From Devosia neptuniae (GTDB taxonomy: Bacteria; Pseudomonadota; Alphaproteobacteria; Rhizobiales; Devosiaceae), in contig NZ_CP104965.1 of assembly GCF_025452235.1 (NCBI RefSeq), positions 3,034,501 through 3,098,500 on the forward strand: a stretch of DNA of 64,000 nt, written 5' to 3'. Under the pieces are notes generated by a model that was not told the origin of the DNA, searched no databases, and saw only the letters and a program-made list of their open reading frames with translations. Numbering within the stretch: the first letter of the stretch is position 1; every line of letters starts with the position of its first letter. Positions 1-64,000 of the stretch are shown one piece after another. The position numbers and the translations under genes were made by a program.

Positions 1-536
1 TTCGCGCGGACATGAAGGGGCAGCAGCCGCAGATCGTGTGGTTCACCGGGCTTTCGGGCTCCGGCAAGTCCTCGGTCGCCAATCTGCTGGAAAAGCGCCT
101 CACGGCTGAGGGCAAGCACGCCTATATCCTTGATGGCGACAATGTCCGCCATGGGCTCAACAAGGATCTCGGCTTTACCGAAGCGGCGCGCGTGGAGAAT
201 ATCCGCCGTGTGGCCGAGGTTGCGAGGCTAATGGCCGATGCCGGGCTGATCGTGCTGGTCTCGTTCATCTCGCCCTTCGAGAAAGAGCGGCGGCTGGCGC
301 GTGAAATCGCTGGCGATATCACCTTCACCGAAGTCTATGTAGATACGCCTATCGAGGTGTGCGAGGCGCGTGACCCCAAGGGGCTCTACAAGCGTGCCCG
401 CGCTGGTGAGATCAAGAATTTCACTGGTATCGATTCCCCGTTTGAAGCGCCGACCAACCCGGAGCTGGTGCTGCATGGCGCCGAGCATGAACCGCTCGAT
501 CTGGCGGATCAGTTGCACGGCTTGCTGCGGTTTTAG
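1..536 (+). CDS. cysC: Adenylylsulfate (APS) kinase domain, 5'-truncated, probable CysN/CysC fusion
   Basis: Phosphorylates adenosine 5'-phosphosulfate to PAPS in sulfate activation. A P-loop GLSGSGKS lies at residues 13-20 counted from the ATG at 12, followed by [10 protein letters not shown] and the family block [17 protein letters not shown] near the C-terminus. The frame stays open leftward through that ATG to the window edge (codons for R-A-D precede it) and no ribosome-binding site is visible. The ATG is therefore probably internal, and the gene is probably the C-terminal half of a bifunctional CysNC (sulfate adenylyltransferase large subunit plus APS kinase), as is common in Hyphomicrobiales. 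The kinase domain itself is complete to its stop. The fusion is inference; the kinase call is firm. Confidence 0.9.
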
Positions 537-652
537 GACCGGATTATTACGAGTCGCGGAAGGCGCGCTGCGCCCTCCCGCTTTCAATGCCGCAAGCCGC
601 CTTGCTTCCCTCAACCAACTCGCTAGGCTCACCCCAATTGGGGGAGCGAATA

Positions 653-1360
653 TTGGCCAAACGCAGGGCAAGGCGTACATCCAGCGGCAAGGCACATGCC
701 TTGGCCGTGTGGATAGCATCGCGGCATTTGCCGCGGCATGGCACTTTCTTCATCGCTTTGGTCGTTGGGGCCGTGGTGCTGCTGCTCAGCCTTTGGCTGG
801 CGCCGGCCTTTGCGGTGGTTTTCGGCGCCATTGCCATGTTCGTGACCTATCTGGCGCTGGTTGCACTAATGCTGCCACTGTTGAGCGCGGAATTCCTGCG
901 CTCGCGCGCCGATGAGGCCGATACGCCGACCGGGCTGATCTTTGCCGTTGTTATCGGCGTAGTTGCAGTGTGCAGCGTCACGCTGTTCATGACGCTGAAC
1001 GGCAGCGAAGGGCCGCGGGTCGTCGAGGTCAGCCTGAGCATCGTGTCGGTGCTGTTGAGCTGGTTCGTTGTCCACACCATGGCGTCACTGCATTACGCCT
1101 ATGAGTTCTATGAGCGCGCGGTGGAGGGTGGCGATGCGGTGGCTGGAGGCTTGGATTTTCCCGAGGGCGACGGGCCGGACGGGTTGGCTTTCCTCTATTT
1201 TGGCTACGTGATCGGCACGGCCTTTGCGGTGTCCGATATCCGCGTCACCTCGGCCAAGATGCGCAAATTCGTGTTGGTGCATTCGGTGTTCTCGTATTTC
1301 TTCAACACACTGATCGTGGCGGCGACGGTCAATGTCGCGGTGGCTGTCGGGGCGGGGTGA
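653..1360 (+). CDS. DUF1345 integral membrane protein
   Basis: Inner-membrane protein of unknown function. About six hydrophobic segments are visible, and the family-like block LYFGYVIGTAFAVSDI lies in the last third, before a final FFNTLIVAATVNVAV helix. I chose the TTG at 653 because a GGGGGAG ribosome-binding site sits about 7 bases upstream. It gives about 235 residues, a usual family length. An upstream in-frame ATG at 587 has no ribosome-binding site and would add an unlikely N-terminal tail. The gene stands alone between the APS kinase and the formaldehyde dehydrogenase. Confidence 0.75.
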   Translation: MAKRRARRTSSGKAHALAVWIASRHLPRHGTFFIALVVGAVVLLLSLWLAPAFAVVFGAIAMFVTYLALVALMLPLLSAEFLRSRADEADTPTGLIFAVVIGVVAVCSVTLFMTLNGSEGPRVVEVSLSIVSVLLSWFVVHTMASLHYAYEFYERAVEGGDAVAGGLDFPEGDGPDGLAFLYFGYVIGTAFAVSDIRVTSAKMRKFVLVHSVFSYFFNTLIVAATVNVAVAVGAG

Positions 1361-1435
1361 TGCCCTGGGCGGTTGCCGCCCCGGCCCGCTTTGTGCAACA
1401 CCATCGCCAAAGATATGCCCCAAGGAGAATCTGTC

Positions 1436-2563
1436 ATGAAGACCCGCGCCGCCGTCGCGTTCCAGGCTGGAAAGCCGCTCGAAATCGTCGAAGTGGATCT
1501 CGATGGCCCCAAGGCGGGCGAAGTACTGATCGAAATCAAGGCGACCGGCATTTGCCACACCGATGATTTCACCTTGTCGGGCGCCGACCCGGAGGGCCTG
1601 TTTCCCGCGATCCTCGGCCATGAAGGTGCGGGCGTGGTGGTCGATGTGGGCCCAGGCGTCACGAGTCTGAAAAAGGGCGACCATGTCATCCCGCTCTACA
1701 CGCCCGAATGCCGCGAATGCTATTCCTGCCGCTCGGGCAAGACCAACCTGTGCACCGCCATCCGCGCCACGCAGGGGCAGGGGCTGATGCCCGATGGCAC
1801 CTCGCGTTTCTCCTTCGAAGGCAAGCCGATTTTCCATTATATGGGCTGCTCGACCTTCTCGAATTACACCGTTCTGCCCGAGATCGCGGTCGCCAAGATC
1901 GATGCTGCGGCCGCCTTCGACAAGGTCTGTTATGTGGGCTGCGGCGTCACCACCGGCATTGGCGCGGTGATTAATACGGCCAAGGTCGAAATCGGCGCCA
2001 CGGCCGTGGTGTTCGGGCTGGGCGGCATTGGCCTCAATGTCATCCAGGGCCTGCGCCTCGCCGGTGCCGATATGATCATCGGCGTTGATCTCAACAACGA
2101 CAAAAAGGCCTGGGGCGAGCGCTTCGGGATGACGCATTTCGTCAATCCCAAGGAGATCGAGGGCGATATCGTGCCCTATCTCGTCAACCTCACCAAGCGC
2201 CGGGGCGATCTGATCGGCGGGGCCGATTACACGTTCGATTGCACCGGTAACACCACGGTTATGCGTCAGGCGCTGGAAGCCAGCCATCGCGGTTGGGGCA
2301 AGTCGGTGGTGATCGGTGTTGCCGGGGCAGGCAAGGAAATCTCGACCCGCCCGTTCCAGCTGGTCACCGGCCGCACCTGGATGGGCACGGCTTTCGGCGG
2401 CGCGAAGGGCCGCACCGATGTGCCGAAAATCGTTGATTGGTATCTCGACGGCAAGATCCAGATCGATCCGATGATCACCCATACGCTGCGCCTCGAAGAC
2501 ATCAACAAGGGCTTCGAGATGATGCATTCAGGCGAAAGCATCCGCAGCGTCGTGGTTTACTGA
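1436..2563 (+). CDS. frmA: S-(hydroxymethyl)glutathione dehydrogenase / class III alcohol dehydrogenase
   Basis: Zinc, NAD-dependent enzyme that oxidises S-hydroxymethylglutathione in formaldehyde detoxification. Catalytic zinc ligands are C40 (GICHTDD), H62 of GHEG and the later YVGCGV cysteine. The structural zinc loop carries C92, C95, C98 and C106. The NAD-binding turn GLGGIG lies in the middle third. The start is the ATG at 1436, with CAAGGAG 10 bases upstream, giving 375 residues; an earlier in-frame ATG at 1373 lacks a ribosome-binding site. The S-formylglutathione hydrolase that often follows this gene is not adjacent here. Confidence 0.95.
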
Positions 2564-2569
2564 CGCCGG

Positions 2570-3082
2570 TTATTGGCTCTCGTAGCGCTTTTGCATCACC
2601 CGCCCTTTGAAGGCGGGTGACTCGCTGACGAGTTTGAATGGCTTGTGCTGGAGGATTGCCTTCAGCAGTTCGCTTGCTTCCCCGTTTTGCGGGGTGAATG
2701 CATATAGGCGCTGGCCGGCTGCGCCATAGAGATAAAGCCCGTTGACCGAGGGCTTGTTGGTGACCAGTGATTTAATGTCGGCCAAGGCGATACTCGTGCT
2801 TGGCTTGCCCTTGGGCTCTATCAGCAGGTTATCGTCGTCGAAGCTGACCTGCATCGGCGTGCTCATGAAGCGCAGCAGCAAAGCTACGGGCAAGAGCACG
2901 ATGATGCCGATCACAAAGGCAAAGCGGCCAATGCCGCCCTCGGCGCCGCTATTCACAAATTCGGCTGAGGCGTCGATGCCAAAGACGAAGAACACCAAAG
3001 CGAGCAGGGCGGCGAGATAGAGCAGACCTATGGCCATCACGCGCCGGCGCTCTTGCTGACGGAAGCTGATGGTGTTCGTCAT
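2570..3082 (-). CDS. Hypothetical membrane protein with two N-terminal helices
   Basis: About 170 residues. Two transmembrane segments are visible (IGLLYLAALLALVFFVFGI and FAFVIGIIVLLPVALLL), followed by a soluble C-terminal domain of about 100 residues that resembles a small PH-like fold (inference only). Translation probably starts at MTNTIS; five residues upstream there is another in-frame ATG at 3097. It ends 7 bases from the convergent formaldehyde dehydrogenase. I do not recognise a named family. Confidence 0.6.
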   Translation of the reverse strand: MTNTISFRQQERRRVMAIGLLYLAALLALVFFVFGIDASAEFVNSGAEGGIGRFAFVIGIIVLLPVALLLRFMSTPMQVSFDDDNLLIEPKGKPSTSIALADIKSLVTNKPSVNGLYLYGAAGQRLYAFTPQNGEASELLKAILQHKPFKLVSESPAFKGRVMQKRYESQ

Positions 3083-3176
3083 TTTCTGCCCACTCATGGA
3101 AGTCAGTGCCGGAAGCTGCCTGATTCCCGGGCTGTTGTCTGAGAAATGGTGGCGGGACGGTGGCTTTCACCGCCGC

Positions 3177-3533
3177 TCATTCCAACCAAGTCGTCTCAAA
3201 CAGCCCGGCCTCGTGAATATCGATATTCTCCAGCGGACCGGGGCCGGCATTCTCGAATTTGTGCGGCACGCCTGCCAGCGCAACGACGATCTGCCCTTCC
3301 ACCGCCTCGAACACTTCGCTGCCGACGGTGAAACGCGCCCGGCCCTTGCGGATGATGAAAGTTTCGGGATAAGGATGGCTATGCAGCCGCGGCCCACCGC
3401 CGACTGCCTCGGTGTGATTGAAGATCACCGAAATGCCGGCCCCATCTGGCCCGCCCTCCCACTCTCCTGACCATCGATCCGCTGGCGAAGCGGGGTAAGC
3501 CCACGCTGTGCGCTCGATCACTTTTCCAGCCAT
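3177..3533 (-). CDS. Small cupin-domain protein
   Basis: A single-domain cupin of 118 residues. Cupin motif 1 is PRLHSHPYPETFIIRKG, carrying the His-x-His and Glu metal ligands; motif 2 is ALAGVPHKFENAG, with the last His. The chosen ATG (MAGKVIERTAWAYP) has GGGAG upstream; a longer frame to 3617 is not supported. Members of this family bind metal and may be isomerases or dioxygenases, but nothing here fixes a substrate. It is divergent from the P-loop gene that follows. Confidence 0.75.
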   Translation of the reverse strand: MAGKVIERTAWAYPASPADRWSGEWEGGPDGAGISVIFNHTEAVGGGPRLHSHPYPETFIIRKGRARFTVGSEVFEAVEGQIVVALAGVPHKFENAGPGPLENIDIHEAGLFETTWLE

Positions 3534-3605
3534 TTTTCTCTCCCTTGCTCCGTGTGACGACCGCTTCGGCGGCGTCGGCCCATACCTCATGCTCAAGGAC
3601 GCACC

Positions 3606-4157
3606 ATGACCATGCACGCCGACAATCTTTTCATCATCACCGGTGGTCCGGGCGCCGGCAAGACCACGCTGCTCGATGCCGCCTCCGCGGCCGGCATTCG
3701 CGTCGGGCGCGAGGCCGCCCGGGCTATCATCCAGTCACAGACCGCCATTGATGGACCCGCGGTGCACTGGCGGGACAAGGCGCTTTTCGCCGAACTCATG
3801 CTCGACCGCGATATCCAGACCTTCCACACATTGAGCGCGTCGGCTGAACCAGCGCTGAGCGATCGTGGTATTCCCGATCTTGTCGCCTATGCGCGAATGT
3901 TTCCGCTCGCATACGACGCGCATTTCCAGCGAGCGGCCGAGCTCTACCGCTACAATCCCATCGCCTTCTTCGCTCCGCCCTGGCGGGAGATTTTCGTGAC
4001 CGATGCCGAGCGTATAGAGGGATGGGAGCATGCCGTAAGCATCTACGCGCCGATGCGTGACGTTTATGCCGAACTGGGCTATCGCATTGTCGAGCTGCCA
4101 AAGGTGTCCGTCGCCGAGCGGCTGGCCTTTGTGAGAGATGTTATCGCCAATGCCTGA
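3606..4157 (+). CDS. AAA_28-type P-loop ATPase/kinase-like protein
   Basis: A 183-residue P-loop protein with Walker A GGPGAGKT at residues 13-20 and a later SDRGIPD motif that resembles the DR-x-x-x-D region of AAA_28 proteins and small nucleoside kinases. AAGGA lies 5-9 bases before the ATG. It overlaps the next gene by 8 bases, so the two are probably translationally coupled. The substrate is unknown; a role in phosphorylating a small molecule is inference from the family fold. Confidence 0.75.
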   Translation: MTMHADNLFIITGGPGAGKTTLLDAASAAGIRVGREAARAIIQSQTAIDGPAVHWRDKALFAELMLDRDIQTFHTLSASAEPALSDRGIPDLVAYARMFPLAYDAHFQRAAELYRYNPIAFFAPPWREIFVTDAERIEGWEHAVSIYAPMRDVYAELGYRIVELPKVSVAERLAFVRDVIANA

Positions 4158-4614
4158 CCCGACCATATTCGTCGATGCCGATGCCTGCCCGGTGAAAGAC
4201 GAGGCAATGCGGGTCGCCGAGCGCCTTGGTCTGGTGGTCACTTTCGTCAGCAATGGCGGCGTGCGGCCGTCGCGCGACCCGATGGTGCGTGTTGTAGTTG
4301 TCGCAGCGGGCGCCGACGCGGCTGACGACTGGATCGTGGAACAAGCGCGGGCCAATGATATCGTGCTGACGGCAGATATTCCACTGGCGAGCCGCGCCAT
4401 AGACAAGGGCTGCCACGTGCTCGGCTTCACCGGCAAGCCGTTCACACCGGCCTCGATCGGAATGGCGCTGGCAATGCGCGGTCTCAAGCAACATCTGCGC
4501 GAGACCGGGGAGATCAAGGGCTATAATCCCGGCTTCCGCCCGGCTGATCGCTCGACTTTTTTGAGTGCGCTCGATACTTTGGGACGCAAGGCGAAAGCGG
4601 CTGCGGGTAAGTAG
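4150..4614 (+). CDS. YaiI/YqxD family protein (DUF188)
   Basis: The UPF0178 family signature IFVDADACPVKDEA lies at the N-terminus, followed by LTADIPLASRAIDKG, which resembles a PIN-like acidic nuclease fold. About 154 residues, full family length. The start ATG at 4150 lies inside the stop region of the preceding P-loop gene (8-base overlap). A slightly earlier in-frame start at 4138 is possible. Function is unproven; a metal-dependent nuclease is suggested for the fold. Confidence 0.85.
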   Translation: MPDPTIFVDADACPVKDEAMRVAERLGLVVTFVSNGGVRPSRDPMVRVVVVAAGADAADDWIVEQARANDIVLTADIPLASRAIDKGCHVLGFTGKPFTPASIGMALAMRGLKQHLRETGEIKGYNPGFRPADRSTFLSALDTLGRKAKAAAGK

Positions 4615-4692
4615 TCGTTAAGGTCTCGCGAGGGGAATATTAACCATAATAGCAAAAAGTGAACTCAGCTGTGGTTGTGCAGAGTTCAGGTC

Positions 4693-5625
4693 GTGTCGCT
4701 TACGCGTTTTGCTGTTTGTCTCGTATTTGTCGGTGCGTCTCTGGGAGCCTGCGCCAAGCCGCCCAGCCATCTCACCGCCAGTGCCGACCTCGCGCCGCAT
4801 GCCTATCAGGCGACGGATCGCACAATCACCAATTCCATCTTTGCCGCGTCAAAGCCGGTCACCGACCAGCCTATGCCCGAGCGGATTTTTACCTCGGGCC
4901 ATCTGGCGGGCCGGACCCTGGCCGTGGCGTCGACTGCCGACATCATCCTACGCCCCGGCGAAGTTATCCTCACCTTCGATGATGGCCCGCGACCCGGCAA
5001 GACGCCTGCCATCCTGGACACGCTGGATGCGTTCGGCGTCAAGGCGACATTCCTCATGCTGGGACGGGCCGCTGCGGCCAATCCCAAGCTCGCCGCCAGC
5101 GTTGCGCTGGCTGGGCACACGGTGGGCAGCCACACCTATGATCATGCCGATCTGTCGGGCAAGACCCACCAGGAGGCGCTGGACGACATCGCCCAGGGCG
5201 AGCGCGCCATTTCGGCGGCGCTGGCGCAGTCAGGGCAGGTGCTGTCGCCGTTTTTCCGCTTTCCCTACCTGGCGCAGACCGGCTTCCTGCGCACTAATCT
5301 CATGCTGGGCAATATGGTGGTGCTCGACGTTGATATCGACAGCAAGGACTATTATTCCGAGACCAGCGAACAAGTCGCCGCCCGCACTATGGCGCGGCTG
5401 GAAGCGCGCGGCAGCGGCATCATCCTGTTCCACGATATCCACCAGCGTACGGTCGACATGCTACCCGGTTTCCTCGCCCAGCTCGAACAGAAGGGCTATT
5501 CGGTCGTCCGCCTCGTGCCCAAGGACAGCGGTGTCTTCGGTCGCGACGTTATCACGGCTGATGCGCCGGTAATCGACGGGGCGCTGCGACCGGGTGCTCC
5601 GCATCCAGGTCCTGTCCTACAGTAG
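4693..5625 (+). CDS. Polysaccharide deacetylase (NodB homology domain), lipoprotein
   Basis: Carbohydrate esterase family 4. The N-terminus carries a hydrophobic signal ending in a lipobox-like ASLGAC, so it is probably a lipoprotein. The NodB motifs are present: TFDDGP (metal and base Asp), SHTYDH (metal His pair) and FFRFPY, with a later ILFHDIH His. Likely substrates are acetylated surface or peptidoglycan-like glycans (inference). The start is uncertain: GTG 4693 gives a clean signal peptide, and an in-frame TTG at 4675 is the alternative. No close operon partner. Confidence 0.85.
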   Translation: MSLTRFAVCLVFVGASLGACAKPPSHLTASADLAPHAYQATDRTITNSIFAASKPVTDQPMPERIFTSGHLAGRTLAVASTADIILRPGEVILTFDDGPRPGKTPAILDTLDAFGVKATFLMLGRAAAANPKLAASVALAGHTVGSHTYDHADLSGKTHQEALDDIAQGERAISAALAQSGQVLSPFFRFPYLAQTGFLRTNLMLGNMVVLDVDIDSKDYYSETSEQVAARTMARLEARGSGIILFHDIHQRTVDMLPGFLAQLEQKGYSVVRLVPKDSGVFGRDVITADAPVIDGALRPGAPHPGPVLQ

Positions 5626-5793
5626 TGTAGAGAGTAATTCGGAACGTCCAAGTTGAACGGATTTCATTGAGTTTTTAGGCCTGAGTGAAATCGGAGGTGC
5701 CCAATAACGGTAATCGGGAAGCGGACCAACAACTTTTTGTCAGCTGGTCAGAAAAGCAGCCATTAGTTGATGGCGGATTGGGGCGCGTTACGG

Positions 5794-6228
5794 TCATGCC
5801 TCCTCCAAGGCTGACCCTAACGACCGTCGTGACACCCTGCTATTTTTCAGCCTCTCGCCGAACGAGCCGATCTCGCTAAAGACGGGCAATAAGCTCTGCC
5901 CCAACTCCGACAAGACATAGGCTTCGGCGCCTTCGTGGCGGGTCAGTGTCGCCCCACGCTCAACCAGTCCGGCGTTCTCCAATTCACGCAGGTTCCGCGT
6001 CAACTCCTTTGCGCTGATTCCCTCAATCGAGTGGAGCAAGCGATTGAAGCGCTGTGCGCCGCCCAGGAATAGCGACCGCAAGACCAGCAACTTCCATCGG
6101 CCCGCGATCACCTCGATTGCCGCCTCGACCGGGCAGGTCGATGCGGCTTCGGGGAAGGCCGCATCAAGGTGTTCGTCCGCGATCCGAGCCGGGAGGTTAC
6201 CTCGCGGTGCGTTGATGACTTCCGCCAT
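5794..6228 (-). CDS. HxlR-family transcriptional regulator
   Basis: Winged-helix protein of 144 residues with the family core beginning CPVEAAIEVIAGRWKLLVLR and the recognition region GISAKELTRNLRELENAGLV. C32, just before the winged helix, may be a redox sensor as in YodB/HypR-type members (inference). The gene is divergent from the haloalkane-dehalogenase-like hydrolase, with only 39 bases between the two start codons. A 13-base palindrome lies in that gap and is a candidate operator for both genes. Confidence 0.9.
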   Translation of the reverse strand: MAEVINAPRGNLPARIADEHLDAAFPEAASTCPVEAAIEVIAGRWKLLVLRSLFLGGAQRFNRLLHSIEGISAKELTRNLRELENAGLVERGATLTRHEGAEAYVLSELGQSLLPVFSEIGSFGERLKNSRVSRRSLGSALEEA

Positions 6229-6236
6229 TATCGGGC

Positions 6237-6249
6237 CCTTACGGTAAGG
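6237..6249. promoter_or_regulatory. Candidate HxlR operator palindrome
   Basis: Perfect inverted repeat CCTTAC-G-GTAAGG in the 39-base gap between the divergent HxlR and dehalogenase-like genes. CTTAC/GTAAG half-sites are typical of HxlR/YodB/QorR-type operators. Binding is inferred from position and symmetry. Confidence 0.5.
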
Positions 6250-6267
6250 CTAAACAATCAGGCACTT

Positions 6268-7188
6268 ATGGCAATGCTACATACCGATCCGAGATACCTC
6301 AATCCCCCGACCTGGCTCGACCGCACGGAGTATCCCTTCACCTCGCGATACTTCCAGACGCCCAGCGGACGGATGCATTACATCGACGAGGGTAAGGGTG
6401 AAACGCTCGTATTCATCCATGGCAACCCGAGTTGGTCATTCGAGTATCGTCGACTGATCGCGCATTTCAGGAACGACTATCGCTGCATCGCAGCCGATCA
6501 CATTGGCTTTGGACTGTCTGATAAGCCCTATGAAGCGTCCTATCTCCCGCAGTACCACGCGAAAAATCTTGCATTGCTGCTGGATTCGCTCGAACTCGAC
6601 AGAGCGACGCTGGTTATGCATGATTGGGGTGGCCCGATCGGCATGTCGTGGGCATTGGATCACCCGGAACGGGTTTCGCGCTTGATCGTGCACAACAGTT
6701 GGTGCTGGTCGGTCCAGGATCAAAAGGCCATCCGAGCTTTCAGCGATTTGGTTGGCGGGCCGGTTGGTCGCTTTTTGTGCCGCTATCTCAATGCTTTCCC
6801 GCGTGTGGTGATGCCGGCTTCGTTCGGCGACAAGGCGAACCTGTCGGATATCGCTCGCCGCCACTTTGTAGCGCCTTTTCCCACGCCTCGCTCACGCAAG
6901 GGAACATGGGTGTTTCCTCGAGCAATTATCGGGGAGAGCGAGTGGCTTGATGGGCTCTGGCAGCGTCGTGAGACGCTTTCGAAGCTGCCCCTGCTGCTGC
7001 TTTGGGGGATGAAGGACGCGGGGTTAACGGGCGATGTGCTCGCACAATGGGAAGGCGCTTTTCGGCGTCATACGACCGAACGGTACGCCGACGTCGGCCA
7101 TCATGTCCCGGAAGAACTCGGTGACCGCGCGATCGCCCCGATCGAACGCTTCTTGACCGCCAATCCCGCGAACGAGGTGCACCCGTGA
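6268..7188 (+). CDS. Haloalkane-dehalogenase-like alpha/beta hydrolase
   Basis: Alpha/beta hydrolase of 306 residues. HGNPSW at 51-56 and HDWGG at 118-122 give nucleophile Asp119 with Trp120 and Asn53, the pair that binds halide in haloalkane dehalogenases. The catalytic His is in YADVGHHVPEE near the C-terminus and an acid candidate is in WGMKDAG. Asp rather than Ser as nucleophile, with HGNP and HDWG together, supports a dehalogenase over an esterase or epoxide hydrolase. The start ATG 6268 was chosen because the longer frame runs into the divergent HxlR gene. Probably controlled by that HxlR regulator. Confidence 0.8.
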   Translation: MAMLHTDPRYLNPPTWLDRTEYPFTSRYFQTPSGRMHYIDEGKGETLVFIHGNPSWSFEYRRLIAHFRNDYRCIAADHIGFGLSDKPYEASYLPQYHAKNLALLLDSLELDRATLVMHDWGGPIGMSWALDHPERVSRLIVHNSWCWSVQDQKAIRAFSDLVGGPVGRFLCRYLNAFPRVVMPASFGDKANLSDIARRHFVAPFPTPRSRKGTWVFPRAIIGESEWLDGLWQRRETLSKLPLLLLWGMKDAGLTGDVLAQWEGAFRRHTTERYADVGHHVPEELGDRAIAPIERFLTANPANEVHP

Positions 7189-7276
7189 GCCGGCAAGGTG
7201 CTGTTCTCCCGATCGGCGCACGGGCAGGAACCCCTCGAAAATTCGTCGCAGTAGCTGCTTTGGTCAGGTCTGCACG

Positions 7277-7903
7277 ATGAAAGTACTTGTTCTAGGCGCA
7301 AGTGGTCGACTTGGTCGACACATCGTCGGTGGCCTGCTGGGTCGGGGCCATAGCGTGCTCGCCTTCATTCACAGCAACAACGTTCTTGCCTCTCACAGCC
7401 AGCTTGAGGCGTTTCGCGGCGATGTCCAGGACGGAGTGGGGGTGGGCGCCGCCATTCAGGGCGTTGACGGGGTTGTCTCGGCGCTGAGCAGTGCGGCCGC
7501 GCCGCCGAAACGCGTGACGTCAAACGCGATGCGGCACGTCATTCCAGCGATGACGGCGTCTGGCGTTCGACGAATTGTTTCGGTGACTGGTTCAGCAGCG
7601 TGTCGGGACAACGAGCGCAAGTCGCCGCATCCGTTTCTACATGCGCGCCGCGAGCAGTTGATGCGGGTCATCCCGGAACTGGTGATCGATGGTGAGGAGC
7701 ATATGAGAGCGCTTGAGGATTCAGAGCTCGACTGGACCGTGATTAGGGCGCCTCTGATGCAGGGCGAGTTCAATGGCAACTACACGCTCTCACTGGACCC
7801 GCCGCCGGTCCATACGACTTCGTCCTATGCAGGGGTTGCGACGGCGATGATTGATCAGCTTGCGTCGGATGAATGGTTGGCGGCTGCTCCGTTCGTCCGA
7901 TAA
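7277..7903 (+). CDS. NAD(P)-binding oxidoreductase, atypical SDR / NmrA-like
   Basis: A 208-residue Rossmann protein starting MKVLVLGASGRLGRH, with the GxSGxxG dinucleotide motif at residues 7-13, and the block SGVRRIVSVTGS typical of atypical SDR (NAD(P)H-binding, YwnB/NmrA-like) proteins. It lacks a classical YxxxK motif. It follows the dehalogenase-like gene on the same strand by 88 bases and may share its regulation. Substrate unknown. Confidence 0.75.
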   Translation: MKVLVLGASGRLGRHIVGGLLGRGHSVLAFIHSNNVLASHSQLEAFRGDVQDGVGVGAAIQGVDGVVSALSSAAAPPKRVTSNAMRHVIPAMTASGVRRIVSVTGSAACRDNERKSPHPFLHARREQLMRVIPELVIDGEEHMRALEDSELDWTVIRAPLMQGEFNGNYTLSLDPPPVHTTSSYAGVATAMIDQLASDEWLAAAPFVR

Positions 7904-8231
7904 TCGCCGCCAGCCTGATGATTGCAACCCACAGGCACACGGCTGCACCAAGGACGCTAGGGATGACGTCCGCTTTCAGGACCCGGATCAGGTCCGTCCA
8001 TCGACCGAACGGGGGCGCGAGGCTGGTGTTGCCCTGTGACGGCGAACGTCGGCATTTGGAAAATCGTACTGAGGATCCGAATGGCCGAAATGGGGTCGGC
8101 ACCCGCCGCCCGGTAGGTTGCTACAATCGCCCTCCTACGGCCGCTTTGGCCGATGGGGGTCGTCCCGAATCGATAAATGCAGGCCGAGTCGATAGGTACC
8201 GGCAGGGCAAAGTCCACGCTGCGCGGACAAG
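7904..8231. other. Gene-free stretch of about 330 bases
   Basis: Lies between the end of the NAD(P)-binding oxidoreductase and the convergent end of the GntR regulator. Open frames exist on both strands but none has a ribosome-binding site, a recognisable domain or a credible start. It may hold decayed coding sequence. I see no clear terminator. Confidence 0.4.
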
Positions 8232-8951
8232 CTATCCCTGATGCAAACCCACATCGACAATGGCAATGTTGAGCAGCCGGGTCATCGCCTCGAAGGCGCC
8301 GATGCTGTCCCGCATGCGGATGCGTTCGATCACTTCGCCATGATTGGGCAGGGAAGCGCCGGGCTCCCGGGCGCGGGAGATGGTCAAGCGGAACGAATAG
8401 GCCAGCGCCGCGCCGATCGTATTGGATAATTGCTGGAAGACGATGTTGCCGCTGGCCCGCAGCAGGGCGGTGTGGAAATCGATATCGGCCTTGTTGAAGG
8501 CTTCGAAATCCTGCGCTGATTTAAAGCGGCTCATGCGGGCAAAGGCGTCTTCGAGGGGTGCGATTTCGCCGGCGGTCGCCCGCAACGCGGCAAAACGGGC
8601 GGCTGCCGGCTCGATGACCTGCCGCGCTTCGATCAGGCTCAGCACCAGCTCGGCGCTGGGCTGCAATTCCATGGACCAGGCCAGTACGTCCGGATCGAGC
8701 AGGTTCCAGGCCTCCCGGGCGCGGACCACTGTGCCGATGCGTGGGCGGGTCGTGACCATGCCCTTGCTATCGAGCACCTTGATGGCTTCGCGCACCGCGC
8801 TGCGGCTGATGCTGAAGGTTTCGCAAAGGTCCGGTTCAGGGGGGAGCGCGCTGCCGGGCGGATATTGCAGGCTCAGGATGCGCTGCGCGAGGGTCTTGAC
8901 GACATGGCGATGCACGCGCGGCTTGAGCAGGGGCTTGCTCGTTTCGGCCAT
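8232..8951 (-). CDS. FadR-subfamily GntR transcriptional regulator
   Basis: N-terminal winged helix (GSALPPEPDLCETFSISRSAVREAIKVL) followed by an FCD effector domain with the usual metal-ligand regions (DIDFHTALLRASGN and the later NHGEV His). This subfamily commonly responds to sugar acids. It is the last gene of dgoD-SDR-GntR, so its ligand may be galactonate or a product (inference). Two ATNATC-N-GATNAT-like sites in the dgoD/ABC control region are its probable operators. ATG 8951 chosen; a TTG two codons upstream is possible. Confidence 0.9.
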   Translation of the reverse strand: MAETSKPLLKPRVHRHVVKTLAQRILSLQYPPGSALPPEPDLCETFSISRSAVREAIKVLDSKGMVTTRPRIGTVVRAREAWNLLDPDVLAWSMELQPSAELVLSLIEARQVIEPAAARFAALRATAGEIAPLEDAFARMSRFKSAQDFEAFNKADIDFHTALLRASGNIVFQQLSNTIGAALAYSFRLTISRAREPGASLPNHGEVIERIRMRDSIGAFEAMTRLLNIAIVDVGLHQG

Positions 8952-9023
8952 GGACAAGGGAGGGATCCTTTTCGTCTGCGCTGGGGCAAGCCTTAACAGG
9001 GGTCTGGCGGCGACGCCAAGCGC

Positions 9024-9785
9024 TCACTCATGATAGAGCACCGAGCGGCCACCATCGATGGCGATTGAGGTGGCATTGATGAAAGGGGCTTCGTCGCTGG
9101 CGAGAAATACTGCCGTCATGGCCACCTCTTCCGGCTTGCCGATGCGTTTGGGCGGGTGGAGATCATAGGTGCGCTGCCGCTCGGCCGCCGGGTCGGGGAA
9201 GGTATTCCAATAGTCCAATGCCAGCTCGGTCTCGATATAGCCCGGCGCAATGGCATTCACCCGAATATTGCGCGCCGCATATTCGATGCCCAAGGCCCGG
9301 GTCAGGCCGAGTAGGCCGTGCTTGGCCACGGGATAGGGGAAGGTGCCGGGAATGATGGTGGAACTGTGCGAAGAGGCGATATTGACAATGCTGCCGGCAT
9401 TGCGCTCCAGCATGGCGGGCAATGCTGCCCGACACATGCGCCACACGCCTTCGAGGTCGACCGCCATGCAGCGCTGCCATTCGGCATCGCTGGTTTGCAG
9501 CGGTTCGTGAAAGACATTGATGCCGGCATTGTTGACCAGCACGTCGATGCGGCCGAACCGCTCGCGCACCATGGCGATGGCGGCGTCCACAGAGGCCTGG
9601 TCGGTGACGTCGGTCTGCACGAACAGGGCATTCTCGCCCAGCCGTTCGGCTGTTGCCGCGCCTGTTGCGCTGTCGCGCTCGGCGATCACGGCGATGGCGC
9701 CTTCGCGCACAAAGGCCTCGGCTATGGCGGCGCCGATGCCGCGGCCTGCGCCGGTAATAATTGCGATCTTGCCGTTGAGCCGCAT
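9024..9785 (-). CDS. SDR-family oxidoreductase of the galactonate locus
   Basis: Classical short-chain dehydrogenase: TGAGRGIG cofactor motif near the N-terminus, NNAG at the end of beta-4, catalytic Ser in NIASSHSS, and Tyr and Lys in YPVAKHG. About 253 residues, standard length. It overlaps the end of dgoD if TTG/GTG starts at 9794/9791 are used; the ATG at 9785 is taken here. Position between a galactonate dehydratase and its regulator suggests oxidation of galactose to the lactone or acid (inference). Confidence 0.9.
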   Translation of the reverse strand: MRLNGKIAIITGAGRGIGAAIAEAFVREGAIAVIAERDSATGAATAERLGENALFVQTDVTDQASVDAAIAMVRERFGRIDVLVNNAGINVFHEPLQTSDAEWQRCMAVDLEGVWRMCRAALPAMLERNAGSIVNIASSHSSTIIPGTFPYPVAKHGLLGLTRALGIEYAARNIRVNAIAPGYIETELALDYWNTFPDPAAERQRTYDLHPPKRIGKPEEVAMTAVFLASDEAPFINATSIAIDGGRSVLYHE

Positions 9786-9787
9786 GT

Positions 9788-10960
9788 TCACCAATCCACT
9801 ATGGTCCCATCCGCCAGCACCGCATTCTGCGTGTGCAGCACTTCCTGCTTATAGGGGTGCCTGGCGCATTCCGTCTCGTCTACCACGATGCCGAGGCCCG
9901 GCGCGTCGGGCACCTGCCAGAAGCCGTCCACGCGCCGGATCGGGCCTTGCACCACGTCGAAATACCATGGCACCGCGCCGACCATTTCTTCCTGGATGAC
10001 GTGGTTGGGGGTCGAAACGGCGAAATGCAATGCGGCGACCCCGGCAATGGGACCCAGTGGATTGTGCGGGGCGACGCCGATGCCCAAGGCTTCGGCTCGG
10101 GCGGCGATCTTTTTAGCTTCCAGCAAGCCGCCGCAATGGCAGATATCGGGCTGCACGATATCGATGGCGCCGGTGGCAAAGAGCGCATCGAATTCGGTGC
10201 GATCGATCAGCCGCTCCCCGGTCGCCAGCGGCACATTGGTGCGCTGCGCCAAGCGTGCCAGGCTCTGGAAATCGCCCGGGGGCACCGGTTCCTCGATGAA
10301 CATCGGCCGGCCCGGCGCCAGGGCCTCGATATAGGCGAGGGCGGCGCCGGCCGAGGCGGGGCGGCCATGAAAATCGACCATGATCTCGATGTCATCACCC
10401 ACCGCGGAGCGCATCGCTTCCATCATGCGGGCGACCTTGTCCACCTCGGGCAGCGGCGCATGATAATGGGTATAGGGCACGAAGACCGCCTTGAAGGCGC
10501 GATAGCCGTTCTCGACCACTTCGCGCGCCCGCTCGACCAGCGGTTCGATGGAATCGGTCTCATAAACGGCCCGCATATCGCCCATGCCCAGATGGGTATA
10601 GACTCCGACTTTGTCGCGCACCTTGCCGCCGAGCAGCCGCCAGACCGGCACATTGAGATGCTTGCCAAGGATATCCCACAGCGCCAGTTCGATGCCGGAT
10701 ACCGCGCTCATGCCGATGGCGCCCAATCGCCAGAAGCTCTGCTTGGTCATGACACGGACGGCCTGCTCAATGTCGCGCGGGTCGCGGCCGAGCAATAGCG
10801 GCGTCAGGTCTTCAATGGCCCCCGCGACGGCGCGGGTTTTCCACTCCAGTGTCGCCTCGCCCCAGCCGAACAGGCCGGGCTCGTCGGTCTCGACCTTGAC
10901 GAACACCCAATTGCGCATTTCGGCATTGACCACGCGTGTATGGATGGCCGTGATCTTCAT
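9788..10960 (-). CDS. dgoD: D-galactonate dehydratase (enolase superfamily)
   Basis: Converts D-galactonate to 2-keto-3-deoxygalactonate in the De Ley-Doudoroff route. The 390-residue protein has the galactonate-dehydratase hallmarks of the mandelate racemase subgroup: VDFHGR (metal Asp and acid His), IEEP and ATGERL (metal Glu residues) and PHNPLGP (base His). It heads a leftward operon dgoD-SDR-GntR, divergent from an ABC/GH2 operon across a 137-base control region. No dgoK or dgoA is present in the window. A related acid such as fuconate is possible, but the DFHGR and HNPLGP motifs favour galactonate. Confidence 0.85.
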   Translation of the reverse strand: MKITAIHTRVVNAEMRNWVFVKVETDEPGLFGWGEATLEWKTRAVAGAIEDLTPLLLGRDPRDIEQAVRVMTKQSFWRLGAIGMSAVSGIELALWDILGKHLNVPVWRLLGGKVRDKVGVYTHLGMGDMRAVYETDSIEPLVERAREVVENGYRAFKAVFVPYTHYHAPLPEVDKVARMMEAMRSAVGDDIEIMVDFHGRPASAGAALAYIEALAPGRPMFIEEPVPPGDFQSLARLAQRTNVPLATGERLIDRTEFDALFATGAIDIVQPDICHCGGLLEAKKIAARAEALGIGVAPHNPLGPIAGVAALHFAVSTPNHVIQEEMVGAVPWYFDVVQGPIRRVDGFWQVPDAPGLGIVVDETECARHPYKQEVLHTQNAVLADGTIVDW

Positions 10961-10973
10961 TCTTTAATTGCCT

Positions 10974-10986
10974 ATCATCTGATTAT
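10974..10986. promoter_or_regulatory. Candidate GntR operator, dgoD-proximal
   Basis: ATCATCTGATTAT, a near-perfect palindrome of form ATNATC-N-GATNAT, just upstream of dgoD. A matching copy in the opposite orientation lies at 11059-11071, across the divergent control region. Confidence 0.55.
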
Positions 10987-11045
10987 TGTGACTTGTGCAG
11001 GGCTGGTATCCGCCTGTCAAGGCGCCGAAGCGGCTAATCATAATA

Positions 11046-11074
11046 TTGACGGCAATCATTCATCAGATTATTAA
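11046..11074 (+). promoter_or_regulatory. Promoter of the GH2/ABC operon with overlapping GntR operator
   Basis: -35 TTGACG (11046-11051), 17-base spacer and -10 TATTAA (11069-11074), about 24 bases before the first permease ATG. The operator-like TTCATCAGATTAT (11059-11071) covers the spacer and touches the -10, as expected for repression. Confidence 0.6.
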
Positions 11075-11097
11075 AAGCGGAGACGGAGGAGCGCTGC

Positions 11098-12003
11098 ATG
11101 GTTTCCAGTTCGGCTTGGAATGGGGTTCGAAGGAATGGCGCCTTCTATGCGTCCATTGCCCCGTTCTTCCTGATTTTCCTGGCATTTTCCATTTTCCCCG
11201 TCGCCTTCTCGTTCTATCTGGGCCTGTCCGACTGGGACGGTTTCAGCGATCCGCACTTCGTCGGGCTGGCCAATTATGGCCGGGCCCTGAACGATCCGGT
11301 GTTCCAGAAGGCCATCTGGAACACGCTCTATCTGTGGTTCTGGTCGACCCTGTTCACCGTCGGGCTGGCGCTGGCGCTCGCCGTGCTGGTCAATGACCAT
11401 GTGATCGGCGGGCGGACCTATTTCCGGTTGGTTTTCCTGCTGCCACTGCTGGTGGCGCCGGCGATCGCCGCCATCATCCTGCGGGTGTTCTTCACCTCCA
11501 ATGGCGGCATCGTGAACATGCTGATGGGTGCCGCGCAGGGGCAGCCGAGCTATTTCAACTGGCTGGCCTCGGAGGTCTGGATCAAGCCGCTGGTGACGCT
11601 GCTGGTGATCTGGCGGTGGACCGGCTGGCACATGATCATTTTCCTGGCCGGACTGCAGGCCATTCCGCGTGATATCTACGAGGCGGCCCGCCTCGAGGGC
11701 GTCGGGCGCTGGGCGATATTCTCGCGCATCACGTTGCCCCTGCTCGTGCCTTCGCTGGTCTTTTCCATCGTCACGGCAACGCTGGGCGGCCTGCAGATGT
11801 TCGACGAGCCGTTCGTGCTCACGCAGGGGCAGGGCGGCACCAATAATTCCACCACCACTTTGGGCATGTATCTTTATGCCACCGCATTCACGCAGTTCGA
11901 TTTCGGGCTGGGCGCGGCGGTTAGCTGGTACATTTTTGCGGCAGTGGTTGGCTTTACCCTGCTCAGCCGAGCGGTCAACCAGCGCCTGGGGGGGTCGGCA
12001 TGA
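11098..12003 (+). CDS. Carbohydrate ABC permease, UgpA/MalF type
   Basis: Inner-membrane permease subunit of about 301 residues with six hydrophobic segments and the EAA loop EAARLEGVGRWAIFSRITLPLL near the C-terminal third. GGAGGA lies just upstream of the ATG. It is the first gene of a rightward operon and overlaps the second permease by 4 bases. Together with the downstream binding protein and UgpC-type ATPase it forms a complete CUT1 sugar importer. GH2 and galactonate context suggests galactosides or related oligosaccharides (inference). Confidence 0.9.
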   Translation: MVSSSAWNGVRRNGAFYASIAPFFLIFLAFSIFPVAFSFYLGLSDWDGFSDPHFVGLANYGRALNDPVFQKAIWNTLYLWFWSTLFTVGLALALAVLVNDHVIGGRTYFRLVFLLPLLVAPAIAAIILRVFFTSNGGIVNMLMGAAQGQPSYFNWLASEVWIKPLVTLLVIWRWTGWHMIIFLAGLQAIPRDIYEAARLEGVGRWAIFSRITLPLLVPSLVFSIVTATLGGLQMFDEPFVLTQGQGGTNNSTTTLGMYLYATAFTQFDFGLGAAVSWYIFAAVVGFTLLSRAVNQRLGGSA

Positions 12004-12845
12004 TCAAGCTCTTGGCCAATCGGGAGCGCCGCTTCAACCTGCTGGTGACATTGGCGCTGTTTGTGGTGTCGCTGATCTTCGTGCTGCCGCTCTATTGGAC
12101 GGCGGTGTTTGCGACGCGGACGCTGAGCGAGGTCTTCCAGTTTCCGCCGCCAATCTGGTTCGGCGATGCGCTGTTCGACAATTATGCGCGGATCGAGGCG
12201 GTGTTTCCTCCGTTCCGGCCGATCATCAATAGCCTGATCGTGGCCGTGCCTAAAACGCTCGGCCTGGTGCTGGTGAGCGCCTTGGCGGGCTATGGTTTTG
12301 CCCGCTATGTGCGGGCACCCGGACGCGGTTTCCTGCTGGCGGCGACCTTTGCCACCCTGTTCTTTCCGCCCTCGCTGGCGCTCATCCCGTTCTTTTTGCA
12401 GATGAGCTGGATCGGCTGGCTCAATACGTTCTGGCCATTGATCGTGCCGGCTGTCGCCTCGGGTTTCGGGGTCATCTGGATGTACACCTATATCGGCTCG
12501 ACCGTGCCCCGCGAATTGTACGAGGCGGCCGAAATGGATGGCGCCAAGGGCTTTGCTACATTCTTCTTCGTCGTCCTGCCGATCATACGGCCGGGTCTGG
12601 CCGCCCTGGCGGTGTGGACGGTGATCGGCACCTGGAACGACTTCCAGCTGCCCTTGGTCGTGCTCGGCGATGGCACCCGTTTCACCGTACCGCTCGCGCT
12701 GACGACGCTCTCGACCACCCACTATTCCGATACGCCCGCCGTGATGCTCTCAACGCTCATGGGCCTCGTGCCGGTGTTCGTCCTGTTCGCCCTGCTCAGC
12801 CGACAATTCATCGCAGGGCTGACATCCGGCGCGGTCAAATCCTGA
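12000..12845 (+). CDS. Carbohydrate ABC permease, UgpE/MalG type
   Basis: Second permease of the importer, about 281 residues, six hydrophobic segments and the EAA loop EAAEMDGAKGFATFFFVVLPII. Its ATG overlaps the stop of the first permease (4 bases), indicating translational coupling. The binding-protein gene follows after 32 bases. Confidence 0.9.
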   Translation: MIKLLANRERRFNLLVTLALFVVSLIFVLPLYWTAVFATRTLSEVFQFPPPIWFGDALFDNYARIEAVFPPFRPIINSLIVAVPKTLGLVLVSALAGYGFARYVRAPGRGFLLAATFATLFFPPSLALIPFFLQMSWIGWLNTFWPLIVPAVASGFGVIWMYTYIGSTVPRELYEAAEMDGAKGFATFFFVVLPIIRPGLAALAVWTVIGTWNDFQLPLVVLGDGTRFTVPLALTTLSTTHYSDTPAVMLSTLMGLVPVFVLFALLSRQFIAGLTSGAVKS

Positions 12846-12877
12846 TCGTGGCAATGCAAAGTTCAAGGAGGGAACTC

Positions 12878-14173
12878 ATGCGACCAATCAAGACTGCTCT
12901 TCTCTCGGCCCTGGCCGCCCTGGCCCTGGCATCGGCACCTATGGCGCAGGAGGCGGCGCCCTATCGTCCGGGGCCCGAAACGTCGGGCACCATCAAGGTC
13001 TGGACCTGGCCCAATAATGATCGCACCTTTCAGGCGCTGATGCCGGCATTCAACGCGGCCTACCCCAATATCAAGGTCGAGGTGCAGGGCTTTCCCAATG
13101 GCGACAGCCAATATCTCAATACGCTGCAGCGCGCCCTGCTGAGCAATTCCGGTCCGGACGTGGCCATGATCGAGATCGGGGTGCTCGCCCTGCTACGCGA
13201 ACGGCCGCAATGGGTGGATCTGGCGCAGGACCCCTATAATGCGGACGCGCTGATGAGCCAGTTCGCGCCCTTTGCCGCGGCCAATGTCACCCGGCCCGAT
13301 GGCAAGATCGTCGCGCTGCCCAAGCACACTGGGCCTGGCGGGCTGTTCTATCGGCGCGACATTTTCGCGGAAGCGGGCCTGGCCAATGCGCCGGGGGATG
13401 TCGAGGCGCTGTTCGCCGATTGGAATAGTTTCATCGAAGAAGGCCAGAAGGTGGTCAAACCCAATGAGCGCTGGCTGATCGCCAATGGCATGGAAATCGT
13501 GTCGACGATGATGGCCCAACGCGGGGTCAACTGGTTCGATGCCGAGGGCAAGCTGCAGCTGGAAAATCCGGTGGTGCTCGAAGCGTTGCAGGTGGTCGAC
13601 AAGGCCGCCGATGCCGGTCTCATCTCGCCTTTTGCCATGTGGTCGCCGGAATGGCAGGGGGCCTTCGGCCGCGGCCAGATCGCCACGATCATGTCCGGCA
13701 ACTGGTTTGGCGGGTTGCTCAAGCGCGCCTTTGCGCCGGACGATGACGGCAAGTGGGGCGTTGCTGCGGCTCCCGCCGATAGCACCGGCAATCGCTCCTT
13801 CAACGCCGGGGGCGATCATATCGGCATCCTTGAAACCTCGCAGAACAAGGAAGCCGCCTGGGCCTTTATCAGCTGGGTGGTGACCGATGGCGAAAGCCTC
13901 AAGCAGCAATACCAGAACGACGACCTTTATCCGGCCTGGACGCCAGCGGGCACGACCGAGTGGATCAATTTCGCTGATCCCTATTACGACGGCCAGAACG
14001 TCAACGAGGTCTTTGCCCAGGTTCAGGCCAATCTGATCCCCGCCACGCTCAATACCGACGACAGCGTGGTGAGCGCTGCCATGCAGACGGTGGTCAACAA
14101 TATCGTCCAGGGCGTTTCGACGCCCGAGCAGGCGCTGGAACAGGCCAAGGCCGAAGTCGCCGCGCGGCTTTGA
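12878..14173 (+). CDS. Extracellular sugar-binding protein, family 1
   Basis: Periplasmic binding protein of 431 residues with a Sec signal peptide (ALAALALASAPMAQ) and a CUT1-type mature start (SGTIKVWTWPNNDRTFQ). The start ATG 12878 has AAGGAGGG about 7 bases upstream; the longer in-frame extension overlaps the permease and is rejected. A perfect 9-bp hairpin follows its stop before the GH2 gene, which may stabilise this part of the message. Confidence 0.9.
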   Translation: MRPIKTALLSALAALALASAPMAQEAAPYRPGPETSGTIKVWTWPNNDRTFQALMPAFNAAYPNIKVEVQGFPNGDSQYLNTLQRALLSNSGPDVAMIEIGVLALLRERPQWVDLAQDPYNADALMSQFAPFAAANVTRPDGKIVALPKHTGPGGLFYRRDIFAEAGLANAPGDVEALFADWNSFIEEGQKVVKPNERWLIANGMEIVSTMMAQRGVNWFDAEGKLQLENPVVLEALQVVDKAADAGLISPFAMWSPEWQGAFGRGQIATIMSGNWFGGLLKRAFAPDDDGKWGVAAAPADSTGNRSFNAGGDHIGILETSQNKEAAWAFISWVVTDGESLKQQYQNDDLYPAWTPAGTTEWINFADPYYDGQNVNEVFAQVQANLIPATLNTDDSVVSAAMQTVVNNIVQGVSTPEQALEQAKAEVAARL

Positions 14174-14181
14174 ATTTCCAG

Positions 14182-14203
14182 GGCGGCGGGTGGTCCCGCC
14201 GCC
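14182..14203 (+). terminator. Intercistronic hairpin after the binding-protein gene
   Basis: GGCGGCGGG-TGGT-CCCGCCGCC, a perfect 9-bp stem, 8 bases after the stop of the binding-protein gene and inside the operon. It lacks a clean U-tract, so partial termination or mRNA 3'-end protection is more likely than full termination. Confidence 0.6.
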
Positions 14204-14236
14204 TATTCCTCAATCTTTATCGCACGAGACGTTTTC

Positions 14237-16921
14237 ATGCTTTCCAGCCTCGATCTTTCCGGTACCTGGTCCTTCGCGCTTGATCCCAAGGGGGTGGGCC
14301 TCGAACAGGATTGGGCCGCAAGCCAGCTTGCCGATACGATCGCGCTGCCCGGCAGTGTCGACGAGGCCGAAAAGACGCCGCTGACCACGACCACGACCAT
14401 GGCCTATCTCAGCCGGCGCCACCCCTATATCGGCAAGGCCTGGTATCAGCGCATGATCACCATTGCCGCCGAGCAGGGCGATCTGTTCCACTGGCTGTTC
14501 CTCGAACGTCCGCATGGGCAGGTCGATCTTTATGTCGATGGCACCAAGGTGGCGCGTGACGAAAGCCTGTCGACGCCCAACCGCTTCTTCCTGGGCAAGC
14601 TCGCTGTGGGCGAGCATGTGCTGACCATGCAGATCGACAATAGCCGCTTCGAGGCGGTCGGGGATTCCCACCTGCCGCGCAATCCCGATGTCGCCCATTC
14701 CAAGTCCGACCATACCCAGACCAATTGGAATGGCGTGGTGGGGCGCCTAGAATTGCAGTCACAGGTCGCGGGCATTGCGCGGTTGGCGGTCTTTGCGCCA
14801 TCCCGGTCGATCCGTATCGAGCTTGATCTTGAGGCCTATGACACCGAAACCTTCTGGCCCACCTTCTGGAAGGGTGAGCACAAGGACATGGTCCGGCTCA
14901 CGCTGCGCCTCGCCGGGCAGGAAAAGCTCGTGGTCGATCATCCGGTGCAGATCACGTCGGCGCTGACGCATGCGAGGATCACGCTGGACCTGCCGGAGGC
15001 CGCGCGGCTATGGGATGAGTTCGATCCCGTGGTGCATCAGGTCGACGCCGAATGGCTGCGGGACGGGCAGTCGCTCGATCGGGCGACGAGCCAATTCGGC
15101 ATTCGCTCGATCACCACCGAGGGGCGTCATATCCTGCTCAACGGGCGCCGCATCTTCCTGCGCGGCACGCTCGATTGCTGCATTTTCCCCCTGACCGGCT
15201 ATCCGCCCACCGACAAGCCTGGCTGGCGCAAGGCCATGGGTACGGCCAAGGCCTATGGCCTCAACCATATTCGTTTTCACTCCTATTGCCCGCCCAAAGC
15301 GGCCTTCGAAGTGGCGGACGAGCTCGGGCTGATCTTGCATGTCGAGACACCCATCTGGGCGTTTCTGGGCACCGATCCGGCGCTTGATCGCTATATCCAT
15401 GCCGAGGCCGATCGCATCGTGGCCGAATATGGCAATCACCCGAGCTTCCTGATGTTTACCGTGGGCAACGAGGTCTATGGCGGGCGCATGCATGCCTTCC
15501 TCGAACGGTTCGTCGAGGGCTGGCGCAGCCGCGACGACCGGCGCATCTATAATGGCGGTTCGGGCTGGCCCACCACCGAACGGGCGCAATATGTCAGCAA
15601 GCCCGAGCCGCGCAGCCATCGCTGGGGTGAGGGCATGGGAAGCCGCCTCAACGCGCGGCCGCTGGAAACGCGCACCGACTGGTCGGAATGGGTGGAGAAA
15701 GTGCCCATGGCGCTGGTCAGCCACGAAATCGGGCAATGGTGCGTTTACCCGGACCTCCAGGAAATCGCCAAATATACTGGGGTTGTCGAGGCGCGGAATT
15801 TCATGATGGTGCGCGACGACCTTGCCGCCAAGGGCATGCTGGACCAAGCCGATAGCTTCATGCGCAATAGCGGGGCCTTGCAGACTATGCTCTACAAGGA
15901 AGATATCGAGGCGGCGCTCCGTACCCCCGATTTTGCCGGTTTCCAGCTGCTGGGCCTGCAGGATTTCCCGGGTCAGGGCACGGCGCTGGTCGGCGTGGTC
16001 GACGCCTTCTGGGACGAAAAGCCCTATGTCACGCCTGAGCGGTTCCACGAATTCTGTGCGCCCACCGTGCCTTTGTTGCGCGCCGATGGCTTCGTGATGC
16101 GCCAGGGCGAGGTTTTCGCCGCCGATCTGCAGATTGCCCATTATGCCGCCGGCGCCCTGCCGGCGGGTCAGGTGACGGTGCGGGTGGTGGACAATGCCGG
16201 GCATCAGCATGGCGAATGGTCATTGCCGGTGCGGGATCTCGCCACCGGTGCCTTGCATGACATTGGCACGGTGGAGATCCCCACCGCGGCACTGCCCGAG
16301 GGGCTGCATGAAATACTTGTCACCGGCGATGGCTTTGCCAATCGCTATGAATTGGCGGTGCTGGCGGGCGGCGATCAGGCGACGCTCGATATCGTGCATG
16401 ACCTTGATGCCGACCTGCTTGCCCAGGTCGAGGCGGGTCGGAGCCTTGTTCTGGCGGCGGCCCCCGAAAGCATGGTTCCCAATGCCGAACTTGGCCACAC
16501 CGTGCTGTTCTGGAACACGCTATGGACCCGCGATCAGCCGCCGCACACGCTTGGCCTGATCAATGATCTCGACCATCCGGTGTTTGCGCGCTTCCCCGCT
16601 CTGGAGCATAGCAGCTGGCACGAATGGGAGCTGACCCATGGCCGCCGGGCGTTCGATGTGAGCGGGTTGCCAGCACGGCATATCATCCGCGTCATCGACG
16701 ACTGGAACAAGAACCGCGATCTGGCGCTGGTGGCCGAAATACGGATCGGCAAGGGGCGATTGCTGCTCTGCGCGGTTGATATCGAAACCGATCTGGACCG
16801 GCGGCTGGTCGCTGCCAAGTTGCGGGTCGCACTCGCCAACTACGTGTCGGGCGAGGCCACTGCGGCGCCGGAGGTTGCGGGAGCCGATGTGCTCTCCTGG
16901 TGGGAAAGGGTGCGAGCATGA
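14237..16921 (+). CDS. Glycoside hydrolase family 2 (beta-galactosidase/glucuronidase-like)
   Basis: An 894-residue cytoplasmic GH2 enzyme (no signal peptide). A sugar-binding jelly roll lies at about 1-190, immunoglobulin-like domain about 190-290, a TIM barrel about 290-620 and a C-terminal extension. Acid/base Glu412 is in FTVGNEVYGG and the nucleophile is probably Glu497 in SHEIGQWCVYPD. Operon context with a sugar importer and galactonate dehydratase suggests hydrolysis of imported beta-galactosides, but GH2 also covers glucuronidases and mannosidases. Its stop overlaps the start of the ATPase gene (ATGA). Confidence 0.85.
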   Translation: MLSSLDLSGTWSFALDPKGVGLEQDWAASQLADTIALPGSVDEAEKTPLTTTTTMAYLSRRHPYIGKAWYQRMITIAAEQGDLFHWLFLERPHGQVDLYVDGTKVARDESLSTPNRFFLGKLAVGEHVLTMQIDNSRFEAVGDSHLPRNPDVAHSKSDHTQTNWNGVVGRLELQSQVAGIARLAVFAPSRSIRIELDLEAYDTETFWPTFWKGEHKDMVRLTLRLAGQEKLVVDHPVQITSALTHARITLDLPEAARLWDEFDPVVHQVDAEWLRDGQSLDRATSQFGIRSITTEGRHILLNGRRIFLRGTLDCCIFPLTGYPPTDKPGWRKAMGTAKAYGLNHIRFHSYCPPKAAFEVADELGLILHVETPIWAFLGTDPALDRYIHAEADRIVAEYGNHPSFLMFTVGNEVYGGRMHAFLERFVEGWRSRDDRRIYNGGSGWPTTERAQYVSKPEPRSHRWGEGMGSRLNARPLETRTDWSEWVEKVPMALVSHEIGQWCVYPDLQEIAKYTGVVEARNFMMVRDDLAAKGMLDQADSFMRNSGALQTMLYKEDIEAALRTPDFAGFQLLGLQDFPGQGTALVGVVDAFWDEKPYVTPERFHEFCAPTVPLLRADGFVMRQGEVFAADLQIAHYAAGALPAGQVTVRVVDNAGHQHGEWSLPVRDLATGALHDIGTVEIPTAALPEGLHEILVTGDGFANRYELAVLAGGDQATLDIVHDLDADLLAQVEAGRSLVLAAAPESMVPNAELGHTVLFWNTLWTRDQPPHTLGLINDLDHPVFARFPALEHSSWHEWELTHGRRAFDVSGLPARHIIRVIDDWNKNRDLALVAEIRIGKGRLLLCAVDIETDLDRRLVAAKLRVALANYVSGEATAAPEVAGADVLSWWERVRA

Positions 16922-17973
16922 GTGAGATCGTCCTCAAACAAGTCCGCAAAAGCTATGGCGGCTCCGAAGTCATTCATGGGGTCGATCTGCAGGTTGGGGA
17001 GGGCGAGTTCTGCGTGTTCGTGGGACCGTCGGGCTGTGGCAAGTCGACCTTGCTGCGCATGATTGCGGGACTTGAGGATATCAGCGGCGGCACGGTCGAG
17101 CTGGGTGGCCGGGTGGTCAACGATGTCGAGCCCTCGGCGCGGGGCTTGGCGATGGTGTTCCAGTCCTATGCGCTTTATCCGCATATGAGCGTCAAGGCGA
17201 ATATGAGTTTTGGGCTGCGGATGACCGGGCACTCCAAACAGGAGACCGAGGCCCGTGTAGTGGAAGCCGCGCGCATCCTGCAACTCGATAGTCTTATGGA
17301 CCGCAAGCCGAGCCAGTTATCGGGCGGACAGCGGCAGCGGGTGGCGATCGGGCGCGCCATTGTGCGCCAGCCCAAGGCGTTTCTGTTCGACGAACCATTG
17401 TCCAACCTCGATGCCGAATTGCGCGTCGCCATGCGGGTCGAGATTGCCAAGCTGCATCGCGATCTCGGCGCGACCATGATTTACGTCACCCATGATCAGG
17501 TCGAAGCCATGACGCTGGCCGACAAGATCGTGGTGCTGCGCGCCGGCGTGGTCGAGCAGGTGGGCTCGCCCGCCGAACTCTATACCAATCCCGGCAACGT
17601 GTTCGTCGCGGGATTCATCGGCTCGCCGCGGATGAACTTGCTGTCTGCTGTCTCTGATGGCCAACGCGTGTCGCTCGGCGCCGTGCAGTTCAAGCCATCG
17701 TTGAACGCGCCGCCGCCCGCCGGTCCGGTGACGATCGGCATCCGGCCCGAACAGTTCGAGGCCCAGCAGGATAGCGTCGTACTCAAGCTCGCGGTCGAGG
17801 TTGTCGAAAATCTGGGCGCCAGCTCGATCGTGCATGCCCGCCTGCCGGACGGGCAGGAAGTGCTGGTCGAGCAGCGCGGCAAGAGTCGTGCCGGGGACGG
17901 GGAAATGATCGAGGTTCGCGTCGAGCGGCAGGAAATCCTGTTCTTTGGCGCCGATGGCATCCGGCTACGGTGA
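16918..17973 (+). CDS. UgpC-type sugar ABC ATPase
   Basis: Energises the upstream importer. Walker [10 protein letters not shown], signature LSGGQRQRV, Walker [12 protein letters not shown] and H-loop THDQ are all intact, and a C-terminal TOBE/MalK-like regulatory domain is present. ATG 16918 overlaps the GH2 stop by 4 bases; an upstream in-frame start at 16900 is less likely. Last gene of the operon. Confidence 0.93.
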   Translation: MSEIVLKQVRKSYGGSEVIHGVDLQVGEGEFCVFVGPSGCGKSTLLRMIAGLEDISGGTVELGGRVVNDVEPSARGLAMVFQSYALYPHMSVKANMSFGLRMTGHSKQETEARVVEAARILQLDSLMDRKPSQLSGGQRQRVAIGRAIVRQPKAFLFDEPLSNLDAELRVAMRVEIAKLHRDLGATMIYVTHDQVEAMTLADKIVVLRAGVVEQVGSPAELYTNPGNVFVAGFIGSPRMNLLSAVSDGQRVSLGAVQFKPSLNAPPPAGPVTIGIRPEQFEAQQDSVVLKLAVEVVENLGASSIVHARLPDGQEVLVEQRGKSRAGDGEMIEVRVERQEILFFGADGIRLR

Positions 17974-18639
17974 TTTGAGCAGCTGCCAAGGCCGCGCGAA
18001 CAGCGCGATTGCTTTGCTGGCGCTGTGACAGCATGGCGATGACGACGGTACGCCTATCGCCTGTATCAAGGGAGCGTCAGCGCGCCTACAGATGGTGACT
18101 GGTACCTGCGGTCCGCCTTGATCAATGGGGCTATCCCGACGGGGCCGCTTTATCAGGCCGGAGCTCCGGTCTACGAGGCCTATGCAGCGATGCTGCAGAG
18201 TTTCAACGAGCTTGAAACCCTCCAGCAGCGCGTCGGCAACCGGTCCTGGACGGCCGGTATGATCGAAACGGGCGCCTTGCCCGAAGCGGTCGGCGCCAAG
18301 AGCGGCATCTGACGGCCGATGCCGGGCAATCTCGTAAATCCTGTCAGTCAGCTTGATATTGTCGCGGCTGCCATGGGATCGTATTCGGCGGTCCGCAGAA
18401 TGGCCCATCCCGGTCGTTGCAAACGATCCGAGAAATTCCCAAAGCTGCCATTCGCGTCGGCGGACTTAAAGTCCAGAGCAGCCATTTCGAGCGAGAGCGC
18501 CGCGTCGACATACATATCGTCCCGATAGATTATGGCCGAGATCGCGACTGCAGCCAGCTGGTCCGGCGGGCTGACTGACACTGTTGCCGACGCCGAAATC
18601 GGCCAGGGTGTCGATTGTGTCGGGATCGCCGGGACGCTT
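17974..18639. other. Gene-free junction between two convergent sugar operons
   Basis: About 670 bases between the converging UgpC-type ATPase genes. It contains a decayed autotransporter beta-barrel segment at 18043-18312 (listed separately). The rest, 18313-18639, has only short frames on both strands without ribosome-binding sites or recognisable domains and is probably also decayed sequence. Confidence 0.5.
18043..18312 (+). pseudogene. Remnant of an autotransporter beta-barrel protein
   Basis: The plus-strand frame opened after a TGA at 18040 encodes [18 protein letters not shown], then [12 protein letters not shown] and [10 protein letters not shown]. These are the characteristic conserved strings preceding and entering the C-terminal barrel of type V autotransporters. 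No passenger domain lies upstream and the barrel is cut off by a stop at 18310, so this is a fragment. There is no ribosome-binding site. Recognition rests on recalled family motifs. Confidence 0.7.
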
Positions 18640-19755
18640 TTAGTCGCGGGCGGTCTTGGCCTCGACGCGGGGATAGACCTCTTGATGGTCGGTCAACCGA
18701 ATCCCAGTCTCCATGTCGAAAAGCAGGATGTTGGCGGCGTCATAACTAAAGCTGACCGGCTCACCTATGGCGAGCTTAGGTCGATTGCCCAGTACAGCAA
18801 CGACAATGTCGTCGCCGGCCTCGAGCTGCAAGTGCGTTTCCGCTCCGGTCGGTTCGATGCTGCGGACGCTGGCGGCAATGCCGTCCGAAGTCAGCTCGAT
18901 ATGCTCGGGGCGGATGCCCAATTGGATGGATCTGCCATCATATTTCGCTGGAAGCGGGGGCAGGGGCCAGAGAACGCCATTTGCGGTCTGTAAGGCGGGA
19001 GCACTATCGGCATCGACCACGACGCCTTTAATCAAGTTCATGGACGGCGAACCGATAAAGCCGGCGACGAAGCTATTGGACGGGGTGTCGTAGATGTCGA
19101 GCGGCGTCCCGACCTGCTCGATATTGCCCGAGCGCATCACCACGATGCGATCAGCCATGGTCATGGCTTCCATCTGGTCGTGCGTCACATAGATCATCGT
19201 CGCGCCGAGCCGGTGATGTAGCGCCTTGATCTCGCTGCGCATCTGCACCCGCAGCTTGGCGTCGAGATTGGAAAGGGGTTCGTCGAACAGGAACACCGCC
19301 GGATTGCGCACGATGGCGCGGCCCATGGCGACGCGCTGCCGCTGGCCACCGGAAAGCTGGCGCGGATAGCGATCAAGCAGCATGCCGATATCGAGAATGC
19401 CGGCGGCGCGGTTGACCTCGCTTTCGATTTCGTCGCGGCTGCGTTTGGCCAGTTTGAGTGCAAAGGCCATGTTATCGCGCACCGTCATATGCGGATAAAG
19501 GGCATAGCTCTGGAACACCATGGCGATGTCCCGCTCCTTAGGCTCGAGTTCGTTGACCACGCGGTCGCCGATCTCGATTTCGCCATCGATTATGGATTCA
19601 AGGCCCGCGATCATCCGCAGCAAGGTCGACTTGCCGCAGCCGGACGGCCCGACCAGCACGACGAATTCACCGTCGCGCGCGGCGAGGGAGACGCCATGGA
19701 GCACCTCGGCGGTGCCATAGGCCTTAACGGCACTGCGGATGGTAATACTGGCCAT
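18640..19755 (-). CDS. UgpC-type sugar ABC ATPase of the fucosidase operon
   Basis: A 371-residue ATPase: Walker [19 protein letters not shown] signature, [11 protein letters not shown]alker B, THDQ H-loop and a C-terminal TOBE domain. Last gene of the leftward operon fucosidase-nucleotidyltransferase-binding protein-permease-permease-ATPase. It begins 25 bases after the second permease. Confidence 0.93.
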
Positions 19756-19780
19756 TCAATTGCTCCGTAATTCTGAGGGT

Positions 19781-20632
19781 CTAGCGTCCACCCATGCCGG
19801 CATTGAGGGCGATGGAATTATAGATGAGCTTTTGCAGCAGGATCGCGAGGATGATGCCTGGCAGCATGGAAAGCGTGGCGCCGGCCATGATGTAGTTCCA
19901 GGCCGTGCCTTGCTGCGTCTGGAACAGGGTGAGGCCCACCGGCAGCGTGGCATTGTCGGCGCCGGTCATCACGATCAGCGGCCAGAGGAAGTTGTTCCAC
20001 TGACCGATGAAGGTGAAGAGCGACAGTAGCCCAATCGCCGGCATCGACAGCGGCACGATGATGCTGACCAGGATTCGCAATCGTGAGGCGCCGTCGATCC
20101 GTGCCGCTTCTTCCAGTTCGGTCGGGATGGACATGAAGAACTGGCGCAACAGGAACGAACCGAACGTGCCGAACGCTACCGGCAGGATCACGCCCTGGAA
20201 GGTATTGACCATGCCCAGATTGTTGACGATCAGGAACAGCGGGATGATTAACATGATGCCGGGCACCATGAGGGTGGCGAGATAGCCCATGAGCAGGGCA
20301 TCGCGCCCCGGAAACTTGAGCCGCGCGAAAGCGTAGCCCGAGAGGCATGAGACGACCACGGTGATGACCGTAACGCTGATCGAGACGATGAGGCTGTTGA
20401 GAAAGAAGCGCCCGAACGGCAGTTGTGTCCATGCGGCCGCGAAGTTGTGCCACTCGAACACATTCGGCAGGATACGCACCGGAATAGCCAGCACTTCGGC
20501 ATTGCTGCGCACCGCGTTCGACACCATCCAGAAGAACGGAAACAGGAACAGCAGCGCCACAAGCGCCAGCGCGCCGTGGTTGAGAATGTCGAGCGCCAGC
20601 GCCCCGCCGCGGGATTTGGACTTAATTGTCAT
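19781..20632 (-). CDS. Carbohydrate ABC permease, UgpE/MalG type
   Basis: About 283 residues with six hydrophobic segments and an EAA loop, EEAARIDGASRLRILVSIIV. It overlaps the preceding permease gene by 11 bases. Part of the importer in the fucosidase operon. Confidence 0.9.
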   Translation of the reverse strand: MTIKSKSRGGALALDILNHGALALVALLFLFPFFWMVSNAVRSNAEVLAIPVRILPNVFEWHNFAAAWTQLPFGRFFLNSLIVSISVTVITVVVSCLSGYAFARLKFPGRDALLMGYLATLMVPGIMLIIPLFLIVNNLGMVNTFQGVILPVAFGTFGSFLLRQFFMSIPTELEEAARIDGASRLRILVSIIVPLSMPAIGLLSLFTFIGQWNNFLWPLIVMTGADNATLPVGLTLFQTQQGTAWNYIMAGATLSMLPGIILAILLQKLIYNSIALNAGMGGR

Positions 20633-21557
20633 AGTGCACCCATTTGCGCTGGAGCCAAAATTGCATCGCGGTAAGCGCCATGATCATCGCGAACATCACC
20701 CAGGCGATGGCCGAGGCGTAGCCCATCTGAAAATTCTGGAAGCCCTTCTGGTAGATGGCATAGCCCAGCGTCGCCGTGGCATTGCCCGGCCCGCCGCGCG
20801 TCATCACATAGATTTGGTCGAACACTTGCAGGGAGGTGATCGCGGTCATGACGGTACCGAAGAACAGCGTCGGCGAGATCATGGGCAGCCGGATTTTCCA
20901 GAACCGGTCCCAGGCCGTGGCACCATCAATGCGCGCCGCTTCGAGATAGTTCTGCGGCACCATGTCGAGCGCTGCATTGAACAGCACCGTATTGTAGCCC
21001 ACACCCGCCCAGAGCGAGACCACGATCACCGCCTGCATGGCCAGCGTCTGGTCGGTCAGCACGCTCGGCACGTGGATCGACAATGCGCCCATGACGAAGT
21101 CAAAGAAGCCATCCGGCGCGAAAATCAGCATCCACACGATGGCGACGGCAATGCCCGGCGTGAAGGTCGGGAGAAAGAAGATCACCCGGAACCACTTCTG
21201 CCCGACCTTGAGGCTGGATATCCAGACCGCCAGTCCCAGCGAAATGATCAGGTTCAACACCAGATATTCGGCGGTGAAGAACAGCGTATTGCGCAGCACC
21301 GGCCAGAATTGCGGATCGGCGGTGAACAGGCGGGTATAGTTGGCGAAGCCAACGAAGGCAGGCTGGCCAAGCAGCTTCCAGTTGGTGAAGCTCAACACCA
21401 CCGAAGCGATGATCGGCAGCACGAGAAACAGGATCACGCCGATCAAGCTGGGCAGCAGGAAGAAGAAGGCGGTGCGCCCTTCTTTTACGTCTAGCCGGTT
21501 GCGGCGGCGTGCGGCCGACCGGCTCACCGTTATGGCAGTCTCTTGCGCAATCGTCAT
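20622..21557 (-). CDS. Carbohydrate ABC permease, UgpA/MalF type
   Basis: About 311 residues: a positively charged cytoplasmic N-terminus (SAARRRNRLDVKEGR), six hydrophobic segments and EAA loop EAARIDGATAWDRFWKIRLP. It follows the binding-protein gene after a 55-base gap that holds a perfect 12-bp hairpin, and overlaps the next permease. Confidence 0.9.
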   Translation of the reverse strand: MTIAQETAITVSRSAARRRNRLDVKEGRTAFFFLLPSLIGVILFLVLPIIASVVLSFTNWKLLGQPAFVGFANYTRLFTADPQFWPVLRNTLFFTAEYLVLNLIISLGLAVWISSLKVGQKWFRVIFFLPTFTPGIAVAIVWMLIFAPDGFFDFVMGALSIHVPSVLTDQTLAMQAVIVVSLWAGVGYNTVLFNAALDMVPQNYLEAARIDGATAWDRFWKIRLPMISPTLFFGTVMTAITSLQVFDQIYVMTRGGPGNATATLGYAIYQKGFQNFQMGYASAIAWVMFAMIMALTAMQFWLQRKWVHYDN

Positions 21558-21570
21558 TAAGTCCTCCTCC

Positions 21571-21598
21571 CCACCTCTCCCTCGAAAGGGAGAGGTGG
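21571..21598 (-). terminator. Intercistronic hairpin after the binding-protein gene
   Basis: Perfect 12-bp stem (CCACCTCTCCCT on the plus strand) with a 4-base loop, CGAA, between the binding-protein gene and the first permease. Same position relative to the binding protein as the hairpins at 14182 and 48367. A similar but imperfect hairpin occurs at 36416-36440. Confidence 0.65.
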
Positions 21599-21612
21599 CC
21601 GGGCCTCCTGGC

Positions 21613-22827
21613 CTACATCGGCAATTGGCTCTGGATATTGGCCAGCACTTCTTCGGTGGTGCTGTCGCCGTTGAGGGCCAGCGGCATGTACTGGGTCACC
21701 AGGTTCTCGAACTCATTCCAGTATTCGTTGAGGCGGAATGGGGTGGAGTGTTCGAACATGTACTGCAGCGTTTCGCGCGTACCGGCCACGTCCTTGGCGG
21801 CGACATCGTACCAGTAGGTTTGTTCGGCCAGACGCCCGGGTAGTGCCCGGCCGGCGGACGCCAGGATTTCGGCGGCCTTGGGGCCGGTCAGCACTTTCAG
21901 TGCCTTATAGGCCTCCTCCTTGTGCTGGCTAGCCGCGGCTATACCCCAGCCGGACCCTGCGGTGATGAAGCGGGATTCGCCCTCGCCACGCGGCAAGGGT
22001 GCAACGCCAATGTCGAAATCGACGCTATCCTTGGTCTGCAGCAACACCCAGGGGCCGTCGATATACATGGCCGCGCTGCCGGCTGCAAAGCGACCGCTGC
22101 CAGTAATGGCGCCCGTGCCCGAGGCAAAGACCGGTGAGGCCTTATCGACCGAAACGAGATCGGAGAATTTGGTTACCGCATCGACATAGCCGGCATTGGT
22201 GATGTCGAACTGGTTGGAATCATTAAAATATTCCGCACCCAAGGCGACCGGACCTGCAATGAAGTCGAACGCCTGCACGGCGTAGCCGTAATTCCCGCCC
22301 TCCGTCAGCGCATCCGCCGCGGACTTGAAGTCGTCGAAGGTCCAGTCCAGTGCCGGCTCTTCCAGGCCCGCTGCGGCGAACTTGTCGCGGTTATAGTAGA
22401 CCAGCCAGGGACCCACATCATAAGGCAAGGCATATTGGGTACCGTCATGGCCCAGGCCGGCAATGATCGAGGATTCGAATTCCGCAGTGTCGAGCCCGTC
22501 GGCCTCCATGTAGGAATTAAGTGGCTCCAGGATCGAATAAAAGCTCGGCATGCGCATGGACTGCATCGCCACCAGGTCGGCGATCTGGCCGGACGATGCC
22601 AGCACCGGCAGGCGGGTCCAGTAGTCGGTCCAGCCGGAAAACTGCGGCGTCACCGTGATGTTGGGATATTCGGCGGTGACCAGGTCGGCCAGACTTGTAA
22701 AGAGCGCAGTATCATTCTCGTCGCCCCACATTTGCCAGGTCAGGTTGACCTGCTCCTGGGCGTGGACCGTGGCAATCAGTGAACTGCCGGCCAGAGCCGC
22801 AGCAGCCAGAACAAGCGAAAGTCTCAC
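21613..22827 (-). CDS. Extracellular sugar-binding protein, family 1
   Basis: A 404-residue periplasmic protein with a Sec signal peptide (LAGSSLIATVHAQ) and the CUT1-type mature start VNLTWQMWGDENDT. It is the third gene of the fucosidase operon. With GH29 upstream, the ligand is probably a fucosylated sugar or fucose (inference). A strong hairpin follows its stop. Confidence 0.9.
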   Translation of the reverse strand: MRLSLVLAAAALAGSSLIATVHAQEQVNLTWQMWGDENDTALFTSLADLVTAEYPNITVTPQFSGWTDYWTRLPVLASSGQIADLVAMQSMRMPSFYSILEPLNSYMEADGLDTAEFESSIIAGLGHDGTQYALPYDVGPWLVYYNRDKFAAAGLEEPALDWTFDDFKSAADALTEGGNYGYAVQAFDFIAGPVALGAEYFNDSNQFDITNAGYVDAVTKFSDLVSVDKASPVFASGTGAITGSGRFAAGSAAMYIDGPWVLLQTKDSVDFDIGVAPLPRGEGESRFITAGSGWGIAAASQHKEEAYKALKVLTGPKAAEILASAGRALPGRLAEQTYWYDVAAKDVAGTRETLQYMFEHSTPFRLNEYWNEFENLVTQYMPLALNGDSTTEEVLANIQSQLPM

Positions 22828-22912
22828 GATAGTCTCTCCTCTGATATCGTTCGGTTTGTCGTTTTGTTCGTCCGGAGTTCTTGAGCCCCGGCATAAAGCT
22901 GGCAGCCCTTTG

Positions 22913-23722
22913 TCAGGCCGCCACCAGCAGTTCCAGATCGGCGATCATGGCAATGAAGTCCTGGCGCTGCCGCTTGAGGGCATCTGCGTCACTGCCGGCA
23001 CTCAGGATCGATGTCATGCGGGAAACGAAATCCGGCGGCAGGCGCTCGAGTTCTGCCGCCATCGGCAGGTTCCAGCCATCGCCCGGGAAATAGGCGCGGT
23101 TGAGCGCGAACACGACCTGCAGGATCGCATTGGCGAGCTTGCCCGTGAGCCCCACCAGAAACACCAGATCGCGGCGCGCGACCTTGCTCTCATAATGGTA
23201 ATCCTGGGCCCAGTATTGCAGCACCTCCCAATATTGCTGCAGCACCGAGGTCGCGAGCGCCTCGGGATAGACAGCAAGCTGCTGTTTCCAGCCGTCCAGC
23301 ACGCCCTCGGGGTCAAAAGTGATCTGCTGGTTGGCCAGGTCGGTTGGTAGGTGATAGCCCCAAATCGTCCATTCGAACGTCTTGGGCACGGCCGTGCCGC
23401 CGAGCCACGCATCAAGATCGCGCCGCACGCCGGCATAGCTGCGCATCCACACGCCATCCATGCGAAAGCCCCGAGCCTCCCACTCGCGCATGGCGCTCTC
23501 GAAGCGCTGCCACTGCTCGGTCTGCCGGACATCGGGACCACGATACGCATCGGCATAGACACGGAAATCATAATCCGATTGCTCGTCCGACCGCCCTTTG
23601 CCACGCGATCCCGCCAGAGCCACGGCACCATTGCCGTTCTCGGCGAGATCGGCGATCAGCGGCGTCATCGTCGCGATGAGGTCGGCTTCGCGATCCAGTG
23701 CGCCGGTGTCGGGCTCGAGCAC
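22913..23722 (-). CDS. Nucleotidyltransferase-domain protein (DUF4037-like)
   Basis: A 269-residue protein. The N-terminal nucleotidyltransferase motif is GSRGKGRSDEQSDYDF (Gly-Ser then Asp-x-Asp-like metal site), as in aminoglycoside or kanamycin nucleotidyltransferases. The C-terminal helical half, with VFALNRAYFPGDGWNL, resembles DUF4037. The start is GTG 23722 with AAGGA upstream, 4 bases after the fucosidase stop, so it is clearly in the operon. A sugar-operon role is not established for this family. Confidence 0.75.
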   Translation of the reverse strand: MLEPDTGALDREADLIATMTPLIADLAENGNGAVALAGSRGKGRSDEQSDYDFRVYADAYRGPDVRQTEQWQRFESAMREWEARGFRMDGVWMRSYAGVRRDLDAWLGGTAVPKTFEWTIWGYHLPTDLANQQITFDPEGVLDGWKQQLAVYPEALATSVLQQYWEVLQYWAQDYHYESKVARRDLVFLVGLTGKLANAILQVVFALNRAYFPGDGWNLPMAAELERLPPDFVSRMTSILSAGSDADALKRQRQDFIAMIADLELLVAA

Positions 23723-23726
23723 CGCC

Positions 23727-25049
23727 CTAATCCTTTAGGATCAGTTCGATCACCGGCACCACGACGTCCGGCTTGATCACCGGCAGTTCCAGCGTCAGCA
23801 TGCTCTCGCCGACGGCTACCCCAATATTGGAATCCACCTCGGCCTTGGGATCGAGCCAGTGAATCTCACTGGCGTCATGCAGGAACTGCGCATACTTCAC
23901 CTTCCCGCCGAGCCCATCGATGTGGATATGGCGGAAAGGCCAATTCTGGATATGCAGATAAAGCCGGTTGCCCTTCTGGGTGAATTTGGTGCCATTGGGC
24001 GCTGTGAAGGCCGATGGCCCCGCGCCATAGATGGCGCGCCCATTGAGCCGCAGCCATTCACCATAGGTTTCGAGGGCTGAGATCGCCCGCTTGTCGAAGG
24101 TGCCGCGCGCCGTCGGCCCTACATTCATCAGCAGGTTGCCGCCCAGCGACACCGTATCGATGAGAATATTGATGAGCTGACCCGCATCTTTCCAGGTGCT
24201 CTCGTCGCGGTGATAGCCCCAGGAGCCACTGAACGTGTGGCACACTTCCCAGCGTACCGGCTTTCCGTTCACCGTCGGCGCCACGCGCGGCGTGTATTGT
24301 TCCGGCGTCGCCAGGTCCTTGGGGAAATTGCCGTCGGTCGGCAGGTCAAGCCGGTCGCCGACGATGATGTTGGGCTGCAACTGACGAACCAGGCCAATCA
24401 GCTCTTCGCTCTGCCAGTCATCGCGGCCCTTGCCGGGCATGCCGCGATATTCGCGCTTGGGGTAGCTGAAGTCGAACCAGATGACCGAGATATCACCGAA
24501 ATCGGTCAGCAGTTCGGTGACCTGATTGCGCATATATTCCGCATATTTGCGAACGTCGCGCGTCTTGTTCATCTCGATCGCATCGGGATGGTTGCGCAGC
24601 GGATGGATGCCGTCGATCGGGAATTCGGGATGGTGCCAGTCGATCAGCGAATAATAGAAGCCGACCTTGAGCCCCTCGGCCCGGTAATCCTCGACATAGG
24701 GCTTCAGCAGGTCCTTGCCATAGGGGGTGTTGGTCGCCTTGTAGTCGGTGAACTTACTGTCCCACAGGCAGAAGCCTTCATGATGCTTGGCGGTCAGCAC
24801 CACATATTTCATCCCCGCTTGCTTGGCGCGCCGCGCCCATTCGCGTGGATCGTAGAGATCGGGATCGAAATGCTCGAAATATTTGGCGTAGTCCGCCGGG
24901 GCGATTTCCTCGCGATGCTGGAGCCATTCATGCCGCGCGCCCAGGGCGTAGAGACCAAAGTGGATGAACATTCCGAAACGGTCATCCGTGAACCAGGCCT
25001 TGCCCGGCGTAGTGTCAATGCTGCCGCCAAAAGTGAGAGCGCTATCCAA
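23727..25049 (-). CDS. Alpha-L-fucosidase, glycoside hydrolase family 29
   Basis: Removes terminal alpha-L-fucose. GH29 motifs: WFTDDRFGMFIHFGLYA near the N-terminus, the His pair in LTAKHHEGFCLWDS, and nucleophile Asp in VIWFDFSYP (residue 193 from the start used). No signal peptide is seen, so it acts in the cytoplasm on imported oligosaccharide. The start is set at TTG 25049 because GAGGAGGAA lies 7 bases upstream. The longer frame from ATG 25076 would translate that ribosome-binding site as EEEE and begin inside the operator palindrome. First gene of the operon. Confidence 0.88.
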   Translation of the reverse strand: MDSALTFGGSIDTTPGKAWFTDDRFGMFIHFGLYALGARHEWLQHREEIAPADYAKYFEHFDPDLYDPREWARRAKQAGMKYVVLTAKHHEGFCLWDSKFTDYKATNTPYGKDLLKPYVEDYRAEGLKVGFYYSLIDWHHPEFPIDGIHPLRNHPDAIEMNKTRDVRKYAEYMRNQVTELLTDFGDISVIWFDFSYPKREYRGMPGKGRDDWQSEELIGLVRQLQPNIIVGDRLDLPTDGNFPKDLATPEQYTPRVAPTVNGKPVRWEVCHTFSGSWGYHRDESTWKDAGQLINILIDTVSLGGNLLMNVGPTARGTFDKRAISALETYGEWLRLNGRAIYGAGPSAFTAPNGTKFTQKGNRLYLHIQNWPFRHIHIDGLGGKVKYAQFLHDASEIHWLDPKAEVDSNIGVAVGESMLTLELPVIKPDVVVPVIELILKD

Positions 25050-25074
25050 CGTCGTTTCCTCCTCTTCCGATATC

Positions 25075-25090
25075 ATCGAACCGGTTCGAT
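25075..25090. promoter_or_regulatory. LacI-family operator
   Basis: Perfect 16-bp palindrome ATCGAACCGGTTCGAT with the central CG of LacI-family operators. It sits just downstream of the fucosidase-operon promoter (about the transcription start) and upstream of the divergent lacI-type gene, so it is probably bound by that regulator. Confidence 0.75.
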
Positions 25091-25093
25091 ATT

Positions 25094-25123
25094 TATCCTC
25101 TTTTGGCGGGCCGCCGAAGTCAA
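25094..25123 (-). promoter_or_regulatory. Promoter of the fucosidase/ABC operon
   Basis: On the minus strand: -35 TTGACT (25123-25118), 18-base spacer, -10 AGGATA (25099-25094). The perfect LacI-type palindrome starts 4 bases downstream of the -10, a good place to block initiation. Confidence 0.5.
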
Positions 25124-25262
25124 GCCAAAATCGTTAACCTGGTGCTATGCTACATTTGCATTGCGCAAGAGACGAAAAATGGTAGCTATTGCGGCGAGAT
25201 ACGACAACAGAGCCATGCTGCGAGCGCGGTTTGGAGTGTAGAAGCGGTTCGAGAAAGATTCG

Positions 25263-26276
25263 ATGGCCACCATCCGAGATGTTGCCAAACTTGCCGAAGT
25301 GTCGGTCTCGACAGTGTCTTTGGCGCTCAGCAATCCGGGCCGCGTCAGCGCGAAAACCCTTGAGCGTATTCGCCAGGCGGTTGCCGCCGTGGGCTATGTC
25401 GCCGACCCTTTGGCTCAGAGTCTGGCCCGTGGCCGCAGCCGCATGATCGGTTTCGTCGTCGGCAATGTGGGCAATCCGTTTTTCGGCGACATCCGCCGGG
25501 AGCTCGAAAACTACGCCCTCGAACACAACCACTTCGTGCTCATCACCGATTCCTCGGGTGAGCCCGATCGCGAGCAGGCATTGGTCGAGCACCTCATCGG
25601 CCTCAAGATCGCCGGTCTGGCGCTGGCGCCGTCAAGCTTTGGTCCGGAATACGTGAATTTCATCCAGAGCCTCAAGGTGCCGATGGTCTGCTTCGACCAG
25701 AAGGTCGCGGGCATCGAGCGCGATTTCGTCGGTTCGGATAACTACTTGGCCGGCGCCATGCTGACTGAGCACCTGCTGCAATTGGGCCACCGGCGCATCG
25801 CCTTCATCGCCGGCCCGCAGCATATGCACACCGCTTCGGAGCGCTATCGCGGCTTTGCCGAGACCATGGCCAGCGCTGGCGTCGAGGTGAACCCCAATTA
25901 CGTCGTCGACGGCCAGTTCACCCGTTCGGGCGGCTATGGCGCGGCCATGCGCCTGCTTATCCAGCCCGAGCGACCCACCGCAATCCTGGGCGCCAATAAT
26001 GCCGTCGCCCTGGCTGCCCTTCAGGCCATGCAGGAACTGGGCTTCAACTGCCCCAACGATATTTCGCTGGCGATGATCGATGATGTGGCCTGGAGCAATG
26101 TCATCACCCCGCGCATCACCATGGTGGTGCAAGACACGCTCAAGCTCGGCGGCATCATCGCGCGCCGCCTGCTGCACCGCATCACCAATTCGGAAGCCGC
26201 GATCGACCCGCCGCAGGATTTCGTGCTGAGCCCGAAATTCGTTCCCGGCAACTCCTGTCGACGAATTTCAAGTTAG
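25263..26276 (+). CDS. LacI-family regulator of the fucosidase operon
   Basis: N-terminal helix-turn-helix IRDVAKLAEVSVSTVSLALS with hinge region, then a periplasmic-binding-protein-like effector domain (IGFVVGNVGNPFFGDI and later LGANNAVALAALQ). 337 residues, complete. Divergent from the fucosidase operon with the perfect palindrome between them. The inducer is probably fucose or a fucosylated sugar (inference). Confidence 0.92.
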   Translation: MATIRDVAKLAEVSVSTVSLALSNPGRVSAKTLERIRQAVAAVGYVADPLAQSLARGRSRMIGFVVGNVGNPFFGDIRRELENYALEHNHFVLITDSSGEPDREQALVEHLIGLKIAGLALAPSSFGPEYVNFIQSLKVPMVCFDQKVAGIERDFVGSDNYLAGAMLTEHLLQLGHRRIAFIAGPQHMHTASERYRGFAETMASAGVEVNPNYVVDGQFTRSGGYGAAMRLLIQPERPTAILGANNAVALAALQAMQELGFNCPNDISLAMIDDVAWSNVITPRITMVVQDTLKLGGIIARRLLHRITNSEAAIDPPQDFVLSPKFVPGNSCRRISS

Positions 26277-27177
26277 TTGCTGCTCATATGGAACAGGTAC
26301 AAGCCTTGAATAACACGAGTTCTGAGTGAACCCACGTTCTGCATGTTGATCTGACCGACCTCCAGAAGACGAAGATGCCTTCTTCAATCGTAAGGCCTTT
26401 TTCCATCCTTCATTCCGGCCGTTGGCCTCCATTGCAGGAGGCGCCGAGAACCCGGAGGCGTGGATTTTCGGCGTCCCTTGGGGTGGGGGCTCCCCCGCTT
26501 TCGCTCTTGCCTCTCGCCCTTGTTGGTCGCCTGCGCGCCCGTGCTGGGCCTTCGGCCATCTCGTCCTCATAGCCCGCCGTTTCGACCACACTTTCCGAGC
26601 TTTCCAAGCCTGTTGGTCTCCAGCGTCGCAATCAGTGCGGCCCATTACAGGGAGGTCAGTCGATGACCTTGTCGCGCTCGACTATGACCTGCGAGGCCAG
26701 CAGATTGGTCACCGCGAAGTGGACTACGATCCACGGCATTTCACCCCTGCGCAACACATTGCATCATCAGCGGATTGGGGTGACGAGCATCTCCCGCAGA
26801 GGACGGCCGACTACGAGGGGCCTCAATGTCGGAGCGGTCAACGAGCCCATCATCCTGTTCGGCATCTTGGCGGCGCGTATCGAAATCGGCGATGGGTCTT
26901 CCTTGGCTTCGAGCATGTCAATATACCACCGGGTCAGGGTACTGCCGGCCGGGAAGTAGGCAATGCGCGGGCCAAAGGCGCCCAATGGCAGCAGGTTTTA
27001 ACTGCTGCCCAAGCTATTTCCCCCTAGACGGCTACTCCTGCGACTTGATACTTGGCAGGTCCGATATCGACACAACGGACGCCCAATCAGACCTAAACCG
27101 CTGAATACTGCGAGTATGTGTTACAGGCGAGCATGCTTTGGAAAATCCGTATCGCTAGCAACACCTGCAAGTAGTCT
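26277..27177. other. Gene-free stretch of about 900 bases
   Basis: Between the LacI-type gene and a convergent hypothetical gene. Frames such as 26422-27027 (plus) and 26268-26645 (minus) lack ribosome-binding sites and recognisable domains. The 26395-26560 segment is GC-rich with repetitive GGAGGCG-like and GGGGG/CCCCC tracts. No tRNA, insertion-sequence ends or clear terminator seen. Possibly degenerate coding DNA or an intergenic repeat. Confidence 0.45.
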
Positions 27178-27567
27178 CTATTCCTCGTCGTCCTCGACAT
27201 CGGTGAGATAGACCGAGATTTCGATGTCGATGCCGTAGGCGGCGATTGCAGCGGCCATGTGGGCGGGCAGGCGGGCTGACATAGCTTCGCCATTCTCGGG
27301 GTAGTCGAAGGCGATGTCGAGCACGGCCTTGCCGATGCGGCGGTCGTCCAGCATGGCGGCGATAGCGGGGCCGGAGCGCTCGGCCAGTTCCAGTAGCGAA
27401 CGGACCGGGTTTTTGACCGCGATATCCACCTGGGCATAGTGGCTGTCTTCGGCGTCCTCGGGCTCGAAGCGGGTGCACAATTGCTTGAGCGCCGCATCGA
27501 GTTCGTATTGCGTGACGGTAACGCCCGACAGGCGCAGTGCGATGGCGAAGGGCTCGAAGCTAGTCAT
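27178..27567 (-). CDS. Hypothetical protein, possibly DUF4279-like
   Basis: A 129-residue soluble acidic protein ending in a DVEDDEE tail. Its stop-start junction with rlmB upstream is tight (rlmB ends at 27567), so they are probably co-transcribed. The ISVYLT ending and overall length loosely resemble DUF4279, but I cannot confirm this. Start ATG 27567 shares its last base with the rlmB stop. Confidence 0.6.
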   Translation of the reverse strand: MTSFEPFAIALRLSGVTVTQYELDAALKQLCTRFEPEDAEDSHYAQVDIAVKNPVRSLLELAERSGPAIAAMLDDRRIGKAVLDIAFDYPENGEAMSARLPAHMAAAIAAYGIDIEISVYLTDVEDDEE

Positions 27568-28319
27568 CAGGATCGTCCGGCAGTGGCCGCAAACAGAGCA
27601 ATGGCGGCGGCGTTGGAAACGTTCAGCGATTTGATCGGGCCGGGCATGTCCAGCTTGACCATTTCGTCGCAGAGTTCGCGGGTGCGCTGGCGCAGGCCCT
27701 TGCCCTCGGCGCCCATCACGATGGCCAGCGGCTGATCGCCACTGCGCGGCTTGAGCTGATGTTCTGATTCAGAATCAAAGCCCAGCACTAAGATGCCGCG
27801 ATCCTTGAGCTTTTGCAGGGCGTCACCCAGGTTGCGCACCTCGATCATCGGCACCAGGTCAAGCGCGCCGGAGGCCGATTTGGCCATGACGCCGGTTTCG
27901 CGCGGCGAGTGGCGGGCGGTGGTGATCACGGCGTCGGCGCCGAAGGCGCAGGCAGTGCGCAGAATCGCGCCCACATTGTGCGGGTCGGTGATCTGGTCGA
28001 GCACGACCACTAGCTTGAGCGGCTTGATATCATCCAGGCCAAACCGGCTCACCGGATCGACTTCGAGCGCGGCGCCCTGATGTACGGCGTCGTCGCCCAG
28101 CAGGCGATCGAGCTCCTTGGGCGTGGTTTCCTTGACGGTGACCTTGCCAATCTCGCCGGTCTCCTTGAGCCGCATCAGCGCATTGGGCGTGGCCAACAGC
28201 ACTTTCTTGATGCGATTCTTGTTGTCCAGCGCGGCGCGCACCGTGTGCAGGCCATAGAGATAGACCGGGCCGTCATCAGGGTTGTAACGCGGCTTTGGCG
28301 GAAATTTATTGATGCTCAT
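27567..28319 (-). CDS. rlmB: 23S rRNA (guanosine-2'-O)-methyltransferase, TrmH/RlmB type
   Basis: SpoU/TrmH-family methyltransferase, probably modifying G2251 of 23S rRNA. An N-terminal substrate-binding domain (VYLYGLHTVRAALDN) is followed by the trefoil-knot SAM domain with motif 1 QITDPHNVGAILRTA, motif 2 LAIVMGAEGKGL and motif 3 IKSLNVSNAAAIALF. 250 residues, full length. Lies just downstream of tRNA-Tyr on the same strand. Confidence 0.93.
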   Translation of the reverse strand: MSINKFPPKPRYNPDDGPVYLYGLHTVRAALDNKNRIKKVLLATPNALMRLKETGEIGKVTVKETTPKELDRLLGDDAVHQGAALEVDPVSRFGLDDIKPLKLVVVLDQITDPHNVGAILRTACAFGADAVITTARHSPRETGVMAKSASGALDLVPMIEVRNLGDALQKLKDRGILVLGFDSESEHQLKPRSGDQPLAIVMGAEGKGLRQRTRELCDEMVKLDMPGPIKSLNVSNAAAIALFAATAGRS

Positions 28320-28404
28320 AGGCCAGGGGTATCGCCTTTGCGGCGCGCCAGCAAGCGGGGCGCCGCGTTGCGCTCTAAACCGCGTGTTTTTCGAAGGGGG
28401 GCGT

Positions 28405-28489
28405 TGGTGGAGGGGACTGGATTCGAACCAGTGTACGCTAAGCGGTCAGATTTACAGTCTGATGGATTTAACCACTCTCCCACCCCTCC
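28405..28489 (-). tRNA. tRNA-Tyr (anticodon GTA)
   Basis: Class II tRNA on the minus strand. Acceptor stem GGAGGGG pairs with CCCCTCC, anticodon loop ACTGTAAAT carries GTA, a variable arm is present, the T loop is GGTTCGAATCC and CCA is encoded. 85 bases including CCA. Confidence 0.97.
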
Positions 28490-28648
28490 ACTGACAACGT
28501 CGCGCGAGCGAGACAACGAAGCGCTAGGCGTTTCGTCGGGCGGTTTATGGTGGTCTGTGGCAACAGTGTCAACACCCCTTCCGCCATTGCCCGCAAGAAA
28601 TCGGTTAGGCAGGGGAAAACTCTGGGCTTTTTCCGCTGCTTAGGCTGA

Positions 28649-30033
28649 TCAAGATGAGTCGGAGTCACGATCAGCCGCAGGCGTCAAACGCAGCTCCGGG
28701 TAAACGAGCTCCGGCTGCGGTATGCGGGTGGCGCGCATTTTGTCGATGCGGCGGGCTTCCATGGCGACGACCTCGAAGCGCCAGCCTTCATAGTCGAAAT
28801 GCTCGCCCTGCTCGGGCAGGCGCTTGAAATTGGCCAGCGCAAAGCCGGCAATTGTATGAAAGCTGGTGCCCGAGGGCAGGCGCTTGAAGCCCAGCCGCAT
28901 GAAGGCTTCGTGTACGGGCATCATCCCATCGAGCAGGAACGAGCCATTGGGATATTCGGTGATGTCGGGGCCATCTTGCCCGCTGTCGGGCAGGTCGCCG
29001 GCAATGGCCTCAAGCAGGTCGGTTTGGGTGACGATGCCTTCCAGCGTCCCATATTCGTTGACGATGGCGGCCAGCCGCACCGGGGCCTTTTGAACTGTTC
29101 CAGCACGGTGAAGATCGAGGCGGTTTCCAGCACGACCAGGGGCTCGACAATGACGGAAAGCGGGTCGAGTGCGCCGCCGCCCAGCACTTGATCGAGTAGA
29201 TCCTTCTTGGCCACCATGCCCAGCGGATCATCGATTCCGCCCCGCCCGACTAGCAATTGTTCGTGCACCGAGGCCCGAATGCCCTCGAGCATCTGTTCGC
29301 GGCTGTCCTCGAAATCGACCCAGTCGATATCGCGCCGCGGCGTCATGATGTCGCTGATGCGGCGGTCGCCAATGCTGAGCACGCGGCTCACCACGTCCTG
29401 CTGGCCCGCCAGCAGCAGCCCGGCTTCCTGGCTGGCGGTGATCAGCATTTTGAGCTCTTCGGGCGAATGCAGCGAGCCCTCGCCGGCGCCCGGCTGCAGA
29501 CCGAACAAGCGCAGTACCAGATTGCCCAGCCCGTTGAGCACGACGATGGGCGGACGCAGCAAGAACAGGAACAGGCCCAGCGGCCGCACGATCCACAGCG
29601 CGGTGCCTTCGCTGCGCTGCAGCGCCAGGCTTTTGGGCGCCAGCTCGCCCAGCACGATATGCAGGGTGGTGATGATAATGAAGGCAATCGCTACCGCGAC
29701 CGCATGCGATCCAGCTTCGGCGTAGGGGCCGAGCAAGGTGGTGAGCAGCGGCTCGATAAGATGGGCCAGTGCCGGTTCACCCACCCAGCCGAGGGCCAGG
29801 GAGGATATGGTGATGCCGAGCTGCGTGGCTGCCAGGTTTGCGTCGAGATTGTCGACCGCGCCCAGCAGCGCTGCCGCATTGACGCGCCCTCCGGCGACCA
29901 ATTCTGCCACGCGGCTGCGTCGGACCGCGACCAGCGAAAACTCGGAGGTAACGAAAAAGCCGTTGGCTGCAACGAGCAGGAAAACCAGGAAAATCCCGAG
30001 AATATCGGATAAGCCACCACCGCCGTTCGGCAT
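28649..30033 (-). pseudogene. CNNM/CBS-domain (hemolysin C/CorC-like) membrane protein, frameshifted
   Basis: N-terminal CNNM transmembrane domain (GIFLVFLLVAANGFFVTSEF), paired CBS domains and a C-terminal CorC_HlyC domain (NGSFLLDGMMPVHEAF). Two frames join at 29088-29091. The plus strand reads TTTT where one more T (A in the gene) would restore E-Q-F-K-K-A-P-V-R-L-A-A-I. The N-terminal frame then runs out of phase while the correct C-terminal third continues in the other frame. Both halves are otherwise intact, so either a fresh -1 mutation or a homopolymer sequencing error. The family is implicated in divalent cation (Mg/Co) transport. Confidence 0.85.
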
Positions 30034-30135
30034 GCATCTCTCGTAAAATCATAAAAACCGAGAGCTATGCTAATGACCCGGCTGGGGCGCGCGTATAGGC
30101 GTTGGGCCCCTGTCGTTGGTTGAAACCTGTATTCG

Positions 30136-30235
30136 GGCCGCCGTCCGGCCCTGCCGGATAAACGGTATTTTCTTCGCGAACAATGTTTCGAAATCGGGCA
30201 GAGCGGCCGCCAGACGCGAGTGCCGGCGGCGAGTT
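30136..30235 (-). pseudogene. Duplicated 3'-end fragment of the neighbouring isomerase gene
   Basis: About 100 bases closely resemble 30824-30925, the 3' end of the intact isomerase gene. Read on the minus strand it gives LAAGTRVWRPL and, after a one-base shift, DFETLFAKKIPFIRQG. The intact protein has LAAATRVWRPL and DFETLFAEGISFIRQG. It is a truncated, frameshifted paralogue remnant separated from the intact copy by the secreted-protein gene. Confidence 0.75.
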
Positions 30236-30322
30236 AATCACGCACGAGCCCAGATGCGCGGAGCTATCTTTGATGACAGGAATCTGGTCCGTTAGTATCC
30301 GGTATTCCTTAGAGTGCACATT

Positions 30323-30796
30323 ATGCTTAGACAGTTTTGGGCGACAGTCTTCATTCTTTGCAGCGTGCCAATTGCAGCGGCAAATGACACGTTGAGCTAT
30401 GATGAAACCAAGGCGATATTCGCGGGTCAGACAACGATGTCCTATGACTCGACCCATGGGACGCAGGTTGAATATCTCTCGACCACTGGGAGTGCGTACC
30501 TCCTTTACCCAGGCAATACGACCATCCTCAAAGGCCAGTGGAGGCTTAACCGAACAGACGAGCAGGGCGTTTTTAACTTGTGCTTTCGATATCCTGGCAA
30601 CTCATACAATCCAGCGACAGGCCAGGCCGGTGGGCAATGGGAATGTCAGATCGCCGGCTTCTATTATCAGAGCCTATCCGAGCTAAAAGGGGGCGATTTT
30701 CTTGGCCTTGCACGAAGTTCCACGCCGCCCTTCATCCTCAGCCCAAAGAAAACCACGATAATGGAACTAATCACGCAGCGGCTGCGGAGCCAATAG
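30323..30796 (+). CDS. Secreted hypothetical protein, DUF995-like
   Basis: About 157 residues with a Sec signal peptide (LRQFWATVFILCSVPIAAAN). The mature part has the pattern Y-L-S-T-T-G-S-A-Y-L-L-Y-P-G-N followed by a Trp-rich GQWRLNRT segment and a Cys pair (LCFRYPG, QWECQIAG), reminiscent of DUF995 secreted proteins. ATG 30323 chosen; a GTG three codons upstream is possible. Lower GC than its neighbours, and it sits between an isomerase gene and a fragment of its duplicate, so it may have been inserted there. Confidence 0.65.
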   Translation: MLRQFWATVFILCSVPIAAANDTLSYDETKAIFAGQTTMSYDSTHGTQVEYLSTTGSAYLLYPGNTTILKGQWRLNRTDEQGVFNLCFRYPGNSYNPATGQAGGQWECQIAGFYYQSLSELKGGDFLGLARSSTPPFILSPKKTTIMELITQRLRSQ

Positions 30797-30821
30797 CTGG
30801 ATAGAACCTACATGCCTCTGC

Positions 30822-31670
30822 TTAGGCGGCCGCCCAGCCCTGCCGGATGAAGCTAATTCCCTCCGCAAACAAGGTCTCGAAATCAGGGAAGAGCGGTCGC
30901 CAGACGCGGGTGGCGGCGGCGAGTTCGGGCAGGCCGGCGCCGAAGGCTTCCAGCACGACCCAGCCGTTGAAGCCGGCCTGGCGCACGGCGGTGAAGACTT
31001 CGGCGAAGTCGATCTGGCCGCGGCCGGGAATGCCCCTGTCGTTCTCGGAAACATGCAGCACGCCCATATGCTTGCCTAGCGTGGCGATGGCGCGGGACTG
31101 GCTCTGTTCCTCGATATTGGCGTGGAACGTGTCGTACATGATGTGGAAGGCGGGGTGGTCAACTCTATCCACATAGGCGCGGGCCTGGGCCATGGTGTTG
31201 AGGAAATAGGTCTCGAAACGGTTGAGGTGTTCCAGGCTAAGATAGATGCCATTGGCCTTGGCACGTTCGGCCAGGGCATGATGGGCCTCGGCGCCATAGC
31301 GCAGCTCATCCTCCGTTGGCCCGAAGCCGGTGAAATGCCCGATCGGCGCATGGATCGGCCCGCCGACGCTTTCGGAGCCCAGGGCAATGGCGCAATCCAG
31401 TGCCCAATCGAGATGATCCATGCCCGCCTTGCGAATCTTGGAATCGCTGCTGATCGGGTTGGCGGCGATGGAGGGGATCACCGAGGTGCTGGTGCGGCGC
31501 AGGCCGATAGCGTCCAATTGACGCCCGAGCCATTGGTAATGTGCCACGCTGCCGCGCAGGATCGGGATTTCCACCCCATCATAGCCCAGTTCCTTGAGCC
31601 GCCGAATCTGGGGCAGGTGCTGCTCTTCGATAAACCCGCTAAGGCAGAGCAAATTGATGCCGACCTGCAT
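30822..31670 (-). CDS. Sugar phosphate isomerase/epimerase (AP-endonuclease-2 TIM barrel)
   Basis: A 282-residue TIM-barrel protein of the xylose-isomerase-like family. Metal-site regions: SLEHLNRFETYF (Glu), MYDTFHANIEE (Asp/His) and HVSENDRGIPGRGQIDF. These resemble D-tagatose 3-epimerase/D-psicose 3-epimerase relatives. The start ATG 31670 follows GAGGAGGAAAC; the longer frame to 31718 is not supported. A partial duplicate of its 3' end lies at 30136-30235. Substrate not fixed by context. Confidence 0.85.
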   Translation of the reverse strand: MQVGINLLCLSGFIEEQHLPQIRRLKELGYDGVEIPILRGSVAHYQWLGRQLDAIGLRRTSTSVIPSIAANPISSDSKIRKAGMDHLDWALDCAIALGSESVGGPIHAPIGHFTGFGPTEDELRYGAEAHHALAERAKANGIYLSLEHLNRFETYFLNTMAQARAYVDRVDHPAFHIMYDTFHANIEEQSQSRAIATLGKHMGVLHVSENDRGIPGRGQIDFAEVFTAVRQAGFNGWVVLEAFGAGLPELAAATRVWRPLFPDFETLFAEGISFIRQGWAAA

Positions 31671-31755
31671 GTTTCCTCCTCGATCCGTAACGGACCCCAT
31701 GCAGCACTCTTGCCACACAAAAGTGGCGACGGGCAGGGCGTAAAGAGGGGAATTT

Positions 31756-31829
31756 TGGAGCGGGTAGCGGGAATCGAACCCGCATATTCAGCTTGGAAGG
31801 CTGCTGCTCTACCACTGAGCTATACCCGC
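31756..31829 (-). tRNA. tRNA-Gly (anticodon TCC)
   Basis: Minus strand: acceptor GCGGGTA pairs with TACCCGC, D arm AGCTCAGTGGTAGAGC, anticodon loop CTTCCAA carrying TCC, T arm GCGGGTTCGATTCCCGC, encoded CCA. 74 bases. Confidence 0.97.
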
Positions 31830-31899
31830 CCGGTCGGAGTGATCCGAAGCAGTGATCGATTAGCCCGACAGGGGGCTTAATGGCAAGCCCCGTGATGGC

Positions 31900-32883
31900 C
31901 TACTCCAGCGGGATCACCTCGGCCGGCGCCACCTTGGTGCCGTTGACATCAAGCACGCCATCGAAGCCGGCCGCCAGGAAGGCGCCGGAAATGGCGTGTT
32001 CATAGGGCTCGGTGCGGCCCATGCCGCTTTTGAGGAAGCAGTTGGGGCCAGTCTTGATCGCTGGGTTCAGATTGATGGTCATGGCCGAGCATTGCTGGTT
32101 GTCGACGCATGCCTGGAAGCATTGCTCGAGCGTTTCGGCCCGAATCTTGTCGACATCGGCGCCATAGAAATCGAGGCCTTCATAGATGGCGAAGCGCGCT
32201 ACGCTTTGCGACGGCGTATTGCCGCCGCCACTGCTTGCCGTGGTGGTTTCAGGCTGGGAGCCGGGGCTTGTGCCCATGGCCGTGAGCACATCTTGTGGCA
32301 ATTGGCGGAACTGGGAGAGCGTGGTGTCGAGCTGGTTGGGATTGCGGTCGATGCGCAGCTGCGCGACCTCCTCGGCGTTAAAGACATATATTTGGTCTGC
32401 GCGGGTGCGCAGCATGCGGTTGATGACGGCTTGCGGTGTGCCGAAGCCGGTCAGAATTCCCATAATGTCGGTCACCCCGAGCTGGGAGGCGGCATTGCTG
32501 TCCCCGCCGTAGAAGTGATGCACGCCCAACTCGCCATGATCGAGCCGCGCCGCCCCTGCCAGAAATACGTAGGCGCAACTGGACTGGCAGATGGAATTGG
32601 GGGGGATATAGGTGTTGATGCCGCGCCGGTAGACTTCGTCGGCCAGCAGTAGCGCCCCGGCCATGGTGCCGCCGTCGCTGGAGAGTACCAGCGTCTTGAT
32701 ATTGGGCTGGCTGGCCAGCACGGCCTTGAAGTCGTCGGGCGTTTGATTGCTGATGTCGCCCGCCAGAACGGCGAAATCGAAGCCGGCGCCGGGCACGATA
32801 AAGGCGCCGTGACGCGCAACACCGGCCGAAAAAGCCGGGCCAATGGACAAAATGAGTGCCAAAACGGCAACCAGAATACGCAT
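31900..32883 (-). CDS. Secreted ClpP-like serine protease domain plus PAN/apple domain
   Basis: 327 residues with a Sec signal peptide (LVAVLALILSIGPAFSAG). Residues about 20-170 resemble periplasmic ClpP/crotonase-fold proteins: LVLSSDGGTMAGALLLADEV, then ICQSSCAYVFLAG (candidate nucleophile Ser) and GVHHFYGG (His). A Ser/Thr/Gly-rich linker at about 205-225 leads to a cysteine-containing PAN-like domain (LEQCFQACVDNQQCSAMTIN). Role unknown; a periplasmic protease or binding protein is inference. It stands upstream of the exopolysaccharide genes on the opposite strand. Confidence 0.7.
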   Translation of the reverse strand: MRILVAVLALILSIGPAFSAGVARHGAFIVPGAGFDFAVLAGDISNQTPDDFKAVLASQPNIKTLVLSSDGGTMAGALLLADEVYRRGINTYIPPNSICQSSCAYVFLAGAARLDHGELGVHHFYGGDSNAASQLGVTDIMGILTGFGTPQAVINRMLRTRADQIYVFNAEEVAQLRIDRNPNQLDTTLSQFRQLPQDVLTAMGTSPGSQPETTTASSGGGNTPSQSVARFAIYEGLDFYGADVDKIRAETLEQCFQACVDNQQCSAMTINLNPAIKTGPNCFLKSGMGRTEPYEHAISGAFLAAGFDGVLDVNGTKVAPAEVIPLE

Positions 32884-33235
32884 GTTACGCCTCGATCAAG
32901 CCAGCGAACTGTCTTAAATCGAGGCTGGGCCATGAGTCCAGAACCTGCGCAGGCGGCAAATTTTCTTTTGTCTGGCGTTGCTTAGCGAACACGCTGGTTT
33001 CGTTCTGTGTAGCGCGGCTTTTTTGCGGCGGCAGTTTCCCTTTGAGCGCAGGGCTGGGTTGAGCCGGGCGGGCGAGCCAAGCGCGCGAACCATGCTAGGG
33101 TGCTGATAACGTTTTAGGGATGGACCGGTGTGCGGCACCGTTGTTCTCCCCGCAGCCAAGAAGAGGCTGGCGCGTACGGCCCGGAAACAGGGCCTTTACC
33201 GATCGTTCCGGAAGCTCAATCACGAGGCCTGGCCC
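32884..33235. other. Intergenic region upstream of the ExoF-like gene
   Basis: About 350 bases between divergent genes. It holds an 8-base inverted repeat GCCTCGAT (32889-32896) and ATCGAGGC (32918-32925) close to the ClpP-like gene's start, and presumably the promoters of both genes, but I cannot place -35/-10 boxes with confidence. Confidence 0.35.
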
Positions 33236-34471
33236 ATGAAGAAAGCGACTCCGTTCCGGCCCAATGTCCTGCGCCAAGGCGCTCTGGCACTGGGTTTGGT
33301 CGTCGCACTGAGTGCGGCGTCCGCTGCTGCGGAACCCTACACACTCAACGTCTCCGACAAGATCAACGTTCGCGTGGTCCAATGGAAGGCGGCCGAATCC
33401 ACCTTCGAGGAATGGACGGCGCTGGGCGGGGAATATGTGGTGGGTCCGGCGGGCACCACTGCATTCCCCTTTGTGGGCGATGTGGAAAGCGCCGGCAAAA
33501 CCTCCCAGGATCTGGCGCGTGAATTGGCCGATGGGCTCAAGCAATCGCTTGGCTTGGTGGTTTCACCCAATGTCAGCATCGAGATTGCCGAATTTGCCCC
33601 GATCTATGTGGCAGGTGATGTGCAATCGCCGGGTGAATACAAATTCCTGCCGGGGCTGACCCTGATCAAGGCACTCAGCCTTGCCGGGGGCGAGCGCCGC
33701 GGCGCCGATGCGAATTCCCGGGCCGAGCGCGATGTGCTCACCGTCAGCGGTGCCTATCAGGTGCTGCAGGACGAACAGCTACGACTGCTGGCCAAGCGGG
33801 CACGCATCGACGCCGAATTGGCCGGGCAGGACACCATTGCGCCGCCCGAGCAGTTTGCCGGGGTCGAGGGCGTCGAGCCGCTACTAGCCGACGAGCAGGC
33901 CGTGCTGGTGGCGAATCTCAAGGCACTCAATTCGCAAAGCACGGCGCTGGATAGCCAGACCACTGTGCTGCAACGGCAGATCGAGACTTTTGGACAGAAG
34001 CGGACCGCGACGGAACGCCAATTGTCGGTGGCGCAGGAGCAACTGACCAATGTGCGCTCGTTGGCCAATGATGGCCTGGCCGTGGTGTCGCGTGTCGCTT
34101 CGCTCGAAACCAGCGTCGCCGATTATGAAACGCGCCTGCTCGATATCGACATGGCCCAATTGCAGGCGCAACAGGCCATTGGCGATGCCGAAATCCGCCG
34201 CACCGACCTGGCCGATAGTCACGCTTCCCAACTCACGGTGGAGCGGCAGGAGGTCGAGGCGCAGCTGGCCGAAGTCAATCTCAAGCTCGCCACCCAGCAG
34301 GGTCTGGTGCGCGAGGCCGTGGCCTATTCCGGCATTGCGCCGGGCACGGCGGGGTCGCTTGCCAGCTACACCTACAGCATTGTCCGTGACGGCGAGGAAA
34401 TCCCCGCCGAAATGTCGACGCCGGTTTTGTCCGGCGATGTCGTCCAGGTCCGCCTGGTTGTTGCCGAGTAG
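33236..34471 (+). CDS. ExoF-like outer-membrane polysaccharide export protein
   Basis: About 411 residues with a signal peptide (LALGLVVALSAASAAAEP), a polysaccharide-export domain (YTLNVSDKINVRV to ARELADGL), an SLBB-like segment (IYVAGDVQSPGEYKFLPG) and then a long coiled coil rich in Gln, Glu and Ala (about 165-370). This arrangement is that of ExoF-type periplasmic/outer-membrane export proteins rather than a Wza lipoprotein (no lipobox seen). ATG 33236 chosen for the signal peptide; the frame is open upstream to 33128. First of three plus-strand exopolysaccharide genes. Confidence 0.85.
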   Translation: MKKATPFRPNVLRQGALALGLVVALSAASAAAEPYTLNVSDKINVRVVQWKAAESTFEEWTALGGEYVVGPAGTTAFPFVGDVESAGKTSQDLARELADGLKQSLGLVVSPNVSIEIAEFAPIYVAGDVQSPGEYKFLPGLTLIKALSLAGGERRGADANSRAERDVLTVSGAYQVLQDEQLRLLAKRARIDAELAGQDTIAPPEQFAGVEGVEPLLADEQAVLVANLKALNSQSTALDSQTTVLQRQIETFGQKRTATERQLSVAQEQLTNVRSLANDGLAVVSRVASLETSVADYETRLLDIDMAQLQAQQAIGDAEIRRTDLADSHASQLTVERQEVEAQLAEVNLKLATQQGLVREAVAYSGIAPGTAGSLASYTYSIVRDGEEIPAEMSTPVLSGDVVQVRLVVAE

Positions 34472-34500
34472 TTTTGTGTTTTAGTGATTGGAGTAAGCCC

Positions 34501-35289
34501 ATGTCCAGCGTCAGCCGCCTTGCAGCCTCCGCAATTGCCGCTCTGTGTTGCCTTGCCACGCCCGCTCTCGCCCAAAGCGCCAGCTTCTTTGACGATTTTG
34601 ATACGCTCAATGGCCAGCGCTGGTATGTTTCGGATGGCTGGGCCAATGGCGCGCACCAGAATTGCACCTGGTCGGCCGGGCAGGTGAAGACGCAGGACGG
34701 CAGGCTCAAGGTGGGCTTTGCCCCGAGCAGCGGCGCTGGTGGCCGCAAATATGCCTGCGGGGAAATCCAGACCAAGACAGCCTTTGGCTATGGCACGTTC
34801 GAGGCTCGCCTCAAGACGCCGGCGGGTTCGGGGCTCAATGCGGCCTTTTTCACCTATATCGGCCCGCAGCAGGGCAAGCCGCATGATGAGTTGGATTTTG
34901 AAATCCTTCTCAAGGATACCAACCACGTGGAAACCACCAGCTTCGTTAATGGCGTGAGCGGGGACGGGCAGGTGGGCAGCGGCATGTCCCATCAGCTGCC
35001 CTATGCCTCGGATTCCGATTTCGTCAATTTCGCTGTCACATGGACGCCGGGACGACTGGATTACTACATCAACAACCAGCTCGTCCGCACCATGACCGAG
35101 AGCTATCAGGTGCCCAACAATGCCATGCGCATTTTCTTCAGCCTGTGGGGCACCGATACGCTGAGCGACTGGATGGGCTCGTTCGCACCGCCCAGCGGGC
35201 CGATCGCCATGGATGTGGATTGGGTCGCCTTCACTGCGCAGGGCGAAAGCTGCGCTTTTCCGCAATCGGTGCTGTGCACACTGCAATAG
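34501..35289 (+). CDS. Glycoside hydrolase family 16 (ExoK-like endoglucanase)
   Basis: 262 residues with a signal peptide ending in TPALAQS. The GH16 catalytic motif HDELDFEIL gives nucleophile Glu130, Asp132 and acid/base Glu134. ExoK-type enzymes of this family trim newly made exopolysaccharide to control chain length, which suits its place beside the export protein and pyruvyl transferase. GGAGTAAG precedes ATG 34501. Confidence 0.9.
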   Translation: MSSVSRLAASAIAALCCLATPALAQSASFFDDFDTLNGQRWYVSDGWANGAHQNCTWSAGQVKTQDGRLKVGFAPSSGAGGRKYACGEIQTKTAFGYGTFEARLKTPAGSGLNAAFFTYIGPQQGKPHDELDFEILLKDTNHVETTSFVNGVSGDGQVGSGMSHQLPYASDSDFVNFAVTWTPGRLDYYINNQLVRTMTESYQVPNNAMRIFFSLWGTDTLSDWMGSFAPPSGPIAMDVDWVAFTAQGESCAFPQSVLCTLQ

Positions 35290-35322
35290 CTGGCCGCCGG
35301 CCAATCAGAAAAGGGATTTTGA

Positions 35323-36216
35323 ATGAAGCTGGTGTTCTTCCGCGGCAAGGTGCCGAATTTCGGTGATGAGCTCAACACATATGTCTGGCCGGAAATCCTG
35401 CCGGAAGGGTTTTTGGACGAGGACGAGAGCGAGCTGTTTGTCGGCATTGGCTCGATCATCGGTACGCATCTGCCTGAGACGTCCCGCAAGTTCGTGATGG
35501 GCTCGGGCTATGCCGGCTATATGGGCCTGCCCGATGTGCATGACGGCACCTGGGACATCCGCTTCGTGCGCGGGCCCAAGACCGCCGAAAAGCTCAAGAT
35601 TTCGCCTGATCTGGCCATTTGCGACAGCGCGATCCTGCTGCGCCAGATGGAACTGGCCAAGCCAGCCACTGGCATCGATGTCGCCTTCATGCCGCATTAC
35701 GAAAGCCTCGAGCGTGGCCCCTGGGACGAGGCCTGCCGTCTGGCGGGTATCAAGCTGATCGACGCCACCGATCCGCTTGAAAAAGTCATTGCCGAGATCA
35801 AGGGCGCCCGCGTGCTGATCACCGAGGCCATGCATGGCGCCATCGTTGCCGATGCGCTGCGTACCCCCTGGATCGGCGCCAAGCCGATCTTTGCCGGGCA
35901 CCATATGAAGTGGCTCGATTGGTCCGGCGCACTCGATATCGAGCTGCGCATGCATGAGCTCAAGCCATCCAGCGTGCTCGAATATTATATCGGCCGCACC
36001 GGCCGCGGTGGTCCCGCCGGCAAGATCGGCGCGCTGAGCCGCAGTCCGTTGGCGGCGATCCCCAATGCGTTTTTGACCCATTCGGCCGCCAAGCATTTGC
36101 AGAAGATGGCGACCTATGAGCCGCAACTGAGCAGCGATGCGAAGATTGGCGAGGTGACGGAAAAGGCTGCAGCGGCCGTGGACGGGTTTGTGCGGTCGCG
36201 GTTGGCGGTGAGCTAG
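35323..36216 (+). CDS. Polysaccharide pyruvyl transferase family protein (ExoV-like)
   Basis: 297 residues. The family start KLVFFRGKVPNFGDELNTY and the conserved segments FVRGPKTAEKL and LITEAMHGAIVADALRTPW identify the PS_pyruv_trans family, which adds pyruvate ketals to exopolysaccharide sugars. Follows the GH16 gene by 33 bases on the same strand. Confidence 0.88.
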   Translation: MKLVFFRGKVPNFGDELNTYVWPEILPEGFLDEDESELFVGIGSIIGTHLPETSRKFVMGSGYAGYMGLPDVHDGTWDIRFVRGPKTAEKLKISPDLAICDSAILLRQMELAKPATGIDVAFMPHYESLERGPWDEACRLAGIKLIDATDPLEKVIAEIKGARVLITEAMHGAIVADALRTPWIGAKPIFAGHHMKWLDWSGALDIELRMHELKPSSVLEYYIGRTGRGGPAGKIGALSRSPLAAIPNAFLTHSAAKHLQKMATYEPQLSSDAKIGEVTEKAAAAVDGFVRSRLAVS

Positions 36217-36279
36217 GTAAACCGCTAGCTACGCCGACGGCCGTTAACAATGGGGCACTCAACCGCCCCACCCACAATG

Positions 36280-36374
36280 TCATTCCGGCGCAGGCCGGAA
36301 TCCATTCTGTGAACTCTCCACTACAGCTATCCGTGGAGGGCCTTCAGCATGGATTCCGGCCTGCGCCGGAATGA
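36280..36374. repeat. REP-like perfect inverted repeat, 26-bp arms
   Basis: The arm 36280-36305 is exactly the reverse complement of 36349-36374; the core is ATTCCGG-rich. The 43-base loop carries an inner CTCCAC/GTGGAG stem. It lies between convergent genes and could end transcription from both sides. A related short ATTCCGGC hairpin occurs at 46999-47018, so it looks like a dispersed repeat. Confidence 0.8.
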
Positions 36375-36415
36375 CGCCGTGAGTAGAACTGGAACTTGGG
36401 TTACCCGCGGCCCAG

Positions 36416-36440
36416 CACCTCCCCCTCGACGGGGAGGGTG
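36416..36440. terminator. Hairpin between convergent exopolysaccharide genes
   Basis: CACCTCCCC pairs with GGGGAGGGTG with one bulged base. Resembles the hairpin at 21571-21598 in sequence. Lies just downstream of the flippase stop and may end its transcript. Confidence 0.45.
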
Positions 36441-36456
36441 CAGCTCGGGGCTCCCC

Positions 36457-37950
36457 CTACGCTTTCGCCTTGCGCTTCTTCAGCACCATGCCCTTGACCG
36501 CCAGCAGGCGCTTGCGGGCCAGCACCAGGATTGCACCGCCATACACTGCCGCGCACACGGCCACTGTTGCCGCCAGCCGCAGCACGGGGTGGGCGTCGAC
36601 CAGCTCCAGCTTCACAAAGATTCCCGCGCCGATCATCAGCGCTGTCGCCAGCACGGGCGTGGCGAAGGTCCCCAGATACGCCCAGGCCGATACCCGCAGG
36701 ATGCGGATGACCATGTGCACCGAGGGCGGCCACATGATGAAATTCTGGATGACGATGGCCAGCGTCAGCGCGTTGACGCCCCACTTGTAGAACAGGACGA
36801 CATAAAGCACCGTCGTGACCTGCTTGCCGATCAGGTAATAGAACCATAGATCGGCCTGGCCCTGGCTTTTGACCAGGGACGATTGCAGCACGCCGATGCT
36901 GGTGATCAGGCCCAGCAGGCAGAAGGCCTGCACGGCCGGAACCGCTTCCACCCAATTGTGCCCAAAGGCCAGCGGCACGAAATCGTCGGCAATCAGCGCC
37001 AGCCCCATGAAGACGGGGAAGGACAGCACGGACGAGGCGAAGGTGCCGAGGAAATAGGCCTCGCGCAACTTGTCGCGCTCGTTCTGCAGCGAGGACAGCA
37101 GCGCGTAGGACACCGAGCTGAGCGCGCCGGTGATGAGGTCGGTCAATATCTGGAAAATGCGGCGGGCAAAGCTGTAAATGCCAAGCCCGGCGGGCCCGAG
37201 TAGCGTGCCGATCAGCAATTGATCGATGCTGACCAGGGTGATGATGCGATTGCCCGAGGCGAAAAGTCCGAAGCTGGCCAGCTCGCGCAGGGCCTGGAAG
37301 CTGAAGCGGAATTTGGGGAGCCAGCGCACCGAGACCAGCGCGCCGATACAGGTGGTGATGGCGGTGGCGAGTTGTGAGAAAGCCAGTGCCCAGAGACCGA
37401 ACCCCAGCCATAGCAGCGCCAGGCACAGCAATGCCGCGACGACCGAGGCCACAGTGGTCCGCATCGCCAGCTTCTTGAACGACATGGAGCGGACCAGCAG
37501 CGCATTGGGCACTGCCGCCGCCATATCGAAAATCACCCTGATGCCGATAAAGGGGAGGAGGGCGTTGAGAATGGGTTCGTTGAGCTGATTGGCCAGCGGA
37601 AAGGCGGCAAAGCACAGCCCGGCATAAATCAGTAGCGCCGCTCCGGTGCAGAGCCAGAACACGGTATCGAGATGGCGCGGCTCGATTTTGCTGCGCTGGA
37701 TAATGGCTTCGCTGAACCCGGCCGGGGCGATGGCGGTGCCGAGCATGGCAATGCTGGCGGCATAGGAGACGATGCCGAATTCGGCCGGCGAGAGCACGCG
37801 CGAGGTCGCCATGAAGACCAGAATGCCGAGCGCCGCCGGCGCGAAGCTGTTGACCACCGACCAGAGCACGCCGCGAATGGCTGCGCCGGACCGGTTGGTG
37901 CGGACATGGTCGAGCACAGGGCCGCGACCGATCTCATTGGTAACACTCAT
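36457..37950 (-). CDS. Oligosaccharide flippase (Wzx/ExoT-like)
   Basis: About 497 residues with roughly 12-14 hydrophobic segments, MOP-superfamily polysaccharide transporter. The start ATG 37950 (MSVTNEIGRGP) was chosen; the longer frame to 38118 runs into the glycosyltransferase. Likely flips lipid-linked exopolysaccharide repeat units across the inner membrane. Last gene of the leftward exopolysaccharide operon. Confidence 0.88.
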   Translation of the reverse strand: MSVTNEIGRGPVLDHVRTNRSGAAIRGVLWSVVNSFAPAALGILVFMATSRVLSPAEFGIVSYAASIAMLGTAIAPAGFSEAIIQRSKIEPRHLDTVFWLCTGAALLIYAGLCFAAFPLANQLNEPILNALLPFIGIRVIFDMAAAVPNALLVRSMSFKKLAMRTTVASVVAALLCLALLWLGFGLWALAFSQLATAITTCIGALVSVRWLPKFRFSFQALRELASFGLFASGNRIITLVSIDQLLIGTLLGPAGLGIYSFARRIFQILTDLITGALSSVSYALLSSLQNERDKLREAYFLGTFASSVLSFPVFMGLALIADDFVPLAFGHNWVEAVPAVQAFCLLGLITSIGVLQSSLVKSQGQADLWFYYLIGKQVTTVLYVVLFYKWGVNALTLAIVIQNFIMWPPSVHMVIRILRVSAWAYLGTFATPVLATALMIGAGIFVKLELVDAHPVLRLAATVAVCAAVYGGAILVLARKRLLAVKGMVLKKRKAKA

Positions 37951-37999
37951 ATTTACTCGATACGGGCCGGTTATTTGCTGCCCGTGGGGGCGGAATGAC

Positions 38000-38995
38000 T
38001 CAACGTTGCACGGCCGGCAGCCGCGATTGCACGAAGGCGTGGAAATCCGGTGTGGTGCGGCCGAAGAGGCGTATGGCGAGGCCACGCGCCCGCAGGCGCA
38101 GCGCGTCCTTGAAGGCAATGGCCGATGAGGCGCCGTCCATGATCAGCGCCTTGGCGAGGCCGCTGGCCCGGGTTGGCGCCTGGGCTGCCCATTTCGGATT
38201 GGTCATGAAGCCGTCGCGCAGGCCTTTTGGGGCCGTCTGCCAGGCCAGCCGCTGCAATTCCTGCACCGAGCGCTTCAAATCAAGCTCGCGCCGCAGATAG
38301 GAGGCCTTGAGTTCGGCATTGCGGGTGGTCTGTTCGGCATTTTCCGCCCAAACGGCGAGCGGCGTCATGGCCACGTAGATCGGCTCGACGATGGAGAAGG
38401 AGCGCATATATTCCTGTAGCGTGGCGGTGCAGCCAAAGCCGATTTCGAGTTGGCACGCCGTATTGCGGGACCAGAACAGCCCGCCATTGGACACGCCGAT
38501 CCCCATCAGCAGCGACAGGCGGAATTCGTCGGGCTGGTACAGCCCTTCGACGAACAGGTCATCGAGCACGCCGCCGACGCTCAAATGGGCCGCTGTGGTG
38601 CCGCTCTTGTGCTCGACATATTGGTTGCGCAGCACGACATTGACGCCGTCCTCGCGGCAAATCCGCATGTTTTCGGCGAGGAAGTCGGGCAGAATGAGAT
38701 TGTCGTCTTCCACCACGCAGAAATAGTCGGCGTTATTGGGATTTTCGGCTGTGAAGCAGTGGTCGATATTCTTGGAGGCAAAGCGCTGCGGCGCGTTGTG
38801 GTGATAGCGGATACGGGAATCGTTGAAGCTCTCGCACACCGCCTTGCCCGCCTGGGCGGCATCGTCGTCATAGACGTCGCAGACCCAATTGGCCCAGGTT
38901 TGGTCGATCATCGATTGCAGCGCGCGTTGCAGGGCGACGGGGCGCTTGTAGGTGGGCGTGCGAATCTGGACCAGGCCGGAATTGGTTTCAGTCAT
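38000..38995 (-). CDS. Glycosyltransferase family 2
   Basis: 331 residues. GT-A start IRTPTYKRPVALQRALQSM and metal-binding DxD-like VVEDDNLILPDFL. A C-terminal segment of basic residues and helices follows the catalytic domain. Overlaps the ExoQ-like gene upstream by 4 bases. Probably adds one sugar to the exopolysaccharide repeat unit. Confidence 0.85.
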   Translation of the reverse strand: MTETNSGLVQIRTPTYKRPVALQRALQSMIDQTWANWVCDVYDDDAAQAGKAVCESFNDSRIRYHHNAPQRFASKNIDHCFTAENPNNADYFCVVEDDNLILPDFLAENMRICREDGVNVVLRNQYVEHKSGTTAAHLSVGGVLDDLFVEGLYQPDEFRLSLLMGIGVSNGGLFWSRNTACQLEIGFGCTATLQEYMRSFSIVEPIYVAMTPLAVWAENAEQTTRNAELKASYLRRELDLKRSVQELQRLAWQTAPKGLRDGFMTNPKWAAQAPTRASGLAKALIMDGASSAIAFKDALRLRARGLAIRLFGRTTPDFHAFVQSRLPAVQR

Positions 38996-40275
38996 GGTTG
39001 GACTCCGATGGGGCGAATATACACCTGCCGCGACGCGGGCAGGGGAGAGCGGCGATTGGCGCGCAATTCGTGCAGCACGCCCTGGGCACCATAGATGAAG
39101 GTCACCACCACCAGGATCGAGCGCACGGAAAACTCGAAGAAGACTTCGACTTCGATGAAGCTGCGCAGGATGACCAGCAATTGCAGGCCGACCAGGAACG
39201 CGTTTTGCGGATTGGGCCGCAGGATGGTGGCGATCACGATCAGCAGAAAGCCGCCATAAATGAGGAAAGCCTGCAGGCCGACGCCAATCAGGCCGATTTC
39301 TACGGCGTTGGAAATATAAGTGTTGTGGAAGTTGAAGCCCGAGCCCGAGGGCACGAGGAACATAGCCCAGAGCTGTTCAGCGGGCGCAAAGCCGGCCACC
39401 CAGAAGGCGCGGAAGCCAATGCCCTGCAGCGGCCGTTCTGCAATGAAGGTGAAGGCGGTGGCCCACAGATCCGTGCGCCCGGTCAGCGTCGGGTCCTTGC
39501 CCGAGCCTTCGAGAATTTCCGACAGCAACGTCTGGCCATTGGCCATGATGAACAAGCCCAAGGCCGCTCCAACGATGATGACGCCCAGCGTCATGAACAG
39601 CTTCTGATTGCCGGTCAGGCGTCCTGTCAGCAGCAATAGCACCATGACGGCGACGCAGGGGACGACCATCATGATGGCGCCAGCTGATTGCGCCAGGACC
39701 ATCAAAGGCCCGGAAATCAGCAGGCCGGCCAGAGCCCCCAGCCGCAGCAAAAGCCCGGCATGGCGATCGACGACGACCGCCAGCGAGGTCAAGGCGAAGA
39801 CGGCGATATGGGCCGCAAAGGCGTTCTTGCTGCCAAAAATGCCCAGCCAGGGCGCCCCGGACGGCCGATTGCCGATGGTGACGCTGGCCAATATCCCCAC
39901 GGCGTAGACGACGAACAGGGCTCGCACGAGAGTCGTCGGCTTGACTCGTCCGGCCATCACCACGGCGATGGCGAGTGTGATCATCAGCTGGATCGAGGCC
40001 CGCAGCGTGATCTCGGGATATTGCGACCACAGCGTCGACAGCATGCAATAGGCCGGTAGCAACAGCAGGAACCACCAGCGGGCGACCAGAGTGATGCTTT
40101 GCTGGGGATCGCTGATCAGCAGCAGCCCGCCAAAGCCGAGAAAGGCCATAGCGGCTAACGAGCCGACCAAGGCGTTCAGCACCAGTCCTGACAGGGCCAG
40201 CACGGTGAAGGTGGCGGCAAGATCGATATCGACCAGAGGCCCGGCAATGCCGCGGCGGCGCAGTAGCCGTGTCAT
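38992..40275 (-). CDS. O-antigen ligase/ExoQ-like polysaccharide polymerase
   Basis: 427 residues with about 10-12 hydrophobic segments and the Wzy_C/ExoQ-type region around FHNTYISNAVEIGLIG (periplasmic loop with His and Asn). Such proteins polymerise or ligate repeat units at the periplasmic face. Coupled by 4-base overlaps to glycosyltransferases on both sides. Confidence 0.85.
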   Translation of the reverse strand: MTRLLRRRGIAGPLVDIDLAATFTVLALSGLVLNALVGSLAAMAFLGFGGLLLISDPQQSITLVARWWFLLLLPAYCMLSTLWSQYPEITLRASIQLMITLAIAVVMAGRVKPTTLVRALFVVYAVGILASVTIGNRPSGAPWLGIFGSKNAFAAHIAVFALTSLAVVVDRHAGLLLRLGALAGLLISGPLMVLAQSAGAIMMVVPCVAVMVLLLLTGRLTGNQKLFMTLGVIIVGAALGLFIMANGQTLLSEILEGSGKDPTLTGRTDLWATAFTFIAERPLQGIGFRAFWVAGFAPAEQLWAMFLVPSGSGFNFHNTYISNAVEIGLIGVGLQAFLIYGGFLLIVIATILRPNPQNAFLVGLQLLVILRSFIEVEVFFEFSVRSILVVVTFIYGAQGVLHELRANRRSPLPASRQVYIRPIGVQP

Positions 40276-41477
40276 GTCGCCACCGCCGGCGCATTGGTCG
40301 CGAGCTGGTTACGGATCGGCGTGGGCGCAGCGGCAGCCGGAATGAATCCGGCGGCATAGCGGGCGGCAGCGTCCTTGGCGATGATCTGGTGAGCGTTTGC
40401 GCCTTGCGTCGCGAGCGCCAACCAGGCCGGATCGCGGCGGAAACGGGGCCAGTCTACCTTTTGGCTCGGCACATAGGGGGGCAGGGTGGCATGTTTATCG
40501 ACGTTCAGTAGGCCGGCACTCGCTGCAACCTGCGGCGTGGCAGCACGGCGCTGCCGGCCTTCGGTGAACGAGTTCCATAGCCGCCGCAACAGGGCAGGGC
40601 GCCGCGCGATGATTTTGAGGACGGTGCCCGGCGAACGAGCCTTGATTGCCTCCACCAGCCGGCCGAAATCCAGCGCGCCCTGCAAGGCATCGCGGCGCTG
40701 CGCAAAGGCATGGGCCAGGCCGGCCTCGGGCTTGATCCCAGCCAGCAATTGCGCCTGATTGGCCAGCATGGCGCCAACATCGTTGGTCGACAGCCGGTGG
40801 GAAATCGAGCCGCTGTGGCGGCGGTATAAATACCAGGGTTCCGGCACAATCCACATGCTGGCGCCGGCCAGCAGCGTGCGCAGCAGCAGATCGTAATCCT
40901 CGCCGATCCGCAGGGTTTCGTCATAGCGCAGCAGACCCAGCGCCTCGGCACGGATCAGGGGCTTGAGATAGCCGAGCGCGGGCAGCTTGCCATCCATGCC
41001 GGCGGTCACCCAGGCTTCGGCACTGACGGGGAATGGTTTGTCGTGGTCGGCCAACAGCAGGGTCGGCGGGCTGCCGTCCTCGTGGAAATGCAGCAGGTCA
41101 TCGGCCACGATATCGGCCTTGAAATGCGCCGCCGCGGCCAGCAAGCGCTCGAGCCGTTCGGGATGCACGATATCGTCGGAATCAATGATGGCGATCCATT
41201 GCCCGCGGGCCCGCGCCAGCGCCAGGTTGCGCGTGCGGGCCGGGCCGCCATTCTGCGGCGAGGCGAGCAGCCGCACGCGCTCGTCGCGCGCCATGATGGA
41301 GGTTACTACCGACACGCTATCGTCGGGCGAAGCGTCGTCTGAAACGATGATTTCGAGATTGCCCATGGTCTGGGCCAGCACGGATTCCAGCGCACGCGCC
41401 AATGTCGCGCCGCCGCGGTAATTCGCCATGATGACGGAAACCGTCGGAATCCCCTGCTGTGCGCGCGTGGGCTGCAT
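40272..41477 (-). CDS. Glycosyltransferase family 2, ExoO-like
   Basis: 401 residues: GT-A domain with VSVIMANYRGGATL, IIVSDDASPDDS and the DxD-like IIDSDDIVHPERL, plus the acceptor region IGEDYDLLLRTL. A long Ala/Arg-rich C-terminal extension follows. Overlaps the ExoQ-like gene by 4 bases and follows the coiled-coil gene after 54 bases. Confidence 0.87.
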   Translation of the reverse strand: MQPTRAQQGIPTVSVIMANYRGGATLARALESVLAQTMGNLEIIVSDDASPDDSVSVVTSIMARDERVRLLASPQNGGPARTRNLALARARGQWIAIIDSDDIVHPERLERLLAAAAHFKADIVADDLLHFHEDGSPPTLLLADHDKPFPVSAEAWVTAGMDGKLPALGYLKPLIRAEALGLLRYDETLRIGEDYDLLLRTLLAGASMWIVPEPWYLYRRHSGSISHRLSTNDVGAMLANQAQLLAGIKPEAGLAHAFAQRRDALQGALDFGRLVEAIKARSPGTVLKIIARRPALLRRLWNSFTEGRQRRAATPQVAASAGLLNVDKHATLPPYVPSQKVDWPRFRRDPAWLALATQGANAHQIIAKDAAARYAAGFIPAAAAPTPIRNQLATNAPAVAT

Positions 41478-41531
41478 GGCGAGCTCCGGTTCGAAAGATT
41501 GCCAGGCGCCAACAGGCGCCGGCTTGTCCCG

Positions 41532-41891
41532 TCAGGCCTGCGGCGCCGTAGCGTCGAGAGTGGCCAGCACGGTTTTGAGCTGTTGCATATGCTCGCTGAT
41601 CTGGCCGATCCTGAGGCGGGCCGCAGCGGCATTGCGCTCGGCGTCCTCGATGGCGCCTTCGTCTTCTTCCGAGCGGGTGCCGAACTCGCCCGAATTGTCG
41701 ATCAGATTGGTGGCCTGGGCATAGTAGACGTCGAGGCGTGTCTGCAGGCCTTCGCGTTCCCGCTGAGCCCCCTCGATTGCCGCCAGCAGCGAGCGGCGGA
41801 CCGTCATGAAACGGTCCTTGTCGGTGCTGGCGTCGCGCGAAGGATCACGGGTGCGGAAGAGGCGCGTGCCGACGGAAAGGATCGAAGCCAT
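41532..41891 (-). CDS. Small coiled-coil hypothetical protein in the exopolysaccharide operon
   Basis: 119 residues. Predicted helical, with heptad-like stretches (SLLAAIEGAQREREGLQTRL and AAAARLRIGQISEHMQQLK). No signal peptide or membrane segment. Sits 17 bases after the ExoY-like gene, so co-transcribed. I do not recognise it; a regulatory or scaffolding role in exopolysaccharide assembly is speculation. Confidence 0.7.
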   Translation of the reverse strand: MASILSVGTRLFRTRDPSRDASTDKDRFMTVRRSLLAAIEGAQREREGLQTRLDVYYAQATNLIDNSGEFGTRSEEDEGAIEDAERNAAAARLRIGQISEHMQQLKTVLATLDATAPQA

Positions 41892-41908
41892 TCATCGCCT
41901 CCTGTAGT

Positions 41909-42580
41909 CTAGCGGCTGCCCGTGCGCATCAGCACGACCTTGACGGTGCGCAGCATAATAACAATGTCACCGATGAAGGACCAGTTACGAGCATATTCGG
42001 CGTCGAGCCGGACGCGCTGTTCATAGTCCACGTCGCTGCGGCCGCTAACCTGCCACAGGCCGGTCAGGCCCGGACGCATGCTGGCATAGGCAGTGATGTC
42101 GTTGGCATAGCGAACGATTTCGTCCTGCACGATGGGACGGGGCCCCACCAGGCTCATGTCGCCGCGAATGATGTTGATCAGCTGGGGCAATTCGTCGAGG
42201 CTGGTGTCGCGCAGGAACTTGCCCAGCGGGGTAATGCGCGGATCGTTGCGCAGCTTCTGGGTCGCTTCCCACTCTTCGCGGGCCAGCGGGAACATTTCGA
42301 GGTGCCGTTCCAGCGCCTCTTTGGAATTGACGATCATGGAGCGGAACTTGAGGCAGCGGAACTTCTTGCCGCGATGTCCGACCCGTTCATGGGAGAAAAA
42401 TACCGGTCCCCGATCGATCGAGAACATGGTGACCATGATGAAAAAGATCGCCGGAAGCGCGCAAAAGAGCATGATGGATGCAATCGTGACATCGAATGCT
42501 CGTTTCAGCGCGCCGCCCTTGGGCGACTTGGTTTGGGTCTCGATGCCCGAGAGATCGAGGCCTGCGTTGACTATCGACAT
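41909..42580 (-). CDS. Undecaprenyl-phosphate sugar phosphotransferase (ExoY-like)
   Basis: 223 residues of the bacterial sugar-transferase family. One N-terminal transmembrane segment (FDVTIASIMLFCALPAIFFIM), then FRCLKFRSM, TSLDELPQLINIIRGDMSLVG and RPGLTGLWQVSGRS. It primes exopolysaccharide synthesis by moving a hexose-phosphate to undecaprenyl phosphate. First gene of the leftward operon; upstream DNA carries palindromes. Confidence 0.92.
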   Translation of the reverse strand: MSIVNAGLDLSGIETQTKSPKGGALKRAFDVTIASIMLFCALPAIFFIMVTMFSIDRGPVFFSHERVGHRGKKFRCLKFRSMIVNSKEALERHLEMFPLAREEWEATQKLRNDPRITPLGKFLRDTSLDELPQLINIIRGDMSLVGPRPIVQDEIVRYANDITAYASMRPGLTGLWQVSGRSDVDYEQRVRLDAEYARNWSFIGDIVIMLRTVKVVLMRTGSR

Positions 42581-42931
42581 TTTTGTTCACCCGCCATGTT
42601 GAACGTAGTTCGAGTTGCTACTGTGCTTTTCGTGTCCAGCTGTAATGGTTTGCGATGATGCCCCGGTGCCGCAGGGCGGGGGGCCGTGATTACCGCAGTC
42701 CCGCCCGGATGTCTCCGCTGCGAGGGTTCGTAGCAAACGCTTGATGTTTGCCGACTTCTGTCGGTTTGGTCCTGCAAAGGCGCGGTTCGCTCAAAAGCAA
42801 ATCAAGCGCATGTTTGCGGGATCAAAATGATCACGATTATGTGGGGCAGGCAACAGCGTACGCGCATGGCTGTCATGCGGGCACGTGATCATGAGATGAT
42901 CACAATTGGCAGGATGGGAGGTGGCGGAGGG
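42581..42931. other. Control region upstream of the ExoY-like operon
   Basis: About 350 bases without a gene. It contains three ATGATCAC-type half-sites: one at 42827-42834 and two forming the perfect 19-bp palindrome at 42885-42903. The operon promoter should lie here but I cannot assign -35/-10 boxes with confidence. Confidence 0.5.
42885..42903. promoter_or_regulatory. Perfect 19-bp palindrome, candidate operator
   Basis: GTGATCATGAGATGATCAC, 8-bp arms around GAG, just after the end of the small membrane-protein gene's stop codon region. A third ATGATCAC half-site lies at 42827-42834. The binding protein is unknown. Confidence 0.5.
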
Positions 42932-43117
42932 TTACCGCGCGAAGACGAAGATGATGCCGTTCCACAGCAGGTAGACGCCGACCCAGGCGAGGACGATCAC
43001 GGCCAGCGCGGTCATGCCAGTAGGCCAACGGCTCCAGATCTGGCTCCGAAGATTGGCGACGGGTGCCCCGACGCCGTTTTCTGCGGCGCCTTTCTTGTCG
43101 TGTCCGTCCTGGCTCAT
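42932..43117 (-). CDS. Small single-helix membrane protein
   Basis: 61 residues: a polar N-terminal half and one transmembrane helix (MTALAVIVLAWVGVYLLWNG) near the C-terminus. GCAGGAG precedes its ATG, supporting translation. No recognised family. It is transcribed toward the exopolysaccharide operon region. Confidence 0.6.
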   Translation of the reverse strand: MSQDGHDKKGAAENGVGAPVANLRSQIWSRWPTGMTALAVIVLAWVGVYLLWNGIIFVFAR

Positions 43118-43520
43118 GTTCTGGCTCCTGCCCCAAACGTTGCGATACTGGCAACTCCGTGCCGTCTATCGCAAACCTCGGAAAACTACCCTAACGTCTA
43201 TAGTGAAATTTTCAGCAATGGATGAGTTCAAGCAACTGGTAAACGCACGACAGCGTTTCCAGTGCCACGACTTGCACAAAATACCGAAAACCTCACCGCC
43301 TTATTGCTCTGGCGGCTTCACACAATAGAAACGCTATATAGCGTTCACCGCCCCGCCACAAGCGGCGGCAAATCAACTTTAGGACTAGCACTAATGGCGT
43401 GGAGTGGCGGTGGGTGGTGCTGCCGATCGCCGGAGCGGAGATATTGCCCTCGACCACCGCGCGACCCGTCGCGGTCCGACAAGCGGCGTTGCTCGAGTAA
43501 TCTGCTCCGCGCAAACAAAC
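43118..43520. other. Gene-free stretch with a perfect 16-bp palindrome
   Basis: About 400 bases. Contains AACGCTATATAGCGTT at 43330-43345 and otherwise AT-richer sequence without a credible gene. The plus-strand composition changes from G-rich to C-rich around here. Confidence 0.45.
43330..43345. promoter_or_regulatory. Perfect 16-bp palindrome of unknown role
   Basis: AACGCTATATAGCGTT, fully symmetric, in the gene-free stretch upstream of the small membrane-protein gene and downstream of the ROK/P-loop gene. Confidence 0.4.
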
Positions 43521-44939
43521 CTAAAGCGCCTCCGGCCAGTGCCCGGCAATCCAGCTCGCCATCGCCCCTATATCGGTCGCCTTGGTCGTATCCACGTCAA
43601 ACACTGGTCCGCGACCCACCGGCTCCGCACGTGCCACCAGCGCCGCCAATTCCGGCAAATACGCCGCCCCCGGATGCCCCGGCAGCCGATCCTCCAACCG
43701 GCCGGCATAGCGCTCCACCACCACCTCGGCCGGCGCCTGGCACCAGATTTCCAGCGTTTCGCTCACTCCCGCCATAGTCAGGTGGCTTTCGAGCAGTTCA
43801 CGTGACTGAAACCCGAACCAGGCATCCACAATTACCGTGGTCCCCGCCGGCGCATCCGCCACCAGCGACCAGATCGCCTTGTAGCTCGCCTTGCCAAGCG
43901 TGCGGTTGAACTTCCGGTCCACCCCCTCGATCACCTCAAGAAACGGGTTCTTGACCGTATCGAGCGTCAATAGCGGCCATCCGGTTTGTACCGACAAAGC
44001 ATGCGCCACCTGGCTCTTGCCACTGGCCGGCACGCCATTGACCAGCACGGCCCGCTTGCGCCCTCGCGCCGCAAATCGGTCCATGGCGCAACGCGCCGCA
44101 CCGATCACGCCAGCGTCGTCGCCCAATTGCGCCGCTACAATCGGGCTCTGATACCAGCAATTCTCCGCCGGAATCCCCGCCAGCGCCGCCACAGCCCGTC
44201 CGCCCATGCCACCACCCAGCAGCACCAGATCAGGATCAAGCGTCGCCACCAGCCCATCAATGGCCCGCCGCAGCGGCCCCGCCCAGGCGGTCAACACCGC
44301 CGATGCCTGCGCATCGCCCTGGTCGCGGCGTTCCAGCAATGTGTCGGCATTGGTGCCGGGCGGCAGCCCCGCCTCGCAGACATGCCGGCCAAACGCCGTG
44401 CCGGAGCTCAGTGTCTCCACGCATCCCCGCCGCCCGCAAGCGCAGAGCAGCCCATCAGGCGCCACCACCACATGTCCGAACTGCCCGGCCGTGCTCCGCC
44501 CACGCAGCAAATGCCCATGGTCCAGTGCTGCCCCGCCAATGCCGGTGCCGATGGTCAGCATGACGAGGTTCTGCTTGCCCTGTCCGGCGCCAAACGCGGC
44601 CTCGCCGAGCAGCGCCATGCTGCAATCATTTTCCAGCACCACGAATTGCCCGGTCGCCTCGCGCAGCAATTGCGCGAAGGGCAGCTTCGACAGATCGACA
44701 TAGCCGCCCGAAAACACAATTCCGGTGCTGCCATCGACCCGCCCCGGCACGCCGACGCCAATGCCGGCAATGCCATCGACCATCAATTGGCCGATCAAAT
44801 CGATCGTGGTGGCCAGCACCTGTTGCGGATCGGCCGAACTCGGCGCCCGCACGCTGGCCAATATCTGTCCGCTGTTGCTGACCCGGGCGGCGCGCACATG
44901 CGTGCCCCCGATATCGACGCCAATAGCCGTCTGCCCCAT
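43521..44939 (-). CDS. ROK-family sugar kinase fused to a P-loop kinase-like domain
   Basis: 472 residues in two parts. Residues 1-290 are a ROK domain with phosphate motif GVDIGGTHVRAA, catalytic-region END and zinc motif CACGRRGCVETL. Residues about 295-472 are a separate P-loop domain with Walker A NGVPASGKS at 301-309, resembling gluconate/shikimate-like small-molecule kinases. The ATG 44939 start was preferred to 44993. It follows the aldolase gene by 16 bases, so they form an operon divergent from a SorC regulator. Which sugar each half acts on is unknown. Confidence 0.85.
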   Translation of the reverse strand: MGQTAIGVDIGGTHVRAARVSNSGQILASVRAPSSADPQQVLATTIDLIGQLMVDGIAGIGVGVPGRVDGSTGIVFSGGYVDLSKLPFAQLLREATGQFVVLENDCSMALLGEAAFGAGQGKQNLVMLTIGTGIGGAALDHGHLLRGRSTAGQFGHVVVAPDGLLCACGRRGCVETLSSGTAFGRHVCEAGLPPGTNADTLLERRDQGDAQASAVLTAWAGPLRRAIDGLVATLDPDLVLLGGGMGGRAVAALAGIPAENCWYQSPIVAAQLGDDAGVIGAARCAMDRFAARGRKRAVLVNGVPASGKSQVAHALSVQTGWPLLTLDTVKNPFLEVIEGVDRKFNRTLGKASYKAIWSLVADAPAGTTVIVDAWFGFQSRELLESHLTMAGVSETLEIWCQAPAEVVVERYAGRLEDRLPGHPGAAYLPELAALVARAEPVGRGPVFDVDTTKATDIGAMASWIAGHWPEAL

Positions 44940-44955
44940 GGCACGCTCCCAACGC

Positions 44956-45870
44956 TCAGGCGACCCGCGTCTTATGGGCGCTATAGCGGGCAATCACCGC
45001 CTGAATTTCGCGCAGGCGCGGCACGGCAATGGTCTCCAGCCGCTGCTTGGTCTCGGCCCTGTCCAGCGAGATACAATCCTTCCACAAGGACCGCCCCGCA
45101 ATCACCCCCGAGGCGCCATTGTGCATGGCGATCTCGACCTGTTGCAAGAAGGTTGCGTGATCCACCCCGGCCGACAGGATCGCCCACGGGACTTCCCCGC
45201 ACAGACGGGTGACCTCGGCACAAGATTCGGGCGAGCCGGGGTAGGGGAGCTTGAGCACCTTGGAACCCACATCAAGGCAAAGCCGCGTGCCGCCCTGGAT
45301 CAGCTCGGGAATCTTGGCCGCATAGGCCTCCTTGCTTTCCCCTTCGAGCGCATAGGTCAGAAATTCCACCACCAGCAACAGGTCCTCGCTGGCGAAATCG
45401 GCAATAACCCGTTCCAGTGTCGCCATGTTCTGACTATTGGCGGCAGGCGTGTCCGAGCGCAGATAGATCATGATCTTGCCGCCCGTGCCGCCCAACTCGC
45501 GCACCCGGCGAGCCGTGATGCCATCGACCATTTTGGAAATCCGGTAGCCTTCGGGCGAGACATCCCACCCCGATGCATCCAGCCCGATCAGCAACGCCGT
45601 ATCGCGCGACAACACGCCTTCATCCACCACCTGCGGCACAGCGCAGATCGGATCCACCAACACGCAAGACGCCTGGCTGGCGAGATAGCGAGTGATATCG
45701 GCCTTGGTATTGCCCAGCATTTCATTGCTGATCCTGGCCTGGGCCTCCGGGTCCGTCGCCAGCAGCGTGCGCATGCCCCCGCGCTGGTCGCAGGCGATCA
45801 CCATCATCGCGCCATCTTGTCCACAAATCTGGTGGTAGCCGCGTCTTTCGGCGGTGGTCATGCGTGCCAT
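44956..45870 (-). CDS. Class I aldolase of the LacD/YihT family
   Basis: 304 residues. Family-like blocks: ACDQRGGM near the N-terminus, LVDPICAVPQVV, LLVVEFLTY and LCLDVGSKVLKLPYPG, where Lys is the probable Schiff-base residue, then VPWAILSAGVDHATF. LacD cleaves tagatose 1,6-bisphosphate and YihT the sulfofructose equivalent. Here the ROK/P-loop kinase partner suggests a phosphorylated ketose substrate (inference). GAGGAG precedes ATG 45870; the upstream in-frame extension to 46074 overlaps the divergent regulator and is rejected. Confidence 0.85.
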   Translation of the reverse strand: MARMTTAERRGYHQICGQDGAMMVIACDQRGGMRTLLATDPEAQARISNEMLGNTKADITRYLASQASCVLVDPICAVPQVVDEGVLSRDTALLIGLDASGWDVSPEGYRISKMVDGITARRVRELGGTGGKIMIYLRSDTPAANSQNMATLERVIADFASEDLLLVVEFLTYALEGESKEAYAAKIPELIQGGTRLCLDVGSKVLKLPYPGSPESCAEVTRLCGEVPWAILSAGVDHATFLQQVEIAMHNGASGVIAGRSLWKDCISLDRAETKQRLETIAVPRLREIQAVIARYSAHKTRVA

Positions 45871-45914
45871 GTCGAATATGCTCCTCGTAAATTGCGACAA
45901 AGAGGCTCCGGTCA

Positions 45915-45933
45915 CGCAAAACGGTGTTTTGCG
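45915..45933. promoter_or_regulatory. Perfect 19-bp palindrome, candidate SorC operator
   Basis: CGCAAAACGGTGTTTTGCG, 8-bp arms with 3-base spacer, 45 bases upstream of the aldolase start in the gap shared with the SorC gene. The half-site CGCAAAA recurs at 47194-47200 before the FrcB-like gene. Confidence 0.6.
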
Positions 45934-45961
45934 CGGCAATTGCCTAACAGCGGGGTTTGGG

Positions 45962-45976
45962 CGATAAGGGTTATCG
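45962..45976. promoter_or_regulatory. Perfect 15-bp palindrome in the SorC/aldolase gap
   Basis: CGATAAGGGTTATCG, 6-bp arms with a GGG spacer, between the first palindrome and the SorC gene start. A second candidate operator. Confidence 0.5.
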
Positions 45977-46054
45977 TTGTCGACGATGTAACACATTGCT
46001 GAAAGGAATTTCAAGCTGTCTTCGCAGTCCGGGGATGCAGGCGTTTCCCGCTCC

Positions 46055-46953
46055 ATGATGCATGCGGTCGCCAAGCTGCATTACGAGAGCGACATGAGCC
46101 AGGTGGACATCGCCAAGCGCATGGGCGTGTCGACGGCCACAATTTCACGCCTGCTGCAGCGCGCCCGCGTTGAAGGCATTGTGCGCATCGAAATTCGCGA
46201 CATCGTCGCCCCCGAAGCCCTGCGCGACCGGCTGATCGCCGGGCTGGGCCTCGAGCGCGCTGCCGTTATCGACGCCCCCTCCGCCGGCGTGCTCGAAGCC
46301 TTGGCTACCCCATTGGGTGATCTCCTCAAGGAAGCGGGCCTGGGCGCCGGTTCCGTGCTCGCCATCGGTTGGGGTAGGGCGGTCAGCGCCGTCATGCAGG
46401 CGGGGCTTCCCCCGCTGCCAGGCATCATCACCGTGCCCGCCACGGGCGGCATGCAGCAGCATGCGCCGCATTTTCAGGTCAACGAATTCGTCCGCGTCGC
46501 TGCCGGGCACATGGGCGGGACGCCCCATTTCATCCACGCGCCCTATCTGCCCTCGGCCGAAACCCGCGCCGCCTTCCTCGCCGATCCATCCATTGCCGAT
46601 AGCGTTGCCCTGTGGGATCGGATCGATGCCGCCATTGTCGGCGTCGGCCTGCCGCACGCCGTCAACGCCCCCGAAGCCAGCGCCGCCACGCCCAGCGAGC
46701 AATCGTTGAGCAATGCGGTGGGCGACGTGATCCGCCATTATTTCGACCGCGACGGCAAACTGATCCAGTGGGAAGGCGAGTCCCGCATGATTGCAGCCTC
46801 TCCCGCCCAGCTCCGCGCCGCCCCCTGGTCATCGGCGTGGCCGCCGGCGAGAATAAAGTCGGCGCCATCATCGGCGCCGCCAAAGCCGGCTTTATCACCG
46901 CGCTGGTCACGGATGCCCGCACGGCTGAAGCAATCCTCGATACGCTGGGCTAG
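46055..46953 (+). pseudogene. SorC/DeoR-type sugar-binding transcriptional regulator, frameshifted near the C-terminus
   Basis: N-terminal helix-turn-helix MSQVDIAKRMGVSTATISRL, then a SorC sugar-binding domain (GSVLAIGWGRAVSAVM). At 46821-46825 the frame meets five C where six would continue into L-V-I-G-V-A-A-G-E-N-K-V, the normal C-terminus, which lies intact in the other frame to the TAG at 46951. As read, the protein instead runs out of phase to 46999. A recent frameshift or homopolymer error. The N-terminus may begin upstream of ATG 46055, since the frame stays open and AAAGGA lies near 46002-46007. Divergent from the aldolase/ROK operon. Confidence 0.85.
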
Positions 46954-46998
46954 ATTCCGCTTCGGGCAGTGCCCCCAGTCCGTCCCATCCACAAGGTA

Positions 46999-47018
46999 AT
47001 TCCGGCCCCCGCCGGAAT
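46999..47018. terminator. ATTCCGGC hairpin downstream of the SorC gene
   Basis: ATTCCGGC-CCCC-GCCGGAAT, perfect 8-bp stem. Its sequence matches the core of the 36280 inverted repeat, so a REP-like half element used as terminator is plausible. Confidence 0.5.
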
Positions 47019-47256
47019 GACCGCAAACGTGGTGGCAACAGGCCTCTAATCTTTCTCCGCGTAAAAATTGATATTTGCGCGCCTAAATCGTGTTGACACG
47101 GCGGCCCTGCCGTGAAGTTCTATATGCGCGGCATCCGGAACAATCGGAGCCGCGGAGGACAGACCCTTTACCGATCATCCGCATGCCCGGGATCGCAAAA
47201 TGCGACAGGTCTTGACGGCTGTTTTGTGTGAAGTAAATTGCAGAAGAAAATTTCAC

Positions 47257-47285
47257 TTGACGGTTTCGATGCGTCGGGATGAGAT
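47257..47285 (+). promoter_or_regulatory. Possible promoter of the FrcB-like operon
   Basis: -35 TTGACG (47257-47262), 17-base spacer, weak -10 TGAGAT (47280-47285), about 75 bases before the start codon. Only the -35 is a good match. Confidence 0.3.
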
Positions 47286-47360
47286 ATGTTAACTGGACAA
47301 ACAAATCTGTTTGGCCAGCCGAATGACTGTCAACGAACAGCTCAATGAGGGAGGAAAACC

Positions 47361-48353
47361 ATGGAGCGCCGTTCTATTCTCAAGGCCGTAGCCGCTGCCG
47401 CGCTGGTCACCACGATCGGTCTCGCTGCCGGTCCGTCTTTTGCGCAGGAGAAGAAATTCACCATCGCGCTGATCCCGGGCCTGACCACTGACGGCTTCTA
47501 TATCACCATGCGTAAAGGGGCCCAGGCGGCCGCCGATGCTCTTGGCGTAGAGCTGGTGTTTCAGGGCGCGCCCGATTTCAACCCCGTCACCCAGGTGCCG
47601 GTGCTCGATGCCATCATCGCCCGCGCACCCGATGCCATCCTGATCGCCCCCACCGACACGACCCAGCTGATCGAGCCGCTGCGCAAGGCCAATGAAGCCG
47701 GCATTCCGGTCATCACGGTCGATACGTTTATCGGCACGGGCTCCTACCAGACTGGGGCAGGCGACGCGGATTTCCCGCTCGCCTATATCGCGTCTGACAA
47801 CGTGCTCGGCGGCCGCATCGCCGCCCGTGCCCTCGCCAATGCCATTGGTGGGGAAGGCAAGGTCTTCGTTTCCAACGTCAATCCTGGCATTTCCACCACC
47901 GATCAGCGCGAGGAAGGCTTCAAGCTGGAAATGACCGAGAACTTCCCCAAAGTGGAAGTGCTCGAAACCCAGTTCAACAAGAACGATGCCAATAACGCGG
48001 CCAGCCAATTGCAGGCCGTTTTCGCCCGTAATGCCGATCTCAAGGGCGTGTTCGGGGCCAATCTGTTCTCCGCCCTCGGCTCTGCCAATGGCGTCCAGCA
48101 GGCCGGCCAGAGTGGCACCATCAAGGTGGTGGCGTTTGATGCTCCCGTCAGCATTGTCGACAATATCAATTCCGGCCTCGTCGACGTGGCCATCGCCCAG
48201 CACCCTGCCGAAATCGGATATTACGGCGTGGTCTCGGCCTTTGCCCACCTGACCGGCCAGTCGATCCCGGTTTCGATCGGCACCGGCTTTACCATCATGG
48301 ACAAGGCCAATATCGCCGATCCTGAAATCTCCAAGTACCTTTACAACGAGTAA
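47361..48353 (+). CDS. Sugar ABC substrate-binding protein, FrcB/RbsB-like
   Basis: 330 residues with a signal peptide (LVTTIGLAAGPSFAQ) and a CUT2 ribose-type binding fold (FTIALIPGLTTDGFYITMRKGAQ and ILIAPTDTTQL). Gene order binding protein-permease-single-domain ATPase matches the fructose/mannose/ribose importer FrcBCA of Sinorhizobium. GAGGGAGGAAAACC precedes the ATG. A strong hairpin follows the stop. Confidence 0.9.
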   Translation: MERRSILKAVAAAALVTTIGLAAGPSFAQEKKFTIALIPGLTTDGFYITMRKGAQAAADALGVELVFQGAPDFNPVTQVPVLDAIIARAPDAILIAPTDTTQLIEPLRKANEAGIPVITVDTFIGTGSYQTGAGDADFPLAYIASDNVLGGRIAARALANAIGGEGKVFVSNVNPGISTTDQREEGFKLEMTENFPKVEVLETQFNKNDANNAASQLQAVFARNADLKGVFGANLFSALGSANGVQQAGQSGTIKVVAFDAPVSIVDNINSGLVDVAIAQHPAEIGYYGVVSAFAHLTGQSIPVSIGTGFTIMDKANIADPEISKYLYNE

Positions 48354-48366
48354 CGCCTCACCGGGA

Positions 48367-48391
48367 CGGCCTGCGGCAATGCCGCGGGCCG
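48367..48391 (+). terminator. Intercistronic hairpin after the FrcB-like gene
   Basis: CGGCCTGCGGC-AAT-GCCGCGGGCCG, 11-bp stem with one G-T pair, 13 bases after the stop and before the permease gene. Confidence 0.6.
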
Positions 48392-48450
48392 CCTTGCCAT
48401 AACGCACAGTTCGCGGGGCAACCTGCGTCGACGCCGGATCAGGTGACACC

Positions 48451-49515
48451 ATGACCGCTTCAGTTCCGCAGGCTCAGCCTGCTTCCACTCATATAGCCCC
48501 GCAAGCCGATCACGCTGAACGCGCGCTCAATTGGATGCAGCGCATCGCCAATCTGCGCGCCTGGCTCTTCCTCGCCGCGCTGATCATCGGCTTTGAAATC
48601 TGGGCCCGCCTCAGCTTCGGCGGCACCTTCATTCTCAATCCGTTCAACATCCAGTCCATCGCCATTTTCGCGGTCGCCCCGCTGCTGCTCGCCACCGGGC
48701 AGACTTTCGTCATCATCTCGGGCGGCATCGATCTATCGCTGGGCTTCATCATGGGCCTAGCCGCGGTCGTCGCCGCCCATGTCATCAACTGGGCCACGCC
48801 CGGCATGGGCTTCCCGCTTGCCGTATTGTTTGGCGCGCTGGTCGCCGTCCTCGTCGCGGGCCTGCCCGGCGTGGTCAATGGCCTGCTCGTGTCCCGCCTC
48901 CGCGTACCGCCCTTTATCGGTACCTTGGGCATGTTCGGTGTGGCACGCGGCGTCGCGTTCCTGCTGGCTGGCGGCACCACTGTTCCCGTGCGCAACGAAT
49001 TCTTCGCCGCCATCGGCAACGGCAAGTTCCTCAATGTGCCCTATATCGTCATCATCACGGCAATCTTCGTGGTCGCCATGCATTACGTGCTGAGCCAGAC
49101 CCGTTTCGGCCAGCACAATTACGCCATCGGCGCCAATGCCCAGGCCGCCCGCCGCGCCGGCATCGACATCAAATGGCATTTGCTGCGGCTCTACATTCTG
49201 TCCGCCATGTGCGCGGGCCTGGCCGGCGTCGTCTATTCCGCCCGCTTCAGTGCCGGCGCCGCTCAGGCCGGCGAGCCCCTGCTGCTCGATTGCGTGGCCG
49301 CCGTGGTCATTGGCGGCGCGAGCCTCTTCGGTGGCTCGGGCACCATCTTTGGCACCGTGGCCGGCGCGCTGGTCATCGCGGTCATTCAATACGGTCTGGT
49401 TTTCGTCAATGTCGAGCCGTTCTGGCAGTTCATCAGTGTCGGCGTCGTCATCATCATCTCGGTCCTGATCGACCAGGCGCAACGCCGCTTCACCGGAGGG
49501 CGCATCGATGAATAA
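48451..49515 (+). CDS. Sugar ABC permease, FrcC/RbsC-like
   Basis: 354 residues, about 8-10 hydrophobic segments, with the CUT2 permease regions TFVIISGGIDLSLG and YAIGANAQAARRAGI. Overlaps the ATPase gene by 8 bases. Membrane channel of the importer. Confidence 0.9.
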   Translation: MTASVPQAQPASTHIAPQADHAERALNWMQRIANLRAWLFLAALIIGFEIWARLSFGGTFILNPFNIQSIAIFAVAPLLLATGQTFVIISGGIDLSLGFIMGLAAVVAAHVINWATPGMGFPLAVLFGALVAVLVAGLPGVVNGLLVSRLRVPPFIGTLGMFGVARGVAFLLAGGTTVPVRNEFFAAIGNGKFLNVPYIVIITAIFVVAMHYVLSQTRFGQHNYAIGANAQAARRAGIDIKWHLLRLYILSAMCAGLAGVVYSARFSAGAAQAGEPLLLDCVAAVVIGGASLFGGSGTIFGTVAGALVIAVIQYGLVFVNVEPFWQFISVGVVIIISVLIDQAQRRFTGGRIDE

Positions 49516-50257
49516 CGCAGCCGAACCCCTGCTTGACGTTCGCAATCTCTCGAAAAACTTCGCCGCTGTGCAGGCCCTCAAGGACTTCTCCATGGTGGTC
49601 CGCCCCGGCGAAGTCGTGGCCCTGGCCGGCGACAATGGCGCGGGCAAAACCACGCTGATCAAGGCCATATCCGGCGTCTATAAACCATCCTCGGGCGAAA
49701 TCCGCCTGCGCGGCGAACCCGTCAGCTTCGCCACCCCGCAAGAGGCGCGCGACAAGGGCATAGAGACCATCTACCAGGACCTGGCCCTGGCCGATAACCT
49801 CTCCATCGGCGCCAATATCTTTCTCGGCCGCGAACCCATGCGCAAAGCCTTCGGCTTCCTGCCCGTGCTTGATCGCAAGAAAATGGCCAACGCTGCCAAA
49901 TCCACCATGGCCCTGCTCGATTTCCATGTGAACCGCATGGAAGCCCCGGTCAGCAACTTCTCCGGTGGCCAACGCCAAGCCGTCGCCATCGGCCGCGCCG
50001 TCTATTGGGACGCCCAAATCCTCATCATGGACGAACCCACCGCCGCCCTCGGTGTCCCCGAACAGCGCAAGGTCATCTCGCTCATCCACCAGCTCAAAGC
50101 CCAGGGCAGGGGGGTAATCTTCATCTCGCACAATCTGCAGGACATTTTTGCGGTGTCGGACCGCATCGTCGTGCTGCGGCGCGGGGTGCAGGCGGGCGAG
50201 CGCAAAATCTCGGAAACAACCCACGACGAGGTGGTCAAGCTGATGGTGGGGGGCTAA
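49508..50257 (+). CDS. Sugar ABC ATPase, single-domain, FrcA-like
   Basis: 249 residues: Walker A GDNGAGKT, signature FSGGQRQAV, Walker B ILIMDEPTAALG, H-loop FISHN. CUT2 ATPases are usually doubled (about 500 residues), and the single domain is the FrcA arrangement. Overlaps the permease gene. Ends in a GC-rich hairpin shared with the convergent LacI gene. Confidence 0.9.
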   Translation: MNNAAEPLLDVRNLSKNFAAVQALKDFSMVVRPGEVVALAGDNGAGKTTLIKAISGVYKPSSGEIRLRGEPVSFATPQEARDKGIETIYQDLALADNLSIGANIFLGREPMRKAFGFLPVLDRKKMANAAKSTMALLDFHVNRMEAPVSNFSGGQRQAVAIGRAVYWDAQILIMDEPTAALGVPEQRKVISLIHQLKAQGRGVIFISHNLQDIFAVSDRIVVLRRGVQAGERKISETTHDEVVKLMVGG

Positions 50258-50264
50258 CCCCCCA
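50247..50264. terminator. Bidirectional terminator between FrcA-like and LacI genes
   Basis: TGGGGGG-CTAA-CCCCCCA, a 7-bp stem spanning the ATPase stop codon and the short gap between two convergent genes. No T-tract. Confidence 0.5.
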
Positions 50265-50265
50265 T

Positions 50266-51309
50266 CTAAGCCGAAGCCCGCAACACCAATTCCGCATTCA
50301 GCAAAATATGCTGCCCCTGCATGCGCGGATCATCAAACACCCGCGAACTATCGAGCTTTGACAGCAGCAGCATAATCGCCAGCCGCCCCATCTCCGTGGT
50401 GTTCTGCGACACGGTGGTCAGCGGCGGCCAGATATATTCGCTCAGCGGCTGATCGTCATGCCCCGCCACCCGCAAATCACAATCCGGGCCGATCCCGACC
50501 TTGAGTCCAGCCTGGTTCACCGCCGCCAACACTCCAAACGCCACCCGGTCATTGCCGCACAGCACCGTCTTGCTGGGAAACCCGCCCGCTGCCAGCACCT
50601 TGTTGGTCTGCTCGAACGCGTAGCGCTCAAATTCCCAGGTCTCCGAGCGCTCCACCGGGATCAGCAGCGGCTCCAGCCCCCGCCGCTGCATCGTGGCGAT
50701 ATAGCTGGCGCGTCGTTCCTGCGTATTGCTGTTCACCACGGGCATATCGAAATAGGCCGGCCGGTCGCCCGAGCGCGTCAAATAGTCGGTAATCAGCGCA
50801 ATGCTCTGCGCATTATTGGTGCCGACAAACGCTTCCTCGGCGTCAAATGGCGCGTCGATAAACACGATGGGAATATTGCGCGCCAGCGCCCGCACCTTGT
50901 CGTGGTGTGCGCCGTGCCCGCCCACGGGCGCCATGATCACTCCGGCCACATTCAGCGACGTCAGCGTCTCGATCGCCTCGGCCTCCAGTTCTCCGCGGCC
51001 GTCTGAGCTGAACACGAATGGCAAATACCCAGCGGCCGTCGCCTCCGCCTCGATGCGTCGCCGCAACCCCATGTAAAACGGGTCGAGCGAGCTGGGAAAT
51101 ACCAGCCCGATAATCTTGGATCGCCGCCGGTTGAGATTGACCGCAAACAGATTGGGCCGGAACCCGGTCTCGGCCAGCCCCGCATCGATCTTCTCGCGCA
51201 CCTTGACGCGCACCGAGCCGGGATCCTGAAAATATTTTGAAACCGTCGGCCGCGACAACCCAACCGCCTTGGCAAACTCTTCCATCGTCCGGATTGCCTT
51301 GCGCGTCAT
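50266..51309 (-). CDS. LacI-family regulator of the FrcBCA-like region
   Basis: About 347 residues: helix-turn-helix TMEEFAKAVGLSRPTVSKYF, then a sugar-binding domain (IGLVFPSSLDPFYMGL and VLCGNDRVAFGVLAA). AAGGGAAAG precedes ATG 51309; upstream extension rejected. Convergent with the importer genes. A GTCAAA/TTTGAC palindrome 54 bases upstream of its start suggests self-regulation. Confidence 0.9.
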   Translation of the reverse strand: MTRKAIRTMEEFAKAVGLSRPTVSKYFQDPGSVRVKVREKIDAGLAETGFRPNLFAVNLNRRRSKIIGLVFPSSLDPFYMGLRRRIEAEATAAGYLPFVFSSDGRGELEAEAIETLTSLNVAGVIMAPVGGHGAHHDKVRALARNIPIVFIDAPFDAEEAFVGTNNAQSIALITDYLTRSGDRPAYFDMPVVNSNTQERRASYIATMQRRGLEPLLIPVERSETWEFERYAFEQTNKVLAAGGFPSKTVLCGNDRVAFGVLAAVNQAGLKVGIGPDCDLRVAGHDDQPLSEYIWPPLTTVSQNTTEMGRLAIMLLLSKLDSSRVFDDPRMQGQHILLNAELVLRASA

Positions 51310-51362
51310 CTCAGTCTTTCCCTTGCACCACCCGTCCCTTGCTGCCACCAGCAACCGGCCAT

Positions 51363-51379
51363 GTCAAATATTGTTTGAC
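51363..51379. promoter_or_regulatory. Palindrome upstream of the LacI gene
   Basis: GTCAAATATTGTTTGAC, 6-bp arms with a 5-base spacer, between the LacI start and the end of the ROK regulator gene. Confidence 0.45.
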
Positions 51380-51416
51380 GCGCGGAAAAGCACAATTTTT
51401 ACAGGAAAGATTTGGG

Positions 51417-52595
51417 TTAGGTCCGCAGATCGAGGTTGGAAAGATCAAACTCCTCATGATGCGCCAAGGCGGCCGCCCCGATCGCACATTCAAACGCCCC
51501 AATCCGCGACACCGTCAGCAGCGGCAGGCTCATCCCCGGCACCATGCGTCGCCTCAGTGGCCCCGCCACCCGCTCCACCACCGCATCCAGCACCGGCAGC
51601 ATAGCCCCGCCCAGCACCACCTCATCGGGGTCAAAAATATTGGTGATATCCACCAGCCCCTCGGTCAAATGCCCCGCCAGCGTGGTCACCGCCCGCTCGG
51701 CATCCGGGTCACCCTTGGCCAGTCCCGCCGCCACCTGCGCCGGCAATTGCGGATCGGTCGCCGCCTCATCGACATCCCTATTGGTCGCATAGCGCTGCAG
51801 CGCCTTCAGGTTCACAAAAGTCTCCATGCACCCGCGCTGCCCGCAGCTACACAGCGGCCCATCCGCCGCAATCCGCAAATGCCCGAACTCCGTCCCCAGC
51901 CCATTGCCCCCACGCAGCAGCTTGTCATCAATGATCACCGCGCCGCCGCAACCGGTCCCGATCTTGAGATAAACCACCACCCCATGATGCGGCCGCGGGT
52001 CCGAATAAATATGCCCGAACGCGGCCGCATTGGCATTGTTCTCGACATGGCAAGGCAAATCGATCCGCGCCGCAATCAGCGCCCCGAGCTCGACATCCTT
52101 CCACCCCAGAATCGGCAGGTTGATCACATGACCATCCCGCCGCACCAGCCCCGGCACGGTCATCCCCATCGCCCGGATGCTGTCGCGATAGAGCACCAGG
52201 CTCGCCAGCTTGTCCGCCACCAGCCCCACCACCTGTTCCGGCGCCAGCCCCCGGTCAAACGGCATTTCGTCCGTCTCGGCCACGCCCGCCGCCAGATCGA
52301 GCAGGGCAAAGCGCAGCACGCCCACCCCGATCTCCACGCCAAAAAAATACGCCCCCTTGGGCTCCAGCGCGATATCGATCCCCGGCCGTCCTACATCGCG
52401 CCGCTCGGGACTGTCCTCGCGCGCTCTCTCGCTGACCATGCCGCGCGCCAAAAGGTCATCGATCATCCCGGTAATAGAGGCCCGCGTGAGGGATAGCCGC
52501 CGCGCCAGCTCCGCCCGCGACACCGGCCCGCTGACCCGCAAAATCCCCAGCAGCCGCCGCTCATTGATGTGCCGCACCAGCGACTGATTGGCCAT
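51417..52595 (-). CDS. ROK-family transcriptional regulator (NagC/XylR-like)
   Basis: About 392 residues. N-terminal winged helix-turn-helix (LLGILRVSGPVSRAELARRL) followed by a ROK sugar-binding domain with zinc motif CSCGQRGCMETF. ATG 52595 chosen. Divergent from the five-gene sugar cassette, with an imperfect palindrome in the gap that is a likely operator. Confidence 0.92.
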   Translation of the reverse strand: MANQSLVRHINERRLLGILRVSGPVSRAELARRLSLTRASITGMIDDLLARGMVSERAREDSPERRDVGRPGIDIALEPKGAYFFGVEIGVGVLRFALLDLAAGVAETDEMPFDRGLAPEQVVGLVADKLASLVLYRDSIRAMGMTVPGLVRRDGHVINLPILGWKDVELGALIAARIDLPCHVENNANAAAFGHIYSDPRPHHGVVVYLKIGTGCGGAVIIDDKLLRGGNGLGTEFGHLRIAADGPLCSCGQRGCMETFVNLKALQRYATNRDVDEAATDPQLPAQVAAGLAKGDPDAERAVTTLAGHLTEGLVDITNIFDPDEVVLGGAMLPVLDAVVERVAGPLRRRMVPGMSLPLLTVSRIGAFECAIGAAALAHHEEFDLSNLDLRT

Positions 52596-52676
52596 GTTTC
52601 CGGTTTCCGTGACGGCGTAAAAACTCACCAAGCTCTAGCGGCGCCATGTTGACAGCACAACTCTGCCGCTATTATG

Positions 52677-52693
52677 TTTCTTAAGTTAACAAA
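52677..52693. promoter_or_regulatory. Candidate ROK operator
   Basis: TTTCTTAAGTTAACAAA, symmetric except for one mismatched pair about a central G, between the ROK regulator and the oxidoreductase gene. AT-rich palindromes of this sort are typical for NagC/XylR-type regulators. Confidence 0.5.
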
Positions 52694-52746
52694 TTATCGA
52701 ACCGCCCGGCAATGGCGTATTCGACCAGCGGCGGGAGCACATCGAA

Positions 52747-53823
52747 ATGCCCAAAAAGCAGGAGCGGCTGCTGCGTGTCGGCGTGCTGGGCTGCGGCGCC
52801 ATCGCCCAGGCCGCCCATTTCGAAAGCTGCACCAAGGCGGCAAACGCCGATCTCTACGCCATCTGCGACGTGGCCGATGATTTGCGCAACCGCATGGCCG
52901 CCACCCACGCCCCGCAAAAAAGCTTTGCCGATTACGATACCATGCTGGCCGATCCGGACCTAGAAGCCGTGATCATCGCTACCTCCGACGCTTTCCACGT
53001 CCCCGCCGCCCTGCGCGCCCTCGAAGCCGGCAAGCATGTGCTCTGCGAAAAGCCCCTCGCCACCTCCATCGAGGAAGCCGAAAGCCTGCGCGCCGCCGTG
53101 GCCACCTCAGGCAAACGCCTCCAGGTCGGCCACATGAAGCGCTTCGACGCGGGCCTGCAGGCCGCTAAATCCTTCATCGACAATGGCATGGGCCAGCTCG
53201 TTGCCCTCAAGGCCTGGTATTGCGACAGCACCCACCGCTACCCCATGACCGACGCCGTCCAGCCCCTGATCATCGCCAGCGCCGCCGCCCGCAAACCCGC
53301 CGAAAACCCCAAAGCCGATCTCGACCGCTATTACATGCTCGCCCATGGCAGCCATCTGGTCGATACCGCCCGCTATTTCGCCGGCGAGATCACCGCCGTC
53401 CAGGCGCGCCTCTCCAACCGCGCCGGCATGCGCTGCTGGTTCATCGATGTCGAATTCGCCAATGGCACGCTGGGCCATCTCGATCTCACCGTCGCCGTCC
53501 GCATGGACTGGCACGAGGGCTTCCAGATCTATGGCGAAAACGGCTCCATTCTCGGCAAGACCTATAATCCCTGGTATTACAAAACCAGCGAGGTTGACAT
53601 TTTCGACGAAGCCAAAGGCGCCAGCTCCCGCGTCCTCGGCGCCGATGGCCATTTCTATCGCCGCCAGCTCGAAGCCTTTGCTGATACCATCCTGACCGGC
53701 GCCCCCCAGACCGGCGCCGATATCGAAGACGGCATCGCCTCGGTCCGCGCCATGGTCGCCATCACCCACTCGGTCAAGTCCGGCCAGCCCGCCCGCCTCG
53801 CCGACGTCGCGGGAGCCCTCTGA
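52747..53823 (+). CDS. Gfo/Idh/MocA-family oxidoreductase
   Basis: 358 residues. NAD(P)-binding start LLRVGVLGCGAIAQAAHF, then CEKPLATS with the catalytic-region Lys and a C-terminal domain with GSHLVDTARYF His. Oxidises or reduces a sugar or polyol; substrate unknown. First gene of five tightly coupled genes; its TGA overlaps the next ATG by one base. Confidence 0.9.
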   Translation: MPKKQERLLRVGVLGCGAIAQAAHFESCTKAANADLYAICDVADDLRNRMAATHAPQKSFADYDTMLADPDLEAVIIATSDAFHVPAALRALEAGKHVLCEKPLATSIEEAESLRAAVATSGKRLQVGHMKRFDAGLQAAKSFIDNGMGQLVALKAWYCDSTHRYPMTDAVQPLIIASAAARKPAENPKADLDRYYMLAHGSHLVDTARYFAGEITAVQARLSNRAGMRCWFIDVEFANGTLGHLDLTVAVRMDWHEGFQIYGENGSILGKTYNPWYYKTSEVDIFDEAKGASSRVLGADGHFYRRQLEAFADTILTGAPQTGADIEDGIASVRAMVAITHSVKSGQPARLADVAGAL

Positions 53824-54644
53824 TGCGCCTGGGCATCTTCGCCAAAACCTTTCCCGGCGCCGATCCCATGACGGTCCTCGCCCAAGCCAAAGCCGCCGGC
53901 TTCGCCTCCGTGCAATACAACATGGCCTGCTCAGGCCTTCCCTCCATGCCTGACGCCATCACCCCAGCCCAGGCCCAGGCCGTCCACCACGCCTCCGAGC
54001 AAACCGGCCTCGCCATAGCCGCCGTTTCCGGCACATACAATATGATCCACCCCGATCCCGCCATCCGCGCCGCGGGCCTAGCCCGCCTCGAAATCCTCGC
54101 CGCCGCCAGCGCCGATATGGGCACAAGCCTGCTCACCCTCTGCACCGGCACCCGCGACCCCCACGACCAATGGCGCCGCCACCCTGACAACGACACACCC
54201 GAAGCCTGGCGCGACCTCCTCACCGAAATGGAAAAGGCCGCCGCCATTGCGGAGCGCTACGGTATCCGCCTCGGCATCGAACCCGAACTCGCCAATGTCG
54301 TGGACTCAGCCGTCCGCGCCCGCCAATTGCTCGACGCCATCGCCAGCCCATCCCTCGCCATCGTGCTCGACCCGGCCAATCTGTTCGAACACGCAACCCT
54401 GCCGGAACAGCGCGACATCATCGCCCACGCCGTCGATCTCCTCGCCGACCACATCGTCATGGGCCACGCCAAAGACCGCACCGTGGATGGCGCCTTCACC
54501 ACAGCCGGCACCGGCGTCCTCGACTATCGCCACTATATCGCCCGCCTGCGCGCCATCGGTTTCACCGGTGATCTGATCACCCACGGCCTCGAAGCCCGTG
54601 AGGCTCCCGCCGTCGCCACCTTCCTGCGACAAGCCCTGTCATGA
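53823..54644 (+). CDS. Sugar phosphate isomerase/epimerase (TIM barrel)
   Basis: 273 residues, AP-endonuclease-2/xylose-isomerase-like fold: IRLGIEPELANVV (Glu), SLAIVLDPANLFE (Asp), HIVMGHAKD (His) and a final DLITHGLEAR. Second gene of the cassette, overlapping both neighbours. Related to inosose dehydratase/IolE-like and ketose epimerase enzymes; exact reaction unknown. Confidence 0.85.
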   Translation: MRLGIFAKTFPGADPMTVLAQAKAAGFASVQYNMACSGLPSMPDAITPAQAQAVHHASEQTGLAIAAVSGTYNMIHPDPAIRAAGLARLEILAAASADMGTSLLTLCTGTRDPHDQWRRHPDNDTPEAWRDLLTEMEKAAAIAERYGIRLGIEPELANVVDSAVRARQLLDAIASPSLAIVLDPANLFEHATLPEQRDIIAHAVDLLADHIVMGHAKDRTVDGAFTTAGTGVLDYRHYIARLRAIGFTGDLITHGLEAREAPAVATFLRQALS

Positions 54645-55441
54645 AGCGCCAGGTCCTGGTCCGCGACGGCGTCTCCCTGTCCTGGTACGACAGCGGCGGC
54701 TCCGCCACGCCCATCCTCTTCCAACACGGCCTCTGCGGCGACATCAACCAGACAAGGGAAGCCATCCCCGCCAGCCTGCGCCTGATAACCCTCGAATGCC
54801 GCGCCCACGGCGCCTCCGAAGCCGGTCCGCTGGAAAACCTCTCCATCGCCACCTTCGCCGCTGACATCGCCGCCCTCATCACCGAGCTCGATCTCGGCCC
54901 CGTCATCCTCGGCGGCATCTCCATGGGCGCCGCCATCGCCACGCGCCTTGCCGTCCACCGCCCCGATCTGGTGCGCGCCCTCGCCCTGATCCGCCCCGCC
55001 TGGATCACCGCCAGTGCCCCGCTCAATATGCAGCCCAATGCAGATGTCGGTGCGCTCCTCGCCCAAATGCCCGCAGACGCCGCCCGCGCCACCTTCCACG
55101 CCAGCCCCACTTACGACCATCTCGCTAAAACCGCGCCTGACAATCTCGCTTCCTTGCTGAGCTTCTTCGAGCGCCAACCCGTCGCCACCACCGCCGCCCT
55201 GCTGCAAGCCATCGCCGCCGACGGCCCCGGCATCACCGAACCCGATCTGGCCGCGCTGACCGTGCCCACTCTCGTCATCGGCACCAGCCACGACGCCATC
55301 CACCCCTGGCCCATAGCCACCCGCCTCGCCGCCCTCATTCCCGGCGCCAAACTGCTCGAAGTCACGCCCAAATCCGTCGACAAACCCGGCTATCTCGCCG
55401 ACCTTCACACCGCGTTCGCCGCCTTCTCCGAGGAAATCTGA
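54641..55441 (+). CDS. Alpha/beta hydrolase
   Basis: 266 residues. Oxyanion FQHGLCGD, nucleophile elbow GGISMGAAIA (Ser), later VIGTSHDAIHPW (Asp). The catalytic His is not obvious in the final stretch (VDKPGY, DLHTAF). Could be a lactonase or esterase; an esterase/lactonase acting on an oxidised sugar would suit the cassette (inference). ATGA overlap with the isomerase. Confidence 0.8.
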   Translation: MKRQVLVRDGVSLSWYDSGGSATPILFQHGLCGDINQTREAIPASLRLITLECRAHGASEAGPLENLSIATFAADIAALITELDLGPVILGGISMGAAIATRLAVHRPDLVRALALIRPAWITASAPLNMQPNADVGALLAQMPADAARATFHASPTYDHLAKTAPDNLASLLSFFERQPVATTAALLQAIAADGPGITEPDLAALTVPTLVIGTSHDAIHPWPIATRLAALIPGAKLLEVTPKSVDKPGYLADLHTAFAAFSEEI

Positions 55442-55442
55442 A

Positions 55443-56132
55443 ATGCCCAGCTCCACCTGGCTTGCCGATCTGCCACGCCATCGGCTGCTCGCCGAATATT
55501 CCATGTGGTCGGCCGATCTGATCCGCCTCGCCGATGATTTGGCCCGCATCGAGCCCCATGCTGATCTGCTCCATATTGACGTAGCCGATGGCCATTTCGC
55601 CCCCGCGCTCCTGTTCTTCCCCGACCTCGTCGCCCGCATGCGCAGCGCCACAACCCGGCCCATCCACGTCCACCTCATGGTGGCCGACGCGGTCCTGCTC
55701 GAGCAGATCACCCAATTCGCCGATGCCGGCGCCGACCTGATCAGCATCCACGTCGAAAACGCCGCCGTTGCCGACGCGGCCCTCGCCCTCCTCGCCGGCC
55801 GCAACGTGGCCAGTGGCATGGTCGCTCGCATCGAAACCCCCGTCGCCAACCTGGCGCCCTATCTCGACCGCCTTAATTTCTTCACCCTGCTCGGCACCGC
55901 CATCGGCGTAAAAGGGCAGGGGCTCGACCCCACAGCCGGCCCCCGCCTGCAGGAGGCTAAAGCCCTGATCACCCAATCGAACCGCAATATCGTCCTCGCC
56001 GCCGATGGCGGCATTCGCGACACCACCGTCCCCCTGTTGCGCGCTGCTGGCGCTGAAACCGTCGTCATGGGCTCGCTGGCCTTCGGCGCCCCAGACCTTG
56101 CCGCCCGCATGGCCTGGCTGCACGCGCTCTAG
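55443..56132 (+). CDS. Ribulose-phosphate 3-epimerase-like protein
   Basis: 229 residues. RPE family motifs: MWSADLIRLADDL, LLHIDVADGHF, HVHLMV and the phosphate-binding AADGGIRDTTVPLLRAAGAE. Housekeeping RPE is usually elsewhere, so this is probably a paralogue specific to this pathway (for example an allulose-6-phosphate 3-epimerase, as AlsE is in the allose pathway; inference). One base after the hydrolase stop. Confidence 0.85.
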   Translation: MPSSTWLADLPRHRLLAEYSMWSADLIRLADDLARIEPHADLLHIDVADGHFAPALLFFPDLVARMRSATTRPIHVHLMVADAVLLEQITQFADAGADLISIHVENAAVADAALALLAGRNVASGMVARIETPVANLAPYLDRLNFFTLLGTAIGVKGQGLDPTAGPRLQEAKALITQSNRNIVLAADGGIRDTTVPLLRAAGAETVVMGSLAFGAPDLAARMAWLHAL

Positions 56133-56134
56133 CC

Positions 56135-57022
56135 ATGAACAGCGCCCGCGCCATCGGCATCGATATCGGCGGCACCAGCCTGCGCGCGGCCCTGGTCGAC
56201 AGCTCCGGCCATATCCTCGCCCGCGAGGAAACCGCCACCCTCGCGCAAGCCGGCCCCCAGGCCGTCGTCCAACAGATCGCCGACCTCGTCGCCAAAATCG
56301 CCCCCGACCGCACCGGTATTACCGGCGCCGGCATCTCCTCACCCGGCCCCATCGACACCGAACGCGGCCTCGCCTTGGGCGTGCCAACCCTGGCCGGCTG
56401 GTCCGATATCCCCATCGCCAGCATGATCCAGACCGCGCTGAGCCTGCCCGTCCGCCTCGAAAACGACGCCATCGCCGCCGCCATCGGCGAATGGAAATTC
56501 GGCGCCGGGCAGGGCCTCGCCCACCTGGTCTATATTACCATCAGCACCGGCATTGGTGGCGGCATCATCCTCGATGGCAAAGTCCTGCACGGGAGAATGG
56601 GCATGGCCGGCCATATCGGCCACATGACCGTACACCGCGACGGCGCCCCCTGCGCCTGCGGCAATCGCGGCTGCTGGGAAGCCTACGCCTCCGGCACCGC
56701 CTTCGCCCGCCGCATCGCCCCCCATTTCCCCAATCCAAAATCCGCCTTCACCGCCGCCACGTCCGGCAATTCCCTCGCCCTCCAACTCGTCACTGAGGAG
56801 GCCGATTGGCTCGGCATCGGCCTAGCCAACCTGCTCCACCTCTTCAGCCCCCAAACCGTGATCCTGGGCGGCGGCATCGCCAATGGCTTTCCGCTGCTGC
56901 TCCCGGGTATTCGGCGACGCGTCCAGGCCAATGCCATGCCGGCGTTTCGTGATGTCCCGATTGTCCCGGCGGGCCTGGGTGAGAATGCAGGTCTGGTCGG
57001 CGCCGCGGCCATGGTGATGTGA
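56135..57022 (+). CDS. ROK-family sugar kinase
   Basis: 295 residues. Phosphate motif GIDIGGTSLRAAL, catalytic-region END followed by AIAAAIGEWKFGAGQG, and zinc motif CACGNRGCWEAYASG. No DNA-binding domain, so a kinase rather than a regulator. With the RPE-like gene directly upstream it recalls the AlsE-AlsK pair of allose catabolism. Last gene of the cassette. Confidence 0.9.
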   Translation: MNSARAIGIDIGGTSLRAALVDSSGHILAREETATLAQAGPQAVVQQIADLVAKIAPDRTGITGAGISSPGPIDTERGLALGVPTLAGWSDIPIASMIQTALSLPVRLENDAIAAAIGEWKFGAGQGLAHLVYITISTGIGGGIILDGKVLHGRMGMAGHIGHMTVHRDGAPCACGNRGCWEAYASGTAFARRIAPHFPNPKSAFTAATSGNSLALQLVTEEADWLGIGLANLLHLFSPQTVILGGGIANGFPLLLPGIRRRVQANAMPAFRDVPIVPAGLGENAGLVGAAAMVM

Positions 57023-57142
57023 GAGCTGGCCGCTCAACGATAATTTTTACGCAAGCAAACATATATATTGACGAGCTGAAGCAATCTCCCCTACCGTCAG
57101 CCCACCCAGAAGCGCATCAATGCGCCGGGCAGGGAGAACCAC

Positions 57143-57871
57143 ATGAGCCAAAATCTCGCCGGCAAGGTCGTGCTGGTGACCGGCGCCAGCTCCGGCATCG
57201 GCCGGGCCCTCGCGCTCTCCGTCGCCGAAGCCGGCGCCAGCGTCGCCCTGGTCGGCCGTTCGGCAGATCGCCTGCAACTGGTCGCCAACCTCATCGGCCC
57301 CAACGCCCTCGTCCTCCCCGCCGATCTGGCCGATGCCGCCGCCGTCGAAACCGTCGCCGCCAAAACCCTCGCCCATTTCGGCCGCGTCGATATCCTGCTC
57401 GCCAATGCCGGCCTCTACATTCCCGGCGACGTGGCCGATGGCGATGCCGACACCTGGGACGAGCTGGTGCAGGTCAATGTCAGCAGCGTCTTCCGCCTGA
57501 TCCGGGCCGTGCTGCCCGGCATGATCGCCCGGCGCTCTGGCGATATCGTCGTCACCAGCTCGATTTCCGGCCATCAGGCCATCCAGTGGGAGCCGGTCTA
57601 TTCCGCCTCCAAACACGCTATCCAGTCCTTCGTGCATGGCCTGCGCCGCCAGGTCGCGCCTGACAATGTGCGGGTTGGCGCCGTTGCGCCCGGAATCGTG
57701 CTCAACGAACTCTGGGGCTATGACGATCTCAATGAGATCGACGCCAAGGTCGCCGCCCATGAAGGTCTGCGCTCGCAGGACGTCGCCGACGCCGTCCTCT
57801 TTATGTTGACCCGCCCGCCCCATGTCACCATCCGCGATCTGGTCATCCTGCCGCAGAACCAGGATATCTGA
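57143..57871 (+). CDS. SDR-family oxidoreductase
   Basis: 242 residues: TGASSGIG cofactor motif, NAG at beta-4, catalytic SSISGH and Tyr/Lys in YSASKHA. A new transcription unit begins in the 120-base gap upstream. Overlaps the GMC gene by one base (TGATG). May act as a polyol or sugar dehydrogenase in this region (inference). Confidence 0.9.
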   Translation: MSQNLAGKVVLVTGASSGIGRALALSVAEAGASVALVGRSADRLQLVANLIGPNALVLPADLADAAAVETVAAKTLAHFGRVDILLANAGLYIPGDVADGDADTWDELVQVNVSSVFRLIRAVLPGMIARRSGDIVVTSSISGHQAIQWEPVYSASKHAIQSFVHGLRRQVAPDNVRVGAVAPGIVLNELWGYDDLNEIDAKVAAHEGLRSQDVADAVLFMLTRPPHVTIRDLVILPQNQDI

Positions 57872-59514
57872 TGCAGCCCTACGACTACGTCATCGTGGGC
57901 GCCGGCGCCGCCGGTTGCGTGCTCGCCAATCGGCTCTCCGCCGACCCCAATATCCGCGTCGCGCTGGTCGAAGCCGGCCCCGACCGCAATGCCCGAAAAA
58001 CCATCATCCGCATGCCGCTGGCCATGGTCACCTTCATGGCCCCCGCTTTGGCCTTTCTCGGCGGCCCCAAATTCATGTCCTGGTTCACCACCGATCCCGA
58101 ACCGGGCCTGCAGGGCCGCCAGATCGCCCTGCCGCGCGGCAAAGGCTCTGGCGGCAGCACCAATGTGAACGGCCAGATATTCATCCGCGGCCAGCGCAAG
58201 GATTTCGACCACTGGCGCGACTTGGGCAATCCCGGCTGGTCCTATGACGATCTACTGCCCTATTTCCGCAAACTCGAACGTTTCGAACCCGATCCCACCA
58301 GCCAGATCGATCCCGCCTTCCACGGCACCAATGGCCCCCTCACCGTCGCCCCCCTGCGCAGCGTCAATCCAATGGCTCGCGTCTATCTTGAGGCCGCCAC
58401 CCAAGCCGGCATTCCCCTCAATCCCGATTTCAACGGTGCTAATCAAGCCGGCGCCGGCCTCTACACCTTCACCCAGCGCAATGGCGAACGCGTCACCGCC
58501 GAAGGCGCCTATCTTGATCCCATCCGCCACCGCCCCAATCTGCACATCCTGAGCGAACGCACCGTCACCAAAATCCTGTTCGACGGCAAACGCGCCACCG
58601 GCATCGCCTACGACAGCGCATCAGGGCAGGGCACTCTCCCCGCGCGGGAAGTCATCCTCTCCGCCGGCTCCTTCGTCTCGCCACACCTGCTCCTGCTCTC
58701 GGGCATAGGCGACACCGGCCAATTGCAGCGCCACGGCATGACCCCCGTCCAGCACCTCCCCGGCGTCGGCGAAAACCTGCAGGATCATCTCGACGTCACC
58801 CTGGAATATCGCGCCAAATCCACCGCGCCCTATGGCATTTCCTGGCGCGCCCTCCCGCGCAATATCCTCCACGTCCTAGACTGGCTCTTCCGCCGCCGCG
58901 GCCTCTTCGCCTCCACCACCGGGGAGGGCGGCGCCTTCATCTCAACCGTGCCCGGCCAGTCCCGCCCCGATATCCAACTCTTCTTCTGCACGGCCGTCGG
59001 AAATACCCAAAACGCCGGCGGTTTCACCGGCCACGGCTTTCTCATGCATGTCTGCCAGCTCCGCCCCGGCAGCATTGGCCGCGTCAGCCTCACCAGCGCC
59101 GATCCCCACGCTAAGCCCTCGATCCTCTACAATTTTCTGCGCCATGAAGGCGCCATGGACACGCTCCGCGCCGGCATCCGCATCGCCCGCAACATCATCG
59201 CCCAGTCCCCCTTCGCCCCGCATCTCGACCGCGAAGTCGATCCCGGCACCGACGAACAAAGCGACGGCGCCCTCGACGCCTTCATCCGACGCAGCGTCGG
59301 CACGCTGTTCCACCCCGTGGGCACTTGCGCCATGGGCACAGGCCCCGACGCCGTTGTCGACCCGGCGACCCTCCGCGTCCACGGCGTCACGGGCCTGCGC
59401 GTCGTCGACGCCTCCATCATGCCCACAATCGTCTCCGGCAACACGGTCGCCGCCACCTATTGCATCGCCGAAAAGGCTGCCGACCTCATCATGAAGGAAC
59501 CAAGCAATGGCTGA
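57871..59514 (+). CDS. GMC-family FAD oxidoreductase
   Basis: 547 residues. FAD motif DYVIVGAGAAGCVLA, GMC signatures GKGSGGSTNVNGQIFIRG and the C-terminal HPVGTCAMG ... LRVVDASIMPTIVSGNT with catalytic His. Homologues oxidise alcohols, choline or sugars. Set between two SDR genes with overlaps on both sides. No signal peptide. Confidence 0.92.
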   Translation: MQPYDYVIVGAGAAGCVLANRLSADPNIRVALVEAGPDRNARKTIIRMPLAMVTFMAPALAFLGGPKFMSWFTTDPEPGLQGRQIALPRGKGSGGSTNVNGQIFIRGQRKDFDHWRDLGNPGWSYDDLLPYFRKLERFEPDPTSQIDPAFHGTNGPLTVAPLRSVNPMARVYLEAATQAGIPLNPDFNGANQAGAGLYTFTQRNGERVTAEGAYLDPIRHRPNLHILSERTVTKILFDGKRATGIAYDSASGQGTLPAREVILSAGSFVSPHLLLLSGIGDTGQLQRHGMTPVQHLPGVGENLQDHLDVTLEYRAKSTAPYGISWRALPRNILHVLDWLFRRRGLFASTTGEGGAFISTVPGQSRPDIQLFFCTAVGNTQNAGGFTGHGFLMHVCQLRPGSIGRVSLTSADPHAKPSILYNFLRHEGAMDTLRAGIRIARNIIAQSPFAPHLDREVDPGTDEQSDGALDAFIRRSVGTLFHPVGTCAMGTGPDAVVDPATLRVHGVTGLRVVDASIMPTIVSGNTVAATYCIAEKAADLIMKEPSNG

Positions 59515-60277
59515 TTTCACCGGCAAGGTCGCCCTGGTCACCGGCACCACCGGCATTGGCCGGGCCGTAGCACTCAAACTCGCCGCCGAGGGGGCACAGG
59601 TCATGGCCTTGGGGCTCGACACAGCGGGCAATGCCGAGCTCGCCACCCACGCCAACATCGCCACGCGCCTGACCGATGTGTCCGTCCCCGAACAGGTTCA
59701 GGCCGCCATAGCCGAGACCGTCGCCCGCCTGGGCGGCCTCGACATCATCGTCAATTCGGCCGCCATCCATCCCTATGGCGATTGCGTCACGACGAGCCCG
59801 CAAACCTTCGCGCAATGCCTGGCCGTCAATGTCGGCTCGATCCACCTCACCGCCCGTTTCGGCGTGCCGCATTTGCGCCAGCGCGGGGGTGGCAGTATCG
59901 TCAACATTTCCAGCGTCCAGGGCCATGCCAGCCAGAATAACGTGGCCGCCTATGCCGCCTCCAAAGGTGCCATCCATGCGCTGACCCGCGCCATGGCGCT
60001 CGATTTCGCCGGCGACAATATCCGCGTCAATTCGGTCAGCCCCGGCTCGGTCCGCACGCCCATTCTCGAGCGCGCCGCCCGCCATAGCGATGGCCAGGAT
60101 GTTGATATTGCAGCCGCTTTCGCCCGCTTCGGCGCCGCCCATCCGCTCGGCCGCATTGGCGAGCCCGAAGAAATCGCCGAGTTGGTCGCCTTCCTCGCCT
60201 CGTCCCGCGCCGCCTTCATCACCGGGGCCGACCACCGCATCGATGGTGGTTTGACCGCCGGCATTGCCGTACGCTGA
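59507..60277 (+). CDS. SDR-family oxidoreductase
   Basis: 256 residues: TGTTGIG cofactor motif, NSAA in place of NNAG, catalytic NISSVQG and Tyr/Lys in YAASKGA. Overlaps the GMC gene by 8 bases. Its stop directly abuts the stop of the convergent GatZ-like gene. A galactitol- or polyol-dehydrogenase role is suggested by that neighbour only. Confidence 0.9.
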   Translation: MADFTGKVALVTGTTGIGRAVALKLAAEGAQVMALGLDTAGNAELATHANIATRLTDVSVPEQVQAAIAETVARLGGLDIIVNSAAIHPYGDCVTTSPQTFAQCLAVNVGSIHLTARFGVPHLRQRGGGSIVNISSVQGHASQNNVAAYAASKGAIHALTRAMALDFAGDNIRVNSVSPGSVRTPILERAARHSDGQDVDIAAAFARFGAAHPLGRIGEPEEIAELVAFLASSRAAFITGADHRIDGGLTAGIAVR

Positions 60278-61558
60278 TTACAGTACCCCGGCAGCGCGCG
60301 AATAGAGGTCCGTCTGTTGCCGTACGGCGAGTAGCAGCAGTGAGCGGGCATCTATTTTTTGCCCTTTCGCCGCCGCCGCCGCATGCAATGTGCCAAGAAA
60401 CTGGCTGATCAGCGGCATGGGAATCTCGCGCTCCCCAAGTGCGGTCATGAGCCGGTCCACGGCCGCAATCGCATCGGGATGCGGCCAGTAATACCGGATG
60501 CGGTCCGAGTAGCTGAAATGGCGCTGGACCCGCAGGGCAGCATCATCGCCGTGATAGTATTTTTGCCAGTGCTGCGGCTCGCGCAGCATCAGCTCTTCCA
60601 TCGCTAGGGCGACCGTCTCGTTTGGGGCAAGCAGATCCAGCGCAACGGCGATTTGGTCAAGTCCATAGATTGCTTCACGCAGCACAAAGGTCAGTGCCGG
60701 GCCAACCTTGAGGATCGAAAATCCGTCGGCCACCAAACCCGCCAGGGCTGTCTCAGGCTGGTAGTCGGTCGAATGGGCTTCGAAGACGAATTGCGGCACC
60801 TGTCGCAGCACGGCGCTCAGCGCTTGCGCCTTGGCCGGGTCATAGACAACGAGGTCTTCATTGCCGAATTCGACTCCCGGCTGCACGACGATCCCAACCA
60901 CGCGGGCAAATGCATCCTCCAGGCTGTGCGCTGCGAATGCCTTGCGGTGTACCTCGATCGTGTCCAGCGCCGCTCTGGGCGTGGTCACCTGCAAATGGTC
61001 CAACGCTTCCAGCGCGCCACCGGGGACCGGCACTTCGGTGCCGATGATATAGACCGGCTTGTCGCCACCAGCGGGCAGGGCGCCCTCGGCCGCTTGCGCC
61101 AGCGAAGCCGCACGTTCGGCTGTGGTCTCATCCGGCAGTGCGACAGGCTCACCCCGGCAGCCCATGCTGGTGTCGAGATGCAGCTTGGTAAAACCGGCGG
61201 CGGCAAAGGCGGCGATCATTACCCGCGATTTCTCCATCGCTTCGTCAGCCGGCAGATGCTTCCAGGGATTGGGCCCGAGATGGTCTCCGCCCAGAATTAG
61301 CTTGCCCGGATCGAAGCCAACCTTGGCAGCAATCCCCTCAACAAATTGTCGGAAGTCCAGCGGCGTCATCCCGGTATAGCCGCCATCCTGGTTGACCTGA
61401 TTGCAGGTGGCCTCGATCAGCACTGCATGCTGGTTATCGCGCCCGGCAATCAGCGCGCTTTCGATCACCAAAGGATGCGCCGAACAGATCGACACAATGC
61501 CGACGTGCTTGCCAGCGCGATGTTGCCTGGGGAGGTCCAACAGTATTGCGGTGCTCAT
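60278..61558 (-). CDS. GatZ/KbaZ-like protein, probable D-tagatose-6-phosphate 4-epimerase
   Basis: 426 residues with the GatZ/KbaZ start GIVSICSAHPLVIESAL, metal-site regions GGDHLGPNPWKHLP and KLHLDTSMG, and FEAHSTDYQ. In enterics this protein assists the GatY/KbaY aldolase, but no such aldolase is near here. Family members in Agrobacterium without that partner have been characterised as tagatose-6-phosphate 4-epimerases (recalled knowledge). It overlaps the upstream PfkB kinase gene by 4 bases, which fits tagatose to tagatose-6-P to fructose-6-P. Confidence 0.85.
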   Translation of the reverse strand: MSTAILLDLPRQHRAGKHVGIVSICSAHPLVIESALIAGRDNQHAVLIEATCNQVNQDGGYTGMTPLDFRQFVEGIAAKVGFDPGKLILGGDHLGPNPWKHLPADEAMEKSRVMIAAFAAAGFTKLHLDTSMGCRGEPVALPDETTAERAASLAQAAEGALPAGGDKPVYIIGTEVPVPGGALEALDHLQVTTPRAALDTIEVHRKAFAAHSLEDAFARVVGIVVQPGVEFGNEDLVVYDPAKAQALSAVLRQVPQFVFEAHSTDYQPETALAGLVADGFSILKVGPALTFVLREAIYGLDQIAVALDLLAPNETVALAMEELMLREPQHWQKYYHGDDAALRVQRHFSYSDRIRYYWPHPDAIAAVDRLMTALGEREIPMPLISQFLGTLHAAAAAKGQKIDARSLLLLAVRQQTDLYSRAAGVL

Positions 61559-62499
61559 GCCGCCACCTGCTGGCTGACAAACGCATCGAGTTCGGCTCGG
61601 GTGGACGTCCCTTCCATCGGCCCCTTGCGGCCCACGGCCAGTGCGCCGGCGCCATTGGCGCGGCGCAGGTTCGTTTCCGCATCCAGACCGCCCAGCCAGC
61701 CGGCAAGGAAGGTTGCGCCAAAGGCGTCACCGGCACCGGTAGGGTCGATCTCCTCGACCGCGAAGGCTGGAACGAACAGATCGTCCTTGCCATCCAGATA
61801 ACGTGCCCCCGCGGCGCCCTGCTTGAGCACGATGGCGCGAACGCCGCGCGCCAGAATATCCCAGACAGCCGTCTCTTCGCTGCTTTCTTGAGAAAAGAGC
61901 AGCACTTCCGACCCGCTCGGCATGAACAAATCCGTCTGCGCCAGCACCTTGTCCAGCGCCTCCCGCAACCCCACAAAGCCCAGCATTTCCTTGCGGATAT
62001 TGGGGTCAAACGACACCGTGCCGCCGCGCGCCTTGATCTGCTCAAGTGCGAACAAAACCGCCTCGATGATCCCCGCTGATACCAGCGAGGACCCCATGAC
62101 ATGCAAATGTCCAGCCGAGGCGATGACGGCCTTTGCCGCCTCCGTCAGCCCGATCTGTCCATTGGCACTGTGCTTGATGTTGAACACGAAATCGCGCTGC
62201 CCATCCGTGCGATAGCGTACGAAAGCGCTGCCGGTCACCGCGTCTTCGTGCACACGAATAGCCGAGACATCGACACCGTCCTGCCGCAGCCGCTCGATAT
62301 TGAGCCAGCCGAAATCGTCATTGCCTACGCAACTGACCATGGCGCAGGGCTGCCCCTGTTTGGCAAGCTGGTCGATAAAGATGGCTGGAGCTCCCGAGGG
62401 ATAGGGACCAACCAACTCGATGGGTTCGCGAAAACCCTTGCCCGGCGCGACGGCCATGATCTCGACGACGATTTCGCCAATGGTAACGACTTTGATCAC
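61555..62499 (-). CDS. PfkB-family sugar kinase, probable tagatose kinase
   Basis: 314 residues. Ribokinase-like: VTIGEIVVEIMAV start, PSGAPAIFIDQLAKQG, VSCVGNDDFG and the catalytic DPTGAGDAFGATFLAG. Co-transcribed (4-base overlap) with the GatZ-like gene, so D-tagatose is the probable substrate; fructose or another ketose cannot be excluded from sequence alone. The upstream intergenic region holds TTGTACGA near 62594, a possible GntR-type half-symmetric site. Confidence 0.85.
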   Translation of the reverse strand: MIKVVTIGEIVVEIMAVAPGKGFREPIELVGPYPSGAPAIFIDQLAKQGQPCAMVSCVGNDDFGWLNIERLRQDGVDVSAIRVHEDAVTGSAFVRYRTDGQRDFVFNIKHSANGQIGLTEAAKAVIASAGHLHVMGSSLVSAGIIEAVLFALEQIKARGGTVSFDPNIRKEMLGFVGLREALDKVLAQTDLFMPSGSEVLLFSQESSEETAVWDILARGVRAIVLKQGAAGARYLDGKDDLFVPAFAVEEIDPTGAGDAFGATFLAGWLGGLDAETNLRRANGAGALAVGRKGPMEGTSTRAELDAFVSQQVAA

Positions 62500-62683
62500 G
62501 GTCTTAGCGGCCTTTCAAACGAAGGGCCGCTTGCAAGCTCCGGCCACGCCGGACGATACCTTGTTCTCCTCTTTTGGCGAAAGCCAAAGACAATAATGTT
62601 GTACGATTGATGGAGACGATTTGGCACGGACGCCGCAGCGGTGATCTGCACGGGGGCGGTTGGCCATCGGTAGTTCGATGGTT

Positions 62684-64000
62684 TTAATTTGCTCTAGCAG
62701 GGCTCATCAGTTCGGCAAGGCGGATCGGCGTGTAGTCTTCAAGATATGGGCCGATGATCTGTACCCCGAGCGGGCGGCCGTCCGGGGTTTTGCTGACAGG
62801 CATCACTGTGGCTGGAAGGCCGGCGGCGGTGGCAAGGCTCGCCCAAGCGACGGTATCTCCAGCGTCGATGGTTTGTCCGTCCACCTCGATATGGGTAGCG
62901 GCCGCGTCGGCATGGGTCAGGGCGGGGACCGAGGTGGGCGGACAGATCACGGCGTCATAGGACTTGAAAAGTTCACACCAGGCCCAGCGCAATTTTACGC
63001 GGGCTTCGTTGGCCACCAGCCAATCAGCATGCGAAATCACGCTCGCAAGCAGGCGCATGGCAGATATGGATTGATCTTCGGGGAGGAGGGCCGCGACTTT
63101 TGCGCGGCCTTGTTCGGCCGCCTCTGCTGTCTGCCCCAGGCCCAGGGCTCCGCCCAGCAGCGCCATGTAGATGGATGTGCTTTCCGCAGGATCGGGAATG
63201 ATGCCGAGCGCTGATTGTACCGAGGCGCCACGGCGAGCCAGGGCCAGGGCGAAGGTTTCGACGGCTTGGCGAACGCAGGGTTCGGTGGGCACGAGGGGAT
63301 GTTCGGGCAGCACCAGGACGCGGAAATCGGAGATCGTATCATGCCGGGCCGCGGGAAGAGCGAGGCGGTAGCCGGTGGCTTCGTCAAGGTCCGGACCAGC
63401 CATGATGGAAAGGCCCAGCGCAAGGTCGCGGGCGCTGTTGGCCATGGGGCCGGGCGCCGACATGTCGAGGCGGGCCTTGCGCCCAGCGAGAACATGGCCG
63501 CGCAGCGGCAGCAGGCCGGCGGTGGAATTATGCCCGAAGATGCCGCAGAAATGGGCGGGGCCGCGGATGGACCCGCCAAGGTCGGAGCCGATGTCGAGTG
63601 CGGAGAGACCGGCAGCAATGGCGGCGGCGCCGCCCGAGGACGAGCCGCCGGGCGTGTGGCCGGGTGCAAGAGGATTGTCGGTCCGGCCATAGACGGCATT
63701 GGTGGCGTTCCAGCCGCTCAGACCCTCGGACACATTGGTCTTGCCAAGAATAATCGCACCGGCAGCGCGCAGGCGGCCGACGACAACAGCGTCTTCGGCC
63801 GCAATGGCGTGGCGGAAGGCTTCGAGACCCCAGGAGGTTGGCAGACCGGCGGTGTCGAAGGATTCCTTGATCGTAACGGGTACGCCCAACAGCGGCAGGC
63901 GCTCGCCGGCGGCCAGGCGCTTGTCGGCTTCTACCGCGGCGCGGCGGGCGCGGTCAAAGTCGTGGACCACCACGGCATTTATGGCGCCGTCCTTGGCCTC
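62684..64000 (-). CDS. Amidase-signature family protein, 5' end beyond the window
   Basis: Ser-cisSer-Lys amidase: catalytic Lys in PVTIKESFD, Ser pair in GGSSSGGAAA and SDLGGSIRGPAHFCG. The frame remains open past the ATG at 63973 to the window edge (upstream codons encode EAKDGAINA, the usual amidase N-terminal region), so about the first 40-60 residues are missing. Substrate unknown. Composition is G-rich on the plus strand, unlike the block to its left. Confidence 0.9.
   Translation of the reverse strand, partial: EAKDGAINAVVVHDFDRARRAAVEADKRLAAGERLPLLGVPVTIKESFDTAGLPTSWGLEAFRHAIAAEDAVVVGRLRAAGAIILGKTNVSEGLSGWNATNAVYGRTDNPLAPGHTPGGSSSGGAAAIAAGLSALDIGSDLGGSIRGPAHFCGIFGHNSTAGLLPLRGHVLAGRKARLDMSAPGPMANSARDLALGLSIMAGPDLDEATGYRLALPAARHDTISDFRVLVLPEHPLVPTEPCVRQAVETFALALARRGASVQSALGIIPDPAESTSIYMALLGGALGLGQTAEAAEQGRAKVAALLPEDQSISAMRLLASVISHADWLVANEARVKLRWAWCELFKSYDAVICPPTSVPALTHADAAATHIEVDGQTIDAGDTVAWASLATAAGLPATVMPVSKTPDGRPLGVQIIGPYLEDYTPIRLAELMSPARAN

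Follow-up and report, generated by a model that had tools for sequence, protein, structure and literature searches.

A recurring five-gene cassette, tentatively a mobile one for rare-sugar catabolism, beside a mannoheptulose/tagatose-type importer in Devosia neptuniae

The window analyzed here, a 64,000-nucleotide stretch of Devosia neptuniae DNA, contains five near-contiguous genes coding for a Gfo/Idh/MocA oxidoreductase (MocA), a xylose-isomerase-like TIM barrel (TIM), an alpha/beta-hydrolase-fold protein, a ribulose-phosphate 3-epimerase-like (RPE-like) protein, and a ROK-family sugar kinase. We tentatively interpret them as a mobile cassette for the catabolism of a rare sugar, lying here within the locus of a mannoheptulose/tagatose-type importer. 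The sequence itself shows that the gene order is conserved, places each protein in its family, and reveals both altered catalytic positions and linkage to the importer.

Results

The open reading frames on which the initial annotation was based proved to be real and near-contiguous. All five lie on the plus strand with intergenic gaps of -1, -4, +1, and +2 bases (Table 1), and each family call is backed by a Pfam match above the gathering score (in gene order, GFO_IDH_MocA, AP_endonuc_2, Abhydrolase_1, Ribul_P_3_epim, and ROK). None of the five proteins reached an NCBIfam cut-off, and searches of open-licence PMC papers brought up no characterized homologous five-gene cluster, in keeping with the annotation's description of an uncharacterized sugar operon. 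The importer (47361-50257) and the LacI and ROK regulators are also present as claimed. The ROK repressor start was set at ATG, with the open frame extending to 52631, and the true start of the LacD-type aldolase is probably further inside its reading frame. The tagatose kinase, GatZ-type protein, LacD-type aldolase, ROK-AAA kinase, and SDR-GMC-SDR operon of the same locus had been omitted from the annotation.

Table 1. Features of the cassette and its surroundings, in positions of the window
Feature	Position	Strand	Remarks
ROK kinase fused to AAA_33 P-loop kinase domain (ROK-AAA)	43521..44984	-	PF00480 residues 21-300, PF13671 residues 313-452
LacD/DeoC-type tagatose-bisphosphate-aldolase-like protein	44956..46065	-	PF01791 66.5 bits; NF009498 159 of 184 bits
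DeoR/SorC-type sugar regulator	46055..46999	+	NF053881 85.6 bits, below cut-off of 420
TTTTTACGC copy 1, candidate operator	47059..47067	-	intergenic, 294 bases before binding-protein gene
CUT2 sugar-binding protein of importer	47361..48353	+	5dkv E 1.8e-154; 232/302 aligned columns identical
CUT2 permease	48451..49515	+	sugar permease NCBIfam matches under cut-off
ABC ATPase, single domain	49508..50257	+	PF00005 112.9 bits
LacI-family regulator	50266..51327	-	PF00356, PF13377
ROK-family repressor, divergent from operon	51417..52595	-	PF00480 and N-terminal MarR-type helix-turn-helix match
TTTTTACGC copy 2	52615..52623	-	between ROK repressor and five-gene operon
Gfo/Idh/MocA oxidoreductase	52747..53823	+	358 aa, cassette gene 1
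Xylose-isomerase-like TIM barrel	53823..54644	+	273 aa
Alpha/beta-hydrolase-fold protein, triad non-canonical	54641..55441	+	266 aa
RPE-like (ribulose-phosphate 3-epimerase family) protein	55443..56132	+	229 aa
ROK-family sugar kinase	56135..57022	+	295 aa
TTTTTACGC copy 3	57044..57052	+	upstream of SDR-GMC-SDR operon
SDR oxidoreductase (SDR1)	57143..57871	+	SDR NCBIfam matches under cut-off
GMC oxidoreductase, choline-dehydrogenase-like	57871..59514	+	NF002550 553 of 605 bits
SDR oxidoreductase (SDR2)	59507..60277	+	PF13561 198 bits
GatZ/KbaZ protein (tagatose-6-phosphate 4-epimerase family)	60278..61558	-	TIGR02810 598.9 bits, cut-off 568.8
Tagatose kinase (PfkB; TagK)	61555..62499	-	NF049991 435.6 bits, cut-off 420

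To describe the importer as FrcBCA-like, as had been done, understates its kinship, since the binding protein shares 77% identity with 5dkv, which we take to be Avi_5339. Mannoheptulose binding by Avi_5339 is quoted as an unpublished observation in PMC5507952 (Leyn et al. 2017). The relationship therefore suggests a ligand other than plain fructose or ribose, and uptake of either was set aside as unsupported given the 5dkv match.

The gene-neighborhood search that had been suggested for the five families returned MocA, TIM, and RPE-like genes in the same order in all 70 related loci with enough flank (one of them, L070, falls outside the region rule and was read from its locus directly). The order MocA-TIM-hydrolase-RPE is intact in 69 of these, the hydrolase being missing from the remaining one, a constancy beyond coincidence, and a ROK kinase follows in 53/70. 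Three settings recur. In setting A the cassette accompanies a 5dkv-type importer, usually with tagatose kinase/GatZ; in setting B a second MocA, a second TIM, a PfkB kinase, and an aldolase; and in setting C a CUT1 importer of glucose-binding type. A search made with a single setting C binding protein showed its resemblance to sugar-binding proteins, among them 2b3b, which bears the name glucose-binding protein. A second MocA stands beside the cassette in 24/80 loci and a second TIM in 25/80. Since importers of other types accompany the cassette as well, the 5dkv-type importer does not point to any one substrate. In L080 the five genes, the aldolase (4-base overlap), the ROK-AAA kinase, and the 5dkv-type importer succeed one another on one strand.

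Of the 69 loci for which 9 kb or more of upstream sequence is available, 47 have ROK only, 15 TagK/GatZ only, 5 both, and 2 neither, a complementarity (Fisher p 3e-9, with kinship ignored) that follows clades and suggests that a ketose kinase may replace ROK. The stand-in could also be the ROK-AAA kinase instead of TagK; six ROK-less loci carry one. No GatZ turned up in half (5) of the 10 genomes whose loci are without a 5dkv-type importer, so the cassette product need not be tagatose 6-phosphate.

Cassette loci were found in alpha- and some betaproteobacteria, including Rhizobium, Rhodobacterales, Mesorhizobium, and Devosia genomes, as judged from the best 80 of 151 relatives. Among 72,556 plasmid records, 110 carry the RPE-like gene, and Rhizobium accounts for 96 of these. 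Of 101 relatives, five have the RPE-like gene, six the binding protein, and four both; thus one of the five lacks the binding protein and two of the six lack the RPE-like gene. Across 385 genomes of the class, with at most 7 candidates scored per genome, only the window's own copy appeared at E 1e-60 among the matches listed.

Three of the cassette enzymes depart from their characterized relatives at active-site positions. Residue counts were made on length-filtered rows (70/72 for RPE, 72/78 for TIM, 71/71 for the hydrolase, each plus the window) taken from automatic ORF picks, some of them on the wrong strand; the neighbor counts come from tblastn instead. The RPE-like protein (PF00834, 126.3 bits; TIGR01163, 137.5 of the 212.6 bits needed) was aligned to E. 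coli Rpe and retains in 71/71 rows the acid/base residues of catalysis in Rpe, in the order Ser, His, Asp, His, Asp, along with the phosphate loops. The lid, on the other hand, reads GTxxGxKG in 71/71 rows, replacing the PGFGGQ-type loop, and is unlike that of both AlsE and Rpe. With E. coli AlsE and Rpe the protein shares 31% and 34% identity, respectively, and the core rows fall apart from both of these and from the Devosia housekeeping Rpe in a tree, where they are unsupported as a clade because a Streptomyces RPE-like row groups among them on a long branch. The ROK kinase (PF00480, 257.7 bits) has ROK_glcA_fam as its best NCBIfam match (211 of 260 bits) and is 25% identical to AlsK. Scores of 103.2 bits for the RPE-like protein against the AlsE model NF007266 (cut-off 271) and 131.1 bits for the ROK kinase against the AlsK model NF007251 (cut-off 253) leave the analogy to allose catabolism, raised in the initial annotation, weak. 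The absence of RpiB, noted there as well, was confirmed: at E 1e-3, a tblastn search of the window with the E. coli protein found nothing.

The TIM barrel is predicted by its structure model to have the fold of ketose(-phosphate) 3-epimerases such as UlaE and D-tagatose 3-epimerase (DTE), in which the second catalytic Glu ends strand 8. A fold search placed UlaE on top, but with ketose 3-epimerases, Art22, YcjR, and AtHYD close after, so the fold selects no reaction. Where the ketose 3-epimerases carry the catalytic Glu, a histidine (H254) is found in 72/73 rows; its pairing with DTE Glu246 is a one-residue continuation of a profile alignment that stops at query 253/DTE 245. In the multiple alignment H254 stands opposite a Glu of YcjR, the UlaE row being shifted there by one. 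The histidine counts against a two-glutamate 3-epimerase. Similarity of the barrel to IolE is low (TIGR04379, 26.6 of 290 bits), and the cassette proteins are 22-24% identical to YcjR and YcjS.

The hydrolase (PF00561, 68.9 bits; structure model pLDDT 97.2) keeps S94, D218, and H221 in 72/72 rows. At the usual place of the catalytic His, assigned by eye after strand 237-240 of the model, it has a lysine (K244) in 69/72 rows and Arg in 3/72, with no His in any row; a Ser-Asp-His triad with the His after strand 8 is thus lacking. Searches with the model returned esterases, an enol-lactonase, and C-C hydrolases at near-equal Z, and the ABH2 protein of setting B was too distant for useful alignment as an outgroup. 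An oxidized or lactone intermediate, as proposed before, is possible, while the missing His at the usual catalytic place speaks against that part of the proposal. Judged by sequence, the RPE-like protein with the GTxxGxKG lid, the Glu-to-His TIM barrel, and the hydrolase without the usual His are three enzyme subfamilies marked by the cassette, and the altered positions suggest that their chemistry is probably other than textbook. Standard annotation gives ordinary names to all three.

MocA (PF01408, 87.9 bits) is 64-98% identical across the cassette copies L007-L086. Its best NCBIfam match is IolG (TIGR04380, 133.6 of 355 bits needed), it scores 79 of 650 bits against the levoglucosan dehydrogenase model, and the closest PDB sequence is DgpA (7xr9, E 2e-25), which serves as oxidase in a C-glycoside system. 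For the second MocA of setting B, the genome from which the window comes contains matches of 47 and 49% at other places; the second TIM gave no match there.

The 9-mer TTTTTACGC, picked after looking at the sequence, occurs three times in the window versus 0.16 expected, a number reached in 0/100 shuffles, each time in an intergenic region of the locus, and is a candidate operator. Conservation in relatives is found chiefly before SDR1, which the core, TTTACGC, precedes by 87-99 bases in 11 of 12 loci (the 12 include the window itself, L001; L050 is the exception). The core is kept before the binding-protein gene in 5/24 loci, and before MocA it is clear only in L007 and L008 among 77 loci, a count from which the long motif-to-MocA distances of L069 and L073, artefacts of locus ends, were left out. 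WWTTTACGCNNG gave 2 matches versus 0.31 expected, only one of them in an intergenic region of the locus. A palindrome search yielded three near-palindromes (47298, 48422, and 57112), none common to different regions.

Discussion

From these observations we infer the reactions of the cassette, their order, its shared regulation, and its substrate: it would carry out oxidation, isomerization, phosphorylation, and epimerization for a rare ketose. MocA would reversibly oxidize a ring hydroxyl with NAD(P), and the TIM barrel, as a metal enzyme, may enolize the resulting keto-sugar and move or flip the neighboring group. The hydrolase-fold protein would open or cleave an intermediate also able to decay in its absence. 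Phosphorylation of the resulting ketose would fall to the ROK kinase or, in loci lacking ROK, to some other sugar kinase encoded there, and the RPE-like enzyme would epimerize the ketose phosphate beside the keto group, giving fructose 6-phosphate or, from a seven-carbon sugar, sedoheptulose 7-phosphate. The TIM and hydrolase reactions are guesses, since their active sites depart from the characterized relatives compared.

Several other routes could be built from the same families. Pairing of a Gfo/Idh/MocA dehydrogenase with an XI-like TIM protein is shared with levoglucosan Lgd, Agrobacterium OGE/HYD, and E. coli YcjQRS, and the cassette might serve a 3-keto-glycoside pathway like those of LgdA/B1/B2/C or the OGE operon. 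MocA would make the 3-keto glycoside, TIM would cleave it by beta-elimination or hydrate the product, MocA would reduce 3-keto-glucose back, and ROK would yield glucose 6-phosphate. The nearness of MocA to DgpA, the A. tumefaciens operon described in PMC10628242, which pairs Gfo and XI-like TIM proteins, the resemblance of the setting C binding protein to 2b3b, and the two-plus-two composition created in setting B would all fit. However, Lgd/OGE have two dehydrogenases plus eliminase and hydratase TIMs, whereas the cassette itself has one MocA and one TIM, also in settings A and C; the levoglucosan dehydrogenase score is low; and the RPE-like protein, named in none of the consulted passages on those systems, would be left without a role together with the tagatose kinase/GatZ linkage. 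We consider this route rather doubtful. An allose/allulose variant, in which TIM takes the place of RpiB, ROK provides the kinase activity, the RPE-like protein works as an allulose-6-phosphate 3-epimerase, and MocA and the hydrolase feed in a derivative, strikes us as unlikely. The E. coli D-allose pathway (alsKE, rpiB) does combine a ROK kinase, an RPE-family epimerase, and a CUT2 importer, and GatZ is not required to turn allulose 6-phosphate into fructose 6-phosphate. In R. leguminosarum, pRL120033 is presumably the RPE-like orthologue, to go by its plasmid and number. It is annotated as a putative AlsE in PMC5118466. Yet the window adds MocA, TIM, and the hydrolase to the E. coli set, both Als models are missed by a wide margin, the lid is unlike that of AlsE and Rpe, and H254 argues against a two-glutamate 3-epimerase. 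The plain allose pathway was rejected on the AlsE/AlsK equivalog scores and the missing RpiB.

An inositol-type route, with MocA and TIM in the roles of IolG and IolE, a cyclitol as their substrate, the hydrolase cleaving a dione, and the RPE-like protein and ROK finishing, appears very improbable: IolG is the best NCBIfam match of MocA and TIM does match IolE weakly, but both scores lie far under their cut-offs, on which grounds the inositol pathway itself was rejected, and both importer binding proteins searched are of the sugar-binding type. With the tagatose pathway the window shares a tagatose kinase and a GatZ-type gene, both above their family cut-offs; these are, however, separate from the five-gene operon, and we know of no tagatose pathway of which the operon is part.

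Our tentative reading remains the rare-sugar cassette, and we consider it distinctly unlikely that the whole locus serves the breakdown of seven-carbon sugars, all feeding the pentose phosphate pathway. D-mannoheptulose and D-tagatose have the same C3-C5 stereochemistry, mannoheptulose and sedoheptulose differ at C4 only, and GatZ-type enzymes flip C4 of tagatose 6-phosphate; TagK/GatZ could therefore convert mannoheptulose to sedoheptulose 7-phosphate. The SDR-GMC-SDR operon could then oxidize heptitols such as perseitol, and the re-shaped RPE could be a heptulose/hexulose-phosphate 3-epimerase, the cassette bringing in C3-epimeric sugars. 

Among the known systems, the predicted mannoheptulose locus of PMC5507952 combines an ABC transporter with an aldolase and a pair of kinases. 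An importer (by its 5dkv match, related to Avi_5339), two kinase domains (ROK and a P-loop kinase, in the ROK-AAA_33 fusion), and a tagatose-bisphosphate-type, LacD-like aldolase (PF01791) likewise adjoin our operon. The MocA-TIM-hydrolase-RPE-ROK cassette, in contrast, goes unnamed in the passages on that locus, and the pathway is itself a prediction.

If the heptulose reading were true, the locus would represent a bacterial route for plant heptuloses; for one heptulose such a route is predicted in PMC5507952. Since the RPE-like gene and the cassette recur in plasmids and genomes, naming the cassette substrate would annotate a recurring form of sugar use in soil and plant-associated bacteria.

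Conservation of the cassette and its surroundings

The five genes described in the initial annotation, an oxidoreductase (MocA), a TIM-barrel protein, a hydrolase, an RPE-like protein and a ROK kinase, were recovered at the same positions with gaps of -1, -4, +1 and +2 bases, and their family assignments were borne out by Pfam (GFO_IDH_MocA, AP_endonuc_2, Abhydrolase_1, Ribul_P_3_epim and ROK). Searches of ORFs, Pfam and NCBIfam likewise placed the importer, a LacI and a ROK regulator immediately upstream. None of the five reached an NCBIfam cut-off in a profile search of the window proteins. The genome itself comprises 4.7 Mb in two contigs.

Features of the window discussed here
Feature	Position	Strand	Remark
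CUT1-type solute-binding protein, alpha-L-fucosidase, LacI regulator	21613-26276		Likely fucoside-use locus
Second xylose-isomerase-like TIM barrel	30822-31718	-	PF01261; clear E. coli YcjR match, E 1.4e-19
ORF adjoining this TIM barrel	31900-32883		No Pfam match at E 1e-6
Polysaccharide export protein	33128-34471
ORFs	38992-42580		Translations, on inspection, look like polymerase-type membrane protein, glycosyltransferase and sugar transferase
ROK domain fused to AAA_33 P-loop kinase domain	43521-44984	-
LacD/DeoC-type aldolase	44956-46065
Near-palindrome	47298-47313
Importer	47361-50257
MocA	52747-53823	+
TIM	53823-54644	+
Hydrolase	54641-55441	+
RPE-like	55443-56132	+
ROK kinase	56135-57022	+
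SDR-GMC-SDR operon	57143-60277	+
GatZ	60278-61558		Reaches family cut-off
Tagatose kinase (TagK)	61555-62499		Reaches family cut-off

To gauge conservation, 151 relatives of the RPE-like protein were confirmed in genome_contigs and the best 80 of these 151 were used for locus counts. Among these 80, L007 from a Rhizobiales isolate (RPE 96%) and L008 from Devosia sp. A8/3-2 (93%) were the nearest copies; most hosts belong to the Rhizobiales or Rhodobacterales, and two (L083, L085) to the Burkholderiales. In seventy of the 80 loci the flanks extended for 3.6 kb or more upstream and 1.5 kb or more downstream: among these seventy, MocA, TIM and hydrolase genes precede RPE in 69, and ROK follows it in 53. 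The ORFs of the seventieth (L070) include MocA, TIM, RPE and ROK and lack the hydrolase. The cassette is real, conserved and uncharacterised, and lies within a putative rare-ketose locus.

Co-occurrence with the importer was assessed among 101 relatives, where the RPE-like gene occurred in five, the binding protein in six and both in four, leaving the binding protein alone in two and the RPE-like gene alone in one. With the window excluded, this is 3/4 versus 5/100 (hypergeometric p 2.4e-4, kinship not removed). Aligned with 5dkv, the binding protein has the same residue in 232 of 302 columns, and we take 5dkv to be A. vitis Avi_5339 with alpha-D-tagatopyranose bound. In Rubellimicrobium (L080), a single strand carries in succession the five genes, the aldolase, whose gene shares four bases with ROK, the ROK-AAA kinase and the importer.

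For the less likely reading of the locus as a system for seven-carbon sugars, the stereochemistry follows from sugar nomenclature: C4 distinguishes the manno (L,L,R,R) from the altro (L,R,R,R) heptulose, just as it distinguishes tagatose (L,L,R) from fructose (L,R,R). The heptitol corresponding to mannoheptulose is perseitol. PMC11907403 describes conversion between tagatose 6-phosphate and fructose 6-phosphate by GatZ-type proteins. PMC5507952 reports a Rhodobacteraceae locus with an importer resembling Avi_5339, two kinases and a COG3684 aldolase; mannoheptulose binding is cited there as unpublished and a mannoheptulose pathway is proposed. The parts of the window locus are comparable. The two kinases fall under separate COGs in that paper, whereas the ROK and AAA_33 domains are fused in the window, which would fit a joint function.

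Genomic settings and kinase exchange

Three settings were distinguished. Setting A, defined by a binding protein at least 60% identical to that of the window, accounts for 22 of the 69 loci whose upstream flank reaches 9 kb or more (from the best 80 of 151), and 19 of the 22 carry TagK and/or GatZ. In setting B a second MocA (24/80) and TIM (25/80) are joined by a second hydrolase (21/80), a PfkB kinase (22/80) and a class I aldolase (22/80), all counted among the best 80 of 151; it is also seen in the annotation of R. leguminosarum 248. A second MocA and a second TIM, with another hydrolase, stand ahead of the cassette in Rhizobium L087 (584-3762), and also in L092 (1906-5248), where the reading draws on the ORFs and a MocA match that is weak. 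Setting C has a CUT1 importer, with relatives of the L018 binding protein in 11 of the best 80 of 151 loci. This protein's top matches are 4r2b, which we assume was solved with glucose, 8hqq and 5dvf; further down the list, 2b3b carries the name glucose-binding protein. R. lentis (L088) shares this gene cluster, and the annotation of A. tumefaciens L093 gives the same gene order. Some loci (e.g. L019, L026, L063) lie outside all three settings. Seven of the best 80 of 151 have a small gene after ROK (L027 11707-12135, for example), presumably of the GlcG family; that of L093 is annotated heme-binding.

Across the same 69 loci, 47 had ROK without TagK/GatZ, 15 had TagK/GatZ without ROK, five had both and two neither (Fisher p 3e-9, kinship ignored, and too optimistic because the pattern tracks clades). 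Because the ROK-AAA kinase is also present in six ROK-less loci (L028, L029, L033, L041, L050, L054), and others end short of its position, it too could stand in for ROK, as an alternative to TagK. Of ten genomes chosen among those with non-A loci, five gave a GatZ (TIGR02810) match and five did not, completeness being unstated, so tagatose 6-phosphate need not be a step in the use of the cassette product.

Active sites

The window and its own copy, L001, are both among the rows counted. The RPE-like proteins retain S20, H44, D46, H77, D188 and the phosphate loops, with a GTxxGxKG lid instead of PGFGGQ (71/71 rows for both). A similar lid occurs on a Streptomyces plasmid (L090 4294-6702) in an RPE-like protein accompanied by a TIM barrel and a P-loop-like protein, near a 7-cyano-7-deazaguanine synthase, a nucleotidyltransferase and phosphatases; a biosynthetic role for this subfamily is possible. 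The TIM protein keeps E153, D183 and H215 in 73/73 rows and H254 in 72/73, the last aligning with the second Glu of D-tagatose 3-epimerase/UlaE when the alignment is continued by one residue. The hydrolase has S94, D218 and H221 in 72/72 rows, and the usual-His position, assigned by eye, holds Lys in 69/72 and Arg in 3/72. AlphaFold2 models were confident, and their fold matches singled out no one reaction.

Candidate regulatory sites

TTTTTACGC, chosen post hoc after inspection, has three copies in the 64 kb, where 0.16 would be expected; none of 100 shuffles reached three. One copy lies 294 bases ahead of the binding-protein gene, another falls in the gap separating the ROK repressor from MocA, and the third precedes SDR1, the first gene of the SDR-GMC-SDR operon. 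Of 12 loci, 11 (the window included) have the motif core, TTTACGC, 87-99 bases upstream of SDR1; the twelfth, L050, lacks it and has SDR1 elsewhere on the opposite strand. The core is within 360 bases ahead of the binding-protein gene in 5/24 loci; ahead of MocA, among 77 loci, only L007 and L008 share the window's position, with L012 and L026 having it at other distances. Since the core is kept before SDR1 but poorly before other genes, TTTTTACGC is a good candidate regulatory site for the SDR-GMC-SDR operon; a regulator common to all three operons is only weakly suggested, and only for close kin. One of the locus regulators may bind at the near-palindrome CAAACAAATCTGTTTG, 47 bases ahead of the binding-protein gene.

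Proposed chemistry

Judging from how the parts fit, the cassette would act on a rare ketose by oxidation, metal-assisted enolisation, optional hydrolysis, phosphorylation and epimerisation, in that order. The main competing reading, above all in setting B, is a 3-keto-glycoside pathway of the kind treated in PMC10628242 and PMC7676230. We rank a variant of the allose pathway below it. In PMC5118466, R. leguminosarum pRL120033, judged by plasmid and number probably the orthologue of our RPE-like protein, carries the annotation putative AlsE, and a transposon-study table gives it NE in each of its two columns. The cassette is interesting and open to testing, though familiar in kind.
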